DNA of 64,000 nucleotides from Pelomonas sp. Root405 (GTDB lineage: Bacteria > Pseudomonadota > Gammaproteobacteria > Burkholderiales > Burkholderiaceae_C), in contig NZ_LMDU01000011.1 in the NCBI RefSeq assembly GCF_001425165.1, forward strand, positions 186,058 through 250,057, written 5' to 3'. The notes below the pieces were generated by a model. The model saw nothing but the letters and a program-made list of their open reading frames with translations, searched no databases and was not told the DNA's origin. A program made the translations under genes and the position numbers. Below, one piece after another: positions 1 to 64,000 of this stretch (positions are counted from its first letter, which is position 1; each line of letters starts with the position of its first letter).

Positions 1-713
1 CCGGCAGCGCCGGACAGCACGATGCCGGTCAGCTCGAAGGACGAATGCGTGGCGACGAAGGGCCAGAAGTTGTGGCCCAAGTCCACCCGCGTCAGGTGAC
101 CGGCGACGGCGCCGATCATCAGCCCGTTGTAGACCAGCACGAAGGCGCTGCCGACGCCGGCCAGGATGCCCGCACCGAAGCAGCGAAAGCCGATGCCGAT
201 GTTGTTGAAGATGTAGTAGCCGAACATCTGCCAGTCGCCGCCGGCCTCGCGCAGCCGGCCCATGGCCTGGTTGCCGTCGGCATACATCTGCTCGTAACGC
301 AGCAGTTGAGCGGCATTGAGCAGCCGCAGCGCGAAGTCGGGACCGGTCAGCGCCAGCGCAAAGGCCAGCACCAGCGGCAGCACGAACAGCGCCAGCGCCA
401 GCAGCACGAAGCGCCCCTGCGCGCGAACGGCGCGAGGCAGGTCCCCCCGCAGCATGCGGCCGAGGCTGCGCAGCCCGTAGTCCTGGCGCCGGTAGATGAG
501 CTGGTGGGCGTCCTGCGCCAGGGCCTCCAGCCGGGCCACCAGGTGGATGGGATAGGCCCGCGATTGCGCCAGCGCCAGGTTCTCGCAGACGCGCCGGTAG
601 CGCAGCGCCAGCAGCGCGCCGTCCACGGGCTTGCCTTGCTGCGCCTCGGCAAGCTGCTCGGCGAAGTCCTTCCACAGCGGCCCGTACGCGGCCTCGAAAC
701 GCATGGGGGTCAA
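1..713 (-). CDS. SpoIIM-family (stage II sporulation protein M-like) membrane protein, partial
   Basis: The frame runs off the window's left edge, so the C-terminus is missing. About 237 residues are visible: a basic, soluble N-terminal part of about 95 residues, a hydrophobic segment (LLALALFVLPLVLAFALALT), and further membrane stretches carrying the family hallmark HSSFELTGIV. Despite the name, such proteins occur in many non-sporulating proteobacteria, next to RDD, MoxR and DUF58 genes; their function is unclear. The start chosen is TTG at 713 (reads MTPMRFEA), which overlaps the upstream RDD stop as TTGA; ATG at 704 is the alternative. The two RDD genes upstream on the same strand make this the distal part of one operon. 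Family call is firm, role unknown. Confidence 0.8.
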   Translation of the reverse strand, partial: MTPMRFEAAYGPLWKDFAEQLAEAQQGKPVDGALLALRYRRVCENLALAQSRAYPIHLVARLEALAQDAHQLIYRRQDYGLRSLGRMLRGDLPRAVRAQGRFVLLALALFVLPLVLAFALALTGPDFALRLLNAAQLLRYEQMYADGNQAMGRLREAGGDWQMFGYYIFNNIGIGFRCFGAGILAGVGSAFVLVYNGLMIGAVAGHLTRVDLGHNFWPFVATHSSFELTGIVLSGAA

Positions 714-1339
714 GCGCGCCTCCCCATCAGCCACTGCGCCACGCCCATCAGCCGCTCGACGGTGTCGCGCTTGGGGTCATCGGCCTTCACGGGCGGCAGC
801 ACCGCGGTGGCCATCTGCGCCAGTTCCTCGAAGCGGGCCGGCGTCAGGCGCTTGGCCCGCCCGGCCCAGGACAGGATGGCCGCCTGCTCGCGTGCGCTCA
901 GCGGTCGCGTGGGCGCCAGCGGCGCGGCCGGCGGCGGCGTGTCGTTCAACACCACCGGCTCGGCATGGACGACCAGCGTGCCCGCCGCCAGGTCGCCCAG
1001 GCGCTTGCAGTCGCGGTTCAGCAGCATGGCCACGATGCCGAAGCCATAGGCCAGCGGCAGGAAGTCGGCCACCCGCAGCAGGTTGCGCGTGAACGAGGCC
1101 GCCGGCGTCACCGGCAGGCCGGTGTCCATCACCACGCGCAGGCCGACGGCGCGCTTGCCCGGCGTGGCGCCCCAGCGGCTCAGCTCGAACACGATGGGAT
1201 AGAGCCACTCGACGCAGAACATGCCTAGCAAGATCAAGCCCATGCCCAACCCGCCCCAGGCACCCAATGCCATCAGCAGCCCGAGGTCGACGACCAGCCG
1301 GATCAGCAGGTCGAGCAGGAAGGCCATCGTGCGCGCCAC
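710..1339 (-). CDS. RDD family membrane protein
   Basis: RDD-type integral membrane protein: Arg and Asp at the start of the first helix (ARTMAFLLDLLIR), then a second and third hydrophobic segment, and the basic loop GATPGKRAVGLRVV found in the family. The C-terminal 80 residues are soluble. The coordinate uses GTG at 1339, but the frame stays open upstream and encodes VETPEGVGLSLQPAG, which resembles the N-terminus of relatives. No ATG, GTG or TTG occurs in that extension; the only candidate is CTG at 1438, which overlaps the previous gene's stop (CTGA). It sits between a second RDD gene and a SpoIIM-like gene, all on the minus strand with overlapping ends. Substrate unknown. Confidence 0.8.
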   Translation of the reverse strand: MARTMAFLLDLLIRLVVDLGLLMALGAWGGLGMGLILLGMFCVEWLYPIVFELSRWGATPGKRAVGLRVVMDTGLPVTPAASFTRNLLRVADFLPLAYGFGIVAMLLNRDCKRLGDLAAGTLVVHAEPVVLNDTPPPAAPLAPTRPLSAREQAAILSWAGRAKRLTPARFEELAQMATAVLPPVKADDPKRDTVERLMGVAQWLMGRRA

Positions 1340-1434
1340 GAGGCCGGCCGGCTGCAGGGACAGGCCGACGCCTTCCGGGGTCTCGACGAGGGCGAGCGTG
1401 TCGACACGCTCGGCCCGGGCCGTGGGCGGCGCGT

Positions 1435-1953
1435 TCAGAGCTTGATCACCTGGGTGTCGGCAATCGAGTCATGCAGACATTTGCGCGACGTGCGAAAGAT
1501 CAGCAGCGAATCGATCAGGCTGTAGATCATGACAACGCCGACGCTGATGCTCATCAGCAGGCCGACGCCGTAGCGCAACCCGAGCAGCCGCCAGGCCTCG
1601 GGCCTGGAACCGTCGGAGCGCACGATGCGCAGCTTGAACAGCATCTTGCCGAGCGTCTGCCCGCGCGTCACCAGCGGCCAGCCCTGGACGAGCAGGAAAA
1701 CGACCACCCCGAGGGCAAACGAGCCGGGCATGATGGACCAGATGCCGTCTGCGGCTGCCTGCGTGTCGGCATCGGCGATGGGCTTGAGCACAGGGATCAT
1801 GAGCACACCCCAGAGCACGGCGGCGGCGATGACGCCGTCCACCAGCGCCGCGATGAAGCGCGTCCCGCGCCCGGCCAGCACGGCCTCGTCCGGCGCAAGG
1901 TCCGCCACATGCGCCTGCGGCGGCGCAAAACGCTGGTCTGCCACATCCGACAT
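1435..1953 (-). CDS. RDD family membrane protein
   Basis: A 172-residue protein with an acidic N-terminus of about 28 residues and the RDD pattern: GRGTRFIAALVDGVIAA (Arg, Asp), a middle hydrophobic stretch (SFALGVVVFLLVQGWPLV), the loop GQTLGKMLFKLRIVRSDG and a last membrane segment. It is a shorter and divergent paralogue of the next gene in the operon. Start ATG at 1953. It heads the minus-strand RDD-RDD-SpoIIM operon. RDD proteins are proposed transporters or ion exchangers, but nothing here shows a substrate. Confidence 0.85.
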   Translation of the reverse strand: MSDVADQRFAPPQAHVADLAPDEAVLAGRGTRFIAALVDGVIAAAVLWGVLMIPVLKPIADADTQAAADGIWSIMPGSFALGVVVFLLVQGWPLVTRGQTLGKMLFKLRIVRSDGSRPEAWRLLGLRYGVGLLMSISVGVVMIYSLIDSLLIFRTSRKCLHDSIADTQVIKL

Positions 1954-2136
1954 TCACTGCTCCCTGGTTTTGCGGCGGATTCTGCCGTGGGTTGGCCGGC
2001 CGCCGGATGGGTGTTCTTCACCTTCCGGTGATGCCGGCGAGGCCGCCGGCCCCGTCTTGCCGACCAGTGCCGGACGCGACAGGCGGCCACCCTGCGCCGG
2101 CCCAGAATGCGACCCATGCACAGCCTTGGAGCCCCC

Positions 2137-2718
2137 ATGAACGCACGCGCCAGCTTCACCCGCATGGACCAGAGCAGCCGCGAGGACTGGGGCGTGATCG
2201 TGCCGGAGGCCATGCAGATGGCGCGCACGCTGCCGGACCGCGTGCTGGCGCATCTGCAGCTGCTGGACGGCGACTTCGGCGGCTTTCCGGTGGACCGGCT
2301 GACGCACTGCCTGCAGACCGCCACGCTGGCCCACTGCGATGGGCGCGACGAGGAGTACCTCTGCTGCGCGCTGCTGCACGACATCGGCGACACCCTGGGT
2401 TCGTTCAACCACCCGGACATCGCCGCTGCCATCCTCAAGCCCTTCGTCAGCGAAGAGAACCTGTGGATGGTTCAGCAGCACGGCATCTTTCAGGGCCACA
2501 ACTTCTTCCACCACATCGGCCTGGACCGCGACATGCGCGAACAGTTCCGCGGCCACGCGCATTTCGAGCGCACGGCGGCGTTCGTCGAGCGCTATGACAA
2601 CCCCGCCTTCGACCCGGCGGCCGAGGCGCTGCCGCTGGACTTCTTCGCGCCCATGCTGCGCCGGCTGATGGCCCAGCCGCGCCAGTCGATCTACAAGAAG
2701 GCGATGGCTGAGGGCTGA
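2137..2718 (+). CDS. HD-domain protein (PhnZ/MIOX-like superfamily)
   Basis: A 193-residue HD-domain protein. The HD pair lies in ALLHDIGD, preceded by the LTHCLQTATLAH histidines and followed by a conserved block with NHPDIAAAIL and HGIFQGHNFFHH. This arrangement resembles the mixed-valent di-iron HD oxygenases (PhnZ, inositol oxygenase) more than cyclic-nucleotide phosphodiesterases, but the assignment is by motif only. The start chosen is ATG 2137, preceded by a TTGGAG ribosome binding site; an in-frame ATG at 2107 would add ten residues and lacks such a site. Stand-alone gene, divergent from the RDD operon. No phosphonate genes are nearby, so the substrate is open. Confidence 0.75.
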   Translation: MNARASFTRMDQSSREDWGVIVPEAMQMARTLPDRVLAHLQLLDGDFGGFPVDRLTHCLQTATLAHCDGRDEEYLCCALLHDIGDTLGSFNHPDIAAAILKPFVSEENLWMVQQHGIFQGHNFFHHIGLDRDMREQFRGHAHFERTAAFVERYDNPAFDPAAEALPLDFFAPMLRRLMAQPRQSIYKKAMAEG

Positions 2719-2779
2719 GCCAGACGGTGGCGGGGAAGCGGCGCAGCGCCGTAATGCCAACCCGCGGTCGGCGGCGTCG

Positions 2780-3241
2780 TCACCCCGCCAGGCGGGAGGA
2801 CAGCCCGTCGGGCAGGCGCCGGGTCAGGTCGGCTGGGCTTTCATGCACCACGTCCTTGTTCTGCTCGCTCTCGACGACGGCGGCCACGTTGGCATCCAGC
2901 GCCTTGCGCAGATAGCCCAGCATGCGCGGCGCCGCGATCAGGTGCAGGGCGTCATAACGCTTCTCCCGCTGGCACTCGGCCAGGCGCTCGGCAATGCGGG
3001 CGGCGAAGGCCTGGGCCTGCAGATGGCGGTCGGAATCGCTGGCCGAGACGGTGGCCTGGCCCTGCGGACCGGTACCTCCGGCGGCGCGCCGGCCATGCGG
3101 GGCGTCGTGAAAATCAGACTCACGGGCATGCGCGCCCGGGTCAGTCAGTTCCTCGACGGGCACCAGGTCGCCGGCCTCGGGCGGCAGTTCAAGGATGCGG
3201 GCAATGGCCTCGTCGGCCGCCACGAGCCACACAGTCTTCAT
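2780..3241 (-). CDS. Host attachment (AtsE-like, eRF1-fold) family protein
   Basis: 153 residues starting MKTVWLVAADEAIARIL, the beta-strand opening typical of the Host_attach family (proteins required for attachment to host cells, AtsE in Agrobacterium), with the central GxGR-type segment PHGRRAAGGTG and the late strand LHLIAAPRMLGYLRKAL. These proteins are soluble and related to the bacterial eRF1 (baeRF) fold; molecular function is unknown and the attachment role is known only from genetics in plant-associated bacteria. Monocistronic on the minus strand, with the MITE-like element at 3290-3555 directly upstream. Confidence 0.75.
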   Translation of the reverse strand: MKTVWLVAADEAIARILELPPEAGDLVPVEELTDPGAHARESDFHDAPHGRRAAGGTGPQGQATVSASDSDRHLQAQAFAARIAERLAECQREKRYDALHLIAAPRMLGYLRKALDANVAAVVESEQNKDVVHESPADLTRRLPDGLSSRLAG

Positions 3242-3289
3242 CGACTACTCCGTTCATGGAAGGAGAGCCGTTCCGGCAATCGGTGTTCC

Positions 3290-3555
3290 AGGGCCTGTTA
3301 ACACTCCGGCAGCAGGCCGCGTTGTGACCAGAAAGCCCGCGAGCAAGGCGCGAAACGAAGCTTGGGTGGGCCCAAGCAAGGCTTCGCAACGCCGCGCGCG
3401 GGCTTGCTGGTCACAACCCGCAGGGAAGGCCATCCGCCAGGGGCCACTCGCCGTTGCACCGCTTGCCCGCATATCAATGCGGGCGGCGCGTTGCGCCTTG
3501 ATTGGCCCCTGGCGGTTGGCCTTCGCGGCCTACTGCCGAAGCGTTAACAGGCCCT
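3290..3555. repeat. MITE-like double-hairpin element with 31-bp terminal inverted repeats
   Basis: The ends (3290-3320 and 3525-3555) are inverted copies matching at 28 of 31 positions, with the outer 13 bases AGGGCCTGTTAAC perfect. Inside lie two long hairpins side by side: 3321-3417 (outer arms GTTGTGACCAG/CTGGTCACAAC, core CTTGGG-TGGG-CCCAAG) and 3425-3524 (arms beginning GAAGGCCATCCGCCAGGGGC, core CCCGCAT-ATCA-ATGCGGG). No coding capacity is visible and I find no target-site duplication. The right end supplies the last two bases of the stop codon of the minus-strand ABC ATPase gene. It fills the whole gap upstream of the host-attachment gene. Confidence 0.8.
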
Positions 3556-4300
3556 AATCGTTCAGCGACGAGAGGAACTGCTGCAGCTCCGGCGTGCGCG
3601 GCGCGCTGAACAGCTCGGCAGGCGCGCCGATCTCGTGCACGCGGCCCTGGTGCATGAAGATGACGCGATCGGCCACCTTGCGGGCGAAGCTCATCTCATG
3701 CGTGACCATCAGCAGCGTCATGCCCTCATCCGCCAGCGACTCGACGACGCGCAGCACCTCGCCCACCAGCTCGGGGTCCAGCGCCGAAGTGATTTCGTCG
3801 CACAGCAGCACGGCCGGCTCCATCGCCAGCGCCCGTGCAATCGCGACACGCTGCTGCTGGCCGCCCGAAAGCTGCTCGGGCATCGCGTCGAACTTTTCTG
3901 CCAGGCCCACACGGGTCAGCAGCCTGCGCGCCTGCTCGGCGGCATCGGCGGCGCTGCGCTGCTTCACCAGCGTCGGCGCCAGCATCACGTTGCGGCCGAC
4001 GCTCAGGTGCGGAAACAGATTGAAGCCCTGGAAGATCATGCCCACCTGCTGGCGCAGCGTGCGCATGGCCATGGCGCTGTCGTAGAGCAGCGGCTTGCCG
4101 TTGACGGTCAGCGCGCCGTCCTGGAACTGCTCCAGGCCGTTGATGCAACGCAGCAGCGTGCTCTTGCCCGAGCCGCTCTTGCCGATGATGGCGATGACCT
4201 CGCCGCGCACGACGTCCAGGTCGATGCCCTTGAGCACCTCGTTGGCGCCGTAGGACTTGCGCAGCGCGGTGATGCGGACGATGGGGTCAGAAGTCGACAT
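3554..4300 (-). CDS. Polar amino acid ABC transporter, ATP-binding protein (GlnQ/HisP type)
   Basis: A 248-residue ABC ATPase that powers uptake through the two permeases encoded upstream. Walker A GKSGSGKS at 40-47, Q-loop near 91 (FQGFNLFPH), signature LSGGQ at 144-148, Walker B VLLCDE at 164-169 and the switch histidine in VTHEM. The start is ATG 4300 (MSTSDPIVRI), giving the usual family length; upstream in-frame codons lie in a repeat. Last gene of a minus-strand operon GntR - binding protein - permease - permease - ATPase, separated from the permease gene by 170 bp holding a dispersed repeat. The stop codon TAG overlaps the MITE-like element. The transported amino acid cannot be told from sequence. 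Confidence 0.93.
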   Translation of the reverse strand: MSTSDPIVRITALRKSYGANEVLKGIDLDVVRGEVIAIIGKSGSGKSTLLRCINGLEQFQDGALTVNGKPLLYDSAMAMRTLRQQVGMIFQGFNLFPHLSVGRNVMLAPTLVKQRSAADAAEQARRLLTRVGLAEKFDAMPEQLSGGQQQRVAIARALAMEPAVLLCDEITSALDPELVGEVLRVVESLADEGMTLLMVTHEMSFARKVADRVIFMHQGRVHEIGAPAELFSAPRTPELQQFLSSLND

Positions 4301-4328
4301 GTCAGTGCTCCATGGCGCTGAGGTTTTC

Positions 4329-4464
4329 GGGCCGAGCGCCGGGCCGCTCCCAAGCCGGCCCGCGCTGGCGATGTGCTTGCGGCTCGATGCCGCGAGCATC
4401 GCCGTCCCCGCCGGGGACCGACCAGGGGCGCCCGCGTACAGCGCGGCGCGCCTGGGCGAGGGGC
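4329..4464. repeat. Dispersed intergenic repeat A, copy 1
   Basis: Aligns almost end to end with 25213-25345 and, in a deleted form, with 39616-39662. Shared blocks include GGGCCGAGCGCCGGGCCGC, CCCAAGCCGGCCCG, GGCGATGTGCTTGC, GGGGACCGAC, CCCGCGTACAGCG and GGCGAGGGG. It can form a GCTTGCGGC/GCCGCGAGC stem, where copy 2 keeps a stem with different bases. It lies just after the stop codon of the minus-strand permease gene, between that gene and the ATPase gene of the same operon. Confidence 0.8.
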
Positions 4465-4470
4465 TTCACG

Positions 4471-5118
4471 TCAGCGAGCATGGCGCTTGCCTTCCAGATG
4501 TTGGGCGAAAAGGCTGACGGGGAAGCACAGCGCGAAGTACAGCAGCGCCACGCAACCGAAGACGAGGAAGGGCTTGAAGCTGGCGTTGGCGATCATGCTG
4601 CCGGCCTTGGTCAGCTCGATGAAGCCGATGACCGACGCCAGCGCCGTGCCCTTGATGACCTGCACGAGAAAGCCAACCGTGGGCGCAATGGCCAGGCGGC
4701 CCGCCTGAGGTAGCACGACGTGGCGCAGCTGCTCGCCGAAGCTCAGCGCCAGGCTGCGCGCGGCCTCCCACTGACCCTTGGGCACGGCGTCCACGCAGCC
4801 GCGCCAGATCTCGACGAGGTAGGCGCTGGTGTAGAGCGTCAGCGCCAAGGCCGCCGCCGTCCAGGCCGACACCTCCAGGCCCAGCAGTGCCAGGCCGAAG
4901 TAGGCCAGGAAGAGCTGCATCAGCAGCGGCGTGCCCTGGAAGAGCTGCACATACAGCGAGATGAGGCGTCGCGTGCGGTTGCCCAGGCCGAGGCGCAAGG
5001 TCAGCAGCAGGCCACCCACCAGCCCGCCGCCGACGAAGGCGATGGCCGACAGGGCCACCGTCCAGCGCAGGGCCAACAACAGGTTGCGGACGATGTCCCA
5101 GAGGGTGAACTCGATCAT
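4471..5118 (-). CDS. Polar amino acid ABC transporter, permease (HisM/GlnP type)
   Basis: 215-residue inner-membrane permease of the His/Glu/Gln/Arg family. It has about five hydrophobic segments, the scaffold sequence QLFQGTPLLMQLFLAYFGL and the EAA-loop motif YLVEIWRGCVDAVPKGQWEAARSLAL that docks to the ATPase. Start ATG 5118 overlaps the stop of the preceding permease (ATGA), so the two are translationally coupled and probably form a heterodimer. Repeat A follows the stop. Confidence 0.92.
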   Translation of the reverse strand: MIEFTLWDIVRNLLLALRWTVALSAIAFVGGGLVGGLLLTLRLGLGNRTRRLISLYVQLFQGTPLLMQLFLAYFGLALLGLEVSAWTAAALALTLYTSAYLVEIWRGCVDAVPKGQWEAARSLALSFGEQLRHVVLPQAGRLAIAPTVGFLVQVIKGTALASVIGFIELTKAGSMIANASFKPFLVFGCVALLYFALCFPVSLFAQHLEGKRHAR

Positions 5119-5783
5119 GCCGGCCTCCGCCCGAAGATGAAGCGCGGCCCCGCCCACATCAGCAGCTTGCGCGCCGCAATGGACAGCGCCAGATAGGCGA
5201 GCGTCGCGATGATGAAGGCCTCGAAGGCGCGGAAGTTGCGGCTCTGGATCAGGTTGGCGGCGTAGCTCAACTCCTCCGTCGAGATCTGTCCGCAGACCGC
5301 TGAGCCCAGCATGACGATGATGATCTGGCTGGTCATGGCCGGCCAGACGCGCTGCAGGGCCGGCGGCAGCACCACGCGCGTGAAGGTCTGCACGGGGCTG
5401 AGCGCCAGGCTCTGCGCCGCCTCCCATTGCCCGCGCGGCGTGGCCTGGATGCCGGCGCGCAGGATCTCGGTGCCATAGGCGCCGAGGTTGATCGTCATCG
5501 CGATCAGCGAGGCCGCCTCGGGCGACAGCTTCACACCCATCGCCGGCAGGCCGAAGAAGATGAAGAACAGCTGCACGATGAAGGGCGTGTTGCGCAGCAG
5601 CTCGACATAGGCACCGAGCAGGCGGCGCAGCCACACCGGGCCGCTGGCGCGCGACCAGGCGCCAAGGGTTGCGATGAGCATGCCCAGCGGCGTGGCTACC
5701 AGGGTCAGCCCGAGCGTCCAGGCCAGGCCCTTGAGCAGCAACGGCCATTCGGCCAGCACCGCGAGGAAGTCGAAGGTAATCAT
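5115..5783 (-). CDS. Polar amino acid ABC transporter, permease (HisQ/GlnP type)
   Basis: 222-residue permease with the same architecture as its downstream partner: ELLRNTPFIVQLFFIFFGLP and the EAA loop YGTEILRAGIQATPRGQWEAAQSLAL. The start is ATG 5783 (MITFDFLAVL); the open frame extends 66 bases further into the CACAGAG hairpin, which has no good start context. Its end overlaps the next permease by 4 bp. Together with the binding protein at 5907-6695 and the ATPase at 3554-4300 it makes a complete importer. Confidence 0.92.
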   Translation of the reverse strand: MITFDFLAVLAEWPLLLKGLAWTLGLTLVATPLGMLIATLGAWSRASGPVWLRRLLGAYVELLRNTPFIVQLFFIFFGLPAMGVKLSPEAASLIAMTINLGAYGTEILRAGIQATPRGQWEAAQSLALSPVQTFTRVVLPPALQRVWPAMTSQIIIVMLGSAVCGQISTEELSYAANLIQSRNFRAFEAFIIATLAYLALSIAARKLLMWAGPRFIFGRRPA

Positions 5784-5833
5784 GGGCTCATGCCTCCTGC
5801 TGCCGAGCGTCTTCGGCGAGGACGGACTGAAAT

Positions 5834-5893
5834 GCAACCACAGAGACACAGAGAAATAGGCGCTCTGTGCTTCCTCTGTGACTCTGTGGTTGC
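5834..5893. repeat. CACAGAG hairpin repeat (repeat B), copy 1
   Basis: Arms GCAACCACAGAGACACAGAG and CTCTGTGACTCTGTGGTTGC are complementary except for small mismatches, with a 20-base spacer. A second copy with the same arms and a different spacer is at 19290-19365. Here it lies in the gap between the ABC binding-protein and permease genes, a place where stem-loops often tune the relative amounts of binding protein and permease (inference). Confidence 0.85.
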
Positions 5894-5906
5894 CTTGGTA
5901 TTCACT

Positions 5907-6695
5907 TCACAGCGGCAGTTCGCCGGTGCTGCGGCCCAGCCACTTCTTGGACAGCGCCTCCAGCTCACCCGCCGCCTTGGCCGCCGCGATGATGGCGTTG
6001 ACCTTGGCCAGCAGCGCGTCCTCGCCCTTGGCCACGCCGACATAGCAGGGGCTGTCCTTCAGCAGCAGCTTGTATTCGGTGTTGAGCGCCGGATTGCGCT
6101 GCATCAGGTTGCCGGCGACGGCCGCGCTGGTGGCCAGCAGCTGGGTCTGGCCGGCGGCAAAGGCGGCGATGGTGGCGTTGTTGTCCTCGAAACGCTTGTA
6201 TTCCAGCGTGGCCGGCGCGACCTTGGCCAGCTCCTGGTCTTCCATCGCGCCGCGCGTGACGGCGACGCTCTTGCCGCCCAGGTCGGCCCAGCTCTTGATG
6301 GGCAGGCTCTTGGCCGCGAACACGGCCTGGAAGAAGGGCGCATAGGCCGCACTGAAGTTGATGACCTTCTCGCGGTCCGGGTTCTTGCCCAGCGTCGAGA
6401 TGACCAGGTCGGCCTTCTTCGTCTGCAGATAGGGAATGCGGTTGGCGCTCGTCACGGGCACCAGCTCGGCCTTGACGCCCAGCTTGGCTGCGATGAGCTG
6501 GGCCACCGCGACGTCCAGCCCCTGCGGCACCATGTCCGGGCCGACGAAGCCGTAGGGCGGGTAGTCGGTGGGAACGGCGATCTTGATGGTCTTGCTCTTG
6601 GTGATGCTGTCCAGCGCGGTCTGGGCCTGGGCGCTCAAGGCGAGCAGACTGGAGGCCAGGATGAGCAGGCGGCGGGTCAGGGTGGTCGGGGTCAT
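5907..6695 (-). CDS. Polar amino acid ABC transporter, periplasmic substrate-binding protein
   Basis: 262 residues with a Sec signal peptide (RRLLILASSLLALSAQAQ, cleavage near residue 25) and a type II periplasmic binding fold: TIKIAVPTDYPPYGF at the mature N-terminus, ADLVISTLGKNPDREKVINFSAAY, and the family block KSVAVTRGAMEDQEL. This is the SBP_bac_3 family, which binds amino acids. Start ATG 6695 overlaps the stop of the GntR gene (ATGA), so regulator and binding protein are translationally coupled. The ligand is not predictable with confidence. Confidence 0.92.
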   Translation of the reverse strand: MTPTTLTRRLLILASSLLALSAQAQTALDSITKSKTIKIAVPTDYPPYGFVGPDMVPQGLDVAVAQLIAAKLGVKAELVPVTSANRIPYLQTKKADLVISTLGKNPDREKVINFSAAYAPFFQAVFAAKSLPIKSWADLGGKSVAVTRGAMEDQELAKVAPATLEYKRFEDNNATIAAFAAGQTQLLATSAAVAGNLMQRNPALNTEYKLLLKDSPCYVGVAKGEDALLAKVNAIIAAAKAAGELEALSKKWLGRSTGELPL

Positions 6696-7465
6696 AGCAA
6701 GGCTCCTAGATAGGCGGCGGGAGGGTCGGCGGGGGAGTCGGTCGAGAAGTCGGTCGAGAAGTCGGCGGAAGGGTTGACGCCATCGCGGCCCGGATGCGGC
6801 AGCGGCGCCAGCGCGCTGCGCAACTGGTCCAGCGGGTCGTTGACGGCAGGCAGGCGCAGGGCGGCCTGCACGTTGGCGAGGTGCTCGGCCATCAGCGCCT
6901 CGGCGCGGGCGCGGTCGCCCTGCTCCAGCGCGGCCACGATGGCGACGTGCTCCTGGCAGGACACCGCCGCGTCGTGCGAAGACTGGTAGAGCATGGCGAT
7001 CAGCGTCGTGCGCGCCGTGTAGTCACGCAGCGTCTCGGCCAGCAGCCCATTGCCCAGGCACTCGGCCAGGCAGACATGGAAGTCGCCCAGCAGGAAACTG
7101 CGCGTGCCGACGTCGTCGCCCCGCAGCGACGCCTTTTCCTGCTGCAGATGCTTTTTCAGCCGCGCCAGCGCGGGCTTGCCGAGCGGCGCGTCCCCCCGCA
7201 GCAGGCCCAGCTCGATGACGCGCCGCGCCTCGAAGGCCTCACGGGCCTCGTCCTGCGACGGCGAGATCAGATACCAGCCGCGTCGCGCGCTGACCGTGAT
7301 GATGCCGCGCGCGGCCAGCCGCATGAGGGCCTCGCGCACGATGGTGCGGCTGCAGTCGAACAGCATGGCCAGCTGCTGCTCGCCCAGCCGCGCGCCAGGT
7401 GCGAGCTTCTGCGCCAGCACGGCTTCGACGATGCGCTGGCTGATGTCGGTGGCGGAAATGCCCAT
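6692..7465 (-). CDS. GntR-family regulator with FCD ligand domain
   Basis: 257 residues. N-terminal winged helix (about 5-70; CSRTIVREALMRLAARGIITV is the recognition region), then an all-helical FCD domain with the metal or ligand residues Asp and His in GDFHVCLAE and later histidines in CQEHVAIV and AEHLANV. The C-terminal tail (about 215-257) is low-complexity; its gene contains a 12-base tandem repeat coding SADFSTDFSTDS. First gene of the ABC transporter operon with a 4-bp overlap, so it very likely controls that operon in response to the transported compound. Confidence 0.88.
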   Translation of the reverse strand: MGISATDISQRIVEAVLAQKLAPGARLGEQQLAMLFDCSRTIVREALMRLAARGIITVSARRGWYLISPSQDEAREAFEARRVIELGLLRGDAPLGKPALARLKKHLQQEKASLRGDDVGTRSFLLGDFHVCLAECLGNGLLAETLRDYTARTTLIAMLYQSSHDAAVSCQEHVAIVAALEQGDRARAEALMAEHLANVQAALRLPAVNDPLDQLRSALAPLPHPGRDGVNPSADFSTDFSTDSPADPPAAYLGALL

Positions 7466-7591
7466 GCCCGGGCAGTGCAGCTTCCATGCCAGCGCGATTC
7501 AGGCTTGTATGCAAGGCCTGTGCACAGGCTTGGCGCACGCCGCCACACCGCACGGCGCCGCGCGCACCAGCCAAGTGCGGTGCGCCACCGA

Positions 7592-8914
7592 TCAGGACTG
7601 TGCCGCGGCCTCGCCGTACTGACGCGGCAGCAGCACGCGGAAGGTGGTGCCCACGCCCATCTCGGACTGCAGCTCTGTGGTCGCATCCAGCAGGCTGCAC
7701 AGCCGCTTGACGATGGACAGCCCCAGGCCCTCGCCCGGCGCCGCGCGGACCTCGCGCGGGTCATCCGGCGCGGGGTAGGTGTCGGCCAACTCGACGTTGA
7801 CATGCGTGACCTCGCCGTTGGCATGGTCGGCCGTGACCTGCCTGGCCTGGTCGGTCGCCTCCTCGATGGCCCCGGCCAGCTGCGAGCCCGGCCCGGCATG
7901 GAAACCCGGCCCGGTGTCCTTGACCTGCAGGAACCAGCGGTCGCTGTCGGTCGACGAACCCGGCCCGCAGTTGACGCTCACGCCGCCCTTGACGGTGTAC
8001 TTGAGCGCATTGATGACCAGGTTCTGCGCGATACGGCGGATCTTGACCGCGTCGCCCTCGACCACCATCGGGGCCTCGGCGCTGAACCTGAGGTAGAGCG
8101 CGCGCTGCTGGGCATAGGGCTGCATCTCCTCGCACAGCGCCGCCAGCAGCGCGGCGACATCGACGGGCGCCAGCACGCGGTGCTCCAGGCCGCCCTGCAG
8201 CCGGGCCAGGCTGGTCACGTCGTTGAGCAGGTGGCTCAGCGAGCCGACATTGCGGTCCAGCAGGCGCACGAAGCGCTCACGCATCGGCTCCGACGCGCGC
8301 GGCGACGCCAGCCCCGCGGTCGCACTCGCCACGACACCCAGGCCGCCGCGCAGGTCATGCGCGGCCTCCTGCCACAGGCGGGCACGCTCCTGCTCCAGCT
8401 CGCGCATGGACCGCAGGGCCAGCTCCAGGTCGCGGATGTGGCTGGTGGCCTCGATCTGCTGCAGCTCGAAATACTGCGACACGCTGGCGCTGATGGCGTC
8501 GCCGCACTGCCGGGCCCAGATCCGGCGCGCCTCTGCCATCACCTCGGGCGCCAGCTCGGCATGCGCCTTGGCATAGCTTTCCAGCTCCACCACAACGCAT
8601 TCGTTCAGGCGGCCGAGCTCACGCGTGACCTCGCTCAGGTCGAAGCCCTGCTGCCAGCGGTGCAGGCCATGGGCCGCCGCATCGCCCTGGTGGACTTCAC
8701 TGCCATCGGCGTCCGCGCCGTCAGCAGTGCCGGCTAGCGTGCGCTCGAAGTCCACCAGCAGCGCGGGGATGTGGTCGTGCAGCTGGGCGCGCGGCAGCGA
8801 GGCGCCCGTCGTCAGCGCCGGGTCGGCGGTGACGGCGCCGCGCCAGGCCTTCAGGATGGCATCGCGCCGCTGCTTCAAATGCGCGCCGACCGCGGCGAGT
8901 TCTGCAAGACCCAT
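7592..8914 (-). CDS. Sensor histidine kinase with RsbRD-like N-terminal domain
   Basis: 440 residues, cytoplasmic (no membrane segment). The N-terminal 150 residues resemble the RsbRD/RsbT co-antagonist helical sensor region (LKQRRDAILKAW...); next comes a HisKA-like segment with the phospho-acceptor in QEAAHDLRGGLGVV, then a HATPase_c domain with N-box NLVINALKYT, DTGPGF and GEGLGLSIVKRL. The ATPase lid region is enlarged by an acidic insertion between the DTGPGF and GEGLGL boxes. Start ATG 8914 (MGLAELAAVG). Divergent from the OmpR-type regulator gene at 9040, which is the nearest candidate partner. Confidence 0.85.
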   Translation of the reverse strand: MGLAELAAVGAHLKQRRDAILKAWRGAVTADPALTTGASLPRAQLHDHIPALLVDFERTLAGTADGADADGSEVHQGDAAAHGLHRWQQGFDLSEVTRELGRLNECVVVELESYAKAHAELAPEVMAEARRIWARQCGDAISASVSQYFELQQIEATSHIRDLELALRSMRELEQERARLWQEAAHDLRGGLGVVASATAGLASPRASEPMRERFVRLLDRNVGSLSHLLNDVTSLARLQGGLEHRVLAPVDVAALLAALCEEMQPYAQQRALYLRFSAEAPMVVEGDAVKIRRIAQNLVINALKYTVKGGVSVNCGPGSSTDSDRWFLQVKDTGPGFHAGPGSQLAGAIEEATDQARQVTADHANGEVTHVNVELADTYPAPDDPREVRAAPGEGLGLSIVKRLCSLLDATTELQSEMGVGTTFRVLLPRQYGEAAAQS

Positions 8915-9039
8915 GACCTCTTCCTCACGTCTGCCGGGAAGGCACAACCAGTCGCCATTCTCGGGCTGAACCGGGCAAGCCCGGGGGCGCACCGAATTGC
9001 CACAATCCGCCCCTGTTGCCGCCCACCCGATGACCCCCG

Positions 9040-9723
9040 ATGCGCCTGCTGCTTGTCGAAGACGACGCCATGATTGGCGAGAGCCTGCGCGAGGCCCTGC
9101 GCCGCCAGGGCTTTGCGGCCGACTGGGTGCGCGACGGCCAGGCCGCCGATGCGGTGCTGGCCAGCGGCGAGCGTTTCGACGCCGTGCTGCTGGACCTGGG
9201 CCTGCCCAAGCGCGACGGCGTGGCCGTGCTGCGGGCCATGCGCGGCCGCGGCGACGCGACGCCCGTCATCGTGCTGACGGCGCGCGACGCCCTCGCGGAC
9301 AAGGTCGCCGGCCTGGACGCCGGGGCCGACGACTACCTCGTCAAGCCCTTTGAGCTCGACGAACTGCTGGCCCGGTTGCGCGCCGTCACGCGCCGGCTGG
9401 GCGGCCGCACCGACACCGCGCTGACCGTGGCCGACCTGCGGCTGGACCCCGCCACGCACGAGGTCACCCGTGCCGGCCGGCCCATCCTGCTTTCCGCGCG
9501 CGAGTTCGCGCTGCTGCAGGCCCTGCTGGAGCGGCCCGGCGCCATCGTGTCGCGCGCCCAGCTGGAAGACCGCCTCTACGGCTGGGGCGAGGAGCTGGAG
9601 AGCAACGCCATCAGCGTCTACATGCACCAGCTGCGCAAGAAGCTCGGCGCCGACCTGCTGCACACCGTGCGCGGCGTGGGCTATTACGCCGGGCCGGAAA
9701 AGGGCGGCGCGGCCGCGGCCTGA
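9040..9723 (+). CDS. OmpR-family response regulator (QseB/PmrA/TctD-like)
   Basis: 227 residues: receiver domain 1-115 with acidic pocket EDD (7-9), phospho-acceptor Asp52 in LLDLGLP, Thr80 and Lys102 (VKPF), and a winged-helix DNA-binding domain about 130-218 ending HTVRGVGYYA. It most resembles QseB/PmrA regulators, which bind direct repeats spaced about 11 bp. Its classical partner would be a two-helix periplasmic sensor such as the kinase at 13723, four kilobases away, whereas the adjacent divergent kinase is cytoplasmic; pairing is therefore unresolved. Confidence 0.92.
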   Translation: MRLLLVEDDAMIGESLREALRRQGFAADWVRDGQAADAVLASGERFDAVLLDLGLPKRDGVAVLRAMRGRGDATPVIVLTARDALADKVAGLDAGADDYLVKPFELDELLARLRAVTRRLGGRTDTALTVADLRLDPATHEVTRAGRPILLSAREFALLQALLERPGAIVSRAQLEDRLYGWGEELESNAISVYMHQLRKKLGADLLHTVRGVGYYAGPEKGGAAAA

Positions 9724-9735
9724 GCCGCGCGCCGC

Positions 9736-11766
9736 TCAGGCGCGTCGAGCGGCACTGACGAGGTCGGCCACGACGAGCACCAGCTCTGCCAGGTCGAACG
9801 GCTTGGCCAGATGGGCCTGATAGCCGGCGAGCAGCGAGCGCTTGCGATCTTCCGCACGCGCGAAAGCGGTGAGCGCGAGTGCGGGAATGCGGCGGTTGTC
9901 CTGTTCTGCCGCACGCACCGCCCGCATGAACTGGTAGCCATCAATGCGCGGCATGCCGATGTCACTGACGATGACCGTCGGCTTGCTGCTCTGCAGTGCC
10001 GTCAACGCGTCCTCCGCGCTTGCAAAGGCCGTCACTCTCACGCCCTGGTTCTCAAACACGCGGCTCATCAGCTCGCGCACGTCGGGCTCGTCGTCGACGA
10101 GGAAGGCATGGACGCCTTCCAGATTGGGCAGCACCAACGCTTCAGCCGGCACCGGCGCCGTCGGATGGCTGCGGCTGGCTTCCTCCTGGGCCAGCTGCAT
10201 GATGGACAAGGGCAGGGTGACGAAGAACGTCGCGCCGAGGTTCTCGCCCTGGCTCGCCACGCGGATGCTGCCGCCATGGAGTTCGACCAGCTGCTTGCAG
10301 ATGGCCAGGCCAAGGCCGAGGCCGCCAAAGTTGCGGGTCGCCGTGGCGTCACGCTGGGTGAAGCGCTCGAACACATGCGGCAGGAAGCTCGGCGGAATGC
10401 CGATCCCGGTGTCGCTGACGCTCAGTTCGATGTGCGAGTTCACCCGCTGCAGCAGCACCTGGATCTGGCCGTCCTTGGGGGTGAACTTGATCGCGTTGGT
10501 GAGCAGGTTCCACACCACTTGCTGAAGCCGCGCCGGGTCTGCGCTCACCAGCGATTCGATCGGCTCCAGCAGCGCGTGCAGGCGAAGGCCTTTGGCTTCT
10601 GCGGAAGGCCGGGCAGAGTCGATGGCCGCCTGCACGATCGGCGCGACCTGGACCTGCTGGATCTCCAGCCGCGTCTTGCCACTGACGATGCGGCTGAGGT
10701 CGAGCAGATCGTCGATGAGCTGGGCCTGTGCGCGCGCATTGCGGTCGATCACTTCATGCGCGCGCTGCAGTTGCTGAGGCGGCATCGAAGTCCCCTTGTG
10801 CAGCAGGATCTGGCTCCAGCCGAGGATGGCGCTCAACGGCGTGCGCAGCTCATGCGAGAGCGTCGCCAGGAACTCGTCCTTGATGCGCACTGCGTGCTGG
10901 GCGGCCATCCGCGCGCTGCGCTCTGCCTCCAGGAGTTCGTCACGCTGCCGGCTCTCCTGCTCTGCGGCTTCGACACGCTTCTTCTCGGTCAGGTCGCGGG
11001 TGAGCTTGGCAAACCCGAGCAGGCGGCCCGTGTCGTCGCGCAGCGCCGTGATCGTCACGTTCGCCCAGAACTGGCTGCCGTCCTTGCGCACGCGCCAGCC
11101 TTCATCGACGAAGCTGCCCTTGGCCGTCGCCTCCAGCAGTTCATGCTCCGGCCAGCCGGACTCACGCGCCTCGGCGGGATAGAAATTGGAAAAGTGCTGG
11201 CCGATGATGTCGTCGGCGGTGTAGCCCTTGATGCGCTCGGCCCCGACGTTCCAGGTGGCGATGTTGCCGTTGGGGTCAAGCATGAAGATGGCGTAGTCGG
11301 AGACACCTTCCACCAGCAGCCGAAAGCGTTCCTCGCTGCGGCGCAGCTCTTCCTCATGCGCGCGGCGCTGGGTCAGGTCGCGCGTGACCTTCGCAAAGCC
11401 GACCAGCCGGCCGTCTGACTCACGCATGGCCGTGATGACGACGTTGGCCCAGAACCGCGAGCCGTCCTTGCGCAAGCGCCAGCCCTCGTCCTCGAACGAC
11501 CCCGAGCTGGCGGCCACCTCCAGCTCATGCTGGGGCAGGTCCCTGGCCAGCGCCTCCGGTGGGTAGAACGTCGAGAAGTGGCGCCCGATGATCTCTTCCG
11601 GCAGGTAACCCTTGAGGTGCTCCGCACCGGTATTCCAGGTGAGAACGTATCCATCCGGGTCGAGCATGAAGATGGCGTAGTCCCGCACGCTCGCCACCAG
11701 CAGCCGAAACCGTTCATTGCTTTGGTGCAGATGATCGGCAGCACCGCTTGTCTGTTGTTCTGTCAT
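9736..11766 (-). CDS. Hybrid sensor histidine kinase with two PAS domains and receiver
   Basis: 676 residues without membrane segments. Two PAS domains (about 16-130 and 143-258) that are clear duplicates: both contain DYAIFMLDP, the E-x-I-G-x-HFS-x-FYP block and DEGWR-RKDGS-FWANV. HisKA with acceptor His305 in SHELRTP, HATPase_c with NLLTNAIKFTP (420-430), DTGIGIP and GGLGLGLAI, and a C-terminal receiver with Asp602 (VSDIGMP). Cytoplasmic sensing, perhaps of redox or small ligands, is inferred from PAS. It is convergent with the OmpR regulator gene with a 12-base gap. Confidence 0.92.
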   Translation of the reverse strand: MTEQQTSGAADHLHQSNERFRLLVASVRDYAIFMLDPDGYVLTWNTGAEHLKGYLPEEIIGRHFSTFYPPEALARDLPQHELEVAASSGSFEDEGWRLRKDGSRFWANVVITAMRESDGRLVGFAKVTRDLTQRRAHEEELRRSEERFRLLVEGVSDYAIFMLDPNGNIATWNVGAERIKGYTADDIIGQHFSNFYPAEARESGWPEHELLEATAKGSFVDEGWRVRKDGSQFWANVTITALRDDTGRLLGFAKLTRDLTEKKRVEAAEQESRQRDELLEAERSARMAAQHAVRIKDEFLATLSHELRTPLSAILGWSQILLHKGTSMPPQQLQRAHEVIDRNARAQAQLIDDLLDLSRIVSGKTRLEIQQVQVAPIVQAAIDSARPSAEAKGLRLHALLEPIESLVSADPARLQQVVWNLLTNAIKFTPKDGQIQVLLQRVNSHIELSVSDTGIGIPPSFLPHVFERFTQRDATATRNFGGLGLGLAICKQLVELHGGSIRVASQGENLGATFFVTLPLSIMQLAQEEASRSHPTAPVPAEALVLPNLEGVHAFLVDDEPDVRELMSRVFENQGVRVTAFASAEDALTALQSSKPTVIVSDIGMPRIDGYQFMRAVRAAEQDNRRIPALALTAFARAEDRKRSLLAGYQAHLAKPFDLAELVLVVADLVSAARRA

Positions 11767-11907
11767 TGCCAGCTAAGTGCCACGGACCAGGCGGATTGTG
11801 GGCGGGCAGCGCGCCTTGGCATGTAGGTCGAGGCCGACAGTTCGGGCGCCGGTTCGCCGGTTGAAAAGCTCGCCGGCGCAGAGCTGCGCTGTTTCCGTCG
11901 ACCCGGG

Positions 11908-13140
11908 TTAAGAAGGGGCGCCTGACAAGGGCGGCGCGGCCTGAAGCCGACCCGCGAGGAAGTCGCGCAGTCGCGGGTCCTCGGTCAGGCCGATGGCGCG
12001 CTGCAAGGCCGCAGCGTGGCCGGGCGCGCCGGCGCACTCAAGCACATGGGCGCGCGCCACCCAGTAGGGCGCATAGGCCTGCACCGTCGTGCCGGGCAAG
12101 GCGGCCAGCGTGGTCAGTGCCGCCGCCGCGTCGCCCGCCTCGGCCTGGGCGACGGCCTGGCCGACGCGCGCGCCCAGGCTGGGGTGATGGGCCACCAGCA
12201 GTGCATAGAGCTGGGCGATGCCGGCCCAGGGCGTCTGGCCCGTCGCTCGGCGCTGGGCATGGGCGGACTGGATGGCCGCCTCGATCTGGAACGGCCCCGG
12301 CTGGCGCAGGCGCGCCGCCGTCCACAGCGCGCGCTCGGCCTCGGCGGCCAGGCCGGCGTCCCACGCGGCGGGGTCCTGGCGCGGCAGCGGCACGAAGCGG
12401 CCTGCCGCGTCGAACTGCGCCGCGCGTCGGGCCTCGACATGCAGCAGCAGCGCCAGCAGGCCCCAGGCCTCGGCCTGGTCGGGCTGCAGCACGGTGACCA
12501 GCCGCGCGAGGAAGACCGCCTCCTCGCGCAGGTCGCCGGCCGGCGTGTCGGGATCGTGCCGGCCCAGCGTGTAGGCGCCGTAGATGGCCTCCAGCACGGC
12601 GGCCAGGCGGCCGGGCAGCTCGCTGGCCTCGGGCGGGTCGAAGCGCAGGCCGGTCTCGCGGATGCGGGCCTTGGCGCGCACCAGGCGCTGGGCCATCGCC
12701 GTGGGCGAGACGAGGAAGGCGCTGGCAATGACCTGTGCGTCCAGGCCCAGCACAGCCTGCAACATCAGGGGCGCGCGCACGTTCTCGGCCAGGGCCGGGT
12801 GGGCGCAGACGAACATCAGCCGCAGCCGCGCATCCGGCACGGCCTCGGCGGCGGGCGCGGCCGCGTCGTCGTCGAACAACGCGGTGACCGCCGGGTCCTG
12901 CGTCAGCCGAGTGTGGCGCGCCGCGTGCAGCAGCCGGCGCCTGGCGGCGGCCATCAGCCAGGCCTCGGGCGAAGCGGGCAGGCCCTGCTCGGGCCAGGTG
13001 CGCAGCGCGGCCGCGAAGGCCTCGCTGAGCGCGTCCTCGGCCGCGGCCAGGTCGCGCCACTGCCAGGCGAGCAGCGCCACCAGCCGGCCATAGCTTTCGC
13101 GGGCAACGCGCTCCGCCGCAACTGCGGCGGCGTCCGTCAC
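11908..13140 (-). CDS. ECF42-type RNA polymerase sigma factor (SigJ-like, DUF6596)
   Basis: 410 residues. The sigma2 region (about 8-75; RLVALLAWQWRDLAAAEDALSEAFAAAL) and sigma4 region (about 100-165; VSPTAMAQRLVRAKARIRE) are followed by a long helical TPR-like C-terminal extension of about 240 residues that defines the ECF42 group. This group characteristically lies beside DGPF/YCII genes, as here. The start chosen is GTG at 13140, which overlaps the DGPF gene stop (GTGA); an open frame extends further but inside that gene. No anti-sigma factor gene is adjacent; in ECF42 the extension itself is thought to regulate activity. Confidence 0.9.
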   Translation of the reverse strand: MTDAAAVAAERVARESYGRLVALLAWQWRDLAAAEDALSEAFAAALRTWPEQGLPASPEAWLMAAARRRLLHAARHTRLTQDPAVTALFDDDAAAPAAEAVPDARLRLMFVCAHPALAENVRAPLMLQAVLGLDAQVIASAFLVSPTAMAQRLVRAKARIRETGLRFDPPEASELPGRLAAVLEAIYGAYTLGRHDPDTPAGDLREEAVFLARLVTVLQPDQAEAWGLLALLLHVEARRAAQFDAAGRFVPLPRQDPAAWDAGLAAEAERALWTAARLRQPGPFQIEAAIQSAHAQRRATGQTPWAGIAQLYALLVAHHPSLGARVGQAVAQAEAGDAAAALTTLAALPGTTVQAYAPYWVARAHVLECAGAPGHAAALQRAIGLTEDPRLRDFLAGRLQAAPPLSGAPS

Positions 13141-13499
13141 TGCGCCGGCGGCGGCGGCAACACCGGCCGCACCTCGACGCTGCCGGCAGAGGCGCAGGGC
13201 GCACGTGCGGCCCACTCCAGCGCCTCGTCCAGCGACGCCACCTCAACGATGAAATAGCCCCCGAGGTGCTCGTGCGTGTCGGCGAAGGGGCCGTCCTGCA
13301 CCTGGCGCTGGCCGCCGCTGACCCGCACGGTGGTGGCGGTGCGCGGCGGCTGCAGGCCGTTGCCGCTGACGATGACGCCGGCGCCGCCCAGCGCGCCGAT
13401 GTAGGCGTTCCAGGCGCCCCAGTAGGCGGGCGCGGCGGCGGGGTCGTCGCGGCGACCGACTTCGGCGGTGGCTTCGCGGTAGATGAGCATGTATTGCAT
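13137..13499 (-). CDS. YCII/DGPF-domain protein, ECF42 partner
   Basis: 120 residues with the YCII-like ferredoxin fold: MQYMLIYRE at the start, then SGNGLQPP, and the signature VQDGPFADTHEHLGGYFIVE (DGPF motif). Such proteins occur in the gene neighbourhood of ECF42 sigma factors and may be part of the same response; enzymatic activity has not been established. Start ATG 13499; ATG 13490 is possible. Overlaps the sigma gene by 4 bp, so both are one translationally coupled unit. Confidence 0.88.
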   Translation of the reverse strand: MQYMLIYREATAEVGRRDDPAAAPAYWGAWNAYIGALGGAGVIVSGNGLQPPRTATTVRVSGGQRQVQDGPFADTHEHLGGYFIVEVASLDEALEWAARAPCASAGSVEVRPVLPPPPAQ

Positions 13500-13722
13500 G
13501 AGGAACTCCAGGGCTGGGTTGAAGCGCAGCGGCATGCCGGGCGCAGGTTACAGGGGGGTGGGCGGAACCCACACGGCGCGGGTTCCTGAACCTGTGATGC
13601 GCGAGCCGGCACCCAATCGACAGCGGCCCGGCAAATTTTTTGCGGCGGCAGAATGCGACCGCCATGCCTCCGCCGCCTTCCCCAGAAACCTGCCTGAGCG
13701 CAGCGCGCCAAAAGACGCCGGC

Positions 13723-15042
13723 ATGAAGCTGCTTGCCACCCTGCGCGGCCGCCTCTTCGCCCTGCTTGCGGTGCTCGGCGCCGTCACGGCCGCGGCAGTC
13801 GCCGGCGCCACCTACTTCAGCGTGCGCGCCGAGGCCGACGCGCTGTTCGACTACCAGTTGCGCCAGACGGCGCTGTCGCTGCGCGACCAGGGCCGCATCG
13901 CCGGCGATGAGGCCGCAGCGCTGGCCGACCCGGGCCTGGATTACGTGGTGCAGATCTGGTCGCTGCAAGGGCTGCAGCTGTACTCCAGCCGGCCGCAGGG
14001 GTTGACCGAGCCCCTGCCGGCGCGCGCGGTGCTGGGCTTCTCCAACCTGCGCCTGGGCGGACAGGACTGGCGCGTGTTCGGCGCGGCCACGCCGCTGCGC
14101 GTGGTGCAGGTGGCCCAGCCGCTGGCGGTGCGGCAGCGCCTGGCCGCGCTGGCCGCGCTGCGCAGCGTGGTGCCGGTGGCGGTGGCCCTGCCGCTGGTGG
14201 CGGCGGCACTGTGGTGGCTGATCGGCGTCTCGCTGGCGCCGCTGTCGCGCGTCGTGCAGGCGGCCCAGGCGGGCGGTGTGAACTCCCTGGGCGCGCTGCC
14301 GACCGAGGGCCTGCCCGGCGAGATCGCGCCGCTGGTGGAGGCTTTCAACGGCCTGCTGGCGCGCCTGTCGACGGCCTTCGACACCCAGCGCAGCTTTGTC
14401 GCCGACGCCGCCCACGAACTGCGCTCGCCGCTGACGGCGCTGAAGCTGCAGCTCGGCCTGCTGCGCGACTCGGCGCCCGGTGAGCAGCAGGACGCCGCCA
14501 TCGCCCGCCTGCGCGGCGGCATCGACCGCGCGGTGCACCTGGTGGAGCAGCTGCTGGCCCTGGCCCGCGCCGAGCCCGGCGCTGCGGCCGTCGAGCAGCC
14601 GCTGGACCTCGCCGAGCTGGCGGCCCAGGCCGTGGCCGACGTGCAGCCGCTGGCCGCCAAGGCCGGCGTGGCCCTCACGCTGACCGCCCCCGACCCGCTG
14701 CCGCTGAGCGGCGACCCGCAGGCCTTGCGCGGCGCCTTTCGCAACCTCATCGACAACGCCGTGAAGTACGGCGCCCGAACGGTGCAGGTGAGCGCCTTGC
14801 GCGGCCCCGGTGGCGCGCCGCTGCTGCGCGTGGACGACGACGGCCCGGGCATTCCGGCCGAGCAGCGCGAGCGTGTCTTCGACCGCTTCCAGCGCGGCGA
14901 AGGCACGGCCGTGGAAGGCAGCGGCCTGGGCCTGGCCATCGTGCGGGCGGCGGCCAAACAAAAAGGCGCCAGCGTGGTGCTGGCGCCTTCGCATCTCGGC
15001 GGCTTGCGGGCCGAGATTGATTTCGCCGCTCAGCGGAACTGA
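13723..15042 (+). CDS. Membrane sensor histidine kinase (QseC/TctE-like)
   Basis: 439 residues. Helix 1 at about 10-30, a periplasmic region of about 110 residues, helix 2 at about 148-168, HAMP-like linker, HisKA with His231 (DAAHELRSPLTAL), N-box NLIDNAVKYG, DDGPGIP and GLGLAIVRAAA. Start ATG 13723 (MKLLATLRGR); the upstream open frame is not protein-like. It matches the QseC/TctE class that works with QseB-like regulators such as the one at 9040. No regulator gene is adjacent. Its 3' end contains the intrinsic terminator of the convergent TonB-receptor gene and overlaps that gene by 13 bp. Confidence 0.9.
   Translation: MKLLATLRGRLFALLAVLGAVTAAAVAGATYFSVRAEADALFDYQLRQTALSLRDQGRIAGDEAAALADPGLDYVVQIWSLQGLQLYSSRPQGLTEPLPARAVLGFSNLRLGGQDWRVFGAATPLRVVQVAQPLAVRQRLAALAALRSVVPVAVALPLVAAALWWLIGVSLAPLSRVVQAAQAGGVNSLGALPTEGLPGEIAPLVEAFNGLLARLSTAFDTQRSFVADAAHELRSPLTALKLQLGLLRDSAPGEQQDAAIARLRGGIDRAVHLVEQLLALARAEPGAAAVEQPLDLAELAAQAVADVQPLAAKAGVALTLTAPDPLPLSGDPQALRGAFRNLIDNAVKYGARTVQVSALRGPGGAPLLRVDDDGPGIPAEQRERVFDRFQRGEGTAVEGSGLGLAIVRAAAKQKGASVVLAPSHLGGLRAEIDFAAQRN
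14955..14989 (-). terminator. Intrinsic terminator for the TonB receptor gene, inside the kinase ORF
   Basis: On the minus strand an 11-bp perfect stem (AAGGCGCCAGC / GCTGGCGCCTT, loop ACCAC) is followed by TTTTTGTTTG. It lies 41 bases beyond the TonB receptor stop codon, within the last 30 codons of the convergent histidine kinase, where it encodes the sequence around KQKGASVVLAP. Confidence 0.8.
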
Positions 15043-17798
15043 TAGCTCAAGCTGGCGAAGAAAGTGCGGCCGCGCGTGTCGCCATAGGTTGGGTCGTAGG
15101 TGACCTGGAAGTAGCGCGACTGGTTGGTGAAGGGCGGCGCGGTGTCGGCCACATTCAGCACGCCGGCGCGCAAGCGCAGCTCGGGCGTGATGCGGTAGCT
15201 GGCGGTCAGGTCCCACAGCGAGTAGGGCTTGACCTCGCGGTCGTTCCACTCGGGCGCGGCCAGGCCCGGCGTGTTCTGGTCGGTGTAGCCGGACATGTAG
15301 TTGTTGGTCACCGTCGCGCTGAAGGGGCCCATGTCCCAGTCCACGCTGAGCTTGTGGCGCCAGCGCTGCACGGCCTTGTCGTCGCGGAACTTGCCCAGGC
15401 CGCTGATCAGCGGCGAGCGTGGGTCGGTGTTGAACTTGTACTCGGTGACGACCGTGCCTGCCAGGCTGGCGCCGAAGCGGCCATAGGCGGTGGCCTCGCC
15501 GCGCCAGGACAACGAGAGGTCCAGGCCCGAGGTGTTGAGCTTGCCGCGGTTCTCCTTGCGGACCGTCACGATGTCGACGAAGCCGTCGGAGAAGCGCTTC
15601 ACGATGATCGGGTCGTTGTAGTAGACCGGGTTGGTGAAGATCGTCTCTTCGCCGATCTCCGAAATGATGTCGGTCTTGCGGATGGCCCAGTAGTCGACGC
15701 TGCCGTTCCAGGAACGCGAAGGCTCGAACACCATGCCGATGCTGAACTGCTTGGACTTCTCGGGCTTGAGGGCGGGGTTGGAGAAGCGGTCGACGACCAT
15801 CTGCGCGACTTCGCCGGACACCGGGTCCTTGACGAAGCTGGCGGTGATGCCATTGCGCACCGGGCGGAACATTTCCGACACCGTCGGCGCACGGAAGCCC
15901 GTGCCGTAGGACGCGCGGGCCAGCAGCGCGCGGTCGGGGCGGAAGGTCAGGCCGATCTTGGGGTTGGTGGTGCTGAGCTTGGGCGAGGTGGTGCCGGTGG
16001 CCGCGTCGAACACGCCGTCGTAGCGGTCGTGGCGGATGGCGAACTGGCCTTCCCACTGCTTGCTGAAGGGGGCGGACAGCTCGGTGAAGAGGCCCATCAC
16101 GTCGCGCTTGTGGCGGGTGTCGGCCAGCAGCGCGCCGGAGCTGGACCGGTCGTTGACGATGTCATTGCTCTTCAGCACGTCAGTGGCGCTGAACTCGGTT
16201 TCCTCGCGCCGCACTTCGGCGCCGACGGCCAGCATCAGGTCACCGCCGGCCAGCGCCGTCAGGGCGCGGGTCAGCTTGCCGTCGATGCTGGTGCTGGTGC
16301 CCTCGGCAATGCGCGCGGCACCATTGAGCTTGATGCCGTTCATGAAGTTGCGACCCGCATCGCCCGTGGACGGCACGAAGGGGTTGTAGGCACCGGCCTT
16401 GATGCCGGCCTCCAGCTTGGTCAGCGACACCCAGCCGTCGATGTTGGTGTCGGTGGCCTTGTTGGTGGCGACATTGATGGCGGTGTCGTAGTCCCAGCCG
16501 CTGAAGTGGCCGGTGGCGCCGACGACCACGCGGGTGGCCTCGCTCTCGACGCGGCTGGTGCGCTTGCCGGCATCGGTCAGGCGGAAGCGGAAGTCCACCG
16601 GCGTGGTGATGCCGGTCTGCTGCTGCAGCGACGTGGGCAGCGTGATGCCGACGGCCGCGCGGAAGCGGTTGGTGGCCGGCGAAGCGGCGTAGTCGGTCTC
16701 GGTCTTGGACAGCAGCACTTCCGCGAAGAGCTGGTGGTCGTCGGCGATCTGGAAGGTGGCGCGGCCGACGATGTTGGCCTTGTCCGAAGCCGGGTAGATC
16801 TCGGAGTCGCCCATGTAATTGAAGGCGCAGCCCTCGCGCCCGCCCGGGCCTGTGGGGGCCAGGGAGTTGGGGTTCAGGCCGCCAGTGCAGCTGGACTTGG
16901 CGAAGTTGACGCGGCGCGGCGCCGCGGTGCCGCCGCCCGGGTTCCAGGTGCCGTTGGCGTTGCTGCCCTTCAACGCGGTGTTGGGGTTGGCCAGCACGAA
17001 GTTGTTCAGCGCCGTGAGCTGACCCGCGGTCAGGTCGACATTGGCCGGGAAGGTGTTGCTGGACAGCTGGGGCGCCAGCCGGCCCGGCAGGTCGTATTCC
17101 TGGATGAATTTGCGCTGGGCCGAGCTCAGCGGATCGAGCTTCTGAACGTCCAGCGCGGCGAACACGTTGAAGCGGTCCCTGGCCAGGTCACCAAAGCCGG
17201 CCGACGCGGAGAAGGTCGTCTTGCCAGCGCCACCTTCGTCGGTGCGCGACGCATAGACGCCGAGGTCGACGCCCTGGTAGTCCTTGCGCGTGATGAAGTT
17301 GATGACGCCGCCCATGGCGTCGGTGCCGTAGATGGCGGAAGCGCCGTCCTTGAGCACTTCCACGCGCTGGATGGCGCCGGCCGGGATGTTGTTCAGGTCC
17401 ACGCCGGCGTTGTCGCCGGGCGAAGCAAAGTTGGCGAGGCGTCGGCCGTTCAGCAGCACCAGCGTGCTGGACACGCCCAGGCCGCGCAGGTTGGCGCCGT
17501 TGAAGCCGCGCTGGGCGCCGGACTGGTCGGTGATGCTGGCGCCGTCGGTCAGGCCGCCGACGTTGGAGGTGATCTTCTGCAGCAGCTCGGCCGCGGTCGT
17601 CACGCCAGCCTTGTCGATGTCGCCGCGCTTGATGACGTCCACCGGCAGGGCCGCCTCACCGTCGATGCGCTTGATGCTGGAGCCGGTGATCTCGACACGT
17701 TCGAGCTTCTGTTCCTGAGCCTGCGCCGGCAGCGCGATGAGACAGAGCAGCGCGGCGTGAGCCAGCGCGTGCCGTGCGAAGGAGGGAGCTGAAGTCAT
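15030..17798 (-). CDS. TonB-dependent outer-membrane receptor
   Basis: 922 residues: signal peptide (cleavage near 28, LPAQAQ), TonB-box-like LERVEITGS at about 32-40, plug domain about 48-165 (VDVIKRGDIDKAGV, NLRGLGVSSTLVLLNGRR, VEVLKDGASAIYGTDAMGGVINFI), then a 22-strand-type barrel ending LSYQFR. This is the large oxidised-substrate/oligopeptide-type receptor common in Xanthomonas and Caulobacter relatives rather than a siderophore receptor. Divergent from an exported cyanophycinase gene, with a tandem ArgR-like site between them, suggesting that it imports cyanophycin fragments such as beta-Asp-Arg (inference). Terminated by a hairpin inside the convergent kinase gene. Confidence 0.9.
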   Translation of the reverse strand: MTSAPSFARHALAHAALLCLIALPAQAQEQKLERVEITGSSIKRIDGEAALPVDVIKRGDIDKAGVTTAAELLQKITSNVGGLTDGASITDQSGAQRGFNGANLRGLGVSSTLVLLNGRRLANFASPGDNAGVDLNNIPAGAIQRVEVLKDGASAIYGTDAMGGVINFITRKDYQGVDLGVYASRTDEGGAGKTTFSASAGFGDLARDRFNVFAALDVQKLDPLSSAQRKFIQEYDLPGRLAPQLSSNTFPANVDLTAGQLTALNNFVLANPNTALKGSNANGTWNPGGGTAAPRRVNFAKSSCTGGLNPNSLAPTGPGGREGCAFNYMGDSEIYPASDKANIVGRATFQIADDHQLFAEVLLSKTETDYAASPATNRFRAAVGITLPTSLQQQTGITTPVDFRFRLTDAGKRTSRVESEATRVVVGATGHFSGWDYDTAINVATNKATDTNIDGWVSLTKLEAGIKAGAYNPFVPSTGDAGRNFMNGIKLNGAARIAEGTSTSIDGKLTRALTALAGGDLMLAVGAEVRREETEFSATDVLKSNDIVNDRSSSGALLADTRHKRDVMGLFTELSAPFSKQWEGQFAIRHDRYDGVFDAATGTTSPKLSTTNPKIGLTFRPDRALLARASYGTGFRAPTVSEMFRPVRNGITASFVKDPVSGEVAQMVVDRFSNPALKPEKSKQFSIGMVFEPSRSWNGSVDYWAIRKTDIISEIGEETIFTNPVYYNDPIIVKRFSDGFVDIVTVRKENRGKLNTSGLDLSLSWRGEATAYGRFGASLAGTVVTEYKFNTDPRSPLISGLGKFRDDKAVQRWRHKLSVDWDMGPFSATVTNNYMSGYTDQNTPGLAAPEWNDREVKPYSLWDLTASYRITPELRLRAGVLNVADTAPPFTNQSRYFQVTYDPTYGDTRGRTFFASLSYQFR

Positions 17799-17884
17799 AG
17801 GGCCTCGTGTTGTGAATGGGTGGAGCGGATGCCCCTCAGGTTAGGGATGCGGTGCAGGGGTTGCCTATGGGGTTTTGGCGCGCC

Positions 17885-17921
17885 GGTCGCTTGCACGCAA
17901 ATGCGCGTCGCTTCTCGGCAA
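17885..17921 (+). promoter_or_regulatory. ArgR-type (AraC family) tandem operator
   Basis: Two direct half-sites GGTCGC-TTGCACGC-AA (from 17885) and CGTCGC-TTCTCGGC-AA (from 17906) are exactly 21 bp apart. This is the TGTCGC-N8-AA-N5 tandem arrangement I know for Pseudomonas ArgR, with one mismatch per half-site. It lies in the 250-bp divergent gap, about 90 bp from the TonB receptor start and 127 bp from the cyanophycinase start. Confidence 0.55.
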
Positions 17922-18048
17922 GCGTCAGGAGCGGCCCTGCAACACGGCTTGCCCAGAAGCGACATGCAATTGCGTTCGTGGTGCGCCGCGCCTTGGTTTG
18001 GGGCCTAACCCGCTGGCTGCTGCGGCGGGGCACTGCCAACATGGCTTC

Positions 18049-19275
18049 ATGAATTTCCTCAAACGACTTATGTTTTGTGCGCTGTGGTGCGGCAGCGCGG
18101 CCCATGCCGGCACGGCCATCGTCATCGGTGGCGCGCTGAAGACCGACAACGACGCCGTGTGGCAGCGCATCGTCGACGAGGCCGGCGGGGCCGGCGCACG
18201 CATTGCCGTGTTCGCCACGGCCGCCGCCAATCCCGAGCGCAGCGCCGGCCAGATCGTGGCCGCGCTGAACCACCGCGGCGCCCATGCCGAAGCCATTCCC
18301 GTCGCGCCGCGCTTGGCAGGCGTCGACCTGCCAGCCAATCTCAACGACCCGGCGCTGATCGCCAAGGTGGCAGCCGCCAAGGCCGTGTTCTTCTCGGGCG
18401 GCGCGCAGGAACTGATTGTCGACACGCTGCAGCCGGGCGGCGAGCCCACCGCCATGCTCAAGGCCATCCGCCAGGTCTTCGACGGCGGCGGCGTGGTGGC
18501 CGGCACCAGCGCGGGCGCGGCCATCATGAGCCGCATGATGTTCCGCGACGCGCAGGACAACATGCAGATCCTCAAGGGCCAGTGGCGCGACCGGCGCGAG
18601 TACGACCGCGGGCTGGGCTTTGTCGGGCCCGACCTCTTCATCGACCAGCACTTCCTCAAGCGCGGCCGCATCGGCCGCATGCTGCCGGCGATGCGGGCCT
18701 TCAACTACCGCTTGGGGCTGGGCGTCGAGGAAAACTCGGCCATCGTCGTCAAGGGCGCCGAGGTGGAAGTGATCGGCGCGCGCGGCGCCCTGCTGGTGGA
18801 CCTGTCCGAGGCCACGTCCGACCCCAAGCTGCCGGCCTTCAACCTGCGCGGCGCGCTGCTGAGCTACCTGGACCGCGGCGACCGTCACGACCTCAGCACC
18901 GGCGTGACGACACCCGCCCCGCACAAGCTACGCGAGGCCAAGATCGACCCGGCCGCGAGCGACTACAAGCCCTATCTGCAAAGCGACGGCTACTTCCTCG
19001 ACATCCTCGGCGACTCCACCATCACCACCGCGATGGCGCAACTGCTGGACAGCCCGCTGCCCGAGGTGCGCGGCCTGGCCTATCGCGCCAAGCCCCGCGC
19101 CGGCGACATGGCGCCAGACCTCGGCTTCGAATTCCGCCTCTACAAGGGCCCGGGCCTGGTCGGCTGGTTCAGCGGCGCTTTGGGCGGCGAGGACTACACG
19201 GTGCTGAAGGCGCGCCTGGACGTGATCCCCGTGCGCGTGGCCCAGCCGTTGTTCACCCCGCTCGTCGCCCATTGA
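18049..19275 (+). CDS. Exported cyanophycinase (peptidase S51 family)
   Basis: 408 residues with a signal peptide (cleavage after AHA, residue 20). The S51 triad is complete: Ser154 in AGTSAGAA, His201 in FIDQHFLKRGR and Glu228 in GVEENSAI. Cyanophycinases hydrolyse cyanophycin to beta-Asp-Arg dipeptides; exported forms degrade polymer released by other cells. The 100 residues after the catalytic core form a C-terminal extension. Divergent from a TonB receptor and followed by an M14 hydrolase and a carrier, which is consistent with capture and catabolism of the dipeptides. Start ATG 18049 chosen because it gives the signal peptide. A second cyanophycinase is encoded at 25346-26707. Confidence 0.88.
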   Translation: MNFLKRLMFCALWCGSAAHAGTAIVIGGALKTDNDAVWQRIVDEAGGAGARIAVFATAAANPERSAGQIVAALNHRGAHAEAIPVAPRLAGVDLPANLNDPALIAKVAAAKAVFFSGGAQELIVDTLQPGGEPTAMLKAIRQVFDGGGVVAGTSAGAAIMSRMMFRDAQDNMQILKGQWRDRREYDRGLGFVGPDLFIDQHFLKRGRIGRMLPAMRAFNYRLGLGVEENSAIVVKGAEVEVIGARGALLVDLSEATSDPKLPAFNLRGALLSYLDRGDRHDLSTGVTTPAPHKLREAKIDPAASDYKPYLQSDGYFLDILGDSTITTAMAQLLDSPLPEVRGLAYRAKPRAGDMAPDLGFEFRLYKGPGLVGWFSGALGGEDYTVLKARLDVIPVRVAQPLFTPLVAH

Positions 19276-19289
19276 CAAGAAACCCAAAG

Positions 19290-19365
19290 GCAACCACAGA
19301 GACACAGAGGCACGGAGTGAATCCAAGGCTTGCCTTGCTCTGTGCCTCAGTGCCTCTGTGGTTGC
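19290..19365. repeat. CACAGAG hairpin repeat (repeat B), copy 2
   Basis: Arms GCAACCACAGAGACACAGAG and GTGCCTCTGTGGTTGC pair with few mismatches; same outer arms as 5834-5893 but an unrelated spacer. It occupies the 105-bp gap between the cyanophycinase and the M14 hydrolase genes. Confidence 0.85.
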
Positions 19366-19380
19366 ATTTCTGAGCTGACC

Positions 19381-20499
19381 ATGCAAACCCTTTTCCACGA
19401 CCTGCCGCCCGCCAGCGCCGGCACGCAGCGGCGCCTGCGCAGCCTGCACTTCGGCCGCGCCGCGTCGGGCCGCAAGGCCTATCTCCACGCCAGCCTGCAT
19501 GCCGACGAAATACCGCCGATGCTGGTAGCGCAATGCCTGATCGAGCGGCTGTCGGCCCTGGATGCGGCGGGGGCGATTGCCGGCGAGATCGTCCTCGTGC
19601 CCATGGCCAACCCCATCGGCCTGGCGCAGGACATCCAGGGCTCGGCCTTCGGTCGCTTCGACATGGGCACGGGCGCCAACTTCAACCGCCAGTTCAAGCA
19701 CCTCACCGCCGCGCTGATCCCGCTCGTCGAGCCACGGCTCGGCGCCGACGTGGCCGCCAACACCCGCGTCATCCGCGCCGCCTGCCACGAGCTGCTGGCC
19801 GCGGTCGAGCCCGGCAGCGAAACGAACGCCCTCAAGCTGCTGCTGCAGACATTGGCGATGGACGCCGACCTGGTGCTGGACCTGCACTGCGACAACCAGG
19901 CCGTCATGCACGTCTACACCGGCACACCGCAGACGGCCGCCTTCCAGCCGCTGGCCGGCTACCTCGGCGCGCAAGCCCTGCTGTACAGCGAGGTCTCGGG
20001 CGACGACCCCTTCGACGAGACGGCGTCGCGCATCTGGTGGGAGCTGGCCGCGCATTTCGAGGGCCGCTTTCCCATCGATGCCCAGGCCTGCCTGGCCGCC
20101 ACCGTCGAGCTGCGCGGCGAGACGGAGGTGTCGCACGACCTGGCCGAGCAGGACGCCGACGCGCTGCTGGCCTTCCTGCGCCACCTCGGCCATGTCGACG
20201 GCACCGCGCCGCGCGCGCCGGCCGGCTGCGAGCCGACACCGCTGGAGGGCGTGGAGCCGCTGACGGCGCCATCGAGCGGCATCCTCGTCTTCGCCAAGCA
20301 GCCGGGCGACTGGGTCGAGGCCGGCGAGCTGGTGGTGGAAATCATCTGCCCGCTGACCGATGCCCGCACCGCCCTGCATGCCCGTGCCAGCGGCCGCTGC
20401 TTTGCGCGCACGTCGCGCCGCTTCGCCACCCGCGGCATGCGCCTGGCCAAGATCGCCGGTTCGGTCGCCTACCGAAGCGGATCGCTGCTCTCGCCATGA
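19381..20499 (+). CDS. M14-family zinc hydrolase (AstE/AspA-like succinylglutamate desuccinylase/aspartoacylase family)
   Basis: 372 residues. Zinc ligands are visible as His40 and Glu43 in LHADE and His169 in DLHCD; the likely general base is Glu243 in TVELRGE. A C-terminal beta domain (about 285-372, APSSGILVFAKQPGDWVEAGELV) is the usual cap of the family. Family members remove acyl groups from amino acids (AstE, aspartoacylase) or act as carboxypeptidases. Next to a cyanophycinase, plausible substrates are beta-Asp-Arg dipeptides or N-succinyl-glutamate; the sequence alone does not decide. It has no signal peptide, so it acts in the cytoplasm. Overlaps the following carrier gene by ATGA. 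Confidence 0.8.
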   Translation: MQTLFHDLPPASAGTQRRLRSLHFGRAASGRKAYLHASLHADEIPPMLVAQCLIERLSALDAAGAIAGEIVLVPMANPIGLAQDIQGSAFGRFDMGTGANFNRQFKHLTAALIPLVEPRLGADVAANTRVIRAACHELLAAVEPGSETNALKLLLQTLAMDADLVLDLHCDNQAVMHVYTGTPQTAAFQPLAGYLGAQALLYSEVSGDDPFDETASRIWWELAAHFEGRFPIDAQACLAATVELRGETEVSHDLAEQDADALLAFLRHLGHVDGTAPRAPAGCEPTPLEGVEPLTAPSSGILVFAKQPGDWVEAGELVVEIICPLTDARTALHARASGRCFARTSRRFATRGMRLAKIAGSVAYRSGSLLSP

Positions 20500-21884
20500 A
20501 ACTCAAGCTCCCCAACACCTACGTGCTGCTGGTCGTCCTGCTGGCGTTGATTGCCGCGGCCACCTGGGTCGTGCCCGGTGGCAAATTCGACACCCAGCTC
20601 GTTGACGGCAAGAACGTCATCTTCGCCGGCAGCTATCACGTGGTGGAGGCCAAGCCGCAAGGGTTGGTGGCGCTGCTGACCTCGCCGATCAAGGGCTTTG
20701 TCGAGGCGGCGCTGATCATCGGCTTCGTGCTCATCGTCGGCGGCGCGTTCGCGGTGCTGCAGCGCACCCAGGCCATCGACGCGATGATCAAGTCGGTCGC
20801 GCGCGCCCACAACCGCTCGGCCCTGGTGCGCGTGGCGGTCATTCCCGTCTTCGTCACGCTGTTCTCGCTGGGCGGCGCCACCTTCGGCATGGCGGAAGAA
20901 GCCATTCCCTTCGTGCTGATCTTCATCCCGCTGGCGCTGGCCTTGAAGCTGGACACGCTGACCGGCGTGGCCATTCCCTTCGTCGGCTCGCAGGTGGGTT
21001 TCGCCACGGCCTTCCTGAACCCCTTCAATGTCGGCGTGGCCCAGGGCATTGCCGGCGTGCCGCTGTTCTCCGGCATCGGCTACCGCGCCATCTGCTGGGC
21101 GATCGCCACGGCGCTGACCGTCGGCTTCCTGATGTGGTGGGCGGCGCGCATCAAGCGCTCGCCCCAGTTGAGCCCCACCTATGCGATGGACCAGGAGCGC
21201 CGCAAGACGCTGGACTTGGCCAGCTTCGAGAACTTCGCCGGCATGACCGGCCGGCACCGCGCCGTGCTGTGGCTGTTTGCGGCGACCCTCGGCGTGATGA
21301 TCGTCGGCGTCGTCAAGTACGGCTGGTACATCGAGGAGATCGCGGCGCTTTTCCTCGTCATGGCCATCACCGTGGGCATCGTCGCGCGGCTGTCGGCGGA
21401 CGAGTTCATGGCCGCCTTCCTGCACGGCGCGCGCGATCTGGTCGGCACGGCACTGGTCATCGCGCTGGCCAAGGCCACCGTCATCCTGATGCGCGACGGC
21501 CAGATCATCGACACCATGCTGCATGCGCTGGCGCCGCTGGTGGAGAGCAGCTCGCCGGTGTTCTCGGCGCAGAAGATGTTCGTCATCCAGTCGGTCATCA
21601 ACTTCTTCATCCACTCCGGCACCGGCCAGGCCGCGCTGACCATGCCCATCATGGCGCCGCTGTCCGATCTGGTGGGCGTGACCCGGCAGACGGCGGTGCT
21701 GGCGTTTCAGTTCGGCGAGCTGACCACGCCGATCATCCCGACCTCGGGCATCACGGTGGGCGTGCTCGCGCTGGCTGGGGTGCCGTTTGGGCAGTGGGTG
21801 AAGTGGATGCTGCCGTTGCAGGCGATCTATCTCGTGATGGCGTTGGCGCTGTTGGCGGTGCCGGCGTTGGTGAACTGGCAGTGA
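20496..21884 (+). CDS. YfcC-family carrier (C4-dicarboxylate anaerobic carrier / ArcD-like superfamily)
   Basis: 462 residues with about twelve hydrophobic segments. Family features include TWVVPGGKFDTQLVDGKN near the N-terminus, GGATFGMAEEAIPF, GSQVGFATAFLNPFNVGVAQGIAG and the later NFFIHSGTGQAALTMPIMAPLSDLVG. YfcC relatives are proposed amino acid or dipeptide carriers. Translationally coupled (ATGA) to the M14 hydrolase, so the pair probably imports and cleaves the same compound, here most likely a cyanophycin-derived dipeptide or arginine (inference). Followed by the 555-bp palindrome. Confidence 0.85.
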   Translation: MKLKLPNTYVLLVVLLALIAAATWVVPGGKFDTQLVDGKNVIFAGSYHVVEAKPQGLVALLTSPIKGFVEAALIIGFVLIVGGAFAVLQRTQAIDAMIKSVARAHNRSALVRVAVIPVFVTLFSLGGATFGMAEEAIPFVLIFIPLALALKLDTLTGVAIPFVGSQVGFATAFLNPFNVGVAQGIAGVPLFSGIGYRAICWAIATALTVGFLMWWAARIKRSPQLSPTYAMDQERRKTLDLASFENFAGMTGRHRAVLWLFAATLGVMIVGVVKYGWYIEEIAALFLVMAITVGIVARLSADEFMAAFLHGARDLVGTALVIALAKATVILMRDGQIIDTMLHALAPLVESSSPVFSAQKMFVIQSVINFFIHSGTGQAALTMPIMAPLSDLVGVTRQTAVLAFQFGELTTPIIPTSGITVGVLALAGVPFGQWVKWMLPLQAIYLVMALALLAVPALVNWQ

Positions 21885-21928
21885 GCACAATGGGGTGATG
21901 CTTCGTCATTGCTTTGGCTTTTTGGCAA

Positions 21929-22483
21929 GGCCCAGCCGGGAGTTCGCCCCGGCGGGCGACTCACTTTCTTGTGCGCACAAGAAAGTAAGCAAAGAAAGCG
22001 CCCCTGCAAAACCGGCCCTTCGGGCTGCCCTGCGATGCTCGAAGGCCGAGGCCCGCGCTCAACTCCCTTCGCTACGCTGCGGTCAAACAGTAGCGCGGAG
22101 TCAGATGTCGAAGCGTGCTGCGCACGCGCCTCGGCCTTCTGCGCTTCTCGGCGGTTTTGAAGGGGAGAGCCGAAACAGCCGGACAGCCCAACAGCCAAGC
22201 CGGACATCCGGCTATCGCCGGCTGTTCCTTCACCCCCCCTTTAAGCCCGCCGAGGAGCGCAGCGGCTTGCAACCGCGTGCGCAGCACGCCTCAAGCTCTG
22301 ACTCCGCGCAGCTGTTTGACCGCAGCGTAGCGAAGGGAGTTCTGCGCGGGGTTGCAAGCCGCGAGCACCGCAGGGCAGCCCGCTGCGAAGCTAAGGGCCG
22401 GGCGGTTCGGGGGCGACTTTTTGCCTTCTTTTTGGTCGCTCAAAAAGAAGGTCGCCGGCCGGGGCGACGTCCCGGCATGGGCC
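21929..22483. repeat. 555-bp near-perfect palindromic element
   Basis: The region folds on itself about position 22206. Outer arms are GGCCCAGCCGGG (21929) and CCCGGCATGGGCC (22471); an internal pair, 22061-22090 with 22312-22341, is a perfect 30-bp inverted repeat coding no protein; the axis contains AGCCGGACATCCGGCT. The arms also hold short local hairpins such as ACTTTCTTGTGCGCACAAGAAAGT. Open frames here are by-products of the symmetry. It fills the 630-bp gap between the carrier gene and the ArgR-like regulator. Similar palindromes with the CTTGTGCGCACAAG motif are, from memory, common in Burkholderiales and Xanthomonadales. Confidence 0.85.
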
Positions 22484-22514
22484 TTCGGGTCGACGCACTC
22501 ACGGAACAGCAACC

Positions 22515-23510
22515 GTGAACGCAGAACCCACACGCCGCCGCGTCGCGCTTCTGCCGCTGCCCGGCTTCTCCTTGCTGGCCCTGGCCGGCGTGCTCGACAG
22601 CTTGGCCGCCGCCAACGAGCTGCAGGCCGAGGCGGTGTGGCGCTGCGACTGCCTGTCGCTGGCCGGCGGACCGGTTGCCGCCGGCAACGGCGCCCAACTG
22701 CACACCGAGGCCCTGCCACTCGACGTCGACTGGCACGCCGTCATCGTCATCGCCGCCGACACCAGCCCCTGCGACCCCGCCCTGGCGGCTCGCCTCAAGC
22801 GCTGGGCGGCCGACGGTGTCGTGCTTGGCGGCATCGACGCCGGCGCTGCCCAGCTCGCTGCCTGCGGCCTGCTCGACGGCCAGCGCGCCTGCGCCGACTG
22901 GGCGCTGCTGGACAGCCTGGCCGAGGCCCACCCTGGCGTCGCCTGGGCCAACGGTCTGTGGGAGATCAGCGCCGATGGCCTGCGACTGTCCGCCGCCTCG
23001 GGCCTGGCCAGCCTGGACCTGTGCGGCGCCTGGCTGGCGGCCCAGCATGGCGAGCGTCTGGGCCAGGAGCTGGCGCAGTGGCTGGGCGTGAAGGGCCTGC
23101 GCCCGCGCGACGAGCGCCAGCGCGCGGGCTACAGCGAGCGCCGCGGCGCCGGCAGCCCCAAGCTGGCCGAAGCGCTGGCGCTGATGGAGGCCAACCTCGG
23201 CGAGCCGCTGCCGACCGAGGAGGTGGCCACCCTTGTCGGCGTGTCGCGTCGCCAGCTCGAACGGCTGTTCAAGCAACACCTGGACACCCTGCCCTCGCGC
23301 CACTACCTGGCGCTGCGCCTGGGGCGCGCGCAGCGCCTGCTGCAGCAAAGCTCGCAGTCCATCCTGCAGATCGGCCTGTCCTGCGGCTTCTCGTCGGGCC
23401 CGCATTTTTCGAACGCCTACAAAAGCCATTTCGGCCACACGCCGCGCGACGAACGCAGCCGGCGCGCGCTGGCCTGGCGCTCTGCGCCCACTCCCGGAGA
23501 CCCCACATGA
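22515..23510 (+). CDS. AraC/GlxA-type regulator, similar to Pseudomonas ArgR
   Basis: 331 residues. An N-terminal DJ-1/PfpI-like amidotransferase-fold domain (about 8-190) without an obvious catalytic Cys-His pair, then an AraC double helix-turn-helix (about 225-320; VGVSRRQLERLFKQHL and ILQIGLSCGFSSGPHFSNAYKSHFG). Pseudomonas ArgR/AruR, which activates arginine succinyltransferase genes, has this architecture. The start is GTG 22515. It overlaps the succinyltransferase gene downstream by ATGA. Its likely operators are the tandem half-sites at 17885 and 26799 (inference from pattern and context). Confidence 0.85.
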   Translation: MNAEPTRRRVALLPLPGFSLLALAGVLDSLAAANELQAEAVWRCDCLSLAGGPVAAGNGAQLHTEALPLDVDWHAVIVIAADTSPCDPALAARLKRWAADGVVLGGIDAGAAQLAACGLLDGQRACADWALLDSLAEAHPGVAWANGLWEISADGLRLSAASGLASLDLCGAWLAAQHGERLGQELAQWLGVKGLRPRDERQRAGYSERRGAGSPKLAEALALMEANLGEPLPTEEVATLVGVSRRQLERLFKQHLDTLPSRHYLALRLGRAQRLLQQSSQSILQIGLSCGFSSGPHFSNAYKSHFGHTPRDERSRRALAWRSAPTPGDPT

Positions 23511-24529
23511 ATGACCTGCTGCTGCGCCCCGTGGCCGAGGCCGACCTGCCCGCACTGATGCGCATGGCGGCGGCGAGTGCCGACGGCATCAGCTCGCTGC
23601 CCAACGACGAGGCCAAGCTGGCCGCGCGCATCGCCGCGTCGATGCAGTCCTTTGCCAGCCTGGACGACGCCAGCGGCGAGGAGACCTATCTCTTCGTGCT
23701 GGAGGACATGTCGGCCCGTCGCGTGGTCGGCTGCTCGGGCATTGCCGCCAGCGCTGGCTTCTTCGACCGCTTCTACAGCTACCGCAACGAGTTCGTCGTG
23801 CATGCGAGCAATGCGTTAGGGGTGTCGCAGCGCATGCACACCCTGCACCTCTGCCACGACCTGACCGGCGCGACGCTGCTGACCTCCTTTTATCTCGACC
23901 CCGACTACGAGCACGGCCCCGCCGCCCAGCTGCTGTCGCGCTCGCGGCTGCTCTTCATCCGGGCTCATGCCGAGCGCTTCTCGGAGCGCATCGCCGCCGA
24001 GAGCCCGGGCATCACCGACGCCGCCGGCCAGAGCCCCTTCTGGGATGCCGTCGGCCGGCGCTTCTTCGGCATGGACTATCCGCAGGCCGAACTCATCGTC
24101 GGCGGCCGCAGCAAGGCCTTCATCGCCGACCTGATGCCGCCCTCACCCATCTATGTCGCCCTGCTGCCCGAGGCCGCGCAGTGGGCCCTGGGCCAGCTGC
24201 ACCCGGTGGGCGAGCTGCCCTTCTCGGTGCTGCAGGACGAGGGCTTCGATGCCGACAGCTATGTCGACATCTTCGATGGCGGGCCGACGGTGGACGCGCC
24301 GCTGGCCTCGTTGCGCAGCGTGAGGCTGGCGCGCGAGGTCGTCGTGGCGGCCGAGGCCGATGTGCGCGAGCGCGAGTGGGCCCTGCTGGCTTGCACGGAG
24401 CGCACGCGCTTTCGCGCCGTCCTCGCCCAGGTCGGCCGCGAGGTGGACGCCGGCACCGCCGCCCGCGTCGGCGCGCAGCCGGGCGAGCGCCTTGTCATGA
24501 CGCCTTTGCAGACGGAGGTGTCCGCATGA
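23507..24529 (+). CDS. astA: Arginine N-succinyltransferase (AstA/AruF type)
   Basis: 340 residues, full length for the family. N-terminal LLLRPVAEADLPALMRMAA, GISSLPNDEAKLAARI, central YSYRNEFVVHASNALGV, TDAAGQSPFWDAVGRRFFGMDY, KAFIADLMPPSPIYVALLP and IFDGGPTVDAPL all correspond to conserved AstA blocks. AstA transfers a succinyl group from succinyl-CoA to arginine (or ornithine), the first step of the AST degradation pathway. Second gene of the regulator-astA-astA-like operon, with 4-bp overlaps on both sides. astB, astC and astD are not in the window, so the rest of the pathway is elsewhere. Confidence 0.9.
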   Translation: MNDLLLRPVAEADLPALMRMAAASADGISSLPNDEAKLAARIAASMQSFASLDDASGEETYLFVLEDMSARRVVGCSGIAASAGFFDRFYSYRNEFVVHASNALGVSQRMHTLHLCHDLTGATLLTSFYLDPDYEHGPAAQLLSRSRLLFIRAHAERFSERIAAESPGITDAAGQSPFWDAVGRRFFGMDYPQAELIVGGRSKAFIADLMPPSPIYVALLPEAAQWALGQLHPVGELPFSVLQDEGFDADSYVDIFDGGPTVDAPLASLRSVRLAREVVVAAEADVREREWALLACTERTRFRAVLAQVGREVDAGTAARVGAQPGERLVMTPLQTEVSA

Positions 24530-25206
24530 GCCGCATCCTGCTAACCCATGAAACGGGCGGCATCCGGCTGTCACTGGACGACAGCAATGCGTCGCTGCTG
24601 CTGGTGCCGCGCCTGGGCCTGACGCTACCGCGCTACCACTTCCGCCTCGGCCGCGTCGTGCATGCCGCCGCCGAGCTCGAGCTGTTCCGCGTGCAGACCA
24701 CGCTGCTGCTGGGCAACGACCACACCGGCCATGCCGAGCTGACCGAACTGCGCACGGCGCCGGGACTGGGCGAGGCCGCTCAGGTGGCGGCGGTGTCGAC
24801 ACTGATCGCTGCCGCACAGGCGCAGCTGCGCGAGCGGCCGGCCGATTTCGGCGACTGGCTGGTGGCCGAGCTGCCGGGCCGGCGTGACGAACAGGGCCAC
24901 TCGCCCTTCTGGCAGGCCCTGGGCGCGCGCTTCTACCCCGGCGACCCGGCCGAGGCCGAAGCGCGGCTGGGGCCGGACTGGCGCAGCCACCTGGCGGCGC
25001 TGTTGCCGCGGCAGACGGTGTATTTGTCCTTCCTCGGTGAAGAGGCCGAGAGCCGCGTGCTGGATGTCGACGACGCGGCGAGACCAGCTTTGATGGCACT
25101 GCAGGCGGCAGGCTTCCTGCCGCCCGTGCATGCGCGTATCGATGACGGTGGACCAGTGCTGGCTTGGCCCGTCCCGCGTGCGGCTGCGTCGACGATGCAA
25201 GGGTGA
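24526..25206 (+). CDS. Truncated AstA-like protein, possible second succinyltransferase subunit
   Basis: 226 residues that align only with the middle and C-terminal parts of AstA: PRYHFRLGRVVHAAAELELF, LLGNDHTGHAEL, RDEQGHSPFWQALGARFYPGD and IDDGGPVLAW. The N-terminal 100 residues of AstA are replaced by a short stretch, and the DPDW-type donor-binding region is shortened. Start ATG 24526 overlaps the astA stop (ATGA). In Pseudomonas, AruF and AruG are two full-length paralogous subunits; here the second is shorter, so it may be a structural or regulatory partner rather than a catalyst (inference). Followed by repeat A. Confidence 0.75.
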   Translation: MSRILLTHETGGIRLSLDDSNASLLLVPRLGLTLPRYHFRLGRVVHAAAELELFRVQTTLLLGNDHTGHAELTELRTAPGLGEAAQVAAVSTLIAAAQAQLRERPADFGDWLVAELPGRRDEQGHSPFWQALGARFYPGDPAEAEARLGPDWRSHLAALLPRQTVYLSFLGEEAESRVLDVDDAARPALMALQAAGFLPPVHARIDDGGPVLAWPVPRAAASTMQG

Positions 25207-25212
25207 GTATTT

Positions 25213-25345
25213 GGGCCGAGCGCCGGGCCGCCCCAAGCCGGCCCGTCAGGCGATGTGCTTGCCGGTCAATCCGGCAAGCACCGCCGTCGCCTCGGGGGAC
25301 CGACTGGGCTTGCCCGCGTACAGCGGCGCAAGACCAGGCGAGGGG
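25213..25345. repeat. Dispersed intergenic repeat A, copy 2
   Basis: Close match to 4329-4464. Contains a perfect 9-bp stem GCTTGCCGG-TCAAT-CCGGCAAGC at the place where copy 1 has a stem with other bases. It fills the gap between the convergent astA-like and cyanophycinase genes and ends on the base before the cyanophycinase stop codon. Confidence 0.8.
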
Positions 25346-26707
25346 TCAATAGATATCCACCTTCACCTTGTCCACCGTGTATTTGCCGCCGCTGTAGTAG
25401 CCCTTGCTGGTAGCGTCGCGCGTGAAGCGCAGGCGGATGACGGGCGAGCCGCTGGGGTAGGTCGGGCCGCTGCTGTAGACGGGCACCGGGGCCGTGCCGG
25501 TATTGATCGTCGGCGTCTGGTCCACCACGCGCGTCAGGGACTTGGACGTCTCCAGCGCGGCAAAGATGTCGGCCGAGTTGTAAGCACTGCCGTAGTAGTA
25601 GGCCGTGCCGATGGCGCTCTTGCTGCTGGTGACGACCTTGCTCGAATAGTTGTAGCGGTCGCCCGGCGTCAGCAGGCTCACGCGCAGCCCGTTGACCTTG
25701 TAGTAACTGCCGGTCTGCACGCTTGCCGCCGCCGTGTCGACGATCAGCAGCCGGTTGGCGCCATAGACGGTGGCCGTCTGTGACGAGGTGTCCACCAGCA
25801 CGCCGGTGTTCTCGTCGACGCCGAAGCCCTGGGCCACGCTGAGGTCGCGCAGCGCGGCGGCCAGGCGGCCCAGGCGCCCGGAGCGGCTGTCGAAGTGGGT
25901 GTCGCTGAGGATGCCCGCGGGCAGAAAGCCCAGGCCCTTCATCGTCGCGCCGTTCTCCAGGTAGCGCAGCGCGCTGGTGCCGTCACGCGTGTCGCCCAGC
26001 GTCTGCCAGCCCGTGACGGCCGTGTCAGGCAGGTCCGCGCCGTAGTACAGGTAGCCATAGCTGACGCCACCGGCATGCATCTTCACGTTCAGCGCATGGT
26101 TGCCGGCCGAGTCGCCGGCGATGACGATGTTGCCGCTGCCGTTGTTCCAGCGCGCCCGCAGCGCAGCGGCCAGGCCGGAGTCGGCACCGCTGTCGGTCAG
26201 CAGCGTGCGGATGACCTTGGCCTGGTCGCCGCCGACGATCCAGACCGCGTCGGCCTGGTTGATGAGGGCGATGTTGGCCTGGCCCTGCGTGGTGCTGCTG
26301 CTGGCATGCACGCCGTAGTTGTCGACGTGGGCCGTGATGTGCTTCGGGCTGAAGCCGTGGGTCTGGAAGAGGTTGTAGTAGCCGCGCTTGACCGGTGACG
26401 AGCCACTGGCCGGGATGTCGTTGTTGAAGGCGTCAAGGCCGACGGCATAGGTCTCCTTGGACGCCGTGATGACGGCGATGCGCGGGCACACGGTGGTGGC
26501 CCAGTTGCTGCCGCAGTTGTTGGTGCTGCTGATGTTGGGCGTGTAGCTGCTGTCGCGGCCCGTGGCCTTGCGCAGACCGTTGACGAAGAGGTCGGTGTTG
26601 ACGTCGTCATAGGCGCCGCCGGACAGGAAGATCTTGCCGGCCAAGGCCGGTGCGCTGGCCAGGCCCAGCAGCAGGGCCCCAACGAGGGCGGTGATGTTCT
26701 TTCTCAT
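25346..26707 (-). CDS. Second exported cyanophycinase-like protein (peptidase S51)
   Basis: 453 residues with a signal peptide (cleavage after ALA, residue 23). The triad is present: Ser200 in IAGDSAGNH, His271 in SDTHFDSRSGRLGRL and Glu299 in GVDENTGVLV. Compared with the first cyanophycinase the nucleophile elbow is GDSAGN rather than GTSAGA, and there is an insertion near 55-75 with two cysteines that could pair in the periplasm or outside the cell. A 100-residue C-terminal domain rich in Tyr, Ser and Thr follows the core. Start ATG 26707 gives the signal peptide. An ArgR-like tandem site lies 92-128 bp upstream of the start. Converges on the astA operon. Confidence 0.85.
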   Translation of the reverse strand: MRKNITALVGALLLGLASAPALAGKIFLSGGAYDDVNTDLFVNGLRKATGRDSSYTPNISSTNNCGSNWATTVCPRIAVITASKETYAVGLDAFNNDIPASGSSPVKRGYYNLFQTHGFSPKHITAHVDNYGVHASSSTTQGQANIALINQADAVWIVGGDQAKVIRTLLTDSGADSGLAAALRARWNNGSGNIVIAGDSAGNHALNVKMHAGGVSYGYLYYGADLPDTAVTGWQTLGDTRDGTSALRYLENGATMKGLGFLPAGILSDTHFDSRSGRLGRLAAALRDLSVAQGFGVDENTGVLVDTSSQTATVYGANRLLIVDTAAASVQTGSYYKVNGLRVSLLTPGDRYNYSSKVVTSSKSAIGTAYYYGSAYNSADIFAALETSKSLTRVVDQTPTINTGTAPVPVYSSGPTYPSGSPVIRLRFTRDATSKGYYSGGKYTVDKVKVDIY

Positions 26708-26798
26708 GACACTCCAGGCGAGAAGGGCGGCGCCGGGATGGCGGCCTCGACCCTGGATGCACGGTAGTGACGGCTTTGGGCGCTGGGTAGCAGGCGAC

Positions 26799-26835
26799 TT
26801 GCAGCGGCGCGACATGGATTTGCGTCGCCGTGCCG
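26799..26835 (-). promoter_or_regulatory. ArgR-type tandem operator upstream of the second cyanophycinase
   Basis: On the minus strand the half-site TGTCGC-GCCGCTGC-AA (26814 down to 26799) matches the Pseudomonas ArgR half-site perfectly. Exactly 21 bp upstream, CGGCAC-GGCGACGC-AA (26835 to 26820) is a weaker half-site keeping the AA. Same period as the site at 17885. Confidence 0.5.
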
Positions 26836-26899
26836 CACCCGGGAATGTCCCGGGCGGGTTGTCACGGAGCCGGGCCGGCTGAGGCAAGCCGGCTCGCCG

Positions 26900-27517
26900 T
26901 CACCAGCGCGGCGGCAGTTTCCTGAGCAGCACGATGCGCTCTCGCGACACCTCGATATAGCCGCCGCGCGCCAGGTCCTGCAGCAGCCGGTTGACCATGG
27001 CCTTCGACGCACCAAGCCGCTCAGCGATGCGCGTCTGGCTCAGCGGGCCCGGCACCATACGCTGGCCCCCGGTGTCGATGGCCAGCGCCTCAAACAGCCC
27101 CACCAGCCGCCCGTACACGTCGACGGAGGCCAGGCGGCCCACGGTGCGCGTGAGCGTGCGCACCCGCTCAACGAGGCGCTGAATGAGGTGATGGGCGAGA
27201 TCGGGCCGCGACGCCAGCACGCGCTCCAGCTCGGCGCGCCCAACGCGTGTCAGCCTTGCCCTGGACGTCACCTCCACCGTGGCGGCACGCCGCTCCCCGC
27301 TGAGCATCAGCTCGCCGAAGAACTCGCCGGCGCCCAGTGTGTTCAGCTCCACCATGCGCCCGCCTTCGCCAGCCACCACTGCACGCAGTTCGCCGCTGTG
27401 CACGATGTACATGCAGTCCGCCACATCGCCCTCGTTGACGACCGCGGTGCCAGGCTCCCAGGTGCGCGTGTCGCCCAGCTTCGCCAGCTCGACCAGGATC
27501 TCGTCCGCTTGTTCCAT
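26900..27517 (-). CDS. Crp/Fnr-family transcriptional regulator
   Basis: 205 residues: cyclic-nucleotide-binding-type jelly roll (about 15-115; GDVADCMYIVHSGELRAVV, GEFFGELMLSGERRAATVE) followed by the dimer helix and a winged helix (LSQTRIAERLGASKAMVNRLLQDLARGGYIEVSRERIVLL). The phosphate-binding cassette has GELMLSGERRAA, close to the CRP pattern GELALLxxxPRAA, so cAMP or cGMP binding is possible. No Fnr-type cysteine cluster is seen. Divergent from a small exported protein; a cNMP-domain SulP transporter and a class III cyclase are encoded close by. Confidence 0.88.
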   Translation of the reverse strand: MEQADEILVELAKLGDTRTWEPGTAVVNEGDVADCMYIVHSGELRAVVAGEGGRMVELNTLGAGEFFGELMLSGERRAATVEVTSRARLTRVGRAELERVLASRPDLAHHLIQRLVERVRTLTRTVGRLASVDVYGRLVGLFEALAIDTGGQRMVPGPLSQTRIAERLGASKAMVNRLLQDLARGGYIEVSRERIVLLRKLPPRW

Positions 27518-27732
27518 CGCCGTTTCCCGCGTTCGTTGCTGAGCCCGAGGACCGCCAGGCGCCAGTCACTGTAACCACGCCATCAGCCGGCCCGCAGCGC
27601 ATCGGGCGTTCACTATTGAACCGGTGCGCTCCACGGGGCGCTGGCGGCGCGACCATGCGATCACCGCTGCAAAAGGCGCCGCCGCCTCCCGGCGGGACCG
27701 CCTATCCAACGCACACGCCCAGGAGCCTCACC

Positions 27733-28116
27733 ATGTCCAACGCCGCCTTCAAGTGGATCCCCGCTGCCCTGCTCGTGCTGGGCAGCCACGCGCCAAGCGC
27801 AATCGCGCAGTCGACGCCAGCAACCATCGAGCGTTCGCATGCGGACGCGCTGACCTCGTTCCGCCAGGCCCGCTTCCCCGAGGCCTACGGCCGGTTCATC
27901 GCGTTGGCAAACGCCGGGCACGCACCTTCTGCTGAACTGGCGCTGTGGATGTACCGGCACGGCACTTCGGTGTTCGCACGCGAATGGGACAGCACCCCGG
28001 AACAGTTGGCCGCCTGGACGCGGCTCGCCGGTCAGCCGGCGCCCGCGCTGGCGGCGCACGGTGACCGGCAGGACGCCGCACCGGTGGCCACGTGGACCCG
28101 CGGCAGCGCGCGATGA
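27733..28116 (+). CDS. Small exported protein of unknown function
   Basis: 127 residues with a signal peptide (cleavage after IAQ, about residue 26). The mature part has a helical repeat-like stretch (SHADALTSFRQARFPEAYGRFIALANAG) resembling a single TPR/Sel1 unit, and the block LALWMYRHGTSVFAREWDSTPEQLAAWTRLAG. Start ATG 27733 follows AGGAG at a good distance. No characterised family recognised. Divergent from the Crp/Fnr gene, convergent with the SulP gene. Confidence 0.7.
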   Translation: MSNAAFKWIPAALLVLGSHAPSAIAQSTPATIERSHADALTSFRQARFPEAYGRFIALANAGHAPSAELALWMYRHGTSVFAREWDSTPEQLAAWTRLAGQPAPALAAHGDRQDAAPVATWTRGSAR

Positions 28117-28138
28117 CCGACGGTGTCGGTGTTGCGGG

Positions 28139-30382
28139 TCAGCGCGTGCTGTCGCGCCACGCGCCCGCCGCACCGCGCAGCCGTTGCGACAGGTGCAGGG
28201 CCACGTTGCGATGCAGCCGGATCGCAATGGCCGGATGGCTGCGGCCCATCTCGTCCAGGCTGTCCAGCGTCAACGCGTAGGCCAGCGTGGGCGCGTCGGC
28301 CACCGCCCCGGCGGTGCGGCCACCGCCGTCGAGCATCGCCGTCTCGCCGATCATCATGCCCGGCGACACGCTGAGGTAGCGCTGCGTGCGCCCATGTCGG
28401 TCAGGCTGGCTGACGGCGCTGACCGAACCCTTGCCGAGCACATACAGACGGTCGCCCGGGTCGCCCTCCCTGAACAGGGCTTCGCCCGCGGCCAAAGATC
28501 GGGGTTGCAGCTTGGCGATGACGACGGCCGCCTGGGCGCTGTCCAGCCCGGCCAGCAGTGCCGAGTCGGCCAGGGAAACCTCGGCCATCGCCAGAACGTC
28601 ACCTTCATCCAGCAGGCGGTGCTCCGCCGCTTCTATGGCACGGTCGGCGTCCGGCCAGTGCAGAACATGGGGCGCGGCGAGCGAACGCGCGCCGAAGCTG
28701 TGCAGCGCGTGTGCCGCCGCCGACCCCAGCGCCAGCCCCGCCAGATCGACGCGGATCCCCCGCGCCTGCAGCCGTGCCACCACCTGCTGCAACGCCACGG
28801 CGCCGGACTCGTCGATGGCGCTCATGCGGCGCATGTCGATCACGAGGCTGCGGCATTCGGCATCCAGCGTGTCGGCTGCGTCGAGCAGCTGTTCACTGCT
28901 GCCGAAGAACAGCGCGCCGCCAAGCTCGAAGACGGTGATGCCGGCGCGCAGCGGCTGCAGCCGCGCCTCGACAGGCAGGGGGTAGATGCGGCGCGAGGGG
29001 CGTGCGGATGCGAGATAGCGGTCATGCAGCAGCGAGCGGTTCATGCGCGAGGCGAAGGCCACCAACGACAGCAGCACGCCCAGGCCGATGCCCGCGGCCA
29101 TGCCCTGCCACAGGGTGGTGACGACCATGACGAACACTGCGCCGAGGCCCAGCGCGAGGTCGCGCGAATGGTCGCCGGCCCACCAGCGCGCCAGCAAGTG
29201 CCCGGTCCAGCGGTCGGCCAGGCCCAGCGCGACGATCAGCATTACCCCCGCCAGCACCGGCAGCGGCAGCCGCGCCAGCAAGGGGGCACCCAACAGGAAC
29301 AGCAGCCCCAACACCGCCGCCCCCACCAGCACGGCGACACGCCCGCGGCCGCCGGCGCGCAGCGTGGCCTGGGCGCGCACGCGCGCGGCTGTGAGCGGCA
29401 AGCCACCGAGCAGGCCGCAAGCCATGTTGCTGAAGCCCAGGACGATCAGCTCGCGTCGGGGGTCATGCCTGGTGTTGAGTTGCTGGTCCACCGCGCGCAC
29501 GCTCAGCGACGACTCCAGCGTGCTGATTGCGGCCAGCGCCAGCGCCGTCACGGTGACGGGTCCGGCGTGCGCCTGGAGCAGCGCCAAGCCGCCGCGCTCC
29601 AGCAGCGGCAGCAGCGCGGGCGGCCATGGCAGCGCCGACGGCAACGGGCCGACAAGGGCGCCGGCCGAGAGCGAGCCGGCGTGCGCAGGCCAAAACATCG
29701 GCACCAGCAGCGACCACAGCGCATGCACCGCCGCGCCGGCCACCAAGCCGAGCAGCGCCGCCGGCAGCCGCGGCCGGCGCCGGGCGGTCCACCAGATGCC
29801 GACAGCGGTGCCCAGGCCCAGGGTCAGCGCTACCGGGTTGCCGGCACCCAGCTGGCCCAGGCTCAAGCGGCTCCCCTGTGGCAGGTCGAGCAGCAGCGGC
29901 AGCTGCGCCAGCACCGTCAGCACCGACGCGCTGTTCATGAACCCGGCAAGCACGGGCTGGGGCACGACGCGCGCCAGCCGCGCCAGGCCGAGCAGTGCAA
30001 ATCCGATCTGCACCACGCCGCTGAGCAGCAGCGCCATCCCGCACAAGGCGACGATGCCGTGAATGCCCGTGGGCGTGGCCGATGCCAGTCGGGGGTCGGC
30101 GACAAGCTGCGTGACCAGGGTGGCAAGGATCAAGGCCGTCGTTGAAGACGGGCCCGCTGTCGGCAGGCTGGTGCGGCTGAGCGCCGCATGGATGAGGCCG
30201 CCGAACCCAGCAGTGACCAGGACCGCGGGTAGGGCCACGCGGGCTGCATCCGCCCCGAGCGAAGCGAAGGCCAGCAAGCCCACGGTGAGCGCCACAGGCA
30301 GCGCGGCCAGCGCGCCGGTGCAGCCAGCGAGGGTTTCGCGTATCCAGCCGAGGTGGGTGCGGCGGTCGTCGCTGAGGTGCAT
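28139..30382 (-). CDS. SulP anion transporter with STAS and cyclic-nucleotide-binding domains
   Basis: 747 residues. Membrane transporter core of about 430 residues (TAGPSSTTALILATLV, GFMNSASVL, ESSLSVRAVDQQLNTRHDPRRELIVLGFSNMACGLLGG), a STAS domain (about 475-585; LVIDMRRMSAIDESGAVALQQVV) and a C-terminal cNMP-binding domain (about 625-735; LFREGDPGDRLYVLGKGSVSAV, GMMIGETAMLDGGGRTAG). The conserved SulP signature is only partly kept, so this is the SulP-cNMP subgroup whose substrate is unclear (sulfate, bicarbonate or dicarboxylate in relatives). Nucleotide binding could gate transport; the phosphate-binding cassette lacks the usual PRxA arginine pattern but keeps GET. Confidence 0.87.
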   Translation of the reverse strand: MHLSDDRRTHLGWIRETLAGCTGALAALPVALTVGLLAFASLGADAARVALPAVLVTAGFGGLIHAALSRTSLPTAGPSSTTALILATLVTQLVADPRLASATPTGIHGIVALCGMALLLSGVVQIGFALLGLARLARVVPQPVLAGFMNSASVLTVLAQLPLLLDLPQGSRLSLGQLGAGNPVALTLGLGTAVGIWWTARRRPRLPAALLGLVAGAAVHALWSLLVPMFWPAHAGSLSAGALVGPLPSALPWPPALLPLLERGGLALLQAHAGPVTVTALALAAISTLESSLSVRAVDQQLNTRHDPRRELIVLGFSNMACGLLGGLPLTAARVRAQATLRAGGRGRVAVLVGAAVLGLLFLLGAPLLARLPLPVLAGVMLIVALGLADRWTGHLLARWWAGDHSRDLALGLGAVFVMVVTTLWQGMAAGIGLGVLLSLVAFASRMNRSLLHDRYLASARPSRRIYPLPVEARLQPLRAGITVFELGGALFFGSSEQLLDAADTLDAECRSLVIDMRRMSAIDESGAVALQQVVARLQARGIRVDLAGLALGSAAAHALHSFGARSLAAPHVLHWPDADRAIEAAEHRLLDEGDVLAMAEVSLADSALLAGLDSAQAAVVIAKLQPRSLAAGEALFREGDPGDRLYVLGKGSVSAVSQPDRHGRTQRYLSVSPGMMIGETAMLDGGGRTAGAVADAPTLAYALTLDSLDEMGRSHPAIAIRLHRNVALHLSQRLRGAAGAWRDSTR

Positions 30383-30554
30383 CGGCTGCCGGCTCGTGAA
30401 GGTGGCTCAGTGTCTCCCATCGAGGCTATTCGGCGTGCAGTGTCGGGATCGATCTGCGCGCGCGGCCGCCGCGAACATGGCTTCACCGCCGCCGCCGCCG
30501 GCTGCTGCCTAGCCGCGGGACCGCGTGCGCTGCCGCATCGACATCGCTGCGGCG

Positions 30555-33500
30555 CTACTGCCCACCACGCGCTTGCCAACGCGCGGCGATGTCGCGATGG
30601 TGTGGGATGTTGGTCAGGAACATCTGCCGCAGCGCCACGTCCTTGATGGCGTCGGCCTGCGCCATCAACGTGCGGTGGGCGCGCTGCAGCCACTCAGCCG
30701 CGCGTGGGTCGCCTGCGGTCGCAAGCACCCGGTGGATGGTGAACTCGATCTTGCGCGGCCACTCCGCGCCAGGAAAGCTGCCGGCCGCGCTCGCAGGCGC
30801 AGCCGGTCCGCCGGACATGGCGGTCCCTTGCGCGACGGCCTCGTCGACGGGCTGCTCGGCGGGCGGCAGCAGCGGTTGCAACGCCCGCACTGCGCCACTG
30901 ATGTCACCCTGCGCCAACAACAGGCTGGCCAACCCTGCACCTGCATCGAATCGCCAGCCTGAGTTGAGTTCCTCGGCCAGCGTGCGCGCCTCGGCATAGG
31001 CCGCCGCCGCCGCCGCAACCTGGCCGCCCGCTGTCAGAGCATCTGCCAGGCAAAACGATGCGAAGGCCACCCACTCCCGCGCCTGCACGGCCCTTGCTGT
31101 GTCCAAAGCGTTGCCCGCGTGGACCCGCGCGCGGTCGGCCTCGCCCTTCAACACCGCCAGGGCAGACAGGCCGCACAAGCGCGCGCACTCCAGCGCCCGG
31201 TCGCCGTTCTGGCGAACCATCTGCAATGACTCGTCCAGGTCGCGCTGGGCAGTAGACAAGTCGCCCAGCGGCAGAGACAGCAGTCCCACGTTGCCGAGCT
31301 GGATGGCCTCATTGCGCCGATCACCTGCTTGACGGGATATCGCCAGGCTTTCACGGAACATGCCGAGGGCACCCACACGGTCATCACAACGCTCGGCCAG
31401 GATCCCCAGGCTGTTGAGGCAGAGGATCTGCGCCTTGGGCAGCCCGCGCTCGCATGCCTCGCTCAACGCTTGTTGCAGGACAAGTCGCGCCTCGTCCCAG
31501 CGTCCCTGGCTCATCACGGCGTGGCCCACCCATCTCAAGCTCATCAGCCGTATCTCGTGAAGTTCATCGTTGACGCCAGCCGGCGCCAGGCTGAGGGCCC
31601 ACTTTGCCAGCACCTTGTCCGCAAGCGCCACGGCGCGCCGCGCCGCGCGCTCGCAGTCGGCATGCGCCGCGATGCGCCTGAGATGGGTGGCGCGGCGGCA
31701 GGCGGTATAGGCGCGCCGGGCATCGTCGTCCAGCGAGTCGGCAATGCCGTCCATCGCGTCGATGTCCGCCGCCTGCTTGTCACGTTCGCCCTGAATCTCC
31801 CAGGTTCGCTCGCGCACGCAAATCAGCCGCCAACGCAGCGCAGCCTGGTGGGCGCTGGCCCCTGCGGCGTCTATCGAAGCCAAGGCTTGCTTCACATGAG
31901 CCAGGGCTGACGCGTGCGCCAGCCGGTCGGCCGCATATTCAGCGGCGCGGGCATGGAATTCAGCCGCGTTGCCCGCATCGCCGGCGTCGGCGAAATGCTT
32001 GGCTGTCAGTCCAAGGAACTCGCCGGCACGGGCACTGTCGCCCTGGCTTTGCGCCGCCAGCCAGTGAGCCAGCTTGGCGTGCAGCATCGAGCGCTGACGC
32101 TTGAGCACGGTGCCATACGTCACCTGGTGCAACAGGGCATGCTTGAAGGCGTATTCGCGCAGGTCGTCGGGCTCGCTGTCGAGGCGCGGCAGCGCCAGTT
32201 CACGCTGCACCAAGCGCGGCAGCCTCGCCTCGTTGTCGGCATCCAGCGCCGCCAGCGCCCGAACCCAGAACACCTGGCCGATGACGCTGGCTTCCTGCAG
32301 CGTCAGCCGCTCGTCCGCGGGCAGGCCGTCAAGCCGCGCCTGCAGCACGCCCGTGAGCGTGGACGGCACCTTGGTCGCCAGCAGCCGGTCGGCCCGCAGC
32401 TGCCAGGGGGCACCCGAGGCGTCGATGGCGCCCTGGTCGATCAGCATGAGCACCAGCTCTTCCATGTAGAAGGGGTTGCCTTCGGCGCCGCCCATGACGA
32501 CTTCCCGCAGTGCGTCCGGGACCTCGGGCAGCTTCTTCAACAGCTCGTTGACCAGCTTGCGGCTGTCCGCCTTGCCCAGCGGATGCAGGTCGATGCGTGT
32601 GTGGGCTTGCCCGCCGCTCAGCCAGTCGGCGCGTCGCTCCAGCAGCGTGGGCCGGCTGAAGGCCAGCAGCAGTAGCGGCATGTCGGCATTGACCTGGGCC
32701 AGATCGCTCAGGAAGTCCAGGGTTTCATCGTCGGCCCAGTGCAAGTCCTCCAGCTGCAGAATGACGGGCAAGCCCTTCTGGCCACTCACGCGGCGGAACA
32801 TCTGCGCCGCCGCATGCAGGGCGCGGCTGCGGATCTGGTTGGGGTCGTCGAGGATGCCGCGTAGGTGCGCGCTGTCCTTCCAGTCCAGCCCGATCAGGTG
32901 GCCCAGCAGGTGGGCATGGGCTTGCGCGTGTTCGGGCTCATCGGCAAAGAGGGGCATCAGGCCGCGCTCGATCTTGGCCTTGGCTTCGTCCAGCGTGTCC
33001 TCGTCGCTCAATTGGAGTCGCCAGGCGACGATGTCGCGGAGCAGGCCGAAGGGCTGGCCCTGCGTCTGCGGGGTGGCGCGGCCGCGGAAGAGGTAGACGG
33101 TCTCCGGCCGGTCTTCCGTCCAGGCCTGGAATTCGTCGAGCAGGCGGCTCTTGCCGATGCCTGCCTCGGCCACCACCAGAACGACGCGCAGGCGGGGCTG
33201 GGAAAACAGGTCTTTGAAGATGGCCTGCAGCGCCTCGAATTCGGCATCGCGGCCGATCATCCGCGTGGCCACGCCCTCGATGCCGCGCTTGGCGATCCGG
33301 AAGGACCTCGGCTTGGCCTTGCGTACCAAATAACTCGTGATGGGCTGGTCGACGCCCTTGACCTGCAGCGATTCGGGCGACGACACCTCGAACAGGCCAC
33401 GGATGTGCGAATAGGTGTCATGGCTGATGCGCAGCGCCCCCGCTGCAGCGGTCTGCTCCATGCGCGCAGCGATGTTGACAGTCAGGCCGCGAACGGCGTT

Positions 33501-34040
33501 CTCGTCACCGTCACCGCCGCCGCCGCCGCCAAGCAGCACGCCGCCCGTGTGGATGCCCACGCGCACATGGCAGCCCGCCAGGCCATGGGTGGCGAGCACT
33601 TCGGCAGCGAGCGCCCGCCCGAGGTCGAGCAGGCCCAGGCCGCAACGCACGGCGCGCTCCGCGTCGTCCTCGGCAGCCTCTTGAACGCCGAAGACGGCCA
33701 GCATGCTGTCGCCGGCGTACTGCACGACGCGGCCGCCATGGGCCTGCACGGTGGCGGTACCGCGCCGCAGAAAGCCGTCCATGACGGCGCTGGTCTCCTC
33801 AGGGTCCAGTTGCTGACTGAGCGTGGTGGAACCGACCACATCAACGAACAGGATGCTCACCTGCCTGAGCGCCTGCGGCGGCTGCACGGCCTTGGACGCG
33901 GGCGCTGCCGCGTCTGCCACCGCAGCCAGCTTGGCACGAAGCGCTCCGATGGACGCATCGACCACCGCATCGCCGAGCAATTCGCGCTGTGCCTGCAACG
34001 CATGGATCGCGGCCTGGAGTTGCTGTTGCTCGGTGGACAT
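30555..34040 (-). CDS. Class III adenylate/guanylate cyclase-domain protein with AAA ATPase and TPR repeats
   Basis: 1161 residues. An N-terminal helix is followed by a class III cyclase domain (about 58-235) with the metal-binding aspartates Asp67 (FVDVVGST) and Asp111 (YAGDSMLAVF); a poly-Gly insertion (GGGGGGDGDE) lies mid-domain. Next an AAA/NB-ARC-like ATPase (about 265-560; Walker A AEAGIGKS, LQLEDLHWADDETLDFL) and then a long helical TPR-like region. This is the signalling family also known as cyclase-AAA-TPR, typically activated by an unknown ligand through the TPR part. Start ATG 34040; the frame extends upstream only as the antisense of the DksA-like gene. Divergent from the sigma-54-controlled small genes. 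Confidence 0.88.
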   Translation of the reverse strand: MSTEQQQLQAAIHALQAQRELLGDAVVDASIGALRAKLAAVADAAAPASKAVQPPQALRQVSILFVDVVGSTTLSQQLDPEETSAVMDGFLRRGTATVQAHGGRVVQYAGDSMLAVFGVQEAAEDDAERAVRCGLGLLDLGRALAAEVLATHGLAGCHVRVGIHTGGVLLGGGGGGDGDENAVRGLTVNIAARMEQTAAAGALRISHDTYSHIRGLFEVSSPESLQVKGVDQPITSYLVRKAKPRSFRIAKRGIEGVATRMIGRDAEFEALQAIFKDLFSQPRLRVVLVVAEAGIGKSRLLDEFQAWTEDRPETVYLFRGRATPQTQGQPFGLLRDIVAWRLQLSDEDTLDEAKAKIERGLMPLFADEPEHAQAHAHLLGHLIGLDWKDSAHLRGILDDPNQIRSRALHAAAQMFRRVSGQKGLPVILQLEDLHWADDETLDFLSDLAQVNADMPLLLLAFSRPTLLERRADWLSGGQAHTRIDLHPLGKADSRKLVNELLKKLPEVPDALREVVMGGAEGNPFYMEELVLMLIDQGAIDASGAPWQLRADRLLATKVPSTLTGVLQARLDGLPADERLTLQEASVIGQVFWVRALAALDADNEARLPRLVQRELALPRLDSEPDDLREYAFKHALLHQVTYGTVLKRQRSMLHAKLAHWLAAQSQGDSARAGEFLGLTAKHFADAGDAGNAAEFHARAAEYAADRLAHASALAHVKQALASIDAAGASAHQAALRWRLICVRERTWEIQGERDKQAADIDAMDGIADSLDDDARRAYTACRRATHLRRIAAHADCERAARRAVALADKVLAKWALSLAPAGVNDELHEIRLMSLRWVGHAVMSQGRWDEARLVLQQALSEACERGLPKAQILCLNSLGILAERCDDRVGALGMFRESLAISRQAGDRRNEAIQLGNVGLLSLPLGDLSTAQRDLDESLQMVRQNGDRALECARLCGLSALAVLKGEADRARVHAGNALDTARAVQAREWVAFASFCLADALTAGGQVAAAAAAYAEARTLAEELNSGWRFDAGAGLASLLLAQGDISGAVRALQPLLPPAEQPVDEAVAQGTAMSGGPAAPASAAGSFPGAEWPRKIEFTIHRVLATAGDPRAAEWLQRAHRTLMAQADAIKDVALRQMFLTNIPHHRDIAARWQARGGQ

Positions 34041-34082
34041 GAAGCGCAGGATAACCACGCCATGCGAGCAGAGAAGGCTTGC

Positions 34083-34098
34083 CGGCACGGCAATTGCC
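34083..34098 (+). promoter_or_regulatory. Sigma-54 promoter for the DksA-like gene
   Basis: CGGCACGGCAATTGCC: GG and GC dinucleotides separated by exactly 10 bases (34084-85 and 34096-97), matching TGGCACG-N4-TTGC at all but the outer positions. Expected start of transcription about 34109, giving a leader of about 17 nt before ATG 34126 that includes AAGGAGA. Confidence 0.7.
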
Positions 34099-34125
34099 CG
34101 CTCGCCGGCTGCCAAGGAGATCGCC

Positions 34126-34497
34126 ATGCCCCTGCAAGACAGCGCCGAATTGCAACAGCTGCGCACCCGGCTCGACGAGCGCGAGGCTGAGCTGCGCGCC
34201 GAGGTGGGCGCGCTGCGCGCCGAAGAAGCCGGCGACATGACCCGCACGCCGGGCGGCCCGGTGGAAGACAACGGCGAGCGCGGCGAGGAGGAGGCGCGCC
34301 ACACGGTGCGCCATGCCGAGCAGGGCCGCGACACGCAGGAGCTGCGCGACATCGCCGCCGCCCGCACGCGCATGGACGAAGGGCGCTATGGCGAATGCGT
34401 GGACTGCGGCTGCGACATCCCGCTGCCGCGCCTGCAGGCCCAGCCCACCGCGGCGCGCTGCGTCGCCTGCCAGGAACGCGCGGAGCAGCCGGCGTAG
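34126..34497 (+). CDS. TraR/DksA-type zinc-finger protein
   Basis: 123 residues. An N-terminal helical hairpin, rich in Glu and Arg, is followed by the zinc finger CVDCGCDIPLPRL ... CVAC. The coiled-coil tip carries DMTRTPGGPVEDNGERGEEE instead of the canonical DxxDxA of DksA, so it is probably a TraR/YbiI-class relative acting on RNA polymerase or another partner rather than true DksA. Start ATG 34126 follows AAGGAGA. Preceded by a sigma-54 promoter; the next small gene has the same promoter type. Confidence 0.87.
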   Translation: MPLQDSAELQQLRTRLDEREAELRAEVGALRAEEAGDMTRTPGGPVEDNGERGEEEARHTVRHAEQGRDTQELRDIAAARTRMDEGRYGECVDCGCDIPLPRLQAQPTAARCVACQERAEQPA

Positions 34498-34520
34498 ACG
34501 GCCGATTCTGCAAAGACTGC

Positions 34521-34536
34521 CGGCACGGCGATTGCC
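34521..34536 (+). promoter_or_regulatory. Sigma-54 promoter for the small hydrophilic protein gene
   Basis: CGGCACGGCGATTGCC, with GG at 34522-23 and GC at 34534-35. It differs by one base from the promoter at 34083. The gene's ATG at 34569 follows about 33 nt after the GC element with AAGGAG in between. Confidence 0.68.
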
Positions 34537-34568
34537 GCCGCCATGTCCCCGCAAAAAAGGAGCACGCC

Positions 34569-34766
34569 ATGGCCCACCCCGACCCGCAACGACAAGGCAG
34601 CGAGAAAGACCAACGCCGCCACGCCGGCAACGCGACCGAGCCGACCGACATCGGCATGCAGGACAAGTCGCAAGGCAAGCACGGCACCGCGACCGCCGCG
34701 CGCAAGAAGGACGACCCGTCCCGCGCGCCGGAGAGCGGCGACAAGCCCGAAGCCGACCGCAGCTGA
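34569..34766 (+). CDS. Small, hydrophilic, probably disordered protein
   Basis: 65 residues, almost without hydrophobic amino acids and rich in Asp, Lys, Arg, Gly and Gln (KSQGKHGTATAARKKDDPSR). No domain recognised; composition resembles small stress-induced hydrophilins or KGG-type proteins. ATG 34569 is preceded by AAAAAAGGAG and a sigma-54 promoter nearly identical to that of the adjacent DksA-like gene, suggesting that both respond to the same sigma-54 activator. Confidence 0.65.
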   Translation: MAHPDPQRQGSEKDQRRHAGNATEPTDIGMQDKSQGKHGTATAARKKDDPSRAPESGDKPEADRS

Positions 34767-34810
34767 CACCTGCGTAGGCGCCGCGCCTGGCGCGCAGGCG
34801 CGGCCTGCGC

Positions 34811-34854
34811 CTTAACTTTCGCCTCACCTTCGCCTCATCGAGCCCTCACCCTGG
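34811..34854 (+). promoter_or_regulatory. Four 11-bp direct repeats upstream of the DegP gene
   Basis: CTTAACTTTCG, CCTCACCTTCG, CCTCATCGAGC and CCTCACCCTGG follow one another without gaps. Each begins with a C(C/T)T(C/A)A(C/T) hexamer plus five bases. Direct repeats at 11 bp are the binding pattern of OmpR-family regulators such as PmrA, QseB and TctD. A weak -10 element (TAGAGT, 34860) follows 10 bp after the last hexamer. Confidence 0.5.
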
Positions 34855-34907
34855 CTGCCTAGAGTGGCTGGCATCGGCTGCGCCGCAGCCTGCCTGAGGA
34901 GAACTCG

Positions 34908-36446
34908 ATGACCCGAACTGCCAAGACCGCATTGACCGCCACGGCCGCCGCCCTGCTGGCCGCCGGCGTGACCATCACCACGGGCGCCTCGGGTTGGGCC
35001 CTGCCCGCCTGGTTGCAGGACAAGGCGCCCAGCAGCGCACCCGCAACGGGCGGCGCCCCGCCCAGCCCGACGCCGACGCCGACGCCTGTGGCCGCAGCGG
35101 CCGCTGCCGTCGCAGCGCAACCCGCCGTCGCGCTGCCCCCGGCCCAGCTGCCCAACTACCGCGCCATCGTGCAAACCCAAGGCCCGGCCGTCGTCGGCAT
35201 CAATGTCGCCGGCCTGCACAAGGCCAGCGCCGAGGAGAACGCCGAGATGCAGGGGTTGGAGAACGACCCCTTCTTCCGCTTCTTCCGCGGCGTGCCAGGC
35301 ATGCGCATGCAGCCGCGCGGGCCCCAGCCCTTTCGCGGCCAGGGCTCGGGTTTCATCATCAGCAGCGATGGCCTGGTGCTGACCAACGCCCACGTCGTGC
35401 GCGACGCCAAGCAGGTCACCGTCAAGCTCAGCGACCGCCGCGAGTTCCAGGCCCAGGTGCTGGGCAGCGACCCGGCCACCGACATCGCCGTGCTCAAGCT
35501 CGACGCCAACGGCCTGCCGACGGTTCAGTTGGGCGACCCGCGCCAGGTGCAGGTCGGCGACTATGTGCTGGCCATCGGCGCGCCCTATGGCTTCGAGCAG
35601 ACAGCCACGCAGGGCATCGTCAGCGCCAAGGGCCGCTCGCTGCCGGGCGACAGCGTGGTGCCCTTCATCCAGACCGATGCGGCCGTCAACCCTGGCAACT
35701 CGGGCGGCCCGCTGTTCGACGCCTCGGGCCGCGTCGTCGGCGTGAACGCGCAGATCTTTTCGCAGAGCGGCGGCTTCCAGGGACTCGCCTTCTCCATCCC
35801 CATCGACGTGGCGCTGAAGATCAAGGACCAGCTTGTCGCCCACGGCAAGGTCGAGCACGCGCGCCTGGGCGTCACGCTGCAGGACCTGTCGGCGCCGCTG
35901 GCCGCGTCGTTCGGCCTGAACGCGCCCGACGGCGCGCTGGTGTCGAGCGTGCAGCCGAGCAGCGCCGCCGCCAAGGCCGGGCTGAAGGCGGGCGACGTCA
36001 TCACGGCGGTCGACGGGGAGCCGGTGCGCGTGGCGGGCGATGTGTCCAGCCGCGTCGGCCTGGCGCAACCGGGCGACAAGCTCAAGCTGGAAATCTGGCG
36101 CGACAAGGCCCGCGTCAGCGAAACCGTCGCCCTTGGCCGCGCCGACAAGGATGTGCAGGATGCCAGCGCCGCGCCCCAAGGCGGCCAGCTGGGCCTGGCG
36201 CTGCGGCCACTGGAACGCCAGGAGCTGCGCGGCTCGGGGCTGGACCACGGCCTGCTGATCGAGCGCGTGACCGGCCCGGCGCAGCTGGCCGGCGTGCAGC
36301 CCGGCGACGTGCTGCTGGCGCTGAACGGCAAGCCGGTGCAGGACATCGACGCGGTGCGCGCGGCGATGAAGGACGCGCCGAAGCAGGTGGCGCTGCTGGT
36401 GTCGCGCGGCGGCCAGCAGATCTTTGTCCCGGTGCGGCTGGGTTGA
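34908..36446 (+). CDS. DegP/HtrA-type periplasmic serine protease
   Basis: 512 residues. N-terminal export signal with a hydrophobic stretch (about 7-30), a Pro/Ala-rich linker (about 45-80), a trypsin-like domain with His162 (TNAHVV), Asp192 (ATDIAVLK) and Ser265 (GNSGGP), and two PDZ domains (about 310-400 and 415-505). Do-family proteases degrade misfolded envelope proteins. The LA loop is short (PFFRFFRGVPG), as in DegQ/MucD. ATG 34908 follows GAGGAGAA. Followed by a strong terminator; preceded by 11-bp repeats that suggest two-component control. Confidence 0.93.
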   Translation: MTRTAKTALTATAAALLAAGVTITTGASGWALPAWLQDKAPSSAPATGGAPPSPTPTPTPVAAAAAAVAAQPAVALPPAQLPNYRAIVQTQGPAVVGINVAGLHKASAEENAEMQGLENDPFFRFFRGVPGMRMQPRGPQPFRGQGSGFIISSDGLVLTNAHVVRDAKQVTVKLSDRREFQAQVLGSDPATDIAVLKLDANGLPTVQLGDPRQVQVGDYVLAIGAPYGFEQTATQGIVSAKGRSLPGDSVVPFIQTDAAVNPGNSGGPLFDASGRVVGVNAQIFSQSGGFQGLAFSIPIDVALKIKDQLVAHGKVEHARLGVTLQDLSAPLAASFGLNAPDGALVSSVQPSSAAAKAGLKAGDVITAVDGEPVRVAGDVSSRVGLAQPGDKLKLEIWRDKARVSETVALGRADKDVQDASAAPQGGQLGLALRPLERQELRGSGLDHGLLIERVTGPAQLAGVQPGDVLLALNGKPVQDIDAVRAAMKDAPKQVALLVSRGGQQIFVPVRLG

Positions 36447-36476
36447 TGACCTAACGGCGCGACAAAGCGCCAGCAG

Positions 36477-36508
36477 AATGGCGGGCCCATCACGGCCCGC
36501 CATTTTTT
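36477..36508 (+). terminator. Rho-independent terminator after the DegP gene
   Basis: AATGGCGGGC ... GCCCGCCATT forms a 10-bp stem with a short loop followed by a T run. The T run ends one base before the ATG of the next gene, so the hydrolase gene must have its promoter inside or upstream of the hairpin, or depend on read-through. Confidence 0.85.
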
Positions 36509-36509
36509 C

Positions 36510-37265
36510 ATGTCACCGCTGCCTGCCTCCCGTGTCATCGACGTCGATGGCCGCGCCGTCGAAGTGCTGGTGGCCGGCCAGGGCGGGCCCATCGCGGTGC
36601 TGATCAACGGCTCGGGCGGGCCGCTGGCGGGCTGGATGCGCGTGTTTGCTGACCTTTCGGCGCAAACGACCACGCTGGCCTACAACCGCCCCGGCGTGGG
36701 CCGCAGCGCCGCGCCCGCCGAGCCACAGACGGCCGGCGCGATGACGGCGGACCTGCACCGCCTGCTGGCGGTGCTGGATTTGCCGCCGCCGTATGTCCTG
36801 GTCGGCCATTCCTTCGGCGGCCTGATCGCCAACCTGTTCGCGCGCCGGCATCCGGGCGAGGTCGCCGGGGTCGTGCTGCTGGAGGCGTCGGCACCCGAGG
36901 ACCTGACGGCGCTGAAGGCGCATGAGAACGCGCTGCAGCAGGGGCTGGCCTGGCTGATGAACCGCGTCGCGCCGCTGCACCCGCACCACGAGACGCGCCA
37001 GACCGAGCGCTCCGCCGCCGAGCTGGCCGCGGCGCCGCCCTTCCCCGCCGTGCCGCTGCGCGTGATCACCGGCAGCAAGCCGGCAATGCGCTGGGCCACC
37101 AAGCCGCAGCTGTTGGCCGCGCGGGCGGCCCATCAGCGCGGGCTGGTGTCAATGTCGCCGCTGGGGCGCCATGTCGCGGCCGACCGCAGCGGACACTTCC
37201 CGCAATTCAGCGAACCGGCGCTCGTCGTGGCGACGGTGCGCGAACTGCTCGCCACGCGGGGCTGA
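36510..37265 (+). CDS. Alpha/beta hydrolase
   Basis: 251 residues with the nucleophile elbow GHSFGG (Ser about 95), oxyanion-loop region LINGSGGPLAGW, an acid in VITGSKP region and a late catalytic His in DRSGHFPQFSEP. Soluble, no signal peptide. Family too broad to name a substrate. ATG 36510 sits directly after the terminator T run, with no clear ribosome binding site, so translation may be weak or the start may be later. Followed after 3 bases by the exported hypothetical gene. Confidence 0.8.
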   Translation: MSPLPASRVIDVDGRAVEVLVAGQGGPIAVLINGSGGPLAGWMRVFADLSAQTTTLAYNRPGVGRSAAPAEPQTAGAMTADLHRLLAVLDLPPPYVLVGHSFGGLIANLFARRHPGEVAGVVLLEASAPEDLTALKAHENALQQGLAWLMNRVAPLHPHHETRQTERSAAELAAAPPFPAVPLRVITGSKPAMRWATKPQLLAARAAHQRGLVSMSPLGRHVAADRSGHFPQFSEPALVVATVRELLATRG

Positions 37266-37268
37266 GGC

Positions 37269-38120
37269 ATGAAGCGCGCACGTTGGTTGCTCGCCGCCGT
37301 CCTCCTGCTGTCCCTGGCTGGCGCAGGGCATTGGCTGTCCGGCGAGCCCGCGCCAGCGCAGGCGCCGAGCGCTGCCCTGCCATTGCCGCTGCCTTGGCCC
37401 ACGCCGGCCAGCATGCCCGGCGCTTCCGCATCCGGCATCGCCGCTGCGCCGCCCCAAGCGCAGCCCAAGGCGACGCAGCCGGTCGCGACGGCACCGCGCA
37501 TTGGCTCGGAAGGTTATGGCGCTCACATCGAGCGCGCCCACGCCGGCAACGACCCGGCAGCGGCCTGGGCGGCGGTGAAATGGCTGGGCGACTGCGCCAC
37601 CACCGAGCACCGCCGCCACAGCTTCGAGCAAGCGCGCAACGGGGGCGTGGCGCCGGAGATGATGACCCAGTTGATGCAGGAGGCAGATGCCGAAGCCCGG
37701 CGCTGCCAGACCGTCACGGCCCAGCACCGCGCGCTGCTGCCCGAGCTGGCGCTGCGGGCCATGCGCGGCGGCGTGCCCGAGGCGGCGTCGGTCTACGCGG
37801 GCGCCGTGCAGCCCGACGCGCTGGCACCGGCGCTGCGCCAGGAAGTCACCGCCGCCATGAGGCGCGACGCGCTGGCCGGCCACCCCGGCAGCCTGTCGGG
37901 CGCCGTCGTGACCTCCGAGGCCTGGGGCCTGAGCGAGACCGAGAAGCTGGCCTTCCTGTTCGCCCATGGCCAGATGGCCGGCACCCATGGCCCGGCGGTC
38001 GCCGCGAACTTGGTCCAGCAGCGCAGCTTGCGTTTCAAGGTGCCGCCGACGCCGGAACAGCTCGCTGCTGCCAAGCTCGCCGGCCAGCAGATCGTCGACC
38101 GGGCGCAGGCGAAGCCCTGA
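37269..38120 (+). CDS. Exported or membrane-anchored hypothetical protein
   Basis: 283 residues: N-terminal hydrophobic segment (WLLAAVLLLSLAGAGHWL) acting as signal or anchor, a Pro/Ala-rich linker (about 28-75), then a mostly helical domain with repeat-like segments (AHIERAHAGNDPAAAWAAVKWLGDC, ELALRAMRGGVPEAASVYAGAV). No named domain recognised; Sel1-like helices are possible. Probably in an operon with the hydrolase (3-base gap). Its stop abuts the stop of the convergent GST gene. Confidence 0.7.
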   Translation: MKRARWLLAAVLLLSLAGAGHWLSGEPAPAQAPSAALPLPLPWPTPASMPGASASGIAAAPPQAQPKATQPVATAPRIGSEGYGAHIERAHAGNDPAAAWAAVKWLGDCATTEHRRHSFEQARNGGVAPEMMTQLMQEADAEARRCQTVTAQHRALLPELALRAMRGGVPEAASVYAGAVQPDALAPALRQEVTAAMRRDALAGHPGSLSGAVVTSEAWGLSETEKLAFLFAHGQMAGTHGPAVAANLVQQRSLRFKVPPTPEQLAAAKLAGQQIVDRAQAKP

Positions 38121-38735
38121 TCAGGGCATGCCGTTGTCGACAAACTCGGCAAAGCCGGGCCGCGCGCCCAGGCGCTGCATCCAGGCCTCGACGGCCGGCA
38201 GGTCGACGCGCGTGATCGGCGCGTTCTTCCAGCGCTGGGCCGACAGGCCGAGCACGACGTCGGCCAGCGTGAAGTCGTCGCCGGTCACATGCGCACCGGT
38301 CTGCGCCAGTTGCGCGTCCAGCATGCCCATGTGGCGGTTCCAGTTCGCCACGCCGGCCTCGATGGCGTCGGGCGTGGCCGGCTGGCCGCGCACCAGGGCC
38401 ATGAAGGCCACGCGCCAGCTGTTGTTCAGCTCGCCGGCCTGCCAGTCCATCCATTGCTCGACCTTGGCGCGCGCCTGCGCCTCGGTGGGCAGCAGCGTGG
38501 TGGCGTAGCGCTGTGTGGCCAGGTAGCGGCAGATGGTGTTGCTCTCCCACAGCGCGAAGTCGCCGTCGATGAGGACGGGGATCAGGCCGTTGGGGTTCAT
38601 CGCCAGGTAGCCCGCTTCCTGCGGAGACCGGAAGCCGGCGCCCCAGTCCTCCCGGTCGAGCGGCAGGTCGAGTTGTGCGGCGGTCCACATGACCTTGCGG
38701 ACGTTGATGGAGGTGAGGCGGCCGAGGAGTTTCAT
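38121..38735 (-). CDS. Glutathione S-transferase family protein
   Basis: 204 residues with an N-terminal thioredoxin-fold domain (MKLLGRLTSINVRKVMWTAAQLDLP, NPNGLIPVLIDGDFALWESNTICRYLA; cis-Pro and the ES glutathione-contact pair are present) and a C-terminal helical domain ending TLADVVLGLSAQRW. The Ser-Ile-Asn-Val-Arg-Lys sequence suggests a Ser-type active site. Substrate unknown. Minus strand, 12 bases downstream of the symporter-like gene, likely co-transcribed with it. Confidence 0.88.
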   Translation of the reverse strand: MKLLGRLTSINVRKVMWTAAQLDLPLDREDWGAGFRSPQEAGYLAMNPNGLIPVLIDGDFALWESNTICRYLATQRYATTLLPTEAQARAKVEQWMDWQAGELNNSWRVAFMALVRGQPATPDAIEAGVANWNRHMGMLDAQLAQTGAHVTGDDFTLADVVLGLSAQRWKNAPITRVDLPAVEAWMQRLGARPGFAEFVDNGMP

Positions 38736-38747
38736 GGCCGCAGTGTG

Positions 38748-39599
38748 TCAGCTGGAACGCTTCAGCCACATCCCGAACAGCAGTCCGGTGACATACATGC
38801 TGACCGAGTACAAGGCCGCCGGCAGCGCGACCGGGAACTGCTGCAGCACCCCCAGCGCCAGGTAAAGCGCCAGCGTCGAGTTGTGGATGCCCACCTCGAA
38901 CCCGATGGCGATGCACAGCGGCCGCGGCAGCCGTACCAGGCGGCCCAGGCCGTAGCCGGCGCCCAGGCTCAGCAGGTTGAAGGCCAGCACCGCGCCGCCC
39001 AGCTCGCCGGCGGCGCCCATCAGCGCCTGCCGCTCCTTGGCGATGGCGAGCACCGTCAGCACCACCAGCAGCACGGCGGACAGCGCCTTGACCGGTTTGT
39101 CGAGCCGCGCCGCCAGCGCGGGCCGCGAGCGCCGCACGGCCATGCCGGCCAGCACCGGCACGGCGATGACGCCGATGACCTCGGCCAGCTTCTGCCACGG
39201 CAGCGGCACGACCTGCCCCCCGCCGGCGTAGTGCGCAATCGCCCAGTTGGCGATCAGCGGCAGCGTGACCAGTGACAGCAGGGTGTTGAGCGCCGTCAGC
39301 GACAGGTTCATGGCCACATGACCGCCGAACAGATGGCTGAACAGGTTGGCCGTGATGCCGCCGGGCGAGGCGGCCAGCAGCATCAGGCCGACGGCGTACA
39401 GCGGCGGCAACTTGAAGGCGGCGATGACGGCGATGCAGGCCAGCGGCAGCACGACGACCTGCAGGGCCAGCGCCAGCACGGCCGCCAGCGGGTGCTCGCG
39501 CAGGCGGCGGAAGTCGTCCAGCGTCAGCGACAGGCCCAGGCCCGCCATGACGACGGCGAGGACGGCGAGCAGGGCGTTGGTGAGGATGGCAGTGGTCAT
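38748..39599 (-). CDS. Bile acid:sodium symporter family transporter (SBF-like)
   Basis: 283 residues with about nine or ten hydrophobic segments. Family features: GLSLTLDDFRRL near the start, LMLLAASPGGITANLFSHLFGG (the crossover region with Na+-binding residues) and CIAIGFEVGIHNSTLAL. SBF proteins move organic anions with sodium; bacterial members often carry pantoate, pyruvate or unknown solutes. Precedes the GST gene on the same strand; repeat A copy 3 lies just upstream of its start. Confidence 0.85.
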   Translation of the reverse strand: MTTAILTNALLAVLAVVMAGLGLSLTLDDFRRLREHPLAAVLALALQVVVLPLACIAVIAAFKLPPLYAVGLMLLAASPGGITANLFSHLFGGHVAMNLSLTALNTLLSLVTLPLIANWAIAHYAGGGQVVPLPWQKLAEVIGVIAVPVLAGMAVRRSRPALAARLDKPVKALSAVLLVVLTVLAIAKERQALMGAAGELGGAVLAFNLLSLGAGYGLGRLVRLPRPLCIAIGFEVGIHNSTLALYLALGVLQQFPVALPAALYSVSMYVTGLLFGMWLKRSS

Positions 39600-39615
39600 G
39601 TCAGTTCCTTCTTGC

Positions 39616-39662
39616 GGGCCGAGCGCCGGGCCGCTCCCAAGCCGGGCCGGGCGGACGAGGGG
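39616..39662. repeat. Dispersed intergenic repeat A, copy 3 (internally deleted)
   Basis: Keeps the left block GGGCCGAGCGCCGGGCCGC-TCCCAAGCCG and the right end CGAGGGG but lacks the central hairpin. As with copy 2, it ends on the base before the stop codon of a minus-strand gene (class II aldolase). Confidence 0.75.
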
Positions 39663-40418
39663 TCAATCGCGGTGGTTGCTGCCAACGCGGTCCAGCTTGC
39701 GCAGCAGCGCCGGCCAGACGAAGGCGCCACCGAGGCCGCCCGTCTGCACCCGCATGGCTTCTGCGGTGCCGCGCAGGATGGCGGGGTCCACCGGCGTCAG
39801 CGCCCCGCCGCCGCTCTGCGCGGCGAGCTGGATGCGGCAGGTTGCCTCGAAGGTGTGCATGGCCAGGAAGGCGTCGGCCACCGACGCGCCGACCGTCAGC
39901 AGGCCGTGGTTCTTCAGCAGCAGGAAGGTGTTGCTGCCGAGGTCGGCCTGCAGGCGCGGGCCCTCGTCGGGGCGGAAGGCCACACCCTCGTACACATGGC
40001 TGCCCAACGAGGCCAGCACGAAGGTCGACTGCTGCGAGATGGGCAGCACGCCGCCCGCCTGCGCGCTGACGGCCACGCCGGCGGTGGTGTGGGTGTGCAG
40101 CACGCATTGCACGTCGTGTCGCGCCGCATGCACGGCGCTGTGGATGACGAAGCCCGCCGGGTTGACCGGGTGGGGCGTGTCGATGAGCTTGCGGCATTGC
40201 GCGTCGACCTTGACCAGGTTGCTGGCCGTGATCTCGTCGAACATCAGGCCGTAGGGGTTGATCAGGAAGTGGTGCTCGGGGCCGGGCACGCGCGCGCTGA
40301 TGTGGGTGAAGACGAGGTCGTCCCAGCCCATCAGCGCCACCAGGCGGTAGCAGGCGGCGAGGTCCTGGCGCAGCGCCCATTCGTCGGCGGATACCTGGTC
40401 GCGCACGGCATGGCTCAT
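39663..40418 (-). CDS. Class II aldolase/adducin family protein
   Basis: 251 residues. Contains the class II aldolase metal site: HTHTTAG histidines and the later LLLKNHGLLTVGAS histidine, together with FTHISARVPGPEHHFLINPYGLMFDEIT. The family includes fuculose aldolase, ribulose-phosphate epimerase and many uncharacterised proteins; this length and the VIHSAVHAARHDVQCVLHTHT block are of the type annotated as class II aldolase without a known substrate. Start ATG 40418 (MSHAVRD). Transcribed with the SBF-like and GST genes on the same strand, possibly as one operon. Confidence 0.85.
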   Translation of the reverse strand: MSHAVRDQVSADEWALRQDLAACYRLVALMGWDDLVFTHISARVPGPEHHFLINPYGLMFDEITASNLVKVDAQCRKLIDTPHPVNPAGFVIHSAVHAARHDVQCVLHTHTTAGVAVSAQAGGVLPISQQSTFVLASLGSHVYEGVAFRPDEGPRLQADLGSNTFLLLKNHGLLTVGASVADAFLAMHTFEATCRIQLAAQSGGGALTPVDPAILRGTAEAMRVQTGGLGGAFVWPALLRKLDRVGSNHRD

Positions 40419-40645
40419 TCGTGTCTCCTGTTGTGGTGGCGCGATTTGGGCATGCCTGGGGCGTCTGCACTGTCTGAAACCGGACAAATCAGGGGATGTC
40501 CCAGTGCGTGCCAGGGGCAGCCAGCAATCGCAATGCCGTCCCTAACTGGACCGCCAGGCAGCTCGATGAGGCCTCGTCCTACGCAGCGGCGAGAAGCGAA
40601 AGTTCATCGTGACCGGGTGTGCTGACAACCGCCGAGGAGCTTTGC

Positions 40646-41437
40646 ATGAACACCACCGCCCGCCCGCTCGCCGTCGTCACCGGCGCGTCCTCCGGCATCG
40701 GCCGGGAACTTGCGCGCCTCTGCGCTGAAGACGGCCACGACCTGGTCATCGCCGCCGACGAGGGGCCGCTGGACGAAGTGGCGCAAAAGCTGCGCGCCCA
40801 GGGTGCCGACGTGACGGTCGTCAAGGCCGACCTGGCCACCGCGGACGGCGTGCGCCTGCTGCTGCAGGCCATCGCCGGCCGGCCCGTCGCGGCGCTGCTG
40901 GCCAACGCCGGGCACGGTCTGGGCCGCGGCTTCCTGGACCAGGACTTTGCCGACGTGCGCCATGTCATCGACACCAACATCACTGGCACGCTCGACTTGA
41001 TCCAGCAGGTGGGGCGCGACATGCGCACCCGCGGCCATGGCCGCATCCTCGTGACGGGCTCCATCGCCGGCCTGCTGCCCGGCTCGTTCCAGGCCGTCTA
41101 CAACGCCAGCAAGTCCTTCATCGACTCCTTCTGCTACGCGCTGCGCGACGAGCTCAAGGACACCGGCATCACGGTGACGTGCCTGATGCCGGGACCGACC
41201 GACACGCACTTCTTCGCACGCGCCGACATGACGGACACCAAGGTCGGCACCGACGACAAGAAGGCCGACCCCGCGGACGTCGCCAAGGCCGGCTACGAGG
41301 CGATGAAGGACGGCGAGAGCGACGTGGTGGCCGGCTGGAAGAACAAGCTGCAGGCCATCCTGGCGAATGTGACGCCGGCCGAGCTGCTGGCCGCCCAGCA
41401 CCGCCGGATGGCCGAGCCTGGCACGGCGAAAAGCTAA
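40646..41437 (+). CDS. Short-chain dehydrogenase/reductase
   Basis: 263 residues with the classical SDR signs: VTGASSGIGREL (TGxxxGxG) near 11-22, LLANAGHG (NAG), Ser in VTGSIAG, and YNASK (Tyr-x-x-x-Lys) with MPGPTDT. Cofactor preference is not decided. The first six residues and MNTTARP start follow GAGGAGC, which supports ATG 40646. Convergent with the small gene at 41434, overlapping it by four bases. Substrate unknown. Confidence 0.9.
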   Translation: MNTTARPLAVVTGASSGIGRELARLCAEDGHDLVIAADEGPLDEVAQKLRAQGADVTVVKADLATADGVRLLLQAIAGRPVAALLANAGHGLGRGFLDQDFADVRHVIDTNITGTLDLIQQVGRDMRTRGHGRILVTGSIAGLLPGSFQAVYNASKSFIDSFCYALRDELKDTGITVTCLMPGPTDTHFFARADMTDTKVGTDDKKADPADVAKAGYEAMKDGESDVVAGWKNKLQAILANVTPAELLAAQHRRMAEPGTAKS

Positions 41438-41655
41438 GCGCTTAACTCCACGGTCCAACGACCGGCATCATCACAGGCCAGCCGCACCAGGCCCGGCCCG
41501 GGGACGCCGCCCACGCTGGCGTCGCTCAGCGCGGTCAGCTCACGCAGCAGCACGCTGACGCGCTGGTCCAGCCGCTTGGCCAGCCGCGTCAGCGCGACCG
41601 GTTGGCCGCCAGGCGCCAGCTCATGCAGCGTCTGCAGCAGCAGTTCGGTCGACAT
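41434..41655 (-). CDS. Small winged-helix-like protein next to the YdeP-type oxidoreductase
   Basis: 73 residues (MSTELLLQTLHELAPGG...), predicted helix-turn-helix-like: LTRLAKRLDQRVSVLLRELTALSD followed by a strand pair GLVRLACDDAGRWTVEL. Its first 35 bases overlap the end of the molybdoprotein gene in another frame, so the two are co-translated. Genes of this kind are often found just after FdhF/YdeP genes; function unknown, perhaps a maturation or regulatory partner (inference). Confidence 0.65.
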   Translation of the reverse strand: MSTELLLQTLHELAPGGQPVALTRLAKRLDQRVSVLLRELTALSDASVGGVPGPGLVRLACDDAGRWTVELSA

Positions 41656-43930
41656 GCGGCGTCAGCACGACGGGAATGGACTTGCTGGTCGGCGTGCGCG
41701 CGCCGATGGAAAAGCTCTGCAGGGGCACCAGCGGGTTGGTCTCGGGGTAGTAGCTGGCCAGGCAACCGCGCGGGATGTCGTAGGCCACCAGCAGGAAGGC
41801 TTCGGCGCGGCGCTGCTGCACGTCGCCGCCGGCCTCGTCGATGTAGAGGCTGGTGATGTCCACCCAGTCGCCGGCTTTCAGGCCCAGATCGCGGATGTCG
41901 TCGGCATGGATGAAGACGACCCGGCGGTGGCCATGGACGCCACGGTATCGGTCGTCGTGGCCGTAGATGGTCGTGTTGTATTGGTCGTGCGAGCGCAGCG
42001 TCGTCAGCGTGAAAACGCGTTGGTCCAGGTGGCGCTCGGCCGCGCGGTCGACGGCCAGGTCGGTGGGCAGCGCATGCGTGCTGAACGCGGCACGGCCGCT
42101 GGCCGTGGCCCATTGGCGCTCGCTGGCGGTGTTGCGCAGACGAAAGCCGCCGGGGGTCCTGAGCTTGTCGTTGAAGCCGGCGAAGTCAGGCAGCACGGCC
42201 TCGATTTTGTCGCGGATGGCGGCGTAGTCCCCGGCCAGCTGCAGCCACGGCGTGCGACTGTGCGCGAGCGTGGCGGCCGCCATGCGGGCCACCAGCATGG
42301 GCTCGGACAGCAGGTGCTCGCTGGCCGGCGCATTCATGCCGGCGGACAGGTGCACCATGCTCATCGAGTCCTCCACGGTCACGGCCTGCGCGCCCGTCGC
42401 CTGCATGTCGATCTCGGTGCGGCCCAGCACCGGCAGCACCAGCGCCTGGCGGCCGTGCACGACATGGCTGCGGTTGAACTTGGTCGTGATGTGCACGGTC
42501 AGCTCACAGCGGCGCAGCGCGCGCCAGGTGGCGGCGGTGTCGGGGGTGGCCGCAGCGAAGTTGCCGCCCATCGCGATGAAGACCTTGCCACGCCCGTCCA
42601 GCATGGCCTGGATCGCGCCGACCGTGTCGAACCCCGGCTCGCGCGGCGGCTCGAAGCCGAAGACCTCGCCGAGCTTGTCCAGGAAAGCAGCAGCGGGCTT
42701 CTCGTAGATGCCCATCGTGCGGTCGCCCTGCACATTGCTGTGGCCGCGCACCGGGCAGGCACCCGCACCGGGCCGGCCCAGGTTGCCGCGCAGCAGCAGC
42801 AGGTTGACGATCATCTGGATGGTCGCCACCGAATGCCGGTGCTGGGTGATGCCCATGCCCCAGCAGACGATGGTGCGCTCGCTGGCCACGTAGAGATCGG
42901 CAGCCTGCTCGATCTGCTCGCGCGTCAGGCCCGAGGCTTCGACCAGCGGCGCCCAGGGCTGGGCCTCCAGCTCGGCGCTGAAATCGTCGAACCCAGTGGT
43001 GTGCTCGGCAATGAAGCCGCGGTCCAGCGCGCCCAGAGCCACGACATGCTTGCACATGCCCTTGAGCAGGGCAAAGTCGCCGCCGACCTTCAACTGGAAG
43101 TAGTGGCTGCTGATTGGCGAGTCGCTCAAGGTGGCCATCGCAAAAGCGTTCTGCGGGTCGGCAAAACGCTCCAGCCCGCGCTCGCGCAAAGGGTTGAAGC
43201 TGACGACGCGCGCGCCACGCTTGCGCGCCGCGCGCAGCTCGCCGAGCATGCGCGGGTGGTTGGTGCCGGGGTTCTGGCCGAACACGAAGATGGCATCGGC
43301 CAGCTCGAAATCCCCCAGCGTCACCGTGCCCTTGCCGACGCCGATCGTCGGCTTCATCGCCGAGCCGCTGGGCTCGTGGCACATGTTGGAGCAGTCGGGG
43401 AAATTGTTGGTGCCGTACTCGCGCACGAACAGCTGGTACAGGAACGCGGCCTCGTTGCTGGTGCGGCCCGATGTGTAAAAGATCGCTTCGTTCGGGCTGG
43501 GCAGCGCCTGCAGTTCACGGGCGATCAGCGCGAACGCCGCGTCCCAGGTGGTGCGGCGATAACGGTCCGTCTCGGCGTCATAGACCATGGGCTCGGTGAG
43601 GCGGCCGGTCGCTTCCAGCTCGTAGTCGGACGCCGCGGCCCACTCGCTCACGGTCTTCGCGCCGATGACCTCCGGCGTCGCGCGCCGCGCGGTCGCTTCC
43701 GCCGCCACGGCCTTGGCACCGTTCTCGCAAAACTCAAAGGTCGAGCGATGGTCACGGTCCGGCCAGGCACAACCCGGGCAGTCGAAGCCGTCGGTCTGGT
43801 TGGCGTGCAGCAGCGTCTTCGCACCCTTCACGGCCACGCCCTGCTCGTTCAGGTGCTTGGCGACGCTCTTCAACGCGCCCCAGCCCCCGGCGGGGCCGTC
43901 GTACAGCTCGATCTTCTTTGGCTCGCTCAT
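41621..43930 (-). CDS. FdhF/YdeP family molybdopterin oxidoreductase
   Basis: 769 residues. Near the N-terminus DGFDCPGCAWPD keeps only two cysteines, so the usual four-cysteine Fe-S motif of formate dehydrogenases is incomplete. Molybdopterin-domain blocks follow: FYTSGRTSNEAAFLYQLFVREYGTNNFPDCSNMCHEPSG, IFVFGQNPGTNHPRML, PVRGHSNVQGDRTMGI, and the C-terminal dinucleotide-binding domain (RSHDQYNTTIYGHDDRYRGV). YdeP/FdhF2-type proteins bind bis-MGD; in E. coli YdeP is linked to acid resistance, mechanism unknown. Start ATG 43930 (MSEPKKIELYDGPAGGWGA). Co-transcribed with the small gene at 41434. Confidence 0.9.
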   Translation of the reverse strand: MSEPKKIELYDGPAGGWGALKSVAKHLNEQGVAVKGAKTLLHANQTDGFDCPGCAWPDRDHRSTFEFCENGAKAVAAEATARRATPEVIGAKTVSEWAAASDYELEATGRLTEPMVYDAETDRYRRTTWDAAFALIARELQALPSPNEAIFYTSGRTSNEAAFLYQLFVREYGTNNFPDCSNMCHEPSGSAMKPTIGVGKGTVTLGDFELADAIFVFGQNPGTNHPRMLGELRAARKRGARVVSFNPLRERGLERFADPQNAFAMATLSDSPISSHYFQLKVGGDFALLKGMCKHVVALGALDRGFIAEHTTGFDDFSAELEAQPWAPLVEASGLTREQIEQAADLYVASERTIVCWGMGITQHRHSVATIQMIVNLLLLRGNLGRPGAGACPVRGHSNVQGDRTMGIYEKPAAAFLDKLGEVFGFEPPREPGFDTVGAIQAMLDGRGKVFIAMGGNFAAATPDTAATWRALRRCELTVHITTKFNRSHVVHGRQALVLPVLGRTEIDMQATGAQAVTVEDSMSMVHLSAGMNAPASEHLLSEPMLVARMAAATLAHSRTPWLQLAGDYAAIRDKIEAVLPDFAGFNDKLRTPGGFRLRNTASERQWATASGRAAFSTHALPTDLAVDRAAERHLDQRVFTLTTLRSHDQYNTTIYGHDDRYRGVHGHRRVVFIHADDIRDLGLKAGDWVDITSLYIDEAGGDVQQRRAEAFLLVAYDIPRGCLASYYPETNPLVPLQSFSIGARTPTSKSIPVVLTPHVDRTAAADAA

Positions 43931-44060
43931 GGCGAGGCAGCCTAGCATTACGTGCGATTGACTGCTGATAGCGGACTTCATCGAACCCAAGGACGCTGCC
44001 ACCGTCCCACCGTGCCTGCCTCACAGCCAGTCCGCAGCACGCCGCCGCGTCGCTTGTCGA

Positions 44061-45440
44061 TCAGCCGGTCGGTCCGTCTGTTGGCCGGGACCGCTGCGCC
44101 AACAGGCGCTTGCGCACCGCATGAATGTTGTTGCGCAGCGCGTAAAGCTCTTCGGCATAGGACAGCGGCACCGCAATGCGGTGGGTGACGCGGTCCAGCT
44201 CATCCAGCTCATCGAGCAAAGCGTCGCGCCCGCTAGCGCCGGTTTCAAGCTTTGCTTCCACCTCGCGCAGCCGCGCGTACCAGCGGAACACGCGCGAGCG
44301 CACGCGGAACGTGTAGAGCGGCGGCACCACGCGCGACAGCGGCAGCATCAGCACCAGCAAGCCGCCGACCACCAGCCACATGCGTTCCAGCAGATTGCCG
44401 GCCCAGAAAGGCAGGTAGCGCGCCCAGGCCGGCGGCGTGCCGTTGATCGCGCGGTCGCCCTCGGCGCTGACCGGCAGCTCGCTGGTGCGGGTGTTGGGGA
44501 AGTCGCGCGCGCCGTTGAACCAGCCGGCCTCGCCGTGCTGGCGCAGGGCCGCCTGCGCGAACAGCTGGCGCAGCGCGGGGTGCGTCTGCTCGCGCGCCAG
44601 CAGGGCGGTAGTGGTGGCGAGCAGCGGCACGTCGTTCGGCGGCAAGTCGGCCGCCAGGTCCACCACACCGCGCGGCAGGCTCACGGTGGACAGGAAGGGC
44701 AGGTGGCGCGAATAGGCCTCGTTCTGCTCAAAGGCCATCAACGCGATGGCCGGATCGCGCAGCAGCGTGCGGATCAGGCCGGCCTGCGGCGCCGAGATGA
44801 GCACCGCGGCGTCCAGCCGGCCCTGGCGCAGCGCCTCGCCCGCGGCGTCGGGCGCCAGATGGGACAGCTGCAGATCGGCCGGGTTCAGCTGGTTCAGCGC
44901 CAGCAGCTTCTCGACGATCTGCGGTACTCCGCTGCCGTCCTGGTCGACATTGACGCGCAGGCCGCGCAGCTGATCCAGCCGCTGCAGTTCGCCGCCGGGC
45001 TGGCGGCGCGCGATGGCCAGATCGCGGCGGTAGAAGACCCAGACCGGCTCGTAGAACAGGCTGCCCAGCGAGACGATGCCGGCCTCGGTGTCGGCCACCG
45101 GATCGGCCATGCCGCCGCGCACGAAGCCCACATCGGCCGTGCCCGCGCGCAGATGGGCCAGATCGTCCTGCGCGCCTTCCGTGGCGATCAGCGCCACACG
45201 GACGCGCTCGCGCGCCAGTGCCTTCGCATAGCCCTCGCCGAAGCTGGCGTAGGCGCTTCCGGCCGGGCCGGTGGCCAGCTTCACCTGGCGCGGCGGCTGC
45301 GGGTCCAGCCACCAGTAGGCCGCGACCAGCAGGCCCCCGCCGAGCAGCAGCAGCGGGCCCATCGAGACCATCAGGTCGCGCAGCGTCTCCAGCAGCAGTC
45401 GCAGGCTGCGGGTGGCATGCCATTGCTGAATCGGGGTCAC
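44061..45440 (-). CDS. Membrane-anchored TAXI-family TRAP solute-binding protein
   Basis: 459 residues. N-terminal membrane segment (about 25-47), a periplasmic TAXI domain (about 53-340; KLATGPAGSAYASFGEGYAKAL, GTADVGFVRGG, DPAIALMAFEQNEAY), a second membrane segment (about 352-372) and a cytoplasmic helical tail with coiled-coil features (LREVEAKLETGASGRDALLDELDELDRV). Classical TAXI proteins are free periplasmic receptors of TRAP transporters; this membrane-spanning form, with no TRAP permease gene beside it, looks more like a sensor or a lone receptor. Monocistronic, minus strand. Confidence 0.85.
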   Translation of the reverse strand: MTPIQQWHATRSLRLLLETLRDLMVSMGPLLLLGGGLLVAAYWWLDPQPPRQVKLATGPAGSAYASFGEGYAKALARERVRVALIATEGAQDDLAHLRAGTADVGFVRGGMADPVADTEAGIVSLGSLFYEPVWVFYRRDLAIARRQPGGELQRLDQLRGLRVNVDQDGSGVPQIVEKLLALNQLNPADLQLSHLAPDAAGEALRQGRLDAAVLISAPQAGLIRTLLRDPAIALMAFEQNEAYSRHLPFLSTVSLPRGVVDLAADLPPNDVPLLATTTALLAREQTHPALRQLFAQAALRQHGEAGWFNGARDFPNTRTSELPVSAEGDRAINGTPPAWARYLPFWAGNLLERMWLVVGGLLVLMLPLSRVVPPLYTFRVRSRVFRWYARLREVEAKLETGASGRDALLDELDELDRVTHRIAVPLSYAEELYALRNNIHAVRKRLLAQRSRPTDGPTG

Positions 45441-45831
45441 GGCTTGCCGTCCTGAACGCGCAAGGGCTGGGCCCGCGTGTTGCGGGGACGCTGGCGCTCC
45501 TGAGCGCCAGCATGCGTGGTGGTCGCAGGGGTGAGGATGATCGTGATGCCGAGGCGTCGCACGGGCTGGGCCTTTGCCGATGGAGGACCGGCGGATCGTA
45601 TGGGAGGCGCGCGGGCCGGACTGTGACGGCCGCTCTCGCTGAACAGCCGTCGTCGCAGCGCGTCCGATTCCACAAGCCCCGTGGGTTCAAGCGCAACGGA
45701 CCGCCTGTATCGCTTGGACACAGCCCTGGCGGGCCGGGGCGTCCAGACTCGCAGTTAGCTCGCACTCGACGGAATTGCTCCGGCCTTCCCGAGTCTCAGA
45801 TGTCCAACCGCTGCCCAACCGGAGAAACAAC
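45441..45831. other. 390-bp intergenic region between the TAXI gene and the ParM-like gene
   Basis: No gene recognised. It contains a perfect inverted repeat GCTGGCGCTC-CT-GAGCGCCAGC (45490-45511) about 50 bp upstream of the TAXI start, and GACTCG ... CGAGTC flanking short CTCG repeats between about 45748 and 45796, just before the ParM-like gene. No clear iteron array that would mark a plasmid centromere. Confidence 0.6.
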
Positions 45832-46980
45832 ATGCCTAACGCGTCCAACGCCAAGCTGCGCGAAGTCAATGCTGATACGAAACAAGGGTCGTCGAACAAG
45901 GCGCCCGTGGTGCGCGCCATCGACGTCGGTTTCGGCCTCGTGAAACTGAGTGTGCGCAACGGCGCCGAACCGGCCTTCATCAACTTTCCGTCGATGGCGA
46001 TCCCGGCCGACGCCAGCGCGGTGCGCACGCTGGGGACGCGCCGGCGCGACACTTTCGACGTGCCGGTGAACGATGCCAGCTACGAGGTGGGCCGCGACGT
46101 CGGCCTGGCGCAGGCCGGCGGCAGCTTCGGGCGCGACGTGACGGACGAGTTCTACCGCGGTGTCATCTATGAAGCCCTGACCAAAGGTGCGCTGCGTTAC
46201 ATGCTGGAAGCTGGCGACCCGGTGATTGATGTGCTCGTTCTCGGCTTGCCCGTCAACCAGTACAACGACAGCAAACGCCGCGACTACCTGCGTTCGCGCT
46301 ACGAGGGCGACATCCCTGTCGGCGACGACAAGCACATCAAGGTCAGGAAGGTTCTGGTGCAGGCCCAGCCGATGGGCGGCTACGCCGCGCTGGACGCCCA
46401 CCTGGACGAACTCAACGAGGTCATCGCCAGGACACCGGGGGCACTCAAGCCGCTGGCCAGCGGTGAAGCCCTGGACGATCTGTCGGTGCTGATGATTGAC
46501 CCCGGCGAGCACACCCTGGACTGGCTGTTGATCCAGCAGGGCAGCATCAATCCGCGCGCCAGCGGCGCGGCGTCCGACGCCGGGCGCCACCGCGTCGTGC
46601 GCTCGGTGCTTGATTCGCTGGTGGCCGAGGTCGGCCGGCCGCTCGGCCCCGCGGTCATGCCGCGCATCAACGATGCGCTGCGCAGCGGCAGCCCGGTCAA
46701 GCTGGCCGGCGTGGCCCACGACCTGCAGCCCTTCGAGCCGGTCATCATGTCGGTGATCGAGGACTCGATCAACCGCATGATCGACGGCCTGCGCGACGCG
46801 CACGAAATCATCGATCTGATGGTGCTGGTGGGCGGCCATCCTGAGCGTTACCGCGACGTTCTCGTCAAGCGGTTTCCGGCGATACCGGTCTTCATCATGC
46901 CCGACCCCATGGCGGCCAATGTGCGCGGCTTTCAGATGATCGGCGAAGCCGTGTCGGAGGAACAAGCGACCAGTGCCTGA
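45832..46980 (+). CDS. ParM/StbA-type actin-like ATPase
   Basis: 382 residues. Actin-fold nucleotide motifs are visible: phosphate 1 DVGFGLVKLS (Asp31), phosphate 2 MIDPGEHTLDW (222-231, with Asp, Gly and Thr in place) and the adenosine motif VLVGGHPERYRDVL (about 338-351). Such proteins polymerise to segregate low-copy plasmids, but chromosomal relatives exist with unknown roles. The N-terminal 25 residues are polar and precede the fold. ATG 45832 has GGAGAAA upstream. Directly followed by the partner gene at 47003; no replication gene is nearby. Confidence 0.83.
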   Translation: MPNASNAKLREVNADTKQGSSNKAPVVRAIDVGFGLVKLSVRNGAEPAFINFPSMAIPADASAVRTLGTRRRDTFDVPVNDASYEVGRDVGLAQAGGSFGRDVTDEFYRGVIYEALTKGALRYMLEAGDPVIDVLVLGLPVNQYNDSKRRDYLRSRYEGDIPVGDDKHIKVRKVLVQAQPMGGYAALDAHLDELNEVIARTPGALKPLASGEALDDLSVLMIDPGEHTLDWLLIQQGSINPRASGAASDAGRHRVVRSVLDSLVAEVGRPLGPAVMPRINDALRSGSPVKLAGVAHDLQPFEPVIMSVIEDSINRMIDGLRDAHEIIDLMVLVGGHPERYRDVLVKRFPAIPVFIMPDPMAANVRGFQMIGEAVSEEQATSA

Positions 46981-47002
46981 CCTGCGCGCAGGGCAAGGAA
47001 CC

Positions 47003-47746
47003 ATGGCCGTTCTTCACCTGCAGTTCGACGTCGACAGCGAGGTCCATCCCGAACTGCACGCGATGCTCTCGTCCATCGGCAGCAGTCTGTCGCAGGCGGA
47101 GCGGCTGCGCCAGCTGGCGTCGACCGGGCTGGTGTGGGAGCGCTTGCGCCTGCAGGCCTATGACCGCATGGACGTGCCGGACCTGGGCACCGGATCGGCA
47201 GCCGCGCGCGAAAGCAGCGGCTCGGTGCCCGATCTGCTTGCGGCTGATTCGGTGCGGGCCGTGCTGCGGGACGATGCCAGGACGGCCCGGCGCGCCGACG
47301 CCGCGGACTTCGTCGATCTCAGCGATACGGTGGATCTGACGCATCTGGATATTCCCGGTCCTGACGACGGCGACGACGGCCGATCCGGAGACCACGTTGC
47401 AAGCCACGATGTCGTGAATGAGGAAAACATGGACGGCTTGGTGCAGATCGCAGCGGCACATTTGCAGCCCCGGGGCGACATGCCGGAGCTGCTGCCGCTG
47501 CACGAGATCCGCAGCGTCGTGCAAGAGCCGCCCGTGCTGACCGAAGTGATCGGTGCGGCGGAACTGCCCGACATTGGCGCCGTTGTCGCGCAGGGAAACG
47601 AAGCCCTGCCCGGCGCGGGACAAGCTGGCCGCGGCGGCACGATGCCCGGCGGATCCCAGATCCACGAACTCGCGCCCGCGCGCAAGACGGCCACGCGCTC
47701 GCGTTTGATGCGCATGAAGGAAAAGGGCCTGTTCAAGAATGAATGA
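47003..47746 (+). CDS. Unknown partner of the ParM-like protein
   Basis: 247 residues. The N-terminal 65 residues are ordered and helical (LHAMLSSIGSSLSQAERLRQLASTGLVWERLRLQAYDRM), the middle is acidic and disordered-looking (DDGDDGRSGD), and the C-terminus is basic (ARKTATRSRLMRMKEKGLFKNE). No family recognised. ATG 47003 has CAAGGA in front; an alternative GTG at 46973 would overlap the ParM-like stop. By position it corresponds to the adaptor gene of plasmid par operons (ParR/StbB), and the basic tail could bind DNA or filament ends (inference). Confidence 0.65.
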   Translation: MAVLHLQFDVDSEVHPELHAMLSSIGSSLSQAERLRQLASTGLVWERLRLQAYDRMDVPDLGTGSAAARESSGSVPDLLAADSVRAVLRDDARTARRADAADFVDLSDTVDLTHLDIPGPDDGDDGRSGDHVASHDVVNEENMDGLVQIAAAHLQPRGDMPELLPLHEIRSVVQEPPVLTEVIGAAELPDIGAVVAQGNEALPGAGQAGRGGTMPGGSQIHELAPARKTATRSRLMRMKEKGLFKNE

Positions 47747-47900
47747 GGGGCGTGGGCGGCTTGACTGACGCGTCGGTCAAGACGGTGCCGCCGCCTGTCG
47801 GCACCACGGCGTTGAGTCCCGGCTTGCCGCCATCGCCGATCGGGGGTGAGCCAAGGGAAATGCGCCTTCCGGCTGCAGCTCCTCGGCGACCAATCAGGGC

Positions 47901-47916
47901 TGGCATGCCGATTGCC
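47901..47916 (+). promoter_or_regulatory. Sigma-54 promoter for the small exported protein
   Basis: TGGCATGCCGATTGCC with GG at 47902-03 and GC at 47914-15, ten bases between. The -12 half ATTGCC is the same as in the promoters at 34083 and 34521. Predicted start about 47927, 25 nt before ATG 47952. Confidence 0.62.
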
Positions 47917-47951
47917 CAATAAGTTTCCCTTACCTCTATCGGAGACTGGTC

Positions 47952-48326
47952 ATGACGAAGCACCTTCTCGTTACGCTCGCCGTAACCGCGCTCGCAACGA
48001 CTGCAACGGCCCAGACCGCCACGACACCCGTCGGGCGCGCGGCGAGCGCCGCAGTGACCCCCGGCGATCAAAACATGGGGCGCAATCCGGAGAACCGCAC
48101 CGGTGGAATGATGGGCAGCGACACCAATGCCGACTCGGCCTCGACAAGCGCCGGCCGTGCCGCCAAGGCTGCCGTGACACCGGGCGACCAGGACATGGGC
48201 CGCAATCCGAACAACCGCACCGGCGGCCTGATGGGTGCCGACCGCACCGCGGCCGATGGCAACACGACCACCACGTCCAACGGGTCGAACTACGCCATGC
48301 GCGCGCCACGCACCGACCGCAACTGA
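47952..48326 (+). CDS. Small exported protein with an internal duplication
   Basis: 124 residues with a signal peptide (cleavage after TAQ, about 21). The mature part is two copies of a 36-residue unit: GRAASAAVTPGDQNMGRNPE-NRTGGMMG and GRAAKAAVTPGDQDMGRNPN-NRTGGLMG. It is hydrophilic, without Cys, and rich in Thr, Asn, Gly and Asp. No family recognised. ATG 47952 follows GGAGA. Under a sigma-54 type promoter, like the two small genes at 34 kb. It could be a periplasmic or envelope stress protein (inference). Confidence 0.72.
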   Translation: MTKHLLVTLAVTALATTATAQTATTPVGRAASAAVTPGDQNMGRNPENRTGGMMGSDTNADSASTSAGRAAKAAVTPGDQDMGRNPNNRTGGLMGADRTAADGNTTTTSNGSNYAMRAPRTDRN

Positions 48327-48524
48327 CCGCTGGGGCCGACGATGGGCTGACGCAAGACCGGACGGTCGGTAGGCAGTGCCGCAAGGCCTGCCGACTGTTC
48401 CGTGCGGTCGACGCCTCCATCGTCCAAACTCTTGCTGCTGATCGCTGCGACTGCCCGTGGCTGACCACCCAGCTCCCGGCGCGTCGTTTGCCGGCGTTCG
48501 CTCTGTCACTTTGGAGCCTCGGAA

Positions 48525-49010
48525 ATGCAGCAAACCTCCCTCCAAAGTGACGACGCCGCCCACGGCGCCTCAGCCACGACCCCCATCACCGGCCATTGCC
48601 TCTGCGGCGCGGTCACCATCACCGTGGCCGGCCATCACGATCCCCGGATCGGCGCCTGCCACTGCCGGATGTGCCAGCGGTGGTCGGGCGGGTTGTTCCT
48701 GTGCTTCACGGCCGACGCGTCCGCCGTGACCGTCACAGGCCAGGTCACGCGCCATCGCTCCTCCAGCTTCGCGGAGCGGGCTTTCTGCCCTAGCTGTGGT
48801 TCGCATCTGTGGTTCAACGACGTGGACGCTGAAGGCAAGCCCGAGAGCTACGAGCTGATGCCGGGGCTTTTTGAGGCCGCCCATGATTGGCCGCTTCGGT
48901 CGGAAATCTATATCGACCGCGCCATGGCGGCCATCCACCTGTCGGGCGACCACCGCCGCAAGACGCGCGCGGAGTACGAGGCCGACAATCCGTTCATCCC
49001 GGGCGACTGA
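48525..49010 (+). CDS. GFA-family (CENP-V/GFA) zinc protein
   Basis: 161 residues with the GFA cysteine pattern: HCLCGAV, ACHCRMCQRW and FCPSCGSHLW, which bind two zinc ions, and the core strand LFLCFTADAS. The family is named for glutathione-dependent formaldehyde-activating enzyme, but most members are uncharacterised. ATG 48525 chosen. No formaldehyde-oxidation genes are nearby. Stands alone between the small exported protein and the lipoprotein operon. Confidence 0.87.
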   Translation: MQQTSLQSDDAAHGASATTPITGHCLCGAVTITVAGHHDPRIGACHCRMCQRWSGGLFLCFTADASAVTVTGQVTRHRSSSFAERAFCPSCGSHLWFNDVDAEGKPESYELMPGLFEAAHDWPLRSEIYIDRAMAAIHLSGDHRRKTRAEYEADNPFIPGD

Positions 49011-49072
49011 CGCAGCCATCGCTGCACAACGCCCGGCGGCGCGTCGCGGCCTCGCCGCTATCCTCGCGCCCC

Positions 49073-49518
49073 ATGCATCGCCTCTGCGCCACCCTGGGTC
49101 TGTGCCTGTGCCTCGCCCTCATCGCCTGCAGTGAAGCCGCCAATGGCCCCGGCATGATCAGCCAGCGCATCGGCGACCTGGTGCGCGACCCGGCTGCCAA
49201 GGAGGTGGACCTTGGCAAGCTGACGAGCTTCAGCTGGGACCGCTTCGTGGTGTTCAAGGCCGGCACGAAGCACGAGGAGATCTGCGACTTCATCGGCGCC
49301 GGGCGCAATACCTGCGGCCGCATCGTTCGCTACACCGTCGTGCCGCAGGACTGCGTCGCGCTCGCGTTCGGGCTGGGTAGTCAGCTCACTCACACCGAGC
49401 TGCACGCGCTGGCCAACGGCCGCTTCGACTTCACACCCCCGCCCGGCGGCCAGCCGCGCGCGGCGTCGGTCTTCCGCATCCGCCGCGAGACCGCGGACCG
49501 CATCTGGCTGGAACCCAA

Positions 49519-49522
<4 letters not shown>
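49073..49522 (+). CDS. Small lipoprotein of unknown function
   Basis: 149 residues with a lipobox (LALIACS, Cys about 19). The mature part has no recognised domain; it contains LTSFSWDRFVVFKAGTKHEEICDFIG with a second and third cysteine (CDFIGAGRNTCGRIV) that may form a disulfide. ATG 49073. Overlaps the response-regulator gene by GTGA, so it is the first gene of a lipoprotein-regulator-kinase operon and may feed envelope information into the two-component system (inference). Confidence 0.7.
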
Positions 49523-50864
<1,342 letters not shown>

Positions 50865-50865
<1 letters not shown>

Positions 50866-52208
50866 TGAAGGCCCATCTCTCGCTGCGCGCGCGCGCGCTG
50901 CTGGCGCTGGCGCTGGCGGCCGTCGTGCCGCCGCTGGTCATCCTGGGCGTGCGCCGCGCCGGGCTGGAGGCCGGCACGGCCCTCGTGGTGGCGGTGCTGG
51001 TGATGCTGCCGCTGATCGCCTGGCTGGCTGCCGCGTGGGTGGCGCCGCTGTTGAAGCTGACGCGCGCGCTGGAGGGCGCGGTGCTGAGCTACCGCGACGG
51101 CGATTTCAGCCTCAACCTGACGCCTGACGGCCCGCGCGAGCTGGTCGCGCTGACGCGCCTGCACGCCGACCTGGGCCTGGCGCTGCGCGAGCAGCGCCAG
51201 CACCTGGCCCAGCGCGAGCTGCTGCTGGACACGGTGGTGCAGAACACACCGGTCGCGCTGGTGCTGACGGCCGCGAGCGAGCGCATCGCCATCGCCAACC
51301 TGGCCGCGCGCCAGCTGCTGGGCGACGGCCGCAGCCTGACCGGGCTGGACTTTCCCACCGTCATCGCCACGCTGCCGGAGACGCTGCGCGAAGCCCTGGC
51401 GGGCGACGGCGACCGGCTCTTCACGGTCACGCTGCCCGACGGCTCGGAAGAGACCTTCCACCACAGCACGCGCTCGTTCCGCCTGCAGGGCCAGCCGCAC
51501 CGGCTGCGGCTGCTGCGCCGCATGACGCGCGAGCTGTCGCGTGCCGAGGTCGCGACGTGGAAGCGCGTCATTCGCGTGCTGAGCCACGAGCTGAACAACT
51601 CGCTGGCGCCGATCTCGTCGCTGGCGCATAGCGGCGCCGAGCTGGCGCGGCGCGGCAATACCGAGCGGCTGCCGCAGGTGCTGGCCAGCATCGGCGAGCG
51701 CGCCGCGCACCTGCATGGCTTTCTGAGCGGCTATGCAGCGTTCGCCAAGCTGCCGGCGCCTCACCGTGAGGTGGTGGATTGGGCCGGCTTCCTGAACCGG
51801 CTGGCCACGCTGGGCGAGTTCAACCTGGACGGCGAGCTGCCGGCCGAGCCGGGCTGGTTTGACCCGGCGCAGATCGAGCAGGCGCTGCTCAACCTGATCA
51901 AGAACGCGCATGAGTCGGGCAGCGAGCCCGACGAGATCGCGCTGCGGCTGGCGCTCGCCGGCGGCGAGCTGCGCATCGAAGTGCTGGACCGCGGCCCCGG
52001 CATGAGCGAGACGGTGCTGGCGCAGGCGCTGCTCCCCTTTTACTCGACCAAGCGATCGGAGCCCGGCTCGAAAAGCGGACAGGGCGGCACGGGCCTGGGC
52101 CTGGCGCTGGCGCGCGAGATCGCTGAGGCGCATGACGGCCGCATCGCTTTGGGCAACCGCGAAGGCGGCGGCCTGCGCGTGGCCATCACGCTGCCGCAGG
52201 CTCGATGA
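50865..52208 (+). CDS. Membrane sensor histidine kinase (NtrY-like)
   Basis: 447 residues. Two adjacent membrane segments (about 10-30 and 37-62) with almost no periplasmic loop, HAMP-like linker, PAS-like region (about 118-215), HisKA with His241 (LSHELNNSLAPISS), N-box NLIKNAHES, DRGPGMSE and GGTGLGLALARE. The HELNN-type box is typical of NtrY/NtrB kinases that pair with NtrC-type regulators. ATG 50865 overlaps the regulator stop by one base (TGATG). The lack of a periplasmic domain suggests it senses through the membrane or cytoplasm. Overlaps the convergent AEC gene by 23 bp. Confidence 0.9.
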
Positions 52209-53160
52209 GCAGGGTCGCCAGCGCGCTGAACGTGAGGAAGGCCAGCGCCGTGGACGCCAGGATGATGCGGGCCACGCGGCCGTTGTCGGCGCCGTAGCGC
52301 TCGGCCAGCAGCGACACATTGCTGGCGCTGGGCAGGGCGGCCGCCAGCGTCAGCGCGACGAGCTGGCCGCCCGACAGCGGCGCGCCCATCCAGCGCACCG
52401 CCGCGCCCAGCGCGAATACGAGCGCGGGGTGCAGCAGCAGCTTGATGGCCGCCACCGGCAGGTAGAGCGCCGGTGCCGTGACCCGCCCGGCGGCGCGGTT
52501 GGCGCGGCCCGAGCGGCTCAGCACCGCGCCGATGGTGAACAGCGCCACCGGCGAGGCGGCGTCGCCCAGCATGGCGATGACCTTGGCGAGCGGCGGCGGC
52601 AGCACCAGACCGGTGGCGCCGACGATGGCGCCCAGGCCGATGGCCCAGGGCAGCGGGTTGGAGCCGGCCGCCTTGAGCGCCTGCAGGAAGGCCGCCCGAC
52701 CGGCGACGCCGCTGGCGCCCGCCTGGGCCAGGGCGATGCACAGCGAGCTGGTGATGAAGAGGTCGGCCAGGATGGTGCTGACCACCGGCCCCGCCGCCGC
52801 CGAGCCCAGCAGCGCGACGATCAGCGGCACGCCCATGAAGCCGGTATTGGGAAAGGCCGCCACCAGCGCGCCGAAGGCGGCGTCCTTCATGCCGACGCGC
52901 GTCGACAGCGTGGTCGCGATGGTGAAGAAGACGATCAGCAGCGCCGAAGCGATGTAGACGCCGAGCAGCGCGGGGTTCAGCAACTCCAGCACCGGCGTGT
53001 CGCGCCCGAAGCGGAACAGCAGGCAGGGCAGCGCGAAAAACAGCACGAAGCCGTTGAGGCCGGGAATGGCGCTGTCGGGCAGCAGGCCGCGCTCGGCAGC
53101 CAGCCAGCCACACAGCACCAGCGCGAAAAACGGGAAAGTCGTGGCGAGGACGGCAAACAT
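52186..53160 (-). CDS. AEC-family (auxin efflux carrier-like) transporter
   Basis: 324 residues with about ten hydrophobic segments. Family marks: FALVLCGWLAAERGLLPD at the start, AFPNTGFMGVPLI (the conserved N-x-G-F-x-G in the first half), and LAAALPSASNVSLLAERYGADN in the second half. Bacterial AEC proteins carry malonate, malate or other organic acids. Start ATG 53160 (MFAVLATTFP). Convergent with the NtrY-like kinase gene, divergent from the pseudokinase gene. Confidence 0.87.
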   Translation of the reverse strand: MFAVLATTFPFFALVLCGWLAAERGLLPDSAIPGLNGFVLFFALPCLLFRFGRDTPVLELLNPALLGVYIASALLIVFFTIATTLSTRVGMKDAAFGALVAAFPNTGFMGVPLIVALLGSAAAGPVVSTILADLFITSSLCIALAQAGASGVAGRAAFLQALKAAGSNPLPWAIGLGAIVGATGLVLPPPLAKVIAMLGDAASPVALFTIGAVLSRSGRANRAAGRVTAPALYLPVAAIKLLLHPALVFALGAAVRWMGAPLSGGQLVALTLAAALPSASNVSLLAERYGADNGRVARIILASTALAFLTFSALATLLIEPAAA

Positions 53161-53264
53161 CTGGGCCGCGAGTATCGAGGGACGTGAGCGAATGCTCGGA
53201 CGGTCGCCGCTTGTAACAACGGCGGGGTGGCAGCCCCCTGGGGTCACCCCTAATATGCCGCGCC

Positions 53265-54308
53265 ATGCGCATGCCCAACCTTTCTCTGCCGCCGCCGGCC
53301 GCCGCCGCTCCGCTGGAAGAAGGCCAGGCCCTGGGCGTGTGGCGGCTGGTCAAGCCGCTGCCCGATGGCGAGCAGGCGCATGCCGGCCAGTGGTACAGCG
53401 CCCACCATGCGATGGCCACGGAGGCCCTGGCCGCCGTGCTGGTGCTGGACCGCAGTGACCACGGCGCCGGTGTGATGCTGCGCTATGCCGACCAGGCCGG
53501 CGACCTGGCCAAGCTGCAGCACCCGCACATCGCCGTGCCCAGCGACAGCGGCGTGACGCCCGACGCCCACCCGTATTTGATCGTCGAAGGCACGCATGGC
53601 GAGCCGCTGCTGCCGCGGCTGGAGCAGCTTGGCCTGCGCGAGCGCATCGAATTGCTGGTGCAGCTCTGCGAGGCGCTGCGCTCGGCCCACCAGCAAGGCT
53701 GGCTGCTGGCCGAGATCGACCCGGCCATGATCTGGCTCGACCCCGCCGGCAATGTGCGCCTGATGGGCCTGGGCCTGACCAAGATCCCCGACCCGACCGA
53801 CCCTTTCGACCGGGGCCTGAGCCTGGGCGCGTCGCCGGCCTTCATCGCCCCCGAGCGCCGCAACGGCGAGCCGCCGACGCTGGCCAGCGAGGTCTACGGC
53901 CTGGGGGCGCTGGCGCGCTTGCTGGTCTGCGGCTGGGAAGACACGCCCAAGGGCCTGGCCCCGCTGCGCGGCAGTTCGGCCGATGCATGGCCGACGCTGA
54001 AGGAAGCCCCGCAGGTCAAGCTCGACACGCTGCTGCGCGCGGCGATGGCCGAGTCGCCCGAACTGCGTACCCGCGGTGCCGAGGGCCTGGCCGACGAGTT
54101 GCGCGAATGGCTGCGCCTGAGCCCCTCCCGCAATCCGGGCACTTCGGGCAGCACCAACGCGCCGGGCGACCCCGCTGCCAAGCCGGCCTGGTGGAAGCGC
54201 TGGCTGTGGCTGGGCGCTGCCGCGGGGCTGAGCTTGCTGGCCGTTGCGGCCAGCGTCTCGGAACTGCCCGTCCGTACCGCCAGCACGCCCAGCCAGCCAC
54301 GCGGCTGA
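53265..54308 (+). CDS. Membrane-anchored pseudokinase (Hanks-type fold)
   Basis: 347 residues. A protein-kinase-like domain (about 20-285) is recognisable from hinge and helix blocks (KLQHPHIAV, RIELLVQLCEALRSAHQQGW, ASPAFIAPERRNGEPPTLASEVYGLGALARLL), but catalytic residues are lost: the HRDxKxxN loop reads LLAEIDPAM (148-156), and the DFG position reads MGLG (167-170). The APE-like IAPER remains. A single membrane segment lies at about 310-328 with a short tail. It should bind partners or nucleotide but not phosphorylate. ATG 53265; ATG 53271 is an alternative. 175 bp upstream of the O-antigen-ligase-like gene. Confidence 0.82.
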   Translation: MRMPNLSLPPPAAAAPLEEGQALGVWRLVKPLPDGEQAHAGQWYSAHHAMATEALAAVLVLDRSDHGAGVMLRYADQAGDLAKLQHPHIAVPSDSGVTPDAHPYLIVEGTHGEPLLPRLEQLGLRERIELLVQLCEALRSAHQQGWLLAEIDPAMIWLDPAGNVRLMGLGLTKIPDPTDPFDRGLSLGASPAFIAPERRNGEPPTLASEVYGLGALARLLVCGWEDTPKGLAPLRGSSADAWPTLKEAPQVKLDTLLRAAMAESPELRTRGAEGLADELREWLRLSPSRNPGTSGSTNAPGDPAAKPAWWKRWLWLGAAAGLSLLAVAASVSELPVRTASTPSQPRG

Positions 54309-54397
54309 CCGCCGCAGCGGGGCTGGCACCCGGGCTTGTGAGGGGTGCGCCGGGCACGAGGCTCGGCAACAATGCGCGCCCCGACCCGGAGGTTCCC

Positions 54398-54484
54398 ATG
54401 GCCCATCCACCGCGCGCAACCTTGCCCGCCCCCCGCTTCGCCGCCGCCTCGCCGTGCGGCGTCGTCCCGGGGCACCTGCGCTGA
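54398..54484 (+). CDS. Possible 28-residue leader peptide before the ligase-like gene
   Basis: ATG 54398 has a good site (GGAGG, 54388-54392) and a 28-codon frame that ends TGA at 54482-54484, overlapping the next gene's ATG as TGATG. The ligase ATG lacks a recognisable ribosome binding site, so coupling through this leader is plausible. It could also be chance. Confidence 0.3.
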   Translation: MAHPPRATLPAPRFAAASPCGVVPGHLR

Positions 54485-57081
54485 TGTCGGCCGTCGGCGC
54501 GTCTCCCGCCACGGGCCTGCTCGGCCTGGGCGAGCTGCAGCTGCGGCTGCCGGCCACCAAGGCCCAATGGCTGGCCCTGGTCGCCGGCCTGGCCCTGGGC
54601 CTCGTCGGCGCCGAGCTGGCCTGGCACCACCCGCTGTCGGGCACCTTGGCCCTGGCGGCGTGGGGCGCCGTCGTGCTGCTGGCCGCGCTGTTCTGGGTCA
54701 AGACGCCGGTGCTGCTGCTGGCGCCGCTGCCCCTGGTTGGCCTCGCGCCGTGGAGCGGCTGGATCACCTTCGAGGAGATGGACCTGTTCGTCACGGCCTG
54801 CGGCTGTGGCGGCTACCTGGCCTATGCGCTGCAACTCAATGCGCGCGATCGCGCGCCGGCCTGGCGGCATGCGCTGGTCTATTCGCCAGCCGTGGCCCTG
54901 CTGATCGCGGCGCTGGCGCTGTCGACGCTGTGGGGCGTGAAGCGCGGTTTCGACGACGCCGGCGGCTTCGACTTCGGCTGGTTCCACGGTTATCACGAGG
55001 CCATGAACTCGGTGCGCAACGCCAAGGCCCTGTTCCTCGTGCTGGTGCTGCTGCCGCTGTGGACGGCGGCGGCGGCCGCGCGGCCGCGGGGCTTTTCGCG
55101 CGGCCTGCTGCTGGGTCTGGTGCTGGCGCTGGCGGCGGGCAGCGCCGCGGCGCTGTGGGAGCGCCTGGCCTATACCGGACTGCTGGACTTCTCGACCGAC
55201 TACCGCACCACGGCGCTGTTCTGGGAGATGCATGTCGGCGGCGCGGCGCTCGACGGCTTCCTGGTGCTGACGCTGCCGTTCGCGCTGCTGGCGCTGCTGC
55301 GCACGCGCTCGCCGTGGCGCTTTGCCGTCGGCATGGGCGTGGCGCTGCTGGCGGCCTATGCGTGTCTGACGACTTTCTCGCGCGGCGTCTACCTGGCGCT
55401 GCCGCTCGCGCTGATCCCCATGGTCATGCTGGCCGACGCGCAGCGCCGCCGCGCCGTCGCGGCCGGGCCGGAGAGCAGCGCCTTCGACAGCACGCTGGGT
55501 GCCGTCGACGCGCCGCTGCCGCGCCTGGCCAAAGTGGGCGCGCTCGCCATGGCCGGCGCCTTCGCGCTGGCGGCGGTGCTGGTCTTCGGTGGCGGTGGCT
55601 ACCGCGGGCTGCTGGCGCTGTTCTTCGTCATGGTCATCCTGCTGGTGATGCCGGCCAGCCTGTGGCTGCCCGGCTTCAGCCAGCGGCTGACTGCGGTCGT
55701 CATGGGCGCGCTGCTGGCCCTGCTGCTGGGCGCCGCCAGCTGGGCGCTGTCGATGGCGGTGCCGAAGGCGGCCTATGTGCTGAATTTCCTCGCCCTGCTG
55801 TGCTGTGCCGCGCTGCGCTGGCGCGACGCGCCGGGGCAGGTGCGGCCTGTCTATGTGCTGCTGGTGTCGACCTGCTGGTTCTGGCTGCTGGCCACCATGG
55901 TCATCGTGGCCGACTACTGGGGCGGTACCGCCGGCCGCTGGACCGCACTGACCGCGGGCTTTGCGCTGGCCGGGCTGTGGGCCGCCATGCTGCTGGACCA
56001 GCGCCTGTGGCCGCTGCAGGGCGCCGCCAACGCAGGCAAGGCCGGCTGGCGCAAGCGCGCCCTGCTGGTGGCGGGACTGCTGCTGGTGATGGCCATCGTC
56101 GCGGCGCTGGGCGGCGGCGCCTATCTGCGCGACCGCGTTGCGACGTGGAAGGAGGATGGCGAGACCCGCCTGACGCACTGGCGCGAGGGCCTGCGCCTGC
56201 TGCACGGTGGCCAGCAATGGCTGCTGGGCAAGGGGGCGGGCCGCTTCGTGCCGAGCAACTTCTACGAAGGCCCGGTCCAGTCCCAGGTCGGCGACTACCG
56301 GCTGCGCAACGACGAGCCCGAGGCCTTCCTGGCGATGGCCGCCGGCAAGCATGTGTTGGGCCGCGGCGAGCAGTTGCGCGTCAGCCAGCGCATTGCCGCA
56401 CCGGCGCCCGGCCCGGTCACCGTCACGCTGGTCAGCCGCACCGCCAACGACGCCGTGCTCGGCCTGCAGATCTGCGAAAAGAACCTGATCTACCCGGACA
56501 ACTGCTTCGGTGTGCAGCCGCTGCTCAAGCCGCTGCGCACCGATGAAGCCGAGGGCGGTGTGCTCCGCTGGCAGACCAGCGAATTCAAGCTCGGCCCCGT
56601 GCCGGCGCTGGGCGGCGACTGGTGGGCGCCGCGCTTCGTGACCTTCTCGATGGCGCTGGACACCCGCGGCGCCCGTGTCGACATCAGCCGCATCGCGCTG
56701 CATGACGCCCACGGCAAGGCGCTGCTCGTCAACGGCGACTTCAACCGCGAGATGGCGCACTGGTTCTTCTCCAGCGACCGCCACCACATGCCCTGGCACA
56801 TGAAGAACGCGGCCCTGCATGTGCTGTTCGAGCAGGGGCTGGTGGGCCTGGCGCTGCTGGGTTCTGCCTATGTGCTGGCGCTGGTGCGCCTCTCATTCGG
56901 CCGCGGCCGCGACCACCCGCTGGCGCCAGCCATCGTCGCGGCCTTGATCGGCTTTGGCACCGTCGGCGCCTTCGACAGCCTGCTGGACGCGCCGCGCATC
57001 GGTTTCCTGTTCTTCGTGCTGCTGCTGCTTGGGCTTGGCTTGCGCGCCTTGCCGGGGGAAGGCGTGGCCCGGGTGGCATGA
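54484..57081 (+). CDS. O-antigen ligase-like membrane protein with inserted beta domain
   Basis: 865 residues. About a dozen hydrophobic segments occupy residues 20-545; the Wzy/WaaL-like block LTTFSRGVYLALPLALIPMV is near 300. A periplasmic stretch (about 550-750) follows with HWREGLRLLHGGQQWLLGKGAGRF, the usual ligase loop, and then a beta-rich insertion (VSQRIAAPAPGPVTVTLVSR, DTRGARVDISRIALHDAHGKALLVNGDFN) like a carbohydrate-binding jelly roll. The histidine-rich HHMPWHMKNAALHVLFEQGLVGL block and three final membrane segments close the protein. Likely transfers or polymerises glycans at the periplasmic face; function inferred. Follows a pseudokinase gene. Confidence 0.75.
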   Translation: MSAVGASPATGLLGLGELQLRLPATKAQWLALVAGLALGLVGAELAWHHPLSGTLALAAWGAVVLLAALFWVKTPVLLLAPLPLVGLAPWSGWITFEEMDLFVTACGCGGYLAYALQLNARDRAPAWRHALVYSPAVALLIAALALSTLWGVKRGFDDAGGFDFGWFHGYHEAMNSVRNAKALFLVLVLLPLWTAAAAARPRGFSRGLLLGLVLALAAGSAAALWERLAYTGLLDFSTDYRTTALFWEMHVGGAALDGFLVLTLPFALLALLRTRSPWRFAVGMGVALLAAYACLTTFSRGVYLALPLALIPMVMLADAQRRRAVAAGPESSAFDSTLGAVDAPLPRLAKVGALAMAGAFALAAVLVFGGGGYRGLLALFFVMVILLVMPASLWLPGFSQRLTAVVMGALLALLLGAASWALSMAVPKAAYVLNFLALLCCAALRWRDAPGQVRPVYVLLVSTCWFWLLATMVIVADYWGGTAGRWTALTAGFALAGLWAAMLLDQRLWPLQGAANAGKAGWRKRALLVAGLLLVMAIVAALGGGAYLRDRVATWKEDGETRLTHWREGLRLLHGGQQWLLGKGAGRFVPSNFYEGPVQSQVGDYRLRNDEPEAFLAMAAGKHVLGRGEQLRVSQRIAAPAPGPVTVTLVSRTANDAVLGLQICEKNLIYPDNCFGVQPLLKPLRTDEAEGGVLRWQTSEFKLGPVPALGGDWWAPRFVTFSMALDTRGARVDISRIALHDAHGKALLVNGDFNREMAHWFFSSDRHHMPWHMKNAALHVLFEQGLVGLALLGSAYVLALVRLSFGRGRDHPLAPAIVAALIGFGTVGAFDSLLDAPRIGFLFFVLLLLGLGLRALPGEGVARVA

Positions 57082-57113
57082 GCCCACGCAATTTCACCGC
57101 GCTACGGCAGCGG

Positions 57114-57875
57114 TCAAGCTCGAAAATCCTTCAGGCTGCCGAGATCCACCTTGGACATCGGGATCGCGCTCTCCATGACGATCCTGAGCGCCAGTGCAGG
57201 CGCGATGACGCCCTTGCCCATCTCGATGGCCTGCTGCACAGCAAGGCTGTAGAGGATGGTCCAGTCCAGCGGGTTTTCGCAGAACAACCTGACGGTCGGG
57301 AAGAGCCGGGGCCAAAGCGCCTTTAGATAGTTCAGAGGCAAGTCGGCCGCCGCATGCCCAGCGTCGGCCCGGACTCGGCCGAATGCGTCGGTTCCCAGGG
57401 AAGACGACGTGTGCTTGAAGATCTCGCCGATGTCAGGCAGGTCACCCGCACCGGCGTGCACCGCAGCACCTGCCGCCAATCCCCACAGTGAATGTTGGGA
57501 CTCTGCCAGCGCCTGGTTCAGAGGATCGCCGAAGAAATACCGCTTGCCGTCCTGCGTCTCCACTACCTGGAACGCCGCCGTCTCGGGCAGCCCTTTGGCC
57601 AAGGCCTGCCCTCGCAGATTGGCTTGGCACGAGTAGCCCGCAAGAGCACCCAACGCGCAGAGCAGGGACTCGATATGCACCCCCTTGTCTGTCTTCATCG
57701 CGTCGATCAGGCGTTGCAGGATTTCCTTTGAGCCGAGCTTAGCGCCGATCAACGGGTCCGAGCCGCTGCGTTCGCGAATCGCCCGCATCAGCGCTTGCGT
57801 AGCCGGGTCGAGTGCCGGCTCGCGGAGCTTCTCCGGTTTCTCACCAGTGAGACGCCCAAACAATTTCTTCAGCAT
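57114..57875 (-). CDS. Hypothetical cytoplasmic protein
   Basis: 253 residues, no signal or membrane segment. Contains HIESLLCALGALAGYSCQANLRGQ, GKRYFFGDPLNQALAES and VRLFCENPLDWTILYSLAVQQAIEMGKGVIAPALALRIVMESAIPMSKVD. The lower GC content of the coding strand compared with its neighbours (more A and T at third positions) hints at acquisition or weaker selection. No family recognised. Divergent from the rep helicase gene across 136 bp. Confidence 0.65.
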   Translation of the reverse strand: MLKKLFGRLTGEKPEKLREPALDPATQALMRAIRERSGSDPLIGAKLGSKEILQRLIDAMKTDKGVHIESLLCALGALAGYSCQANLRGQALAKGLPETAAFQVVETQDGKRYFFGDPLNQALAESQHSLWGLAAGAAVHAGAGDLPDIGEIFKHTSSSLGTDAFGRVRADAGHAAADLPLNYLKALWPRLFPTVRLFCENPLDWTILYSLAVQQAIEMGKGVIAPALALRIVMESAIPMSKVDLGSLKDFRA

Positions 57876-58011
57876 CGCTGCCCCCTGTTTTATGAATCAA
57901 GGCCCCGCTGGATTGTCTCGCCATGAGCCCGCTGCCTGAGGCTTCGGCCTGCAAGCGCCGACGCTAGCCACCCCGTCCCGTGACAAGCCTCGCGCCTATG
58001 ATCCGCGCCCC

Positions 58012-60087
58012 ATGTCCGCCGCCCCGCCACCCGGCCAAGCATCGGCCGGCCTCAACCCGGCCCAGCTCGAAGCCGTCTACCACCTGAGCGGCCCCTGCCT
58101 CGTCATTGCCGGCGCGGGCTCGGGCAAGACGCGGGTCATCACGACGAAGATCGCGCAGTTGCTGGTGTCGGGCTACCGGCCCAGTCAGATTGCCGCCATC
58201 ACCTTCACCAACAAGGCCGCGCAGGAGATGCGCGAACGGGCCAAGGCGCTGGTGGGCAACAAGGCGGCCAAGGATCTGGCGATCTCGACCTTCCACTCGC
58301 TGGGCGTGCGGCTGCTGCGCGAGGAGGGCTCGCGCGTCGGGCTGAAGGAGCAGTTCTCCATCCTCGACAGCGACGATGTGCTCAACGTGCTGAAGGATGC
58401 CGGCAACACGACCGACATCAACCAGGCACGGCGCTGGCAGTGGACGATCTCGCTGTGGAAGAACCAGGGGCTGGACTCGGCACAGGCCGCCCACGTGGCC
58501 AAGGACGACGACGAGCGCGCCGCGGCTGCGGTGATGGTGCACTACCAGGAGCGCCTTGCCGCCTACCAGGCGGTGGACTTCGACGACCTGATCACGCTGC
58601 CGCTGAAGCTGCTGACGCGCGACGCCGAGGCGCGCGAGAAGTGGCAGGCCAAGCTGCGCTATGTGCTGGTGGACGAATACCAGGACACCAACGCCGTGCA
58701 GTACGAGCTGCTGAAGGCGCTGGTGGGCGAGCGTGGCATGTTCACGGCCGTGGGCGACGACGACCAGTCCATCTACGGCTGGCGCGGCGCGACCATCGAG
58801 AACCTCAAGCGCCTGCCGGTCGACTACCCGTCGCTGAAGGTGATTCCGCTGGAGCAGAACTACCGCTCCACCGGCAGCATCCTGCGCGCGGCCAACCACG
58901 TGATCGCCGGCAACCCCAAGATCTTCGAGAAGAAGCTGTGGAGCGAGTATGGCGACGGCGAGCCGGTCGTGCTGCTGGAGGCCGATGGCGAGGAACACGA
59001 GGCCGAGCGCGCGGTCGCACGCATCCAGCAGCTGCGCGCCGACGGCAAGGGGCCCCAGTTCAGGGACTTCGCCATCCTCTACCGGGCCAACCACCAGGCC
59101 CGCGTCTTCGAGCAGGCGCTGCGCCGCGCGCAGATCCCCTACAAGGTGTCGGGCGGGCAGAGCTTTTTCGACAAGGCCGAGATCAAGGACCTGTGCGCCT
59201 GGCTGCGGCTGCTGGTGAACCAGGACGACGACCCGGCCTTTCTGCGCGCCGTCACGACGCCCAAGCGCGGCATCGGCCACACGACGCTCGGGTCGCTCGG
59301 TACGTTCTCGGCGCAGTGGAAGTGCAGCATGTTCGAGGCGCTGTTCGCCGAGTCGCTGGCCACCGCGCTGACCAAGCGGGCCGTGGACAGCCTGCATGAG
59401 TTCGGCCGCTACGTGAACGAGCTGCAATACAAGGCCAGGCACACCGAAGGCCACACCGCTGCGCACGCGATGCTGACGGAGTGGCTCAAGGACATCGCCT
59501 ACGAAGCCCACTTGCTCGACAACGAGGAAAACGAGAAGGTCGCCCAGGCACGTTGGGGCAATGTGCTGGACTTCCTCGACTGGGTCGCCAAGCGCTGCGG
59601 CGGCCAGCAGAGCGAGGAAGGCGGTGTCAGCTTCACCGAGCCCAAGCAGAGCGTGTTGGACGTGGCGCAAACAATCTCGGTCATCCTGTCACTGGCCGAG
59701 CGCGGCGACGACCAGGACCAGGTCACGCTGACGACGCTGCACGCCTCCAAGGGCCTGGAGTGGCCGCATGTGGTGCTGGCGGGCGTCAACGAGGGCCTGC
59801 TGCCCTTCAAGCGCGAGGAAGCCGAGCTGACGCCGGAGGCGCTGCAGGAGGAACGGCGGCTGATGTATGTGGGCATCACCCGCGCGCGCACGACGCTGGC
59901 GGTGTCGACGTTGCGCCGGCGCAAAAAAGGCCGCGACACCGTCGTGGGTATTCCCAGCCGCTTTCTGGCGGAAATGAAGCTCAACGAAGGCAGCACCCGC
60001 GAAGACCCCCGCGAAAAGCTCAAGCGCATGCGTGAAGAGCTGGCGGCCAAGGCGGCGGCGCGCGCTGCGTCCACAAGTCAAGACTGA
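58012..60087 (+). CDS. rep: ATP-dependent DNA helicase Rep
   Basis: 691 residues, SF1A helicase. Q-motif LNPAQLEAV at 14-22, Walker A GAGSGKT at 34-40, motif Ia TFTNKAAQEMRERA, motif II VDEYQDTN, motif III GDDDQSIYGWRGA, motif IV EQNYRSTG, motif V LTTLHASKGLEW and motif VI ERRLMYVGITRARTTL. The length and N-terminal LNPAQLEAVYHLSGPCLVIAG are of Rep rather than UvrD. 3' to 5' helicase that helps forks pass protein blocks. ATG 58012; monocistronic. Confidence 0.93.
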   Translation: MSAAPPPGQASAGLNPAQLEAVYHLSGPCLVIAGAGSGKTRVITTKIAQLLVSGYRPSQIAAITFTNKAAQEMRERAKALVGNKAAKDLAISTFHSLGVRLLREEGSRVGLKEQFSILDSDDVLNVLKDAGNTTDINQARRWQWTISLWKNQGLDSAQAAHVAKDDDERAAAAVMVHYQERLAAYQAVDFDDLITLPLKLLTRDAEAREKWQAKLRYVLVDEYQDTNAVQYELLKALVGERGMFTAVGDDDQSIYGWRGATIENLKRLPVDYPSLKVIPLEQNYRSTGSILRAANHVIAGNPKIFEKKLWSEYGDGEPVVLLEADGEEHEAERAVARIQQLRADGKGPQFRDFAILYRANHQARVFEQALRRAQIPYKVSGGQSFFDKAEIKDLCAWLRLLVNQDDDPAFLRAVTTPKRGIGHTTLGSLGTFSAQWKCSMFEALFAESLATALTKRAVDSLHEFGRYVNELQYKARHTEGHTAAHAMLTEWLKDIAYEAHLLDNEENEKVAQARWGNVLDFLDWVAKRCGGQQSEEGGVSFTEPKQSVLDVAQTISVILSLAERGDDQDQVTLTTLHASKGLEWPHVVLAGVNEGLLPFKREEAELTPEALQEERRLMYVGITRARTTLAVSTLRRRKKGRDTVVGIPSRFLAEMKLNEGSTREDPREKLKRMREELAAKAAARAASTSQD

Positions 60088-60119
60088 ATCGCTCATTCGC
60101 GGGGGGACCCCCTGTGCGC

Positions 60120-60132
60120 GTGAAGTCTTCAC
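60120..60132 (+). promoter_or_regulatory. GTGAAGTCTTCAC motif, copy 1
   Basis: A perfect 13-base palindrome GTGAAG-T-CTTCAC, 61 bases before ATG 60194. A near-identical motif stands 60 bases before ATG 60718. In both cases it is preceded by a G-rich/C-rich inverted repeat (GGGGGACCCCC here). Confidence 0.5.
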
Positions 60133-60193
60133 AACCCAGCCACGCTAGGCTGCCAACAATGCGCTCCAGCCCTTCTTTCCACGGTGAACCCGC

Positions 60194-60574
60194 ATGAAAG
60201 CCCTGGTATTTGCTGTCACCCTCGCTGCCTTCAGCTCCCTCGCCCCGGCCGGTGCCGCGCGTGATGATGCGCGCCCGCAGAGCACGGTCGATACAACGAC
60301 GCGCGTTGCCATGGCCGACGCCGGCCGACTCGGCTCAGCCAGCCTGACCGCACTGAGCCCTGGCAGCGCCTGGAAACCGGCCGCCCAGCAGACCGACACC
60401 GGCGCCAGCTTCGAGGCGCTCGCGCCTGAAGTCGACGGCGGCACGCTGCTCGTCGCCGCCGGCGTGCTTGCGCTGCTGCTGGCCCGCCCGTTGAGCCGGG
60501 CGCTGCGCCGCCTGGAGCAGCAACGCCGCGCCACCGCGCTGGCCAGCACGCTGGACCATTCGGCGCGTGGCTGA
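60194..60574 (+). CDS. Exported protein with a degenerate PEP-CTERM-like tail
   Basis: 126 residues: signal peptide (AAFSSLAPAGAA, about 1-21), a short polar middle (about 22-78), a hydrophobic segment (GTLLVAAGVLALLLARPL) and a basic tail ending RRATALASTLDHSARG. The tail matches that of the adjacent PEP-CTERM protein (GTL...RRAVALASTLDRAAQR) but the PEP motif itself is missing (VDGG in place of PEPG). It may be a membrane-anchored relative not processed by exosortase. ATG 60194 preceded by the motif at 60120. Confidence 0.68.
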   Translation: MKALVFAVTLAAFSSLAPAGAARDDARPQSTVDTTTRVAMADAGRLGSASLTALSPGSAWKPAAQQTDTGASFEALAPEVDGGTLLVAAGVLALLLARPLSRALRRLEQQRRATALASTLDHSARG

Positions 60575-60644
60575 GTTGGCAGGGCCGCTCTAGTGACTTG
60601 CGTCACAGGCCGCACACCGGTCTGAGGGGGTCGCCCCGGCGGAC

Positions 60645-60657
60645 GTGAAGTCTGCAC
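60645..60657 (+). promoter_or_regulatory. GTGAAGTCTTCAC motif, copy 2
   Basis: GTGAAGTCTGCAC, differing at one position from copy 1, lies 60 bases before ATG 60718. Preceded by GGGGG-TCG-CCCC, as copy 1 is by GGGGG-A-CCCCC. Confidence 0.5.
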
Positions 60658-60717
60658 CCGGCGCCGGGCCTGGCTGGCCGAAGAATCGCGGCCAACCCCA
60701 CCCAGCCCCGCGCCCCG

Positions 60718-61400
60718 ATGAAACGCACCCTCGCTCTGCTCGCCCTGTTCGCTTCCAGCGCGACCACCCTCGCCGCACCGGCGCCCGCCGGCAACCTGCT
60801 CGTCAACGGCGGCTTCGAAAGCACGGTGGTGGGCAATGGCAGTTGGGTCAATGTCGCGTCGACCGCGGGCTGGACTTGGCTGGCTGGCCCGGGCACTGGT
60901 TTCGAGATCCGCAACAACGTCGCCGGCGCCGCCCAGGAAGGCCGCAACTACATCGAGCTGGACACGACGGGCAATTCGCTGATCGGCCAGTATCTGGACA
61001 ACCTCAGCAGCGGCGCCAGCTACGACCTCAGCTTCTGGTATGCGCCCCGCCAGAACGTGGCAGCGTCGAGCAATGGCATGCAGGTGTTCTGGAACGGCAA
61101 TGCGCTCGGCGCCACCCTCACCGGGCTGGGCGGCAGCCAGAACGACTGGACCCAGCATCAGTACCGCGTGACAGCCCAGGGCGGCCGCAACCTGTTGAGC
61201 TTCGCGTCGGTCGGCACCAGCGACAGCCTCGGCGCCAACCTCGACGATGTCCGCCTGAACCGCATCCCCGAGCCCGGCACGCTGGCCTTGACGCTGGCGG
61301 CCCTGGCCGGCGCCTTCCTGCTGCCGCGCACGCTGCGCCGCCGCGCCGAAATGCGCCGAGCTGTCGCCCTGGCGAGCACGCTGGATCGCGCGGCTCAGCG

Positions 61401-61404
<4 letters not shown>
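60718..61404 (+). CDS. PEP-CTERM sorting-domain protein
   Basis: 228 residues. Signal peptide (about 1-22), an extracellular beta-jelly-roll like DUF642/CBM domains (NLLVNGGFESTVVGNGSW, LDTTGNSLIGQYLDNLSSGASYDLSFWYAPR, ANLDDVRL) and the sorting signal PEPGTLALTLAALAGAFLLPRTLRRR. PEP-CTERM proteins are sorted and cleaved by an exosortase (EpsH/XrtA) and go to the extracellular matrix. Here the basic segment is followed by an unusual 19-residue extension with ALASTLDRAAQR shared with the gene at 60194. No exosortase gene is in the window. Its stop shares CTAG with the stop of priA. Confidence 0.9.
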
Positions 61405-63476
<2,072 letters not shown>

Positions 63477-63794
63477 GCGCAGCTCCACGCTTCTTATGAA
63501 GCGATGGCTCAGCAAGCGGCTGCAAGTGCATGATTTAAAAGGCGCTTGGGTTGCCCACAATTTCTGTGGATAAGTTTGTGAGCAAATCCGCCCCGGAGGA
63601 CCGATAGAGCGCGTCCACTGGCCGAACCGCCCCAAATGCGTTCAACGCCACGTTCTAGGTGTCACGTTGAAAATCAAGCACTTAGCACGAATTCGGGAAA
63701 ACTCTTAGGTGCATTGCACCAAGGCCTTCACGCGCTGCACGCATCCCGATATTTGGGGATAAGTCATCGGACTGGTGCAGATTTGAGAGCCTCG
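63477..63794. other. Intergenic region upstream of priA with DnaA-box-like sites
   Basis: Noticeably richer in A+T than the rest of the window. It contains a perfect DnaA box in reverse orientation (TGTGGATAA, 63565-63573) adjoining CCACA as an inverted repeat, and a second box-like TGGGGATAA at 63754-63762. No gene or RNA recognised. It must hold the priA promoter unless priA is co-transcribed with hemE. Confidence 0.5.
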
Positions 63795-64000
63795 TCAGAG
63801 CATCGCGCGCAGCCTGCGGGAATGGCTGTGGACCTCGTCCACCAGGGCCGTCACGCTCTCCGGCGGCGTGAACTGGCTGATACCGTGGCCGAGGTTGAAG
63901 ATGTGGCCGCTGCCCGGCGTCGGCTTGCCGAAGCTGTCCAGCACCTTGCGGGCCTCGGCACGCACGTTCTCGGGCGGCGCGAACAGCACATTCGGGTCGA
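63795..64000 (-). CDS. hemE: Uroporphyrinogen decarboxylase, C-terminal part
   Basis: Only the last 67 or so residues are inside the window; the gene continues beyond the right edge. The tail [32 protein letters not shown] carries the HemE C-terminal signature (FNLGHG, TPPE-V). HemE decarboxylates uroporphyrinogen III to coproporphyrinogen III in haem synthesis. Same orientation as priA. Confidence 0.93.

Follow-up and report, generated by a model that had tools for sequence, protein, structure and literature searches.

The locus studied here is likely to be an accessory, arginine-responsive operon for cyanophycin scavenging, derived from an aot-argR-aru arginine locus. Cyanophycin is a nitrogen-storage polymer produced by many microbes. 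It is proposed that exported S51 enzymes would cut cyanophycin outside the cell, or its fragments brought into the periplasm by a TonB receptor, to beta-Asp-Arg, which would be moved over the inner membrane by a YfcC-type carrier and split into Asp and Arg by a cytosolic M14 enzyme. The ArgR-type regulator would sense arginine and act through ARG boxes in the promoters of receptor/S51a and of S51b, and these boxes, located at receptor/S51a and before S51b, are the new evidence in this analysis. An arginine locus appears to have been rebuilt for a polymer, with a candidate regulatory link between arginine sensing (ArgR, ARG boxes) and cyanophycin scavenging, and with YfcC as a defined candidate for the dipeptide carrier.

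Gene content and conservation of the locus

All genes named in an earlier note on this DNA were found in place in the window, the whole 64-kb stretch that was analysed. The features are listed below.

15030..17798 (-): TonB-dependent receptor, 922 aa, with plug and barrel (PF00593/PF07715) and a signal-like N terminus (by eye)
17885..17921 (+): tandem ARG boxes, a predicted ArgR operator in the receptor/S51a gap, two 16-bp half-sites 5 bp apart (21-bp period)
17949..17964 (-): exact ARG half-site, receptor/S51a intergenic region
18049..19275 (+): S51a, cyanophycinase-family peptidase, 408 aa, signal-like N terminus (TIGR02069; PDB 7uqv)
19381..20499 (+): M14 zinc hydrolase of the CphZ/AotO family, 372 aa, no signal peptide seen
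20496..21884 (+): YfcC/DcuC-type carrier, proposed dipeptide carrier, 4-base overlap with the M14 stop
22515..23510 (+): AraC-family regulator, Pseudomonas ArgR type
23507..24529 (+): AruF-like arginine/ornithine N-acyltransferase subunit (AstA1), PF04958 368 bits
24526..25206 (+): AruG-like subunit AruG' (AstA2), PF04958 111 bits, covering 77-262 of the 337 profile positions
25346..26707 (-): S51b, second cyanophycinase-like peptidase, 453 aa, signal-like N terminus, CphE-type DTHF motif
26799..26814 (-): exact ARG half-site, 91 bp before the S51b start used here

The earlier note had treated the S51 enzymes, receptor, carrier, M14 hydrolase and ArgR-like regulator as one unit and had called for a search of related genomes, and this unit was found to be repeated. 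Among 43 M14 loci retrieved from further records, the order of a minus-strand receptor gene (TBDT) followed by S51a-M14-YfcC-AraC-AstA1-AstA2 was seen again in 10/43, a recurrence beyond chance, and the receptor gene was divergent to S51a in all ten loci L001-L010. Within the genus, the window-type M14 gene was found in 9/20 genomes, the identical nine that hold the AruF/AruG' pair. YfcC and S51a lay beside it in eight of these nine, and in the ninth the contig stops inside M14.

Peptidases, dipeptide hydrolase, receptor and carrier

The Ser/His/Glu triad claimed for both S51 proteins was confirmed by alignments (GTSAGA, DQHF and GVEEN in S51a; GDSAG, DTHF and GVDEN in S51b), and both N termini look hydrophobic and Sec-signal-like by eye, ending AHA-G and ALA-G. 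Against the cyanophycinase model TIGR02069 (cut-off 126.6), S51a scored 126.2 bits as a protein and 127.5 in the genome search, and S51b scored 99.9 and 100.4 bits, below the cut-off; S51b was also slightly below the Pfam cut-off (22.5 vs 23.9). The best PDB match of S51a was the cyanophycinase 7uqv, with the triad aligned, and for S51b two weak alignment segments placed the triad on 3en0. The start of S51b was set at 26707 for its signal-like N terminus, and an in-frame ATG is present at 26815.

Compared with CphE, as described in the relevant passages of PMC3235067, S51b shares the signal-like N terminus, the triad, the Thr at the place of Gln173 and a similar length (453 aa; CphE gene, 1260 bp), whereas its arginine triplet is one residue wider (by eye). 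S51a differs from CphE in keeping the CphB-like Gln despite its exported look, and shows the motif DQHF..R.R..R (by eye).

The M14 protein matched the PDB entries 8ein (223 bits) and 8eip (220 bits), with the next PDB match at 79 bits, and was 45% identical to its counterpart in a Pseudomonas aot operon, an M14 gene that we take to be aotO and on which no paper was found. The motif columns HADE, DLHCD and ELRG were conserved, which in this family include the zinc-binding residues, and the Glu changed to Ala in 8eip was retained. Both entries are presumably the published CphZ (Sharon et al. 2023), 8ein bearing the entry name succinylglutamate desuccinylase. By its sequence, the M14 protein is a member of the CphZ/AotO family of cyanophycin dipeptide hydrolases. 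The suggestion that it may act as the beta-Asp-Arg hydrolase is in agreement with this PDB match and the published family (PMC10206079); since that role was published in 2023, the guess is probably right and is not new. The accompanying claim that no isoaspartyl dipeptidase is present held for the families identified in a scan of ten proteins, but not for the M14 gene, which is one by family. In the parts of PMC10206079 that concern CphZ, the likeness extends to an M14 AstE/AspA-type family with the same motif residues and to clustering with cyanophycinase-family genes; what sets the window M14, known from sequence, apart is a Burkholderiales operon in which it is accompanied by a YfcC carrier and a regulator of the ArgR type.

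The carrier scored 323 bits against PF03606 and 363.6 bits against the YfcC model NF008611, below its cut-off of 500, and YfcC itself is a putative basic amino acid antiporter. YfcC adjoins M14 in 28/43 loci. In the six Inhella-type loci, an ATPase gene alone lay beside M14 in three (L036, L037, L042) and no transporter gene in two (L035, L043), and in L031-L034 ABC importer genes surround M14 in place of YfcC. Because porins can let through a dipeptide of about 290 Da such as beta-Asp-Arg, the substrate of the receptor may be polymer fragments or another compound. The nearest paralogue of the receptor in its own genome lies beside the tandem S51 pair of a second S51/receptor locus, L082 (724 bits; next, 452 bits).

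The receptor and carrier had been put forward as new components of cyanophycin scavenging, but as kinds of component neither is new to the literature. A TonB receptor gene near a cyanophycinase gene, with cyanophycin as a possible substrate, was noted for Citromicrobium in 2012 (PMC3400609), where the passages on that organism describe no hydrolase-carrier-regulator operon. Transporter-bearing cyanophycin utilisation loci have also been published: in the locus of Ben Hania et al. 2017, as outlined in part of PMC10206079, cyanophycinase, dipeptidase and transporter are clustered for scavenging as in the window, but that locus holds iadA and its host is a Bacteroidetes scavenger of cyanobacteria. 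No literature pairing cyanophycin with YfcC was found, and the 2023 CphZ paper may cover part of this.

The ArgR-type regulator and its predicted operators

The regulator was 44% identical to an annotated ArgR over 319 aligned columns. A GbdR identity had been considered and was rejected, the GbdR model match being below cut-off, and the ArgR kinship was then measured.

With the ARG consensus taken from the published ArgR operator (PMC10963909), only two exact half-sites were found in the 64-kb window, those at 17949..17964 and 26799..26814, and the tandem at 17885..17921 was the sole one at one mismatch per half-site, a stringency at which 40 Markov windows gave none. An ARG tandem between the receptor and the first cyanophycinase was present in 15/18 Roseateles/Inhella-type loci (16/18 with the half-site pattern TGTCGC-N8-AA), L009, L010 and L034 having none at one mismatch, and in the equivalent place in 0/19 Undibacterium/Massilia loci. 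A half-site pair of 21-bp period also precedes the S51b match in L001-L003; its second member has two mismatches. Two mismatches carry little power, giving 17 matches in the 40 Markov windows and further matches in L027, L039, L082 and L115. Looser matches in L082, L115 and L041 were discarded, as they were gone with the published form at one mismatch, and the intergenic stretch of L082 holds no ARG box. The Pseudomonas record L149 and the genome G036 (L150), both of them with argR, showed no tandem ARG box at one mismatch, and L149 has single half-sites before aotJ and aruC. The predicted ARG boxes tie the receptor gene and both S51 genes to the ArgR-type regulator.

These boxes would also suit a general arginine or basic-peptide uptake locus, whose S51 enzymes would cleave other isoaspartyl or acidic peptides and not cyanophycin. 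Such a locus would also fit the aot-argR-aru ancestry and the S51 scores at or under the cyanophycinase cut-off. It is nevertheless unlikely, since the M14 family is reported, in the parts of the literature consulted, to be specific for beta-Asp-Arg/Lys, S51a shows the pocket residues named in passages of PMC3235067 (by eye), two types of S51 each have an ARG half-site upstream, and the genome holds a cyanophycin synthetase with more S51 and CphZ genes.

Descent of the locus, fate of arginine and genome context

Except for aruC, the gene order matches that of an annotated Pseudomonas record, aotO-[carrier]-argR-aruF-aruG. The window and the Pseudomonas locus share M14-[carrier part]-argR-aruF-aruG, and they differ in that the window has YfcC where Pseudomonas has ABC importer genes, lacks aruC and astD, has a truncated AruG in a genome without AstB, and adds the S51 enzymes and TonB receptor.

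Grouping the Roseateles-type and Inhella-type M14 proteins as one clade was disfavoured by an AU test (p = 0.0014), for which the group was picked after the identities were known. In the receptor tree, one of a set of quick trees without bootstrap that omit L015, L016, L024, L092, proteins <300 aa and S51b-labelled rows, one clade intermixed receptors from seven Roseateles-type loci with those from five of the Inhella type; the Roseateles-type receptors of L004, L006, L008 and L009 fell outside it, and the receptor of L034 grouped with Massilia receptors. The YfcC-linked M14 clade had a support of 94/99 (not starred) and takes in two proteins without YfcC (L026, L083), in a tree that omits L041, L024, L092, L038, L016 and L015. 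These comparisons suggest that M14 and YfcC may have been swapped in together, and the AU result with the mixed receptor clade points to M14 plus YfcC as a possible exchangeable import-and-cleave unit.

The earlier note had proposed that the liberated arginine is degraded via the AST pathway, begun by the two AstA genes, and this part of its scheme is contradicted. The scavenging route with such an ending is very unlikely, even though the AruF-like subunit is full length, keeps its conserved His and is 47% identical to AruF, and the equivalent neighbourhood in Pseudomonas and G036 holds more AST genes. AstB had no match in the own genome or in 20/20 same-genus genomes, and none in the genomes behind any of the 16 fetched pair-bearing loci (a set that overlaps the genus set and comes without completeness values), and the control search was positive in E. 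coli and Caulobacter. AstD was over cut-off in 0/13 same-genus genomes (own best, 258 bits vs cut-off 579). The AstE C-terminal domain PF04952 was absent, and the four PF24827 matches were three of the CphZ type and one other. AruG' is degenerate, with a shortened N terminus and 35% identity to AruG over 183 columns, and the GQLH histidine, present in the AruF-like protein in 17/17, is absent from AruG' in 17/17. Cyanophycin and arginine succinyltransferase occur together in two papers, PMC6146663 and PMC2606687.

In the preferred scavenging operon, arginine would probably go to arginase or direct use and not to AST. In a genome without the AST pathway, the AruF/AruG' pair has no pathway to feed, and is read here as either a relic or an acyltransferase put to new use. 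The pair is kept without AST and, in the genus, always with the window-type locus. We offer only tentatively, as a rather doubtful combination, that the pair is a repurposed N-acyltransferase acting on the scavenged dipeptide or its arginine and that the YfcC clade consists of dedicated beta-Asp-Arg carriers moving between genomes with the hydrolase.

The locus could instead recycle cyanophycin made by the cell itself or by kin that have lysed, and not that of other organisms. The cyanophycin synthetase CphA1 was over cut-off in the own genome and in 20/20 same-genus genomes, which would suit this, but the window-type M14 is present in 9/20 of them vs CphA1 in 20/20. S51a and S51b also look exported, and a better candidate for own granules lies elsewhere in the genome, at L083, where the genes for a CphB-like S51 and a second CphZ are arranged back to back and no signal peptide is visible in the S51 protein. 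Recycling is therefore an improbable account, and scavenging of external polymer is retained as the preferred reading.

Altogether, the own genome has six S51 places and three CphZ genes (two besides the window M14), and S51 exceeded the cyanophycinase cut-off in 20/20 same-genus genomes. The synthetase and the two further CphZ genes were beyond the reach of the earlier note, which was based on the window alone. A recognisable cyanophycinase was reported in just 2.8% of beta-proteobacterial CphA1 genomes (PMC10206079), a figure on which these genus counts, with CphA1 and a cut-off S51 together in every genome, have a bearing. The host is a soil- or water-type bacterium.

The gene cluster in the window

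The eight genes named in the earlier note were all found in the window (70% G+C), and all were open:

15030-17798 (-): TonB-dependent receptor
18049-19275 (+): S51a, cyanophycinase-family peptidase
19381-20499 (+): M14, CphZ/AotO-family hydrolase
20496-21884 (+): YfcC carrier
22515-23510 (+): ArgR-type AraC regulator
23507-24529 (+): AruF-like subunit
24526-25206 (+): AruG-like subunit (AruG')
25346-26707 (-): S51b, cyanophycinase-family peptidase

On the plus strand, S51a is followed by M14 and then YfcC, and four-base overlaps were observed at M14/YfcC, regulator/AruF and AruF/AruG'. The gap between YfcC and the regulator is 630 bases in the window and 13-17 bases in the related loci L001-L003. 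Given the short gap in L001-L003, the genes from S51a to AruG' probably form a single operon; the divergent receptor gene flanks it on the left and the convergent S51b on the right. The 630-bp gap in the window (21885-22514) forms an extensive imperfect inverted repeat, aligning with itself at 73% over ~580 bp. In addition, a response regulator (9040-9723) and a QseC-like histidine kinase (13723-15042), neighbours in L001-L003, are split in the window by ~4 kb, where a PAS-type kinase and two further genes lie (partly by eye). Genes for an amino acid ABC importer, among them an AotP-like ATPase (50% identity), are found at 3554-6695, ~8 kb from the cluster.

Against the PDB, M14 matched 8ein (223 bits), which we take to be a structure from the 2023 cyanophycin dipeptide hydrolase (CphZ) study, and 8eip (220 bits), the next match having 79 bits. 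A cyanophycin dipeptide hydrolase family is described in PMC10206079. At one column of the printed alignments 8eip has Ala in place of the Glu of 8ein; the window M14 has Glu there. The motif columns are conserved throughout the family. S51a and S51b were compared by eye with the triad and binding residues given in PMC3235067. We infer the substrates of the receptor and carrier, the place of cleavage, the role of AruF/AruG' and the response to arginine.

Conservation and ARG boxes

Conservation was followed in 43 loci matching the M14 protein in the genome collection, the closest named relatives being of Roseateles-type Burkholderiales (80-81% identity). The order receptor (divergent), S51a, M14, YfcC, AraC regulator and two AstA genes was observed in 10 of the 43 loci (L001-L010), four of which (L001, L002, L003 and L006) also have S51b, and M14 is adjoined by YfcC in 28/43. 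In the Undibacterium/Massilia loci, S51 and receptor genes lie on the far side of a divergent gene, whose family was seen in 18 loci (the one annotated representative is an RpiR/SIS regulator), and no AraC or AstA genes were found in the fetched stretches, some of which are short. Six loci (L034-L037, L042 and L043) keep the receptor, S51, M14, regulator and two AstA-type genes and have no YfcC beside M14: a complete ABC importer surrounds M14 in L034, an ATPase gene is the sole transporter gene by M14 in L036, L037 and L042, and no transporter gene was found beside M14 in L035 and L043, L035 having a 37% YfcC-like gene farther away. The ATPase gene of L036, L037 and L042 is of AotP type, lies 3' of M14 without adjoining permease matches and is perhaps an ABC importer remnant. 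Among 20 same-genus genomes, the nine with window-type M14 are exactly those with the AstA pair; this set and the 43 loci partly overlap (the M14 of genome G014 equals that of L005 in length, identity and motifs), so the counts are not independent.

According to PMC10963909, the ARG box is TGTCGCN6GNAA and occurs as tandem repeats separated by 5 bp, the second being generally less conserved; the period is therefore 21 bp. When up to one mismatch per half-site was allowed, tandem boxes were present in 10/12 Roseateles-type loci (counting the window and L024, whose stretch stops before argR), 5/6 Inhella-type loci, 0/19 Undibacterium/Massilia loci and 0/17 other loci, and in the 15 positive loci the box separates the receptor match from the S51a match. 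The 17 include a Pseudomonas record (L149) and the locus of genome G036 (L150), both of which carry argR and are missed by the strict test; in L149, single half-sites alone were seen, before aotJ and before aruC. The 64-kb window has one tandem box, and 40 Markov windows had none. The two exact half-sites of the window lie before S51a and before S51b; the latter would fall inside the gene if the start were the upstream ATG (26815). In L001-L003 the S51b site is tandem with a 21-bp period and two mismatches in its second half. In L035, an exact half-site (15538) lies upstream of the separate YfcC-like gene (37% identity), ~215 bp from its aligned start, or 26 bp if the longest reading frame is taken.

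Relation to the Pseudomonas arginine locus

The annotated Pseudomonas record has the order substrate-binding protein, two permeases, M14, aotP, argR, aruC, aruF, astA (aruG) and astD. The window has the same gene order, except that aruC is missing, with identities of 45% (M14), 44% (ArgR), 47% (AruF) and 35% over 183 columns (AruG). The entire Pseudomonas-like arrangement, plus AstB, is present in G036, and L034 has the importer, regulator, AruF and a second AstA-like gene, with S51 and receptor added. The Pseudomonas-like arrangement, L034 and the window look like stages on the way from an arginine locus to one for cyanophycin, with the direction inferred.

The YfcC-linked proteins fall together in a 29-member group of the M14 tree (support 94/99, not starred); this group includes L026 and the second CphZ of the Root405 genome, both without adjoining YfcC. 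The six Inhella-type proteins form a separate group (99/95, starred) joined with the genome's third CphZ (91/96). In quick trees, a receptor clade of 12 (100, starred) mixes seven Roseateles-type with five Inhella-type members; four Roseateles-type receptors fall outside it, and that of L034 is among the Massilia ones. S51a proteins of both types group together (94), L034's excepted. One clade of Roseateles-type (second CphZ included) and Inhella-type M14 was rejected (p-AU 0.0014), the group having been picked once identities had been seen. Together, these trees and the AU test suggest that M14 and YfcC probably entered together.

Other cyanophycin genes and the fate of arginine

CphA1 (cyanophycin synthetase) of the Root405 genome scored 958.9 bits against a cut-off of 850 and has a paralogue next to it, and CphA1 exceeded the cut-off in 20/20 same-genus genomes and 27/40 of all searched. 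The two copies stand in tandem (L084, 10148-17726), with a gene of ABC type and a small one alongside; two cphA copies clustered with an ABC transporter gene are described for sludge bacteria in PMC10687191.

S51 matches fall at six places in the genome. Two are in the window; L082 has a tandem pair, one member with a clear signal-like N terminus, divergent from a second receptor gene; in L083 a CphB-like gene without an evident signal peptide stands back to back with the second CphZ; and the sixth match is weak. A tandem pair is visible in 19/20 same-genus genomes as counted from the search listing (draft G010 shows one place and G019's second is partial), and the CphB-like type (>180 bits) in 2/20. 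The L082 receptor is the window receptor's nearest paralogue (47%, 724 bits; next 452). The window thus probably brings an accessory scavenging route to a genus that is able to make cyanophycin and possesses another S51/receptor locus.

In L009 and L010 (~670-5270), a second receptor and S51 pair adjoins the cluster and groups with the L082 receptor and S51 gene. The last residues of the second CphZ (L083, 8660-9820) differ from its relatives, possibly through a changed frame near the end. The third CphZ lies in an ABC importer operon (L117); counterparts (46-53% identity) occur in 20/20 same-genus genomes (split in G001). Of 18 such loci read, all but L140 and L143 (16/18) have an ATPase gene alongside.

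The earlier note had fed arginine to the arginine succinyltransferase pathway, which did not hold: in the Root405 genome AstB had no match, AstD stayed under its cut-off and PF04952 (AstE C-terminal domain) was absent. AstB was unmatched in 20/20 same-genus genomes and in all genomes that contributed the 16 fetched loci carrying the AstA pair (completeness not given for that set), and was present in 2/40 of all genomes searched and in 2/19 of all fetched-locus genomes, both without the AstA pair in the fetched stretch. AstD exceeded the cut-off in 0/13 same-genus genomes and 1/21 of all searched. The GQLH histidine of AruF/AstA, presumably catalytic, is kept in the AruF-like subunit (17/17) and not in the AruG-like subunit (0/17); His occupies this position in Pseudomonas AruF and AruG and in the three AstA proteins that G036 and G027 encode. 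An arginase-type gene (C13:444794, named by eye) and PF00491 matches in 13/13 same-genus genomes and 16/21 of all searched make ornithine and urea a likely fate of the arginine. A second ureohydrolase place of the genome (L115, ~3700-10800) has an aldehyde dehydrogenase gene and an aminotransferase-like one as neighbours (names by eye), a set that could form a guanidinobutyrate-type route.
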